Shown here one piece after another: positions 1 to 22,776 of a DNA stretch of 22,776 nt (its first letter is position 1; each line of letters opens with the position of its first letter). Origin of the DNA: a virus. Both the position numbers and the translations under genes were made by a program. Below the pieces are notes generated by a model. The model was not told the origin of the DNA, made no database searches, and saw nothing but the letters and a program-made list of their open reading frames with translations. The stretch covers positions 1 to 22,776 of IMG/VR virus record IMGVR_UViG_3300032271_001975; one strand, given 5' to 3'.

Positions 1-17
1 AACACTTGCTCTTTAAG

Positions 18-25
18 GCTAAATA
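18..25 (+). promoter_or_regulatory. weak late-promoter-like element before gp17
   Basis: GCTAAATA matches the T4-type late element TATAAATA at 6 of 8 positions and lies 5 bases before the gp17 start codon. The 10-base string TAAATAGTGT at 20-29 recurs at 2283-2292 beside the element upstream of gp32. The window starts too close to exclude other promoters further upstream. Confidence 0.3.
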
Positions 26-30
26 GTGTA

Positions 31-1617
31 ATGCAAAACAACAGCGACTATGAAATAATCAAAAAGCCTGGAAAAACTTCCATGACTGAATTTCAGCGTC
101 GTGAGTTTATCAAATGTAGCCTTAACCCCATATATTATATGGAAAACTACATGTACATCACCAACCCCACGCGGGGACGCATAAAGTTTGAAGCATATGA
201 TTTTCAAAAACAGCTGGTTGAGGTATATTGGAAATTCACCAACTGTATTGCCATGTTGCCACGTCAAAGTGGTAAAACCACAACTGCTGCTGGATTTTTA
301 TTATGGTATGCCATGTTCAACCCAGATGTCACAGTGCTGATTGCTGCTAACAAATTTAGAGCTGCCAGTGAAATCATGCAGCGTGTGAAATTTGCATATG
401 AAGAAACACCAGACTATATACGAGCCGGTGTTAAAACATACAATGCTCAAAGCATTGAATTTGACAATGGCAGTAGAATACTATCCACCACCACAACTCC
501 AGACAGTGGACGAGGACTGTCCATTAGTTTGTTGTACATTGACGAAATGGCCTTTATCAAGCCAAGAATTGCTGAAGAATTTTGGACAGCCATGAGTCCC
601 ACATTGGCCACTGGCGGTAAATGCATTATCACTTCTACACCCAACAGTGACGAAGACAAGTTTGCAGAGCTATGGTATGGTGCCATTAAGGATGTTGACG
701 AACATGGCAACAGTATACCTGGTGGTGTGGGAGTCAATGGATTCAAAGCATTTATGGCAAATTATTATGATGTGCCGGGTAGAGACGAAGTGTGGGCAGA
801 CCGAGAGCGTGCCAAGATTGGCATTGATCGATTTAGGCGAGAATATCAATGTGAGTTTATATCAGCTGATGAAACCTTAATTGCACCTGCCAAATTGTTA
901 AAACTGCAAGGTAGAGATCCATTGTTTAAAACTCATGGTCAGGTGAGGTGGTATGACCATGTAACCGCCAACACCACCTATCTTATATCTCTGGATCCCA
1001 GTGCAGGTGTTGGTAAAGATTTCAGTGTCATTGAAATATTCAGCATGCCTGATCTACAGCAGGTGGCAGAGTGGTCGCACAACAGAACATCAATCCCGCA
1101 ACAAGTGCGCATCATGCAAAATCTTGTAAACTATATACATGGCGAAATTGTCAAGGCATCACCAAAAAAAATTGACCCTGACATATACTTCACAATTGAA
1201 AACAACAGTTGGGGCGAAGCTGCATTGGTTACCATTGCTGAAATTGGAGAGGAAAATTTTCTTGGTACATTCATGAATGAGCCTCGGGTCAAAGGTCAGT
1301 CAAGACCCAGAAAAGGACTCAACACCAATGGCAGGACCAAAGCACAAGCATGTACCAAACTCAAGAGTCTCATTGAACAGGACAGATTGAAAATATACAG
1401 CAAAGAGCTTGTTCGACAGCTCAAGTTCTTTGTGTCCAAAGGCAACAGTTTTGAAGGCAAAACCGGTGTACCAGATGATGCAGTAATGGCCACACTGTTG
1501 TGTGTGCGCATGATGCAAATGATGCAGAATTGGGATGATAGATTTGGTGAAATACTCAAAGATACCTGGGAAGATAGCGACGGATTCTACGATGAACCCA
1601 TGCCTATTGTGTTGTAG
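31..1617 (+). CDS. 17: terminase large subunit (gp17-like packaging ATPase/nuclease)
   Basis: Large terminase of T4 gp17 type, the motor that pumps DNA into the prohead and cuts concatemers. In the 528-residue product the N-terminal ATPase has a Walker A of the form PRQSGKTT (77-84) and a Walker B LLYIDE (167-172) with the catalytic Glu following. An STPNS segment at 202-206 fits the coupling motif. The C-terminal RNase H-like nuclease shows its acidic residues in order: D322 (LISLDPSAG), E390 (FTIENNSWG) and D482/D483 (VPDDAV). T4 gp17 is 610 residues, so this is a shorter version. The start has only a distant AAGG (14-17) as possible Shine-Dalgarno. The next gene follows after 14 bases. The family call is secure; the exact start is less so because the upstream sequence is missing. 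Confidence 0.95.
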   Translation: MQNNSDYEIIKKPGKTSMTEFQRREFIKCSLNPIYYMENYMYITNPTRGRIKFEAYDFQKQLVEVYWKFTNCIAMLPRQSGKTTTAAGFLLWYAMFNPDVTVLIAANKFRAASEIMQRVKFAYEETPDYIRAGVKTYNAQSIEFDNGSRILSTTTTPDSGRGLSISLLYIDEMAFIKPRIAEEFWTAMSPTLATGGKCIITSTPNSDEDKFAELWYGAIKDVDEHGNSIPGGVGVNGFKAFMANYYDVPGRDEVWADRERAKIGIDRFRREYQCEFISADETLIAPAKLLKLQGRDPLFKTHGQVRWYDHVTANTTYLISLDPSAGVGKDFSVIEIFSMPDLQQVAEWSHNRTSIPQQVRIMQNLVNYIHGEIVKASPKKIDPDIYFTIENNSWGEAALVTIAEIGEENFLGTFMNEPRVKGQSRPRKGLNTNGRTKAQACTKLKSLIEQDRLKIYSKELVRQLKFFVSKGNSFEGKTGVPDDAVMATLLCVRMMQMMQNWDDRFGEILKDTWEDSDGFYDEPMPIVL

Positions 1618-1618
1618 T

Positions 1619-1626
1619 TATAAATA
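1619..1626 (+). promoter_or_regulatory. consensus late promoter element TATAAATA
   Basis: Exact TATAAATA, the T4 late-promoter consensus, starts 2 bases after the gp17 stop codon. With the usual T4 spacing, transcription would begin at about 1632, which is the first base of the next start codon, so the message could be leaderless. The match is seen in the sequence; its activity is inferred. Confidence 0.55.
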
Positions 1627-1631
1627 CAAAC

Positions 1632-2252
1632 ATGAGAGACAGATCAACCATTAGTAACAAAATTTTTGAAATATTAAAAGGTAGTGGATTCTATCTTCAG
1701 ATGTTTGATGACTATGGCATGAAAACCATTGAACCCACTGACGCTGATCGATTTTTTGCTACCAAAGAAAACACTGACCTATCAAGACCAGATCTGGATT
1801 CTTACAGCTTTCTGGTTTGTATCAACGATACCATGGACTCAATTGATATCAAAACACCCACTGCTAAAAAAATTGGCAAAGAAAATTATGCAGACATCAA
1901 GCAATTGGTGTCATATATAAAAACTGCAGTGGGACTAAGAGAAGATATTCTTGTTCATTGGGCCACATTCAATAGAATCATTAGACCTAGAGATGAAGTA
2001 CGTGCCAAAGACAAAACAGGAAAAGTATTAGAAGAACAAGAGCTATATGCATTTCTCAACCAGTTTACAGTGGAATCTATTTTTATTTTAAAAGAAGATC
2101 AAATTGATTCTGCTGCGGCAAAAGAGGCGTTAGAAATCCACAATTATGATTATGATGATACCATGAGCTACTTGATTGCAGTTGATCAAATGTGGCGAGC
2201 CAAGTATGAATCAGATCCAAAAGCTGCTTTTGATCTGTTGAAGCAACTGTAA
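1632..2252 (+). CDS. hypothetical protein, 206 aa
   Basis: I do not recognise this protein. It is a soluble, mixed-charge product without membrane segments or cysteine clusters; the middle contains a run typical of a small alpha/beta domain (SFLVCINDT followed by DIKTP), and the C-terminal third is acidic and helical. It starts 14 bases after gp17 with no visible Shine-Dalgarno; a late-promoter consensus ends 5 bases before the ATG. Starts at internal Met24 or Met30 are possible, but the first 23 residues look like normal protein. Its place between terminase and gp32 suggests a phage-specific role, but nothing in the sequence names one. Confidence 0.8.
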   Translation: MRDRSTISNKIFEILKGSGFYLQMFDDYGMKTIEPTDADRFFATKENTDLSRPDLDSYSFLVCINDTMDSIDIKTPTAKKIGKENYADIKQLVSYIKTAVGLREDILVHWATFNRIIRPRDEVRAKDKTGKVLEEQELYAFLNQFTVESIFILKEDQIDSAAAKEALEIHNYDYDDTMSYLIAVDQMWRAKYESDPKAAFDLLKQL

Positions 2253-2280
2253 ATTATTGACTGTTTGATCCCATATATAG

Positions 2281-2349
2281 CATAAATAGTGTGTCGGCAT
2301 GTTATGAAACATTAGCATGCGGTCTAGGCTCATAATATAGGAAAACAAC
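2281..2349 (+). promoter_or_regulatory. gp32 leader with late-promoter-like CATAAATA
   Basis: CATAAATA at 2281-2288 fits NATAAATA and lies 61 bases before the gp32 start. The leader that follows contains alternative small stems: ATGTT (2299-2303) with AACAT (2308-2312), and an overlapping GCATG (2297-2301) with CATGC (2316-2320). The ribosome site is AGGA just before the ATG. T4 gp32 represses its own translation through a structured leader; whether this leader does the same is inference. Confidence 0.4.
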
Positions 2350-3378
2350 ATGGCTCTTTCATTAAAAGAAATACAAGCGAAGCTTATGGAACAAGAGGCT
2401 CGCAAAGATCGTGCAAAGGGTGGCGCACCCAGTGGTGATAACGCAGTTTACCCTTTCTGGAACAATCCAAATTCAAGTACAGCTACACTGAGATTTTTGC
2501 CAGACGGCGATGAACTCAATGACTTTTTCTGGGTTGAGCGCTTGATCATCAAGTTGCCGTTTGCTGGTATCAAAGGACAACCAGGAGACAAGAGGGTTGA
2601 AGTTCAAGTTCCATGTGTTAACATGTGGAAGCCCAATAGCTGCCCAATCACTGCTGAAATTTCACCATGGTGGAAGCAGGATGATCTGCTGGAAATGGCT
2701 CGTACTTACTATCGTAAGAAAAGCTATCTATATCAAGGTTTGGTTACACAAAATCCCAACAAGGATGATCAACCACCAGAAAATCCCATTAGGCGTTTTA
2801 TCATCAACCAATCCATTCATGACATCATCAAGGGTATTTTGATGCGTCAGGATCTTGAACACACTCCGACTGATTATGACAACGGTCGAGACTTTTATTT
2901 GTCCAAGACTCAAAAGGGCGAATATGCCAACTATACCAGCAGTTCATGGGCCATGAAGGAACGTGCACTGAATCAGGACGAGTTGGATGCAATTGATCGC
3001 TTTGGTTTGTTCAACTTGAGCACATTCCTGCCCAAGAAGCCAGACGATGCACATCTCAAGGCCATGATGGAAATGTTTGAGGCAAGTGTCAACGGCGAAC
3101 AGTATGATGCTGATCGTTGGGCAGAATTCTACAAGCCAGCTGGACTAAAGACTGAAAACAATGGCAATGCTGCTGTTGATGATGTTCCTGCTGCAGTTGT
3201 ACCACGTGCAGCGCCAGTTGTACCACGTGCTGCTGCTCGTCCAGTACCAGTGCCAGCAGCAGTTGAAGATGACGCCCCGTTTGCTGCTGAACCAGCACCT
3301 GCTGCTAAAACAGCAAACAAGACCATGACCCCAGAGCAAATCTTGGCCATGGTTCGCAATAGAAACCAAAATCAATAA
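2350..3378 (+). CDS. 32: single-stranded DNA-binding protein gp32
   Basis: Cooperative ssDNA-binding protein of the T4 replisome and recombination machinery, 342 residues (T4: 301). A basic N-terminal helix (about 3-23) suits the protein-protein contact region. The core has the aromatic/basic pattern of the gp32 OB fold (YPFWNNPNSSTATLRFLPDG, then IIKLPF and SPWWK). The C-terminal part after about 265 is an Ala/Pro/Val-rich linker with an imperfect duplication (VVPRAA twice), then a short acidic stretch and a terminal helix. T4 gp32 holds zinc with one His and three Cys; here only C89 and C98 are visible in that region, so the zinc site looks incomplete. A strong stem-loop follows the gene, and uvsX begins 69 bases later. 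Confidence 0.9.
   Translation: MALSLKEIQAKLMEQEARKDRAKGGAPSGDNAVYPFWNNPNSSTATLRFLPDGDELNDFFWVERLIIKLPFAGIKGQPGDKRVEVQVPCVNMWKPNSCPITAEISPWWKQDDLLEMARTYYRKKSYLYQGLVTQNPNKDDQPPENPIRRFIINQSIHDIIKGILMRQDLEHTPTDYDNGRDFYLSKTQKGEYANYTSSSWAMKERALNQDELDAIDRFGLFNLSTFLPKKPDDAHLKAMMEMFEASVNGEQYDADRWAEFYKPAGLKTENNGNAAVDDVPAAVVPRAAPVVPRAAARPVPVPAAVEDDAPFAAEPAPAAKTANKTMTPEQILAMVRNRNQNQ
3194..3230 (+). repeat. short tandem duplication in the gp32 linker
   Basis: The 16-base string CAGTTGTACCACGTGC occurs at 3194-3209 and again at 3215-3230, a 21-base period that keeps the reading frame. It encodes the repeated VVPRAA of the flexible linker before the C-terminal tail and is probably a slippage or duplication product. 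Confidence 0.8.
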
Positions 3379-3400
3379 TCTAAAACATATTAAACCATAG

Positions 3401-3431
3401 CAACTGAAGGAGAGAACCTCTCCTTCAGTTG
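3401..3431 (+). promoter_or_regulatory. 14-bp perfect stem-loop between gp32 and uvsX
   Basis: CAACTGAAGGAGAG (3401-3414) pairs exactly with CTCTCCTTCAGTTG (3418-3431) around a 3-base loop. No T-run follows on the plus strand, so a standard Rho-independent terminator is not supported. It may be an mRNA processing or stability element separating the abundant gp32 message from uvsX. The uvsX ribosome site lies a few bases downstream and outside the stem. Confidence 0.7.
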
Positions 3432-3447
3432 TAGCAAAGGGATTGAG

Positions 3448-4521
3448 ATGAAACCGGTTGATATTTCAAAATTTAGAAAAGACATTACCAAAAATATTCC
3501 TGGCATGAGTGTGGGTTTTCATGACCCTACAACATGGATTTCAACAGGAAATTATGCACTGAATTATTCCATCAGTGGTGACTTTAATCGCGGAGTACCA
3601 CTGGGCAAGGTAACCATGTTTGCTGGTCAAAGTGGTTCTGGCAAGAGTTATATATGCAGTGGTAACCTTGTGCGTTATGCACAACAGCAAGGAATCTTTG
3701 TAGTACTAATAGACACTGAAAATGCTCTTGACGAAGCATGGTTGCATGCATTGGGAGTTGACACCAGTGAAAACAAACTGCTCAAAGTTAATATGGCCAT
3801 GGTCGATGACGTGGCTAAACTCATGAGCGACTTTGTTAAAGACTATAAAAGCCAGTACCTAAGCTTGGATGCAAAAGACCGTCCAAAATTCTTATTTGTA
3901 CTAGACAGCTTGGGTATGTTGCTGACTCCAACAGATGTTGATCAGTTTCAAAGCGGCAACATGAAGGGTGATATGGGTAGAAAGCCCAAAGCACTCACCA
4001 GCTTGGTGAGAAATTGCGTGAACATGTTTGGTGAATATGAAATTGGATTGGTTGCTACGAATCACAGCTACTCTAGTCAAGACATGTTCAATCCTGATGA
4101 CGTAATTTCTGGCGGACAGGGATTTGTGTATGCCAGTAGTATTGTGGTTGCCATGCGCAAACTCAAGCTCAAGGAAGATGCAGACGGTAACAAGACCAGT
4201 GAAGTGAATGGTATTCGTGCTGCATGTAAAGTCATGAAGACCAGGTACAACAAACCGTTTGAAGCTGTTGAAATAAAAATTCCCTGGGAATCTGGAATGG
4301 ACCCATACAGCGGACTTATTGATCTTTTTGAAAAGAAAGGTGTATTGGTCAAGGACGGTAACAAGCTTACATATACTGATAAAAAAGGCACAGTACATAA
4401 AAAGTTTAGAAGTCAGATTGACGAACCATTGCTTGACTTGATCATAAGTGAATGGGATGAATCCAACGTCACTAATAATAATTTGACCAGTGATTCTGAT
4501 TTATCTGCCGACTCGGAATAA
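3448..4521 (+). CDS. uvsX: UvsX, RecA-like recombinase
   Basis: Strand-exchange ATPase of recombination-dependent replication, 357 residues (T4: 391). The Walker A GQSGSGKS is at 60-67. LIDTENALD (87-95) carries the acidic residue expected of the RecA core, and the Walker B is FLFVLDSLGML (148-158). A later stretch, LVATNHSYSS, fits the DNA-binding loop region after strand 5. The C-terminus is Ser/Asp/Asn-rich. AAAGGGA lies just before the ATG. It is preceded by gp32 and followed by uvsY and uvsW, the other members of the same pathway. No intein is present in this gene. Confidence 0.95.
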   Translation: MKPVDISKFRKDITKNIPGMSVGFHDPTTWISTGNYALNYSISGDFNRGVPLGKVTMFAGQSGSGKSYICSGNLVRYAQQQGIFVVLIDTENALDEAWLHALGVDTSENKLLKVNMAMVDDVAKLMSDFVKDYKSQYLSLDAKDRPKFLFVLDSLGMLLTPTDVDQFQSGNMKGDMGRKPKALTSLVRNCVNMFGEYEIGLVATNHSYSSQDMFNPDDVISGGQGFVYASSIVVAMRKLKLKEDADGNKTSEVNGIRAACKVMKTRYNKPFEAVEIKIPWESGMDPYSGLIDLFEKKGVLVKDGNKLTYTDKKGTVHKKFRSQIDEPLLDLIISEWDESNVTNNNLTSDSDLSADSE

Positions 4522-4531
4522 ATTAGCAAAA

Positions 4532-4566
4532 CTAGCATGCAAGGTGTAAAATATTTTGCATGCTAG
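4532..4566 (+). promoter_or_regulatory. 11-bp stem-loop after uvsX
   Basis: CTAGCATGCAA (4532-4542) pairs exactly with TTGCATGCTAG (4556-4566) around a 13-base A/T-rich loop. It lies 10 bases after the uvsX stop and 24 bases before the next ATG. No T-run follows, so it is more likely a processing or stability element than a strong terminator. Confidence 0.6.
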
Positions 4567-4590
4567 ATACTAACACAATGGAGAATTTAT

Positions 4591-4830
4591 ATGACAATTA
4601 ATACCACCATGATACTGGATATTTGGGACTTGTTAAGCGAATACGTGCCTACCGCAAAAAAAGAAGATGCTGCAAATAAGTTATTGATAGTACTTGACAA
4701 TTATTCAATTGATTCAAGAGATTTGCAAAGCATACACGGAGAAGATCCACATCTGGATGCTGCTATCAAACACTTGTATGGCCATGACGATGTAGAAGAA
4801 GAAAATGACGAAGACGAAGAATTATTTTGA
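4591..4830 (+). CDS. small acidic hypothetical protein, 79 aa
   Basis: Unrecognised. The first 60 residues look like a compact helical domain and the last 13 are almost all Asp/Glu, ending in Leu-Phe. An acidic tail like this is common in phage DNA-metabolism partners and could mimic DNA or contact basic proteins, but that is inference. GGAG lies 8 bases or so before the ATG, supporting the start. It sits between uvsX and uvsY, probably in the same transcript. Confidence 0.75.
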   Translation: MTINTTMILDIWDLLSEYVPTAKKEDAANKLLIVLDNYSIDSRDLQSIHGEDPHLDAAIKHLYGHDDVEEENDEDEELF

Positions 4831-4850
4831 TTAGTTTGTCTCGATAAATC

Positions 4851-5303
4851 ATGTGGTATAACCGAATAGTAAAAGATCTATCCCAGCTTGGCGATGCTGT
4901 TACCTATTATAATCAAGAGTTAGATGTTGCAATCAAACAAACACATTTTAAGGGCAGTATCGAACGAAATAGTCAAGAGTTAAGCGGTATAACTGCTGAA
5001 AGATTTGCACAGTTGCAAGATGTTGAAGCCATCTTGAAATATTTGAACATACAACATGACAAACTGCGCAGTCAACATTATCGAAAATATCTAGAAAGAT
5101 ACAACAGGGAACTAAGTGATCGAGCCATCGAAAAATACATCGACGGCGAGGATGACATAGTGAGTCTATACGAACTAATCAACGAAGTGTCACTGGTGAG
5201 AAATAGATATCTAGCTGTCATGCGCGGATTGGAAATCAAACACTATCAAATTGGACATGTGACCAAATTGAGATGCAGTGGACTTGAAGATGCAACTGTC
5301 TAA
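4851..5303 (+). CDS. uvsY: UvsY-like recombination mediator
   Basis: Probable UvsY, the mediator that loads UvsX onto gp32-coated ssDNA; 150 residues against 137 in T4. The protein is basic, rich in predicted long helices, and the C-terminal third has the UvsY-like ending in which a run of hydrophobic helices is followed by RGLEIKHYQ (compare the RGFAIKH ending known in T4 UvsY). The context is decisive: small, downstream of uvsX and directly followed by uvsW. The ATG has no clear Shine-Dalgarno. Confidence is below that of uvsX because UvsY proteins diverge quickly. Confidence 0.75.
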   Translation: MWYNRIVKDLSQLGDAVTYYNQELDVAIKQTHFKGSIERNSQELSGITAERFAQLQDVEAILKYLNIQHDKLRSQHYRKYLERYNRELSDRAIEKYIDGEDDIVSLYELINEVSLVRNRYLAVMRGLEIKHYQIGHVTKLRCSGLEDATV

Positions 5304-5318
5304 CATAGAGATCATGCA

Positions 5319-6329
5319 ATGAACCAGTGCCAACTCATAATCGAAGATGAAGTAAACTGCAAGCTGGTGGGTCTTGACTTGAACACAAGAAAAGCATGTT
5401 CTACAGCATTGAAGTATTTTATTCCTGCTGCAAGATACAGTGCTGCATACAAGCTGGGCCGCTGGGATGGTACCAAGAGTTTCATGACCATTGGCGGTAG
5501 AACTTACTTGAATCTACTGGAAGTGGTATTGCCCATAATTCAAGAAGCTGGGTATGAATTAGACATCGTAGATCAGCGCAAGAGTTATTCCATTGCACTT
5601 ACACCCATTGACACTGCATATCACAGCAATAAGACTTGGCCTGCTGGTCATAGATTTGAAGGTCAACCTATCGAACTGCGAGATTATCAAGTGGATGTGA
5701 TCAACAGTTGTGTAAACAACCTGCAGGGTGTTGCTGTTGCTCCCACCAGTGCAGGCAAGACCATTATCACATCAACACTGAGTCAAATGATTGAACCATA
5801 TGGTCGCAGTATTGTGATTGTGCCTAATAAAAACCTTGTGCTGCAGACTGAAGAAGATTATGTGAACTTGGGATTGGATGTGGGTGTAATTTTTGGCGAT
5901 AGAAAAGAATACACTTGCAAGCATACCATATGCACTTGGCAAAGCTTGAACATACTGGACAAGAAAGGCAAAGATGCCTTAGACGAAGGTCAGTTGGAAG
6001 AATTCATGCAAGATCAAATCTGTGTAATAGCAGATGAGTGTTTTGATGGTGATGCGTTAGTTCTTACACCAACAGGTTACAAACCAATTAAAGATATATG
6101 TTCAGGTGACCAAGTAATAAATTATTCTGAGGAGACAAAAAGTTTTAAAACGGATACTGTAATCAAACAACATAAAAACCTTGTAAAATCCAATAGTGAA
6201 AAAATGTATGAATTAGAACTTGATAACGGTCAGCGTATAAAAGTAACCGGTAACCATAAGTTTTTGACAACTAATGGTTGGATTAGAGCCGTCGAATTAT
6301 CAACAGATCATGAAATCATTGGTTATTAA
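5319..6329 (+). CDS. uvsW: UvsW helicase N-terminal fragment with split-intein N half
   Basis: Residues 1-240 are the N-terminal half of UvsW, the superfamily 2 helicase that unwinds D- and R-loops and branched DNA. It has an N-terminal DNA-binding domain, then RDYQ (Q-motif-like, 121-124), Walker A APTSAGKT (141-148), IVPNKNLVLQ (motif Ia region) and TWQSL. It stops at VIADE, halfway through the DECH Walker B box. Residue 241 (TGT at 6039) is the catalytic Cys1 of an intein N half of 96 residues that ends at a TAA. The rest of the helicase is at 7403-8134. Without trans-splicing this fragment lacks motifs II-VI and should be inactive. Confidence 0.9.
   Translation: MNQCQLIIEDEVNCKLVGLDLNTRKACSTALKYFIPAARYSAAYKLGRWDGTKSFMTIGGRTYLNLLEVVLPIIQEAGYELDIVDQRKSYSIALTPIDTAYHSNKTWPAGHRFEGQPIELRDYQVDVINSCVNNLQGVAVAPTSAGKTIITSTLSQMIEPYGRSIVIVPNKNLVLQTEEDYVNLGLDVGVIFGDRKEYTCKHTICTWQSLNILDKKGKDALDEGQLEEFMQDQICVIADECFDGDALVLTPTGYKPIKDICSGDQVINYSEETKSFKTDTVIKQHKNLVKSNSEKMYELELDNGQRIKVTGNHKFLTTNGWIRAVELSTDHEIIGY
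6039..6329 (+). other. split intein N half (UvsW Int-N, 96 aa)
   Basis: Begins CFDGDALVLTPTGYKPI, a typical intein block A with catalytic Cys1. Block B is GQRIKVTGNHKFLTTNGW; its expected T-x-x-H appears as TGNH. The segment ends in the VELSTDHEIIGY region and a stop codon, with no block G. The C half is encoded 968 bases downstream after an unrelated ORF. Host protein context on both sides (VIADE before, CHRAA after) fixes the splice junction. An intact cis intein is ruled out by the stop codon and by different reading frames for the three parts. Confidence 0.9.
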
Positions 6330-6365
6330 TATAAATACATTGTGCAGCAGCGGATGTATTTATAT
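6329..6365 (+). promoter_or_regulatory. late promoter inside a hairpin over the endonuclease start
   Basis: ATATAAATACAT (6329-6340) pairs exactly with ATGTATTTATAT (6354-6365), a 12-bp stem with a 13-base loop. The left arm contains an exact TATAAATA (6330-6337); the right arm includes the first two bases of the endonuclease ATG (6364). Transcripts entering from uvsW would carry both arms and could hide the start region. Transcripts made from the late element would begin near 6343, inside the loop, and lose the left arm. T4 I-TevI is controlled by this logic. Confidence 0.65.
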
Positions 6366-7338
6366 GAAAATTAAATCAACTGAAATGATACAAAAATTTA
6401 ATAAAATATTAGAAAATGCTCAACAGAAAATTCGTATTTTAGAATGGTCTGGAACAAGTATTCTATTAAGCAATGGTTTAAAATTAGAATATGATAATAG
6501 ACGTGTATTCTTACGTAGACTTAGTTCTAATCAATCAATCTGGCGAGAAAACATTGATAATTTATTAGACGGTAGAATAACTGATAAAGAAATAAAGTCG
6601 ATTATTTCTAAAATTGGCGGATTTTCTTGTCAACATAAAAGAAAGGAACAAGGTTTACCAGCAATTATAAATCAACCAACAATACCATGGAATAAGGGTA
6701 AGATGTTGAATGAATACACTACTAAGGGTGGTAATTTGTATGCAGATTGTATGTGGCAAACTGGACAAACAAAAGAAACTAATAGTAAGTTGGCAAAACT
6801 AAGTAGAGATCGTACTTCTATTGGAAATCCCATGTACGGTAAAAAACATAATCAAGAAGTAAGAGAAGCCAAATCAAAATTAATGAAAGAAAAAATATTA
6901 AAGGGAGAATTTACTCCAAATTCTAATAATAGAAATACTCATTGGAATAGTATGCTTGATAGTAAAAAATATAGATCCTCTTGGGAGGCATTGTATCAAT
7001 ATTATAATCCCGCAGCAGAATACGAAAAACTCAGAATACCTTATGAATATTTAAATAATTATAAAATTTATATTGTGGATTTTATTGATTACACAAATAG
7101 AATTTTAATTGAAGTTAAACCAAAAGAATTATGCAATGGTGCTATACATGAAGCAAAAATGATAGCACTAGCAGATTGGGCAAAAATTAATAGATTTACT
7201 ATTCTAATTGCAAATCAAGAGTGGTTTTTAGTACAATCAAGCGATATTGATTATACTCGTTTTGACGAACTTACAGCAGCAAAAATAAAGAAATTTTATG
7301 AAGCTAATATCAAAAAAAGAAATAGAAAAGCCAATTGA
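6364..7338 (+). CDS. PD-(D/E)XK homing endonuclease in split uvsW
   Basis: Free-standing endonuclease ORF between the two halves of the uvsW split intein, 324 residues. Domains: an N-terminal region without recognised motifs, then GNPMYGKKHN (155-163) with following basic helix, matching the NUMOD3-type DNA-binding motif of phage homing enzymes. A C-terminal nuclease core follows with E208 (SSWEAL), D239 (YIVDF) and E250-x-K252 (LIEVKPK), the pattern of a PD-(D/E)XK fold. I chose Met at 6364 because it follows the promoter-hairpin; upstream in-frame Mets at 6274 and 6310 lie inside intein coding sequence. The gene is more A/T-rich than the flanking helicase, suggesting separate origin. Its last 41 bases overlap the start of the C fragment. 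Confidence 0.8.
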   Translation: MKIKSTEMIQKFNKILENAQQKIRILEWSGTSILLSNGLKLEYDNRRVFLRRLSSNQSIWRENIDNLLDGRITDKEIKSIISKIGGFSCQHKRKEQGLPAIINQPTIPWNKGKMLNEYTTKGGNLYADCMWQTGQTKETNSKLAKLSRDRTSIGNPMYGKKHNQEVREAKSKLMKEKILKGEFTPNSNNRNTHWNSMLDSKKYRSSWEALYQYYNPAAEYEKLRIPYEYLNNYKIYIVDFIDYTNRILIEVKPKELCNGAIHEAKMIALADWAKINRFTILIANQEWFLVQSSDIDYTRFDELTAAKIKKFYEANIKKRNRKAN

Positions 7339-7402
7339 AGTATATAATCTTCATATAGCAGATGATCACAATTATATTGTACAGGGCGCCGTAGTATCAA
7401 AC
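7298..7402 (+). other. split intein C half (UvsW Int-C, 35 aa)
   Basis: Starts with the Lys-rich MKLISKKEIEK, then VYNLHIADDHNYIVQGAVVSN, which contains block F (YNLHIADDHNY) and block G (VVSN) with the terminal Asn needed for cyclisation. The next residue is Cys+1 of CHRAA, the nucleophile for trans-splicing, which also restores DECH. The penultimate residue is Ser instead of the usual His, a variation tolerated in some inteins. Confidence 0.9.
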
Positions 7403-8134
7403 TGCCATAGAGCTGCTGCAGATGTACTCACAGGCTTGCTTACAGGTGTGTTTGCTAACATTCCCATAAGATGGGGGTTGACTGGTACACTGCCCAAGCA
7501 AGAACAAGACCGCATGAGCATATTGGCCAGCATTGGACCCACAGTGGGTCAGCTTACAGCCAAAGAACTGCAGGATCAAGGTTATCTAGCTCAATGCCAT
7601 GTAAACGTCATTCAAACACAGGAAACAGTCAAGTATAAAGACTATGCCACTGAATTAAAATACTTGACCACTGACGACACAAGATTGGCATGGTTGGCAG
7701 CAACCATACAGGACATTGCCAAAACTGGCAATACTCTGGTACTAGTGGATCGTATTGCATCTGGTAAAAAGCTCAACGAACTCATACCCGACAGCACTTT
7801 TGTGTCAGGCGAAATGAAAACTGCTGATAGAAAAGAACACTATAGCGACATCAACTTGGCAGAAAATGGTATATTGATTGCCAGCTATGGCACCACCAGT
7901 ACCGGCATCAGCATCAATAGAATTTTCAACTTGGTACTGGTAGAACCGGGCAAAAGCTTTGTGCGCACAATACAAAGCATTGGTCGAGGCTTGCGCAAAG
8001 CAAACGACAAAGACCGTGTGGAAATATATGATGTCAGCAGCAAATGCAAGTACAGTCAAAAACACTTAAAAGCCAGGATTGAATTTTACAAGGAAGCAGA
8101 ATATCCTCATTCAATGACCAAGGTAACCTATTAG
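7298..8134 (+). CDS. uvsW: UvsW helicase C-terminal fragment with split-intein C half
   Basis: After a 35-residue Int-C, the remaining 243 residues are the C-terminal half of UvsW. CHRAA completes the Walker B DECH box, GLTGT is motif III, LVLVDRIASG is motif IV, IASYGTTSTGIS is motif V and SIGRGLRK is motif VI. Joined to residues 1-240 of the N piece this gives 483 residues, close to T4 UvsW (about 500), so no host sequence appears missing. The ATG lies within the 3' end of the endonuclease ORF in another frame, with only a weak ribosome site. A rare alternative would be two separate non-spliced polypeptides, but both intein halves look intact. Confidence 0.9.
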   Translation: MKLISKKEIEKPIEVYNLHIADDHNYIVQGAVVSNCHRAAADVLTGLLTGVFANIPIRWGLTGTLPKQEQDRMSILASIGPTVGQLTAKELQDQGYLAQCHVNVIQTQETVKYKDYATELKYLTTDDTRLAWLAATIQDIAKTGNTLVLVDRIASGKKLNELIPDSTFVSGEMKTADRKEHYSDINLAENGILIASYGTTSTGISINRIFNLVLVEPGKSFVRTIQSIGRGLRKANDKDRVEIYDVSSKCKYSQKHLKARIEFYKEAEYPHSMTKVTY

Positions 8135-8228
8135 ATTAGACCTAAAAATGTAAAAATAACTTGTTGTTTTCTTGTAAATTCTACAATAATTTATCTTAAA
8201 TATACGCAACTTAACTTCCGGTGTTTGC

Positions 8229-8729
8229 ATGCGTATACTAACCAATCACAACCAACCATATAACCTCAATCAAATACCGGATCAAATTGAAGATGTTCGT
8301 TTTTGTGTGTTGGACTATAGTGATCAATCTGATGTTGACTATTATTTCATACCACTGATTTTTTTAGAAAGTTTTAATAGTCCCTGCGTGGATATTAAAA
8401 TAGGCAATACAAATATACAAATGCCCTTGGACTGGAGTGTGATAATAGGCGATATCAACAGCGGAGATTTAGAAATCATGCCGCTGGTGTATTTGAATGA
8501 CAAAGATTTCGATGTGTTTACCTACAATCCCATCAATGGCTACATGCCCAAGTTTTCTAAATTTCAAGTGATCAATATTTGGCCAGATGTCAAGTGGTAT
8601 TTTCCCAAATTGAAAAATGGAAATTTTCTTGCTGTGCCACTTGAAGACAAAGAGTCGCCGTTGTGTGCATTTTTCATCAAGGATGCTGGCAAAGTGCCAG
8701 AATCAATTGATATCCGTAAATTGTTTTAG
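8229..8729 (+). CDS. hypothetical protein, 166 aa
   Basis: Not recognised, though it has the feel of a well-conserved T4-like protein. It is acidic, soluble, rich in aromatic residues, with patterns such as MPLDWSVIIGD and VKWYFPKLKNGNFLAVPL that suggest a compact beta-rich domain. The start is the first ATG after the 94-base gap following uvsW; no strong Shine-Dalgarno is visible. A bidirectional terminator begins 8 bases after its stop. It may be expressed with uvsW or from its own promoter in the A/T-rich gap. Confidence 0.75.
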   Translation: MRILTNHNQPYNLNQIPDQIEDVRFCVLDYSDQSDVDYYFIPLIFLESFNSPCVDIKIGNTNIQMPLDWSVIIGDINSGDLEIMPLVYLNDKDFDVFTYNPINGYMPKFSKFQVINIWPDVKWYFPKLKNGNFLAVPLEDKESPLCAFFIKDAGKVPESIDIRKLF

Positions 8730-8736
8730 AAAAAAC

Positions 8737-8772
8737 AAAACCCTCTGATCACTAGGGCTTTCAGAGGGTTTT
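8737..8772. terminator. bidirectional Rho-independent terminator
   Basis: AAAACCCTCTGA (8737-8748) pairs with TCAGAGGGTTTT (8761-8772), a 12-bp stem with a 12-base loop. Read on the minus strand it is followed by a T-rich run (TTTTGTTTTTT); on the plus strand the stem itself ends in TTTT. It sits between the plus-strand gene ending at 8729 and the minus-strand gene ending at 8813, so it can serve both. Confidence 0.85.
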
Positions 8773-8812
8773 GCCTGAGTCTGCTGGGCTTGCTTAAGGC
8801 CGAGCTAGAATT

Positions 8813-9916
8813 TTATGCTGTGGTTATAGTAGCAGTATATGCAGCAGTTAGAGTAGTTCCTGTGCCATACCAAGTATACACATTACCACCCCAAGTCACA
8901 ACAGTATCGTCGTTAATTTTGTAAGCATACTCTGTTGATGCAGTTTTTGTAAATGTCACAGATGGAATGCTTGCATAGTTACCGCCAGCATACACAGTTA
9001 CTGAACTGACACCACCCGAAGACACAGTGGAAAATGCCTGTGCATAACCAGTAGGTGAACCGCCAACAAAACTCACAAGTGGAGCACCATCATATCCTGT
9101 TCCGTTTACTCCCATGACCACTCCGTTAACGGTCCAACGACCGTTAACAGTTGCACCTGTGCCAAGTGCACTGCCCACCAAGCTGATTGGGTTTGATGGA
9201 ATAGCAGTGAACACACCCTGTGCTGCTGGAGAAGTTGTGTTCAATCCCCAACCAATATTGAATGTTGCACCGGTTACACCTGTGTTAGCAGTGACCGCAC
9301 TGGTGGGAGTGACTGGGTTAGTGGGCAGGGTTGGATTGGTATAGCTACCGCCAGTGGTCACTGTAACAGTGGCAACCTGTCCATTACCAGTTGTGGTTGC
9401 AACTCTGAGCACAGTGGGTATCAAGTAGTCACCACTGGTAAAAGTAAATGTATCTCCTACGGTATAACCATTGGCATTATCATTTACTGCTGCTGCTCTA
9501 GCATGCACTGTGTGCACTGTTACAGTTGCAACTGCTGTGTTGGTTCCTCCAACCACAGTGAGTACTTCGCCTGGTGCATAACTGGCGCTGGTGCTGCCAG
9601 TACCGTCAGTGACAATCACAGTTGAGTACAAGCCCACTGTGGCGTTGGCTGATACACCACTACCGCTTGCACCATATGGTGTAACAGTGACTGTGGCTTG
9701 TCCTGCAGCAGTTGGTGAAGAGTTTTGCAGTGCCACAGTGTCTTGAAAAGAATCTCCGCTGTAGTCAACATGTGCAATATAGTGTCCGGTGCCCTGTTGT
9801 CTCACTAGATAACCGTTTCTGGCCTGACTATCGCCGTAGACCCAGGCGCTGACTTGAATTTGTTGTCCGCTTGTGGCGGTATTGCCAATCAAATTCTTTT
9901 TTATTGGACGACCCAT
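8813..9916 (-). CDS. fibre-like virion structural protein
   Basis: 367 residues made almost wholly of Gly, Thr, Val, Ala, Ser and Asn in beta-strand-like alternation, typical of phage fibre, whisker or head-decoration proteins. Imperfect repeats of the form G-x-Y-x3-P-x-V-x-F occur (GTGYDGAPLVSFVGG, GGNYASIPSVTFT, GGSYTNP), plus related NGYTVGDTFTF and SYAPGEVLTVVGG. The N-terminus (GRPIKKNLIGN, then a QQIQVSAWVYGD segment) is non-repetitive and probably anchors it. Shine-Dalgarno-like AGGAG precedes the ATG, and a GATAAATA late element lies 37 bases upstream. The exact position in the virion cannot be told. Confidence 0.75.
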   Translation of the reverse strand: MGRPIKKNLIGNTATSGQQIQVSAWVYGDSQARNGYLVRQQGTGHYIAHVDYSGDSFQDTVALQNSSPTAAGQATVTVTPYGASGSGVSANATVGLYSTVIVTDGTGSTSASYAPGEVLTVVGGTNTAVATVTVHTVHARAAAVNDNANGYTVGDTFTFTSGDYLIPTVLRVATTTGNGQVATVTVTTGGSYTNPTLPTNPVTPTSAVTANTGVTGATFNIGWGLNTTSPAAQGVFTAIPSNPISLVGSALGTGATVNGRWTVNGVVMGVNGTGYDGAPLVSFVGGSPTGYAQAFSTVSSGGVSSVTVYAGGNYASIPSVTFTKTASTEYAYKINDDTVVTWGGNVYTWYGTGTTLTAAYTATITTA

Positions 9917-9953
9917 GTGTTTAATCTCCTAGAGGAATGCTGTTAATGTAACT

Positions 9954-9961
9954 TATTTATC
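9954..9961 (-). promoter_or_regulatory. late-promoter-like GATAAATA
   Basis: Minus-strand GATAAATA (9961 down to 9954) fits NATAAATA and lies 37 bases upstream of the fibre-like gene at 9916, a normal late-leader length. Late transcription suits a virion protein. Confidence 0.6.
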
Positions 9962-9996
9962 AATAGCTGGTAGTTGAGCAGCAATAGTGTAACTAT

Positions 9997-10025
9997 TTGG
10001 AGTTTTGATGTATCATTGTTATAAT
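9997..10025 (+). promoter_or_regulatory. possible sigma70-type promoter for the 10046 cluster
   Basis: TATAAT at 10020-10025 is a perfect -10 box. The best -35 at 17-base spacing is TTGGAG (9997-10002), a weak match to TTGACA. It lies 20 bases before the first gene of a plus-strand replication-type cluster, which would suit early or middle expression by host polymerase, perhaps with a phage activator. Confidence 0.4.
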
Positions 10026-10045
10026 AGCTTCTAGAAGGTAACGAC

Positions 10046-10540
10046 ATGGCAGCTAAAAAGAAAACATATGATCTAGACTTGTTTGCTACTCTCAATGCCA
10101 TTGACCACAATCGGCAAGACTATTACAACAATCTCAGTGATCGAGAAAAGAAAGCATATGCAGCATTGGTGCTCATGCGTTACATGAGCAGCTTGCCCAG
10201 TCAAAATTCACAATGTGCAAATTCAGTAGTCTTTGTTAATGACATAGTAAACATCAATCTATGGGCTACCAGTCGTTTTCCAGATCTGCAGCATCGACTG
10301 CTGTGTGTATGCGGCATTGGCGGAAAACAACAAAGGCCCTGGTTGGCAGCTGGACAGAAAAAACGCAGCAACAAACCACTGGTTGATCAACTGTTACTGG
10401 AACTCAATCCCTGGATGAACACACAAGAGTTGCAATTGCTCAAAAGTAAATATGACAAAGTCTCTATTGGTATCCTGGCACTAGATGCTGGGTATACAGA
10501 AAAACAAGCGCAAGCAGTGTCCAAGGAGTTTGACAGCTAA
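10046..10540 (+). CDS. 62: probable clamp-loader small subunit (gp62-like)
   Basis: Probable gp62, which works with the gp44 ATPase to load the gp45 sliding clamp; 164 residues (T4: 187). Support is by pattern rather than strict motif: an N-terminal DLFATLNAID segment, a long helix with LVLMRYMSSLPSQ, and a central VNINLWATSRFPDLQHRLL followed by a basic KKQRPWLAAGQKKR stretch. These recall the order seen in marine T4-like gp62 proteins (short helix, N-x-x-N, hydrophobic helix, basic R/K-W motif). AAGG precedes the ATG. gp44 and gp45 are not in the window. Alternative: an unrelated helical hypothetical. Confidence 0.6.
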   Translation: MAAKKKTYDLDLFATLNAIDHNRQDYYNNLSDREKKAYAALVLMRYMSSLPSQNSQCANSVVFVNDIVNINLWATSRFPDLQHRLLCVCGIGGKQQRPWLAAGQKKRSNKPLVDQLLLELNPWMNTQELQLLKSKYDKVSIGILALDAGYTEKQAQAVSKEFDS

Positions 10541-10542
10541 AC

Positions 10543-11235
10543 ATGAGTGATGCAGCTTATGCATGCGAATTTTGTAAAAGAACGTTTACCACTGAAAAAT
10601 ATCTCATCAATCACAGTTGTGAGAAAAAACGCAGGTGGTTTCAGCGTGACGAACCACATGCTAGATTTGGGTTTTTAGCATGGAATCGATTTTATACCAT
10701 TAGTCAAAAACACAGCACCGCAGTAAAAAAACACAGTCAGCGACATTTTATCGACAGTCCTTTTTATACTGCATTTGTTAAATTTGGCAGGCACATTGTG
10801 GATCTTGATGCAATCAATCCAGACCGATATATTGATTATGTGATCAAGGCCAACATACCCATTGATCGATGGTGCAATGATTTTGTGTATGAACAATATG
10901 TTCGAGATCTAACCAAAAAAGAGTCAGCTGAAGATGCACTGGAAAGAAACATCTTGCTCATGCAGCAGTGGAGTAACGAAGCTGGTGAACCCTGGCATGA
11001 CTTTTTTAAAAAGATCAACACCAATCAAGCAATTGCTTGGTTGAGAAGTGGAAGAATCAGTCCGTGGATATTGTATAATGCTAGTTCAGCTGATAACTTG
11101 TTCAATCGATGCACACCAGAACAGCTGGACATGATAAAACAATATGCACCCACTGCAACATGGAAAATTAAATTTAGTAAAAGCCAAACCAGTGTAAAAT
11201 TTCTACAAGACATGCTGCATCAAGCAGGACTATAA
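10543..11235 (+). CDS. zinc-finger protein, 230 aa
   Basis: The first 30 residues hold a classical-looking finger, C-x2-C-x12-H-x-C, with Phe and Leu spacing as in C2H2 fingers (YACEFCKRTFTTEKYLINH) and a trailing basic KKRR. This suggests nucleic-acid binding. The remaining 200 residues are helical, rich in Trp, Tyr and Asn, with no catalytic motif I can name. It starts 2 bases after the gp62-like stop, with AAGGAG 13 bases before the ATG inside the upstream gene, so translation is probably coupled. Eukaryote-like single fingers are known in some T4-like marine phage proteins; the target is unknown. Confidence 0.7.
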   Translation: MSDAAYACEFCKRTFTTEKYLINHSCEKKRRWFQRDEPHARFGFLAWNRFYTISQKHSTAVKKHSQRHFIDSPFYTAFVKFGRHIVDLDAINPDRYIDYVIKANIPIDRWCNDFVYEQYVRDLTKKESAEDALERNILLMQQWSNEAGEPWHDFFKKINTNQAIAWLRSGRISPWILYNASSADNLFNRCTPEQLDMIKQYAPTATWKIKFSKSQTSVKFLQDMLHQAGL

Positions 11236-11247
11236 AAGGACAATGTA

Positions 11248-11562
11248 ATGAATAGTGATTTAGAAATGTATGCAACCAATGACAGTGAACAAGACGCTGT
11301 TGAACAGGATGCCATAACAGATCCGCAGTCTATCAATGTGGAAAATTTTTCTACTACCACATTGCTCACTATTGGCAAAAATCAAGTGAGTGTGATCAAT
11401 CCCTTGTATGTGGCCAATCTCAAACATCAATTGGAACAGGCAAATAGAAAAATTGCAACCATGGATCGCACACTCAAGCGTGTGACATTTGAACTGGCCA
11501 ATGCTGCCAGAGACATTAGACGCTTGCAGCAAGAAATGGATCAAAAGGTGGATTATGAATAA
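11248..11562 (+). CDS. coiled-coil hypothetical protein, 104 aa
   Basis: Unrecognised. Residues 1-40 are acidic and probably disordered; residues 55-100 form a heptad-like charged helix (LKHQLEQANRKIATMDRTLK and onward), consistent with a coiled coil and self-association. AAAGGA precedes the ATG. Its stop overlaps the start of the next gene by 8 bases, so the two are likely translated in a coupled way. Confidence 0.75.
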   Translation: MNSDLEMYATNDSEQDAVEQDAITDPQSINVENFSTTTLLTIGKNQVSVINPLYVANLKHQLEQANRKIATMDRTLKRVTFELANAARDIRRLQQEMDQKVDYE

Positions 11563-12169
11563 GAGAGGCGATATTGACATTGACTTTGCTGATAGGTCTC
11601 TTGCACTCAGCGAGCTTGATCACATACCAGCCAGCATGATACGAAATCAAAATCTAGTCAAGCACAATTCTGGAGTTTACTTTCATGCAGTGCCAATTGA
11701 CACAATCACAGGATTAAGCAGTTTGGAATACAATCTAGCCAATGCTGCTGGATTTTATAAAATAGATTTTCTCAATGTTGGAATTTATCAGCAAATCAAG
11801 AGTGAACAGCATCTTGTGGATTTAATGAATCAAGAACCCAACTGGGATCAACTGTACGATCATGATTTTTGCAGTAGATTGATTCATGTGGGTAATCATT
11901 ACAGTACTTTGATCAAGATGCCAGAAAAAGTAAATTCAATAGTGACCATGTCCATGTTTTTGGCTGTGATTCGTCCAGGCAAACGTCATTTGATTGGTCA
12001 CCAATGGCAAGAAATTTCTCAGACTGTGTGGGATAACACCAATGACGGATACGCATTCAAACGTAGCCATGCAATAGCTTATGCACATCTGGTAAAAGTT
12101 CACATGAACCTCTTGAATGAATCAGACAGTTCTGGTAAAATAGCACAACTGGAGGCAACAGATGACTGA
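11555..12169 (+). CDS. miniature DnaE-like protein (DNA polymerase III alpha motifs)
   Basis: A 204-residue protein whose motifs match bacterial replicative polymerase DnaE in the same order. GDIDIDFADR (5-14) corresponds to PDxDxDF with the two catalytic Asp (D6, D8). HNSGVYF (37-43) corresponds to HAGGVVI, and FYKIDFLNV (67-75) to VKFDFLGL with the third catalytic Asp (D71). FLAVIRPG (135-142) corresponds to the ALxRPG box and GYAFKRSHAIAYA (165-177) to GYGFNKSHSAAYA. The PHP domain, most of palm, fingers and all C-terminal domains of the roughly 1100-residue DnaE are absent. I start at 11555, not the earlier in-frame ATG at 11489, because AAAGGTGG precedes it and motif I follows at once. 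Whether it has nucleotidyl-transfer activity is unknown. Confidence 0.75.
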   Translation: MNKRGDIDIDFADRSLALSELDHIPASMIRNQNLVKHNSGVYFHAVPIDTITGLSSLEYNLANAAGFYKIDFLNVGIYQQIKSEQHLVDLMNQEPNWDQLYDHDFCSRLIHVGNHYSTLIKMPEKVNSIVTMSMFLAVIRPGKRHLIGHQWQEISQTVWDNTNDGYAFKRSHAIAYAHLVKVHMNLLNESDSSGKIAQLEATDD

Positions 12170-12632
12170 CACTGTGCAACAACTTGATTTGGTATCAGAA
12201 AAAACACTGTATGGATACAATGTGTTCATGGTAGATTCTGGTAATTTAGAATCAACCTTGATAGCAGAATCACTGTCACACGATCCAGTTGCTGCACTAA
12301 CTAAAAATCTCAGCAATGGCTATTGGTTTCGTGCTCCAAACATCACACATTATCAGCTGAGCTGTGCATTAGACAGTCTTGAGTATGTGCAAACAGAACA
12401 TGATCTAACTGTTTATCAACAAAATGGCTCGCTCGTAGCACATGCTCGTTTTTGTGATCGCAGCGACGCTGCAATGTTTGCATTTAATCAGCTGGAAGTT
12501 TTTCAAAAATGGAGTGGTGCACAACAGCAAGAACTTGATCAACAGCAGCATGATATTGCACAGCCAATTGAAGTTGATAGAGATGGCATTGCACGCGGGG
12601 TCAAGGTCACAGTGGTAACACTTGAAGACTAG
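12162..12632 (+). CDS. hypothetical protein, 156 aa
   Basis: Unrecognised soluble protein. The C-terminal third is Gln-rich (a QQQELDQQQ run) followed by an acidic, beta-like end. A strong GGAGG lies 6 bases before the ATG, inside the DnaE-like gene, and the two genes overlap by 8 bases, so they are probably made together. Its stop codon shares the palindrome CTAG (12629-12632) with the stop of the opposing gene, so the genes meet with no gap and no terminator. Confidence 0.75.
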   Translation: MTDTVQQLDLVSEKTLYGYNVFMVDSGNLESTLIAESLSHDPVAALTKNLSNGYWFRAPNITHYQLSCALDSLEYVQTEHDLTVYQQNGSLVAHARFCDRSDAAMFAFNQLEVFQKWSGAQQQELDQQQHDIAQPIEVDRDGIARGVKVTVVTLED

Positions 12633-13003
12633 TCTGCTGATTTAACCAATGTTATGGTCCTGCGTTTGATTCTCTTGTTCAACAAGTTGTTGAGATCAAT
12701 CACTGGGCCATGCAGCACATTGCACTCTTTTCTCACAAATACTTTGAGACTGGGTTTGAACGGTTCAAACCTTTTGCCTAAAAATATGTTGATGGGTATG
12801 GTTCTGTTGCTGCTCCACCACCAAATTTCTCCACATTCTAAAAATTCTTTTTTTTGATCATCGGTAAAATTTTGGCTGAGTACATATAAATTCAAAAACA
12901 CATTGTCTGCATTTTGTACTATTCCCACATATTCTTGTTTTAGATAACTGATCACAGTTAGAAATGGAAACGATTCTTGTAATAGTGCCTTGTTGTGCAA
13001 CAT
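12629..13003 (-). CDS. conserved-looking hypothetical protein, 124 aa
   Basis: No function recognised. The sequence has a strongly patterned core, FLECGEIWWWSSNRTIPINIF followed by LKVFVRKECNVLHGP and a basic C-terminus (NKRIKRRTITLV), which looks like a well-folded small domain. A GxIWWW-containing family of this kind occurs, as I recall, in other marine T4-like phages. An AATAAATA late element lies 30 bases upstream of the ATG and a terminator separates it from the next minus-strand gene, so it is probably a single late gene. Confidence 0.75.
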   Translation of the reverse strand: MLHNKALLQESFPFLTVISYLKQEYVGIVQNADNVFLNLYVLSQNFTDDQKKEFLECGEIWWWSSNRTIPINIFLGKRFEPFKPSLKVFVRKECNVLHGPVIDLNNLLNKRIKRRTITLVKSAD

Positions 13004-13033
13004 TGAAATCTTGTGGTTAATTAAGCTGTGATC

Positions 13034-13041
13034 TATTTATT
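13034..13041 (-). promoter_or_regulatory. late-promoter-like AATAAATA
   Basis: Minus-strand AATAAATA (13041 down to 13034) fits NATAAATA and lies 30 bases before the start of the gene at 13003, directly after the terminator of the upstream minus-strand gene. Confidence 0.55.
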
Positions 13042-13061
13042 TGCGTATTTGTTAAAACTGC

Positions 13062-13104
13062 AAGTAAAACAAAAAAAACAAGGGCATTGTTTCCAATGCC
13101 CTTG
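13062..13104 (-). terminator. Rho-independent terminator after the 13739 gene
   Basis: CAAGGGCATTG (13079-13089) pairs exactly with CAATGCCCTTG (13094-13104) around TTTC. On the minus strand the stem is followed at once by TTGTTTTTTTTGTTTTAC, an excellent T-run. It ends transcription of the virion-type gene 13134-13739. Confidence 0.9.
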
Positions 13105-13108
13105 TCCT

Positions 13109-13130
13109 AAAACCAATAGTTATTGGTTTT
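13109..13130. terminator. second A/T-rich hairpin next to the terminator
   Basis: AAAACCAAT (13109-13117) pairs with ATTGGTTTT (13122-13130) around AGTT. On the plus strand it is followed by TTAATTAG, so it could weakly stop transcripts entering from the 12632 side; on the minus strand it precedes the main terminator. Confidence 0.5.
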
Positions 13131-13133
13131 TAA

Positions 13134-13739
13134 TTAGAGTGAAGTTGAAAGAATTGCAAGTGTGTTGCGGTTTGTTGCGTTTGAAGTTTCAAACACATCA
13201 GTTGTCAACACGTTTGCAGCCACGTCGGATACTGCAATGCCCTGCAGTGCATCTAGCAACTGGTAACCAGCTGCATTGGTATCGTCGGTTGAACCAACGC
13301 CCTGAACCAACCAAGGTGCAGCACGCTCAACAGCAAACTTAACCAGTGTCACTGTTGCGCTTGAGCTATAAGCTGAACCAAAGTGGGTGCTGTAGCTGTA
13401 GCCAGTGTATGTGGTTGAGCTTGGGTTGCTGTCGGTTGTTGCAGTTACGCTGAGAGCAACTGGGTTGGCACGTGTGGCAAATGTATTGATCAATGTATCC
13501 AAGTTGGCTTGCTTGTACAATGCATCGAGGTATGAAGCTTGTGTGCTATAGGTTTGTGAGGTACCAGAACCGTCAACAACAACCTGTGCGCTCCAAACGC
13601 CGTTGTAGAGGTAAAGATCAGCCACTGGAGTCTTTACATTGGTTTGTGCTACAGGAACGATGGTAGCAACGGTGTAGTAATTGAGGCTGCCGGTTAAAAA
13701 TTCACCAGCTTTGTTAACGCCATTTACCTTATCAGTCAT
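13134..13739 (-). CDS. virion-type structural protein, 201 aa
   Basis: A Thr/Ser/Ala/Val-rich protein. It opens MTDKVNGVNKAGEFLTGSL, then a beta-rich body with YTVATIVPV, WSAQVVVDGSG and a long Ser/Thr stretch (SSTTYTGYSYS), and ends ATNRNTLAILSTSL. Composition and lack of catalytic motifs suit a head or tail structural protein; the N-terminal pattern is similar to virion proteins I recall from cyanophages. I start at 13739 and not at the longer in-frame ATG (13766) because AGGAGAG lies 6-7 bases upstream of 13739. A weaker late-like ACTAAATA is at 13791-13784. Confidence 0.7.
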   Translation of the reverse strand: MTDKVNGVNKAGEFLTGSLNYYTVATIVPVAQTNVKTPVADLYLYNGVWSAQVVVDGSGTSQTYSTQASYLDALYKQANLDTLINTFATRANPVALSVTATTDSNPSSTTYTGYSYSTHFGSAYSSSATVTLVKFAVERAAPWLVQGVGSTDDTNAAGYQLLDALQGIAVSDVAANVLTTDVFETSNATNRNTLAILSTSL

Positions 13740-13814
13740 ATTTGCTCTCCTAAGATTAATATGCAAAATTTTCTTTGCACAAGTATTTAGTACTGACTTG
13801 CTTTATATTAATAT

Positions 13815-14030
13815 CTAGGTGTGTTTCTTGGAGCTTTTTGTAGCTGGCTTCTTCTTTTTTCTAAGTGGAGCCATGTAACCAAATAGATTTGGCTGTCTTG
13901 ACATCACATGCCCAAATGGCTGTGCAACACTGGCAACACCACCTGCACTGCTAGCACCGCTAGTGGCATTTTCGGATATGTTGGAATTGTTTGATCTGTT
14001 GCTTGGTGCTAGTATTTCTGAAATTTTCAT
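13815..14030 (-). CDS. small basic C-terminus protein, 71 aa
   Basis: Unrecognised. It has an amphipathic start (MKISEIL), a Ser/Asn/Ala-rich disordered middle, a short ordered motif (VAQPFGHVMSRQPNLFGY) and a Lys-rich end (RKKKKPATKSSKKHT). This make-up resembles small DNA-bound or capsid-packaged phage proteins, but that is inference. It begins 4 bases after the stop of the nucleotidyltransferase-like gene, with AGG before the ATG, so it is probably co-transcribed with it. Confidence 0.6.
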   Translation of the reverse strand: MKISEILAPSNRSNNSNISENATSGASSAGGVASVAQPFGHVMSRQPNLFGYMAPLRKKKKPATKSSKKHT

Positions 14031-14034
14031 TTGC

Positions 14035-15162
14035 CTATTCGTCCGCCATCATGAACTCAGCTCTATTTACTAATTTGATTCTACCATAGGGCGTGTCGGC
14101 AACAAATCCTTCGTGTTGCATTTTGTTGCGAAGATAAGCTGTGATACGTTGATTGGCATGTGTTTCCAGCTGCTGATACATACGATGCTTGAGTGTGATC
14201 ACATGTGATACAATCTGCCACATGGCATTAAATGCCTGCTGGTTTCTTGATGCATACACTAGAATATTGGCACGCTTTTTAACGGTCAATCTTGGTACTG
14301 GACTATTGCTCACCCAGTCTAAAAATTCTTGACCAAGATTATTGTTGTGATGCAGTCCCTTGCTGGCACGCCAGGCCAGGAATCGTTTGCACAATGCATT
14401 AAAATCTGATAATTGTGCAGCAGCCAAGTGTGGCTTGCTCAACAACAGTGCAATATCATCTTTGTGCACTTGCACAAGTGAGTTGATTTGTTTTTCCAAG
14501 CCATTGGGCCAAGACAATTGTATATCACTGGGCAGCTGACAATCAAGCAGTGCCACACCAGGTACCGGATTTAGGCCCAGTAGATTTTGATCTATGGCCT
14601 GTGGCTCATCTTGATACTGCTGGGCAAAATAGCTATGAATAACAATACCCATATAACTACTGGCAATTTGCTGGCCCAGCTGACTTTGCATGGGCACGTG
14701 ATATGTGATTTTGTTTGGAGTAAATTCCCAATTGTTGCTGTATTGTTTGGGCCTTCCAACCCACAACAAGTCCCCTTGTAGATATCCTTGAAAATCTTTA
14801 GGCAATAATTTTTCTAGATACAGCCAACAACTGGATACATTTTGCGCAAACTGCAGTCTACCTGGATCGTTTGGTCTGCGAAGATACAGCATGTTCATGA
14901 GTGCTTGTGCAGTGCGAGGCAATCCATCTGGTTTTGAAAATCCAGCTTTGTCAGTGAGAGTAAACCCTTGACGATCCCTTCCAAAAATCAATGCAGGTGA
15001 TCCATCAATTTTGATAGTCACTGCAGCAGGATCATGTACCACATGCTTGAGTGCCATCACAGTGCGATTGACGCCGTCGATGCTGTGCATGAACACAAGG
15101 TCCTCAGCATGCTCTATTCGTGCCTTGGCTTCAGAAAGAATTTTTGGTTGGTTGGTACTCAT
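14035..15162 (-). CDS. ligase-like nucleotidyltransferase (DUF6267-type)
   Basis: 375 residues with the motifs of the covalent nucleotidyltransferase superfamily (DNA/RNA ligases, capping enzymes). Motif I is TIKIDGSPALIFGRD with the candidate adenylated Lys K51 and D53-G54. GYLQGDLLW (126-134) is a motif III-like segment. EGFVA (351-355) fits motif IV and RIKLVNR (361-367) motif V with K363. The start contains HAEDLVF, as in the phage family I know as DUF6267. The long helical insert between motifs III and IV is unusual for a plain ligase. The ATG has no clear Shine-Dalgarno. A true ligation substrate (RNA or DNA) cannot be told. Confidence 0.65.
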   Translation of the reverse strand: MSTNQPKILSEAKARIEHAEDLVFMHSIDGVNRTVMALKHVVHDPAAVTIKIDGSPALIFGRDRQGFTLTDKAGFSKPDGLPRTAQALMNMLYLRRPNDPGRLQFAQNVSSCWLYLEKLLPKDFQGYLQGDLLWVGRPKQYSNNWEFTPNKITYHVPMQSQLGQQIASSYMGIVIHSYFAQQYQDEPQAIDQNLLGLNPVPGVALLDCQLPSDIQLSWPNGLEKQINSLVQVHKDDIALLLSKPHLAAAQLSDFNALCKRFLAWRASKGLHHNNNLGQEFLDWVSNSPVPRLTVKKRANILVYASRNQQAFNAMWQIVSHVITLKHRMYQQLETHANQRITAYLRNKMQHEGFVADTPYGRIKLVNRAEFMMADE

Positions 15163-15179
15163 GCCAGCATACTATAATA

Positions 15180-16214
15180 TTAAAAAGGTCTCATCACAAT
15201 AATGCCGTTGTGAGATTCAGTGAGATCTGCTTTGAATCTTAGATCATTCCAAGACACATCAATTGCTTCAAGCAAGAGAGTAGCACATCGATATTGATGT
15301 TCATTTAGTATCAATGCACCGCTTTGTTTTATTTTCGCCATGACTTGATCAAATTTGTTTTTTTCTTGCGGATCGATGGGATCATCGAGTTCAAGATTTA
15401 CAATTTGTTCTATAGTGTCATCACTTGATAATATGTGTTTTAATTTGTCTGGCTCTGCTGCATTTTCTATATTATCGTGTTGTGCTTGAAGGAATGTAAG
15501 AAGTTCTGCTATTAAATCAATTTTTCCTTGATTAGTTAACTTCCCTTTCAGTTTCATGGTCCAATCTTTCACCTTTGTTTCAAGTTCCGTTTTTAGATCG
15601 TCTTCTTCTTTTACACTGTCATAATCTAGATTATAATGCATAGCTATTAATTTTTCGCATGCCATGGTTATCAATGCCAAAGCTATCTCTCGAGAAGCAT
15701 ATTTTTTAGTCGTTGGTAGAAAAGATGGTACCAACCCTCCTTTTTTATTTGGCAGCGGGTTTGGTGAAATTACGTTTCTAGATTTAAGTATTTGCATGGT
15801 TATCGGTCTCGGAGTATAATTCATTGACTGTAATACTCGAGTAAGCATGGGATTTGTCAACATATCACGCTTAATATAATTGTCTTTTATTGTCTCATTG
15901 CTGTTCCTCTCCTGCATTTTTGTTAAAAACGAATATAGTCTATACCATTCTAGTTTTTTCCAAATTATTTCTTGCGGCGCAAGGTCTGCATCGGTTGGGT
16001 CACTTGCGTCTCTTTTATAAACTTTACCAACTAAATACATGAACCTAGTGATCCATTGATTGGTAAAAGTTTTAAGTACATTTTGTCCAGAAGATGCTGC
16101 CCATGCCTGTTGTTTTGGATCCAGGCCGGTTATTAACAGTTTCCATGACTTTGATAGAAAGTTTACCACATCTTGTGTGAGTGCTTCGTCTAATTCTCTG
16201 CGCGGTCTAGTCAT
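15180..16214 (-). CDS. hypothetical protein, 344 aa
   Basis: Unrecognised. It is charged and largely helical, with Trp-rich N-terminal helices (SKSWKLLITGLDPKQQAW), a basic Pro/Gly loop (NPLPNKKGGLVPSFLPTTKK) and a long charged helical region from about 195 to 320. No catalytic motif or membrane segment is seen. It overlaps the preceding 82-residue gene by 8 bases, so the two are probably translated together. It may be a structural or assembly protein; base composition looks a little more A/T-rich than that of the ligase-like gene downstream. Confidence 0.75.
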   Translation of the reverse strand: MTRPRRELDEALTQDVVNFLSKSWKLLITGLDPKQQAWAASSGQNVLKTFTNQWITRFMYLVGKVYKRDASDPTDADLAPQEIIWKKLEWYRLYSFLTKMQERNSNETIKDNYIKRDMLTNPMLTRVLQSMNYTPRPITMQILKSRNVISPNPLPNKKGGLVPSFLPTTKKYASREIALALITMACEKLIAMHYNLDYDSVKEEDDLKTELETKVKDWTMKLKGKLTNQGKIDLIAELLTFLQAQHDNIENAAEPDKLKHILSSDDTIEQIVNLELDDPIDPQEKNKFDQVMAKIKQSGALILNEHQYRCATLLLEAIDVSWNDLRFKADLTESHNGIIVMRPF

Positions 16215-16455
16215 TTTTTTCCTTCAATTCCTTGATCTTTCTTTTGAATTTTCGATCATCTTCGCTGATTATGCTGCGATACAATCTCTTGACAAGATCG
16301 TCGGCTTCTTGTTCAGTATAGCTTTCCTTGATCAAGTGCACCAGGTTAACTGCACTGGCAATCACATGTGTGGCTCTGCTTTCGATCACAGTGTGTTTGC
16401 TTTTGGCTGGTACAAATTTATCAAGCTCGTCTAAAAAATTACTTGTTTTGGTCAC
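16207..16455 (-). CDS. small charged hypothetical protein, 82 aa
   Basis: Unrecognised, helical and highly charged, ending in a Lys/Glu-rich helix (DDRKFKRKIKELKEKND). It is the first gene of a minus-strand unit reading through 16214 to about 13815; a GATAAATA late element lies 30 bases upstream of its ATG. No strong Shine-Dalgarno is seen. Confidence 0.65.
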   Translation of the reverse strand: MTKTSNFLDELDKFVPAKSKHTVIESRATHVIASAVNLVHLIKESYTEQEADDLVKRLYRSIISEDDRKFKRKIKELKEKND

Positions 16456-16485
16456 AATAACAAATTCCAGATGATAACAACTGAA

Positions 16486-16505
16486 TATTTATCACTTTAT
16501 AAATA
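16486..16505. promoter_or_regulatory. back-to-back divergent late promoters
   Basis: The minus strand reads GATAAATA (16493 down to 16486) toward the gene at 16455; the plus strand reads an exact TATAAATA (16498-16505) toward the gene at 16552. The elements are only 4 bases apart and form a near-palindrome (ATATTTAT ... ATAAATAT). Leader lengths would be about 25 and 41 bases. Confidence 0.65.
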
Positions 16506-16551
16506 TCAATTTGAGATTTAATAAATATGTTAACAACTTGGAGCAATTGAC

Positions 16552-16974
16552 ATGACTCATGCCAGCGACGACATACGTAAATTTATAAATTTGCTTACTG
16601 AAGCAACCACAGGGCCTGACACACCGCATGCCAAGGATCCAACACCCGATCAAGTGAAACAAGATTCATCTGTACCGGTTGCAGACACTGCTGAGCTGTT
16701 GGTCAAACCAGCCAGTCTTGAGCTAGAAGGCAATGTTAATTTTCAAACTCTAGCAGACAAGTTGGATATTAAAAATGTTGCACTGTTTAGGCAAGCATTC
16801 AACAAGTTGAGAAAATTACAACCAAATAAAGATTTTCGCACCAAATTGACTCAAAACGAGCTTGCTGAACTAACATATGCATTCTATCAACTGTTGACTG
16901 CCGATGCCAAAGACAGCCAACAGATCTTGAGAAACCTGCGTCAAATTCACTTGAAGAAAAATACTAGCGTTTGA
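16552..16974 (+). CDS. hypothetical protein, 140 aa
   Basis: Unrecognised. An N-terminal amphipathic helix (DIRKFINLLTEA) is followed by a Pro/Asp-rich disordered stretch (about 20-50), then a helical C-terminal domain (residues 60-140) with FRQAFNKLRKLQ. This layout resembles small virion-associated proteins of marine T4-like phages, without proof. GGAG lies 8-9 bases before the ATG and a consensus late promoter lies 46 bases upstream. Its 3' end overlaps the end of gp41 on the other strand by 11 bases. Confidence 0.65.
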   Translation: MTHASDDIRKFINLLTEATTGPDTPHAKDPTPDQVKQDSSVPVADTAELLVKPASLELEGNVNFQTLADKLDIKNVALFRQAFNKLRKLQPNKDFRTKLTQNELAELTYAFYQLLTADAKDSQQILRNLRQIHLKKNTSV

Positions 16975-17446
16975 TAATATTACGCAGTTGCGATAAATCT
17001 TTTACAGTGGTTGATGGAGCACTTGCCGTAGACTCTTCTGCATGCTTGTTTTTTCTTCTAAGATCTGCAAACACATCTGCAGTGCTGGTGGCAGTGGACA
17101 GCCTGGAATCTTCTTCATCAAGATGAAAAATGCGCAGGGTATGTGGATCAAATCCCAGTGTGAGTTTTCCACCCACACCACTGCTGCTGCGTGTTTTGAG
17201 AAACTGTATTTGATACTCACCGCGTTCTTTCATGGCAGTGGTGGCATAGATTGATATCACATTGTCTGCAGTCTGAATTTTGGAAATACCACCAGCAATC
17301 ATGCTGTGGTCATGTTCTTGTTCTTGCACAGCACTATTATGTGTTAAAATACCGTTGGCAATAAACAACTGATTGCCACTGACATTAATATCGATGGTAT
17401 CTTCAAGACCAACATATTCTATACTAACAATTTCGTCATCAATCAT
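16964..17446 (-). CDS. 41: gp41 helicase C-terminal fragment with split-intein C half
   Basis: After a 37-residue Int-C, 123 residues form the end of the DnaB-family replicative helicase: SAVQEQEHDHSMIAGGIS, IQTADNVISIYAT, then FLKTRSSSGVG with the arginine-rich conserved end of the motor and a disordered tail. Together with residues 1-346 of the N piece it makes 469 residues, close to T4 gp41 (475). The ATG overlaps the endonuclease stop as ATGA, and a strong AAAGGAGG lies 6 bases upstream, stronger than most ribosome sites here, which suits a fragment needed in stoichiometric amount. Confidence 0.9.
   Translation of the reverse strand: MIDDEIVSIEYVGLEDTIDINVSGNQLFIANGILTHNSAVQEQEHDHSMIAGGISKIQTADNVISIYATTAMKERGEYQIQFLKTRSSSGVGGKLTLGFDPHTLRIFHLDEEDSRLSTATSTADVFADLRRKNKHAEESTASAPSTTVKDLSQLRNIIKR
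17336..17446 (-). other. split intein C half (gp41 Int-C, 37 aa)
   Basis: Begins with the acidic MIDDEIVSIEYVGLED and continues IDINVSGNQLFIANGILTHN, with block F and a canonical block G ending His-Asn. The +1 extein residue is Ser, giving QLNR|SAV after splicing. It closely resembles the gp41-1 type split inteins described from metagenomic phage DNA. Confidence 0.92.
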
Positions 17447-18945
17447 GGTTTGCCTCCTTTATACAGTTTATATAAATAGTGGCCGCAATCATATATTCGA
17501 ATAGCATTTATATTGTTCATTATTTGTTTTTCAGTCAAGGTTGGATCATATCCCATCTTTACTAATTTCTTTTTGGTCCAGGATAGTCTATGATAAATTT
17601 GGTCTTTATACCAATACCAGTACCCTGGTTTGGTCATACCAACCAGGGTAAAGTTGTTTTTTAAATATACCGCCCCAGTACCATACCGAAGATCAGCATA
17701 TGTTTCAATATCTATATTTGGGTATTTCTCATCTATGTATTTTAGAAATTTCCCCAGTGCTCCCGGTAAATTTCTAGAAAACGCTAATCGTACAATTTCG
17801 ATGCAGTTGGACAAGTTTTTAAATCTATTCTTGTGAGATATAGTACACACTGCCAGCAGCGTGGAGTTGAAAAATAATCCCAAATGTTCTGATGCATTGG
17901 CTGCACCACTGACATGATACTGATTGAGAAATTTTTTTGATTCGGCAATGCTGATCAATTTAACGATACATTTTCTGGTATGTATTTTTTCAACAGTGTT
18001 GTTATTATTTTTTATATTTAACCGATGTTTAATCATGCTCAGTGTTAGTTCTTTATGATTGAACCATTCGTGATCTGAGATCATGAGTAACCTTATGTTG
18101 TGTTCATTGCATAAGATGAATTTTTTTTGATGATACATGTTAGCAATTTGATCATCGCTGTGCCAATAGCTGCCATTGAATTCTATTGCAAAATTTTCCA
18201 ATGGAAAATATAAATCTAATTCTTTTGGCTTGATTATTGATCTACTGTTTTCTATAATCTCGCCTGAGTAAAATTTACGTATTTCTTCTAAAATTTCTTT
18301 TTCGGTATTGCTTTGCTTGCCAAAAAAGCCTTTGGGAAAACAGCTTGGGCATTTTGGTATTTTTCCCAGTATATTATCTAAAAATTCATTATTACAGTGC
18401 ACGCATTTCCATTTCAATGATGAATCATTGTGCCTGGTATATTCTTCAAATGTAAACAGCGGCACCGAGTAATCTTGAAATTTCGAAAGGGAATTATAAA
18501 AGGTAAGCTGCTTGGATCTAGATCTAGCAGTTTTTAAAGCCTCAATTTGTCCGGGATTGGTTACCCCGTATTTGCTCATCAGGGTGTTTTTAAATTTTTC
18601 TTTATAGCTAGACGTTTTTGAAAAATGTTTTACTCCATACTTGCTGATGCAGGTGTTGCGTTTTTTATCTGCTGTTGTAGTAGATCGCGACATACACGAC
18701 ACACTACAAAACATTGTAAAGCCTCTTCTAAAATCTAAAAACTTTGCAGGCTTGTTACACACTGAACAGGTGGGATCAAGTTGATAAACATATCTCCAAA
18801 CTTTTTCAGAAAAGCTATTGCCAGTTTGATTATCTGCTATTTTTTCAAATAATGCAGCATTTTCTTTTTTCAGTGTGCCAAATGCACCTTTGGGGTTAGA
18901 TCCCCAAAGTTTTAACAAATAATTTTTCTCCGACTGATAGTCCAT
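17443..18945 (-). CDS. Vsr-like homing endonuclease in split gp41
   Basis: 500-residue endonuclease between the gp41 halves. Four-Cys zinc knuckle C60-x2-C63 ... C80-x3-C84, then two KYGV segments with basic helices (103-106, 125-128) typical of phage homing-enzyme DNA binding. A second Cys4 site follows (C181, C184, C199, C202). The nuclease core is KELDLY (241-246), IEFNGSYWHSD (254-264) and DHEW (291-294), the EDxHD pattern of the Vsr-like family reported with fractured genes. The C-terminal 170 residues form another domain (KFLNQYHVSGAANASEHLG and onward), perhaps acetyltransferase-like, unproven. It overlaps the gp41 N piece by 50 bases and the C piece by 4. Its A/T-rich, Lys-rich coding differs from the neighbouring gp41 sequence. 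Confidence 0.85.
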   Translation of the reverse strand: MDYQSEKNYLLKLWGSNPKGAFGTLKKENAALFEKIADNQTGNSFSEKVWRYVYQLDPTCSVCNKPAKFLDFRRGFTMFCSVSCMSRSTTTADKKRNTCISKYGVKHFSKTSSYKEKFKNTLMSKYGVTNPGQIEALKTARSRSKQLTFYNSLSKFQDYSVPLFTFEEYTRHNDSSLKWKCVHCNNEFLDNILGKIPKCPSCFPKGFFGKQSNTEKEILEEIRKFYSGEIIENSRSIIKPKELDLYFPLENFAIEFNGSYWHSDDQIANMYHQKKFILCNEHNIRLLMISDHEWFNHKELTLSMIKHRLNIKNNNNTVEKIHTRKCIVKLISIAESKKFLNQYHVSGAANASEHLGLFFNSTLLAVCTISHKNRFKNLSNCIEIVRLAFSRNLPGALGKFLKYIDEKYPNIDIETYADLRYGTGAVYLKNNFTLVGMTKPGYWYWYKDQIYHRLSWTKKKLVKMGYDPTLTEKQIMNNINAIRIYDCGHYLYKLYKGGKP

Positions 18946-19171
18946 CTTCTAAGCTTTTTAATCCTGTGTTGGTTGGAAATTTGTGTTTTGCACTACATAT
19001 GATTTCTTTACCAGATTTAGTAGTAATCCTAAATACCGGCTGTTTAATTACCGGCAATACCTCTAACACTTCTACTGGTTCATGGTCTGACTCAAGCATG
19101 TCTCCGACTGCAACGTTTGATAGTTTTTTATTTTTGCCATTGCAAATGACCATGGATTCTGGTGAAAGACA
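18896..19171 (-). other. split intein N half (gp41 Int-N, 91 aa)
   Basis: Begins CLSPESMVICNGKNKKLSN (block A, Cys1); the usual T-x-x-H of block B is replaced by CSAKH (GKEIICSAKHKFPTNTG), which closely parallels the CSEEH form I recall from gp41-1. It ends GEKLFVKTLGI at a stop codon. The stop codon sits in the loop of a small perfect hairpin, CTTTGGGG with CCCCAAAG (18888-18909). Confidence 0.92.
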
Positions 19172-20209
19172 TCTGTTTAGCTGTGATGCCGTGAGCAATA
19201 CAAAATTGTATTCAACTGCTAGACCTCTTAATTCTTCACTTACATATTTATCCTTGATGAACAAGTCTGCTGCACTGATACGCTTGTCATTGGGATACAT
19301 GAGATCCAGGTAATCCACAATCAACATATCGGGCATGTGCCCTTCTTGAATTGCATAGTTTTTGAGATAGGCCTTTAGATCATTTGTTCTACTGCCCTGC
19401 GGCATTTGCTTGATATGCAGCTTGCCGCTTTTGAAGCCATGTTGCTTGACCTTGATTTCCACTTGATCAATGTTCTTGAATATTTCCTTGGTGGCAACTT
19501 CGCTCAGCATGCTGTCCAATCGCATGCTGGTGAGTTCTTCACTGAGTTCCAAGCTGATGTACACCACGTGCAGTCCCTGTCGCACACCATTGAGACTGAG
19601 GTTTTGCAAAAACAAACTTTTGCCCACGCCAGAACCTGCCACAAAAATATCCAGCTCTCCTCGGTTCCAGCCGCCATACAGTCTGTCGTCCAAGGACTTC
19701 CATCCAGTGCTCATCTGTCCATTCTTGTCCTTGATTTTCATCAAGCGTGCTCGCGGATCAGCAAAGTAGTCAGTGCCAAGGTCGCTTTGCAAACAAATCA
19801 GCATGGCATCTCTAATGCGCTTTTCAAGCTCGCCATAGTTGCCTTCTTCAACCAAGTGTGCGCCTTCCACCACAGCACTGCCCAGTGCACGGTTTTTACA
19901 AAACTCTTCAATGTCTTCAAGAAAGCTCACTGCATGCTGCGGTAATATGTTGGGTATGTGTTGAAAGTCAATGTTGGTTTCTGCATTCACCTGTTCAACC
20001 TTGGGCAGCACATGATACTTTTCAGTATATGCCATGATCATGCGCACTGCTGGGCGCAGTTTGTTGACAAAGTAGTTGGGATTCAAAATATTCACACATC
20101 GGGTATAGATGTCTTCGCTGCTGAGCAGCACATCAATCAAGAGTTTTTGACTGTCTTCATTGTAGTTTTTCTTGGGCGCAGTGCTTTTCTTGTTGGCGGC
20201 TTGACTCAT
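18896..20209 (-). CDS. 41: gp41 replicative helicase N-terminal fragment with split-intein N half
   Basis: Residues 1-346 are the front part of the hexameric 5'-3' replicative helicase gp41. There is an N-terminal collar domain, then the RecA-like motor with Walker A AGSGVGKS (191-198), YISLELS (217-223) with the catalytic-type Glu, Walker B MLIVDYLDLM (295-304) and LLTASQLNR (338-346). There the intein starts: Cys347 opens a 91-residue Int-N and the ORF ends at TAA 18896. The C-terminal 123 residues are at 17335-16967. AAAGGAT lies 8 bases before the ATG. It starts 6 bases after gp61, its primosome partner. Confidence 0.92.
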   Translation of the reverse strand: MSQAANKKSTAPKKNYNEDSQKLLIDVLLSSEDIYTRCVNILNPNYFVNKLRPAVRMIMAYTEKYHVLPKVEQVNAETNIDFQHIPNILPQHAVSFLEDIEEFCKNRALGSAVVEGAHLVEEGNYGELEKRIRDAMLICLQSDLGTDYFADPRARLMKIKDKNGQMSTGWKSLDDRLYGGWNRGELDIFVAGSGVGKSLFLQNLSLNGVRQGLHVVYISLELSEELTSMRLDSMLSEVATKEIFKNIDQVEIKVKQHGFKSGKLHIKQMPQGSRTNDLKAYLKNYAIQEGHMPDMLIVDYLDLMYPNDKRISAADLFIKDKYVSEELRGLAVEYNFVLLTASQLNRCLSPESMVICNGKNKKLSNVAVGDMLESDHEPVEVLEVLPVIKQPVFRITTKSGKEIICSAKHKFPTNTGLKSLEDGLSVGEKLFVKTLGI

Positions 20210-20215
20210 GTGACA

Positions 20216-21244
20216 CTATCCTTTTGCAAACTTGGTTCTCATTACATTGATTTTTAATGCATTGTCGGTGGCATTATCTATAATGGTCTTTATGGTGTAT
20301 ATTTTTCCATATCGTTCAGCTGCTTGAGCAGCATCCTTTACATGGTCTTCCCATTCTGGAAAACTCACATGCCACTCATATTCCAGTGCAGCATCTATCA
20401 AATGCTGGTTGTTCAATTGCCTATCCGGTACCACAATCACCTGCTGTCGGGTTTGACCCAGCCACAACACTTGTTCTCTGGTGAGTTTGCTGCCAAATGC
20501 AGCAACTCCGCTGCAGGCAATTGCATCAAACGGACCTTCACATAGCAAACAGTACTGTCTGCTGGGATGATCCAGCACATCGCCATTGAACAAATATCCA
20601 GCAGCATGTTCGCTGTTGTAGTATTTTGGCACACCCTTGGGTGCAGTGCCTGCATATCTAGCAGTCCATCCCACCACTTGTCCTCGATAATAGTAGGGTA
20701 TTATTAATCTTTCATTGAGCTTCCACTGTGCAGCAGGAGTCCAATAGTAGGTGTAATGATCGAGACCCACTGCACTACCTCTACTCAACAGGTAGTCATG
20801 CACTTTTAAAAATTCTTCACTGGGGGTTGGATCGTTCAGCCAGTCCAGTATGGTGCGACTACCATGTGGCAATGCGTGCTCTCGAAAGTTTTTATTAAAA
20901 ATCAGCACACGGTCAGTGGAGTCTGTGGATTCAACACCATTGATGTTTTGTGCCAGTTGTTCAATCCGCAGGTGATTTATATCATCTTGTGGCACACCCA
21001 GCCACAGCATAAATGTTTCAAACTTCTTGGTCAATGATTGCGGATCATATATCACTGCAAAATTGCAGTTGAAACAGCTATAGACAATTTTACCATCAGG
21101 CGAAATCAGTATGTTGCCTCTAGATCTAGTGTCTGCTTTGTGTCCTTGATGATGGCAACACACTGCATTGAAATGAAACCAGCCACCTGCGGTTTTCCTT
21201 GCAGGAGGTAGGTGAGCAAGCACTATTTCGTAAATTAAAGCCAT
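20216..21244 (-). CDS. 61: DNA primase gp61
   Basis: T4-type primase that makes the short RNA primers for lagging-strand synthesis in complex with gp41; 342 residues, the same length as T4 gp61. N-terminal zinc site: C29/C30, H31/H32, then C57-x2-C60 (SCFNCNF). The TOPRIM core is LLCEGPFDAIA with E236 and VVPDRQ with D274. It directly precedes gp41. No Shine-Dalgarno is seen before the ATG; instead the start codon lies in one arm of a 9-bp hairpin whose other arm covers the stop codon of the upstream gene, suggesting coupled or promoter-switched translation. Confidence 0.93.
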   Translation of the reverse strand: MALIYEIVLAHLPPARKTAGGWFHFNAVCCHHQGHKADTRSRGNILISPDGKIVYSCFNCNFAVIYDPQSLTKKFETFMLWLGVPQDDINHLRIEQLAQNINGVESTDSTDRVLIFNKNFREHALPHGSRTILDWLNDPTPSEEFLKVHDYLLSRGSAVGLDHYTYYWTPAAQWKLNERLIIPYYYRGQVVGWTARYAGTAPKGVPKYYNSEHAAGYLFNGDVLDHPSRQYCLLCEGPFDAIACSGVAAFGSKLTREQVLWLGQTRQQVIVVPDRQLNNQHLIDAALEYEWHVSFPEWEDHVKDAAQAAERYGKIYTIKTIIDNATDNALKINVMRTKFAKG

Positions 21245-21278
21245 GATCTAAATTTTAACACTAGATCATGATTTATAC
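21242..21278 (-). promoter_or_regulatory. hairpin over the primase start with TATAAATC element
   Basis: CATGATCTA (21242-21250) pairs exactly with TAGATCATG (21262-21270), hiding the primase ATG (21244-21242) and the upstream TGA (21268-21266). A near-consensus late element TATAAATC runs 21277 down to 21270, so a transcript begun there would start near 21264 and lose much of the 5' arm. Confidence 0.45.
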
Positions 21279-22132
21279 AAGATTTTATCGAATGTTCCTG
21301 TGTTTTGCACTGCATCTGCGTAGTATATGAATCTCACCCAGTATGCGTTTAGAGAAAAATTAACCATCTTGGCATACTGCTGGCCGTTGCCCACAGTGGT
21401 GCTGTCAAAAATCATGAATTCAGTTGTGGTTCCTATGGGAATACTGAACCACTCATTGTCCAGTGGAGGTTCGATACTGAGGCTGGCCTGTATCCAGAAA
21501 CGTCCTTGAAAATTGGTGGTGTATATGGCCACAGTGTGTGTGCCATTGGCTTGGCCAGTTTGTGCATCGCCTGGCAATGCGCTGGTCACATAACGCACTT
21601 GATAGTCACCATACGGCTTCACAGAAAAATCTGATGCAAGCACTTCAATTGCAGGTGCAATGCTCACTGCAATGCCATCAATGAGTTGAAAAGTACCATA
21701 CGCATTTTTATTGATATCGGTGTACAGACAGGTGTCAACACCCTGGTCGGTGGTGCTGATGATGTTGAATCTATACAGTCCTGGCATCCATTGATGCACT
21801 TCTTCTGGCAGCAGTATCAACTGAGCTTTGCCTGCAGTTTCATCCACAATTGCCACTGTTTTTTTCAGCAGCAATTCTTGACTGCCCACCAGTGGCACTG
21901 GCGTTTTGCCTTGGCTTTGATCAACTCTATAAATCTTGGCAGTCAGCTGCTGACCAACCAGCTTGACTGTTTTGCGGTCGTTGTCCTTGACCACAAAATC
22001 GATACTGTTGGTAATACCTTTGTAAATTTTTGTATCATACTGTATCATGGGCAAATTGACATTGACTGTGTTTGAGTTGAATTGGGCTAGAGTTATGTAT
22101 TCTTTAAACTTGAATAGAGTGAATAACGACAT
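21266..22132 (-). CDS. virion-type structural protein, 288 aa
   Basis: Beta-rich protein without catalytic motifs. The first 75 residues (IQYDTKIYKGITNSIDFVV, DNDRKTVKLVGQQLTAKIY) resemble the N-terminal domain of baseplate upper-protein (BppU-like) or fibre-attachment proteins. The remainder has strands such as GRFWIQASLSIEP and EFMIFDSTTVG as in receptor-binding or neck/tail proteins. I start at 22132 rather than 22255 because a CATAAATA late element (22165-22158) falls inside the longer reading frame and the extra 41 residues (hydrophobic, basic) look non-coding. It is upstream of gp61 and gp41 on the same strand. Confidence 0.65.
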   Translation of the reverse strand: MSLFTLFKFKEYITLAQFNSNTVNVNLPMIQYDTKIYKGITNSIDFVVKDNDRKTVKLVGQQLTAKIYRVDQSQGKTPVPLVGSQELLLKKTVAIVDETAGKAQLILLPEEVHQWMPGLYRFNIISTTDQGVDTCLYTDINKNAYGTFQLIDGIAVSIAPAIEVLASDFSVKPYGDYQVRYVTSALPGDAQTGQANGTHTVAIYTTNFQGRFWIQASLSIEPPLDNEWFSIPIGTTTEFMIFDSTTVGNGQQYAKMVNFSLNAYWVRFIYYADAVQNTGTFDKILYKS

Positions 22133-22157
22133 TTCATTAGCCAAAACCTTGTTTGAG

Positions 22158-22165
22158 TATTTATG
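22158..22165 (-). promoter_or_regulatory. late-promoter-like CATAAATA (minus)
   Basis: CATAAATA read from 22165 to 22158 fits NATAAATA and lies 25 bases before the ATG at 22132. It forms a divergent pair with the plus-strand element at 22210. Confidence 0.55.
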
Positions 22166-22209
22166 TTTTTGCATGCGCCGACAAAACACCACCAGTAGCC
22201 ACTGATCAA

Positions 22210-22217
22210 CATAAATA
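22210..22217 (+). promoter_or_regulatory. late-promoter-like CATAAATA (plus)
   Basis: CATAAATA on the plus strand, 36 bases before the ATG at 22254, again fitting NATAAATA with a normal late-leader length. Confidence 0.55.
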
Positions 22218-22253
22218 ATCACATACTCTAAAAATAAAGAGACATAATGTATC

Positions 22254-22412
22254 ATGACGTTGCATCGAGTATTTGATAAGATTCCTCATAAAAAAGTGGT
22301 GTTTCGCAGACAAGATGGTGTCATCAAACGCATCACACGTCGTGTGGACATCGCATTAGACGCACCAGTTATAAATCGTCCTCTTTTTCCCATCAACAAG
22401 GAACGCAAATGA
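22254..22412 (+). CDS. small basic hypothetical protein, 52 aa
   Basis: A short ORF read directly from the sequence: it starts MTLHRVFDKIPHKKVVFRRQ and ends NRPLFPINKERK, strongly basic. Support is the upstream late element, an AAAGAGA stretch before the ATG, and a 4-base ATGA overlap with the next gene, typical of coupled phage genes. No function recognised. Confidence 0.55.
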   Translation: MTLHRVFDKIPHKKVVFRRQDGVIKRITRRVDIALDAPVINRPLFPINKERK

Positions 22413-22776
22413 CATCACTTAAAAAATACATTCGCAAAATAGATGAATCAGTATTGGGTTTTATCAACAACAAGAAAACCAAGCCTCTCAAGCGTCATGC
22501 ACAAATTGGCGAAAGTGATGAGCAAGTGGGATTGTATGACACCGATGAAGATCGCTGGAGCCGCAATGCCAAACGTCATTTTTCCAAGGCTGATTTGCAA
22601 AATGTACTAGCCGAGCAGCAGCAGGAATTTGATCTTGATGAATCGGTGACCTATCAAGGCAGGCAAGCAGTGGTGCGCATTCCCCGCGGACCTAACAACA
22701 CTGTGGGTATCATAGTGGAAGGCCGCATGCGCATGGTCAAGCGGGCAGATATTGTCAAACTTGATGAAGGCGTATT
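22409..22776 (+). CDS. hypothetical protein, N-terminal part (runs off window)
   Basis: Open from the ATG at 22409 to the window end, 122 complete codons. The N-terminus is basic (SLKKYIRKIDESVLGF), followed by a charged region and a beta-like segment VVRIPRGPNNTVGIIVEGRM. The start overlaps the previous stop as ATGA. It looks like a soluble, possibly virion-associated T4-like phage protein; no motif gives a function. Confidence 0.65.
   Translation, partial: MTSLKKYIRKIDESVLGFINNKKTKPLKRHAQIGESDEQVGLYDTDEDRWSRNAKRHFSKADLQNVLAEQQQEFDLDESVTYQGRQAVVRIPRGPNNTVGIIVEGRMRMVKRADIVKLDEGV

What the first reader, a model, noticed from the sequence alone, without database searches (positions are those of the whole stretch)
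16964..20209. A second fractured gene: gp41 helicase with split intein and Vsr-like endonuclease
The gp41 halves (346 and 123 residues) join at QLNR|SAV through an Int-N of 91 and an Int-C of 37 residues resembling gp41-1, a fast split intein. The ORF between is a 500-residue two-zinc-site EDxHD endonuclease. Having two fractured replication/recombination helicases in one 23-kb stretch, each with a different endonuclease class, makes the phage doubly dependent on trans-splicing.
Basis: partly seen in the sequence, partly recalled or inferred. Interest (0 to 1): 0.75.

Follow-up and report, generated by a model that had tools for sequence, protein, structure and literature searches.

The report
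Phage helicase gene split by intein
A phage replication-helicase gene is broken in two by a split intein (a self-removing protein segment) with a gene-spreading endonuclease between the halves, so the helicase must be made in two pieces and spliced together; this is a well-preserved new example of an arrangement described in 2009, not a new kind of system.

Summary
gp41 DnaB-like helicase is split 346+123 aa at SQLNR|SAV by Int-N (91 aa) and Int-C (37 aa), with a 500-aa endonuclease ORF between. It is a "fractured gene" as Dassa et al. 2009 defined it: a new member of a known kind. Splicing is indirectly supported: catalytic residues are kept, and the +1 residue is Ser/Cys/Thr in 13/13 intein alleles but 7/50 intact ones (sister allele: QLNR|GAV). 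The AT-rich tract ends at the intein borders. A Shine-Dalgarno motif before every Int-C start and differing HEN/Int-C frames favour separate translation over frameshifting. The endonuclease belongs to the EDxHD family (profile match to I-Bth0305I, E 1.6e-9) and carries a Mom-like GNAT-fold C-terminal domain. Corrections: the intein is not gp41-1 type; it falls in the SQLNR|SAV-site clade (gp41-8-like, from memory). The uvsW+gp41 double fracture recurs in three other phages. No intact gp41 was found in the ~57 kb available, and gp41 is single-copy in ten long relatives. HEN type does not follow intein or extein phylogeny, which suggests endonuclease exchange at a fixed intein site. Splicing and cleavage are inferred, not shown.

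The parts
19172..20209 (-). gp41 DnaB-like helicase, N-extein (346 aa, ends ...TASQLNR)
   Evidence: phrog_19 E 1e-54, Pfam DnaB_C E 8.5e-19; GC 45.3%
18896..19171 (-). Int-N of split intein (91 aa, Cys1) plus stop codon
   Evidence: aligns with gp41-1 6qaz; 43-60% identical Int-N at the same site in relatives; GC 36.6%
17443..18945 (-). endonuclease ORF (500 aa): helical N-terminus, Cys4 zinc site, DUF7487-type linker, second Cys4 site, EDxHD nuclease domain, Mom-like GNAT-fold C-terminal domain; start codon inside Int-N codon 76, frame +1 (50-nt overlap)
   Evidence: phrog_3339 homing endonuclease E 8.8e-90; profile vs 3r3p E 1.6e-9; Foldseek 3r3p rank 1 for the nuclease domain, 8bv8 Mom E 3e-8 for the full model; overlap
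17962..18351 (-). EDxHD nuclease domain of the endonuclease (E215, D244, E255, H262, D291)
17446..17988 (-). Mom-like GNAT-fold C-terminal domain of the endonuclease
17336..17446 (-). Int-C (37 aa, MIDDEIVSIEY...GILTHN) with start codon overlapping the HEN stop by 4 nt (ATGA); AAAGGAGG Shine-Dalgarno inside the HEN 3' end
   Evidence: TIGR01443 E 9.1e-6 above cut-off; Shine-Dalgarno and overlap
16964..17335 (-). gp41 C-extein (123 aa, starts SAVQEQEHD) plus stop codon
   Evidence: phrog_19 E 5.4e-8; continues the reading frame of intact relatives
5319..6329 (+). second fractured gene in the same window: UvsW N-half (DE|C) with Int-N
   Evidence: phrog_16259 E 2e-52, TIGR01445 E 1.6e-13
6364..7338 (+). 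UvsW-associated endonuclease, PD-(D/E)XK-like with NUMOD3; likely start M31 at 6364, TATAAATA at 6330-6337 just upstream
7298..8134 (+). Int-C plus UvsW C-half
   Evidence: phrog_9690 E 7.4e-60, TIGR01443

Best explanation
A mobile split-intein/homing-endonuclease cassette sits in the gp41 replicative helicase gene. One minus-strand message probably carries primase, gp41N-IntN, endonuclease and IntC-gp41C (inferred from gene order). The two helicase halves are translated separately; Int-N and Int-C associate and splice in trans through Cys1, Asn37 and Ser+1, giving a 469-aa gp41 (inferred from conserved residues and the +1 rule). The EDxHD endonuclease is free-standing: it starts inside Int-N in another frame and is released as its own protein. 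It is predicted to cut uninterrupted gp41 alleles near QLNR|(G/S)AV of co-infecting phages, so that repair copies the cassette with some flanking DNA, bringing along Ser+1 (inferred). Among relatives the same intein site holds different endonuclease families or none, so endonucleases are swapped or lost while the split, and the need to trans-splice, remain.
For: Exact anatomy. Empty alleles in 77/80 relatives, sister L002 included. +1 nucleophile in 13/13 intein alleles vs 7/50 intact, Fisher p 7e-9, relatedness not corrected. Parallel in UvsW: DE|CH in 5/5 intein alleles vs no Cys in 74 intact ones. GC 31-37% in IntN, HEN and IntC vs 44-45% in the exteins. All loci of this HEN family found in viral contigs (with the window, five distinct) lie in the same gp41 intein; in each of the five the HEN starts at IntN codon 76-77 in frame +1 and a GGAG-type Shine-Dalgarno precedes the IntC start. 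EDxHD membership by profile and fold. No Rfam intron in the window. HEN-bearing gp41s do not form one clade: p-AU 0.0004 on the extein tree, 0.051 on the intein tree.
Against: No splicing, cleavage or homing was measured. The clade rejection is not significant if L002 is allowed inside (p 0.17), so loss in L002 is possible instead of recent gain. The record is a fragment, so an intact second gp41 cannot be excluded outright. The +1 association is inflated by shared ancestry.
Confidence: 0.9

Rival explanations
1. The three ORFs are really one contiguous large intein read through by two programmed frameshifts, giving a cis-splicing intein with an embedded endonuclease domain.
For: The ORFs overlap by 50 and 4 nt, and full-length inteins with embedded endonucleases are common.
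Against: The HEN/IntC frame relation differs between homologues (2 in window and L168, 1 in L085, L092, L093), so no one shift serves all. Each IntC has its own GGAG-type Shine-Dalgarno and start codon. At the same site other HEN families do not overlap Int-N, and some split inteins have no HEN.
Confidence: 0.03
2. The locus is a decayed relic: gp41 is non-functional here and an intact helicase is encoded elsewhere.
For: The record is a fragment; the contig holding L003 shows an in-frame TAA in Int-N where its near-identical twin L086 has CAA, so decay or sequencing error occurs in the group.
Against: All window frames are open and splicing residues kept; gp41 is single-copy in ten relatives of 142-372 kb; no gp41 in the 45.7-kb near-identical contig.
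Confidence: 0.04
3. The endonuclease is a restriction-modification-like fusion (nuclease plus momylation domain) that protects the phage or excludes competitors, and its position in gp41 is incidental.
For: The C-terminal domain has the Mom fold; jumbo-phage Mom domains are reported as typically fused to REase-fold nucleases and read as restriction systems (PMC7824862).
Against: All loci of this subfamily found lie in the same intein site; the position of Mom Ser124 appears not conserved (Pro in window) in the profile alignment (numbering inferred).
Confidence: 0.1

Closest known systems
Fractured genes with split inteins and free-standing endonucleases (Dassa et al. 2009, NAR 37:2560; paper not held, content from memory and from citing papers)
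   Same: Conserved DNA-replication enzyme broken by a split intein with an endonuclease ORF between the halves, in phage; Vsr-related endonuclease family
   Different: Nothing essential; this copy shows a HEN start buried in Int-N and a Mom-like C-terminal domain
gp41-8 split intein (memory; table values in PMC11766414: Cys1, Ser+1, Int-N 94, Int-C 50)
   Same: Cys1 and Ser+1; probably the same insertion site (recalled, not tested)
   Different: Int-N 91 and Int-C 37 aa here; reference sequence not available for comparison
gp41-1 split intein (PDB 6qaz)
   Same: Homologous intein in the same helicase family (E 1.1e-23)
   Different: Different insertion site (junction SSS, 3 residues downstream) and different clade
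EDxHD homing endonuclease I-Bth0305I (PDB 3r3p)
   Same: Nuclease domain: profile E 1.6e-9, Foldseek rank 1
   Different: I-Bth0305I is group I intron-encoded; this one sits between intein halves and adds zinc sites and a Mom-like domain
Fractured polB of Pseudomonas phage MIJ3 (PMC6892783)
   Same: Split intein with an endonuclease gene between the halves in a jumbo phage
   Different: Other host gene, HNH endonuclease

Membership tests
Fractured gene (Dassa 2009) | Conserved enzyme gene broken in two at a site where relatives are uninterrupted | tested here: met
   77/80 relatives uninterrupted
Fractured gene (Dassa 2009) | Break occupied by Int-N and Int-C with splicing residues (Cys1, block B His, penultimate His, Asn, nucleophile +1) | tested here: met
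Fractured gene (Dassa 2009) | Free-standing endonuclease ORF between the halves | tested here: met
Fractured gene (Dassa 2009) | Protein trans-splicing occurs | not testable with these tools
   needs expression
EDxHD homing endonuclease | Vsr/REase-like catalytic domain related to I-Bth0305I | tested here: met
   profile 3r3p E 1.6e-9; Foldseek 3r3p rank 1, 1vsr/1cw0 ranks 8-9
EDxHD homing endonuclease | Catalytic E, D, H, D residues | tested here: met
   E215, D244, H262, D291 invariant in four close homologues; D244 and H262 invariant in nine
EDxHD homing endonuclease | Site-specific cleavage of the empty allele | not testable with these tools
   biochemistry needed
gp41-1-type intein | Insertion site and clade of gp41-1 | tested here: not met
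   site 3 residues upstream; 99% vs 95% supported separate sets; junction SAV vs SSS
gp41-8-type intein | Same site and nearest sequence | not testable with these tools
   reference sequence not held; Cys1 and Ser+1 agree
Mom family (DNA momylation) | Mom-like GNAT fold | tested here: met
   8bv8 top Foldseek hit, E 3e-8, prob 1.00
Mom family (DNA momylation) | Catalytic residues such as Ser124 | tested here: inconclusive
   aligned position is Pro in the window in the profile alignment; numbering inferred from the S124A mutant chain

The most novel reading that the evidence does not exclude
The endonuclease combines site-specific cutting with a working Mom-type DNA modification domain, so the homing cassette could mark and protect DNA from its own nuclease: a homing element with built-in self-immunity.
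Probability: 0.06. Interest if true: 0.65.

Novelty: new member of a known kind. Interest (0 to 1): 0.33.

Why it matters
The locus with its relatives forms a natural series: empty site, contiguous mini-intein (seen in UvsW), split intein with one of three endonuclease families, split intein with a decayed or no endonuclease. That series shows how endonuclease insertion can create split inteins that then persist. It also offers new natural split-intein pairs for protein engineering, and a phage in which two important helicases would each need trans-splicing.

Tried and rejected
HEN alone as query in viral contigs found nothing because the patterns were too specific; an alignment of four HENs then worked. 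phmmer of the HEN alone against PDB gave nothing; the nine-sequence profile did. No intron or tRNA in the window. gp41-1 kinship considered and rejected. Frameshift fusion considered and rejected. Recoded stop in L003 considered; its near-identical twin L086 has CAA, so a nonsense variant or sequence error. Dassa 2009 and the I-Bth0305I paper are not held. HEN-family monophyly on trees tested, with mixed results.

Full report
Observation. The helicase halves match the same PHROG profile in adjoining parts. The fused intein aligns with the solved gp41-1 intein, but in a tree it belongs with inteins at SQLNR|SAV, not with gp41-1. The record is a 22.8-kb virus fragment. A 99.8% identical contig of 45.7 kb overlaps window 319-11261 and extends about 34 kb to the left; it has no gp41.

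Is it real? Of 80 viral relatives, 77 have uninterrupted gp41 across the exact codon junction, including the closest, L002 (68% identical). In ten relatives of 142-372 kb gp41 is single-copy and unsplit, with open frames of 464-516 aa against 469 for the predicted spliced product. Thirteen distinct alleles carry a split intein at this site. The AT-rich tract (31-37% GC) is confined to IntN, HEN and IntC, against 44-45% in the flanking exteins; the UvsW element shows the same step.

Evidence for splicing. The residue after the intein must be Ser, Thr or Cys (established intein chemistry). It is so in 13/13 intein alleles and in 7/50 intact ones, where Gly dominates; the sister L002 has QLNR|GAVQEQ where the window has QLNR|SAVQEQ (Fisher p 7e-9, relatedness not corrected). 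In UvsW the intein alleles have DE|CH in 5/5, while none of 74 intact alleles has Cys. Splicing itself is inferred, not shown.

Two proteins or one? The HEN starts inside IntN at codon 76-77 in frame +1 in all five loci of its family; it ends in overlap with the IntC start, but in two different frame relations, and a GGAG-type Shine-Dalgarno precedes each IntC start. This favours separate translation over frameshifting.

The endonuclease. A nine-sequence profile matches I-Bth0305I (3r3p) at E 1.6e-9, and the modelled nuclease domain has 3r3p as its best fold match, with Vsr behind. The two Cys4 sites are invariant in close homologues. The C-terminal ~180 residues have the fold of phage Mu Mom (8bv8, E 3e-8). 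Iyer et al. 2021 reported Mom domains fused to REase-fold nucleases in jumbo phages (PMC7824862), so the fusion is not new. The catalytic serine position looks lost in the window (numbering inferred), so modification activity is doubtful.

Evolution. Between gp41 intein halves I found three endonuclease families and many loci with none. The window's type occurs in five distinct loci, all at this site. On the extein tree these five are not one clade (p-AU 0.0004), though allowing the intact sister inside removes the rejection (p 0.17); on the intein tree p is 0.051. Exchange or independent gain of endonucleases is the simplest reading. L126 keeps what looks like a HEN remnant, and L096 and L103 have none. 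At the UvsW site L175 has a contiguous 131-aa mini-intein whose junction matches the window's split point, a plausible pre-split state.

Double fracture. UvsW is also split here, with a PD-(D/E)XK-like endonuclease between its halves. Three other contigs with fractured gp41 carry an intein at the same UvsW site: fractured with a HEN in the L083 contig, split without one in the L085 contig, and an Int-N/Int-C pair about 170 nt apart in the L096 contig. The combination therefore recurs.

Verdict. A well-supported new member of the fractured-gene class of Dassa et al. 2009 (from memory and citing papers; original not held).

Noticed in passing
L252:6862-8055 (-), in the 45.7-kb contig near-identical to window 319-11261: A RuBisCO large-chain-like protein (Pfam PF00016 E 5.4e-35; motif DFIKEDE) in a phage, amid glycosyl- and methyltransferase-like genes.
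   Followed up: partly
window 6330-6337 (+): T4-late-promoter-like TATAAATA just after the UvsW Int-N stop and shortly before the likely endonuclease start at 6364; 5 such sites in the window against 1.0 expected.
   Followed up: partly
L082, L083, L084, L085, L087, L088: gp41 broken twice: besides QLNR|SAV, a second break in the Walker A loop by an atypical split intein (short Int-N, ~150-aa Int-C) with another endonuclease, so the helicase would be assembled from three polypeptides.
   Followed up: partly
L175:5724-6116: Contiguous 131-aa mini-intein at the UvsW site whose internal junction coincides with the split point in the window; possible pre-split ancestor state.
   Followed up: partly
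L096:4293-5108: Split gp41 intein with no endonuclease ORF in the gap, plus a contiguous intein in Walker A of the same gene.
   Followed up: partly
L003:5933-5935: In-frame TAA in Int-N where the near-identical contig of L086 has CAA: nonsense variant or sequence error.
   Followed up: yes
L165 (Shigella phage ESh36, T4-like isolate, record marked UNVERIFIED): Fractured gp41 with a 332-aa ORF between the halves, about 15 residues downstream of the window's site; a phage for which a laboratory isolate may exist.
   Followed up: no
L251:12022-13635 (+) and L252:13050-14507 (+): Two further free-standing endonuclease-like ORFs resembling the EDxHD type in the near-identical contig.
   Followed up: no
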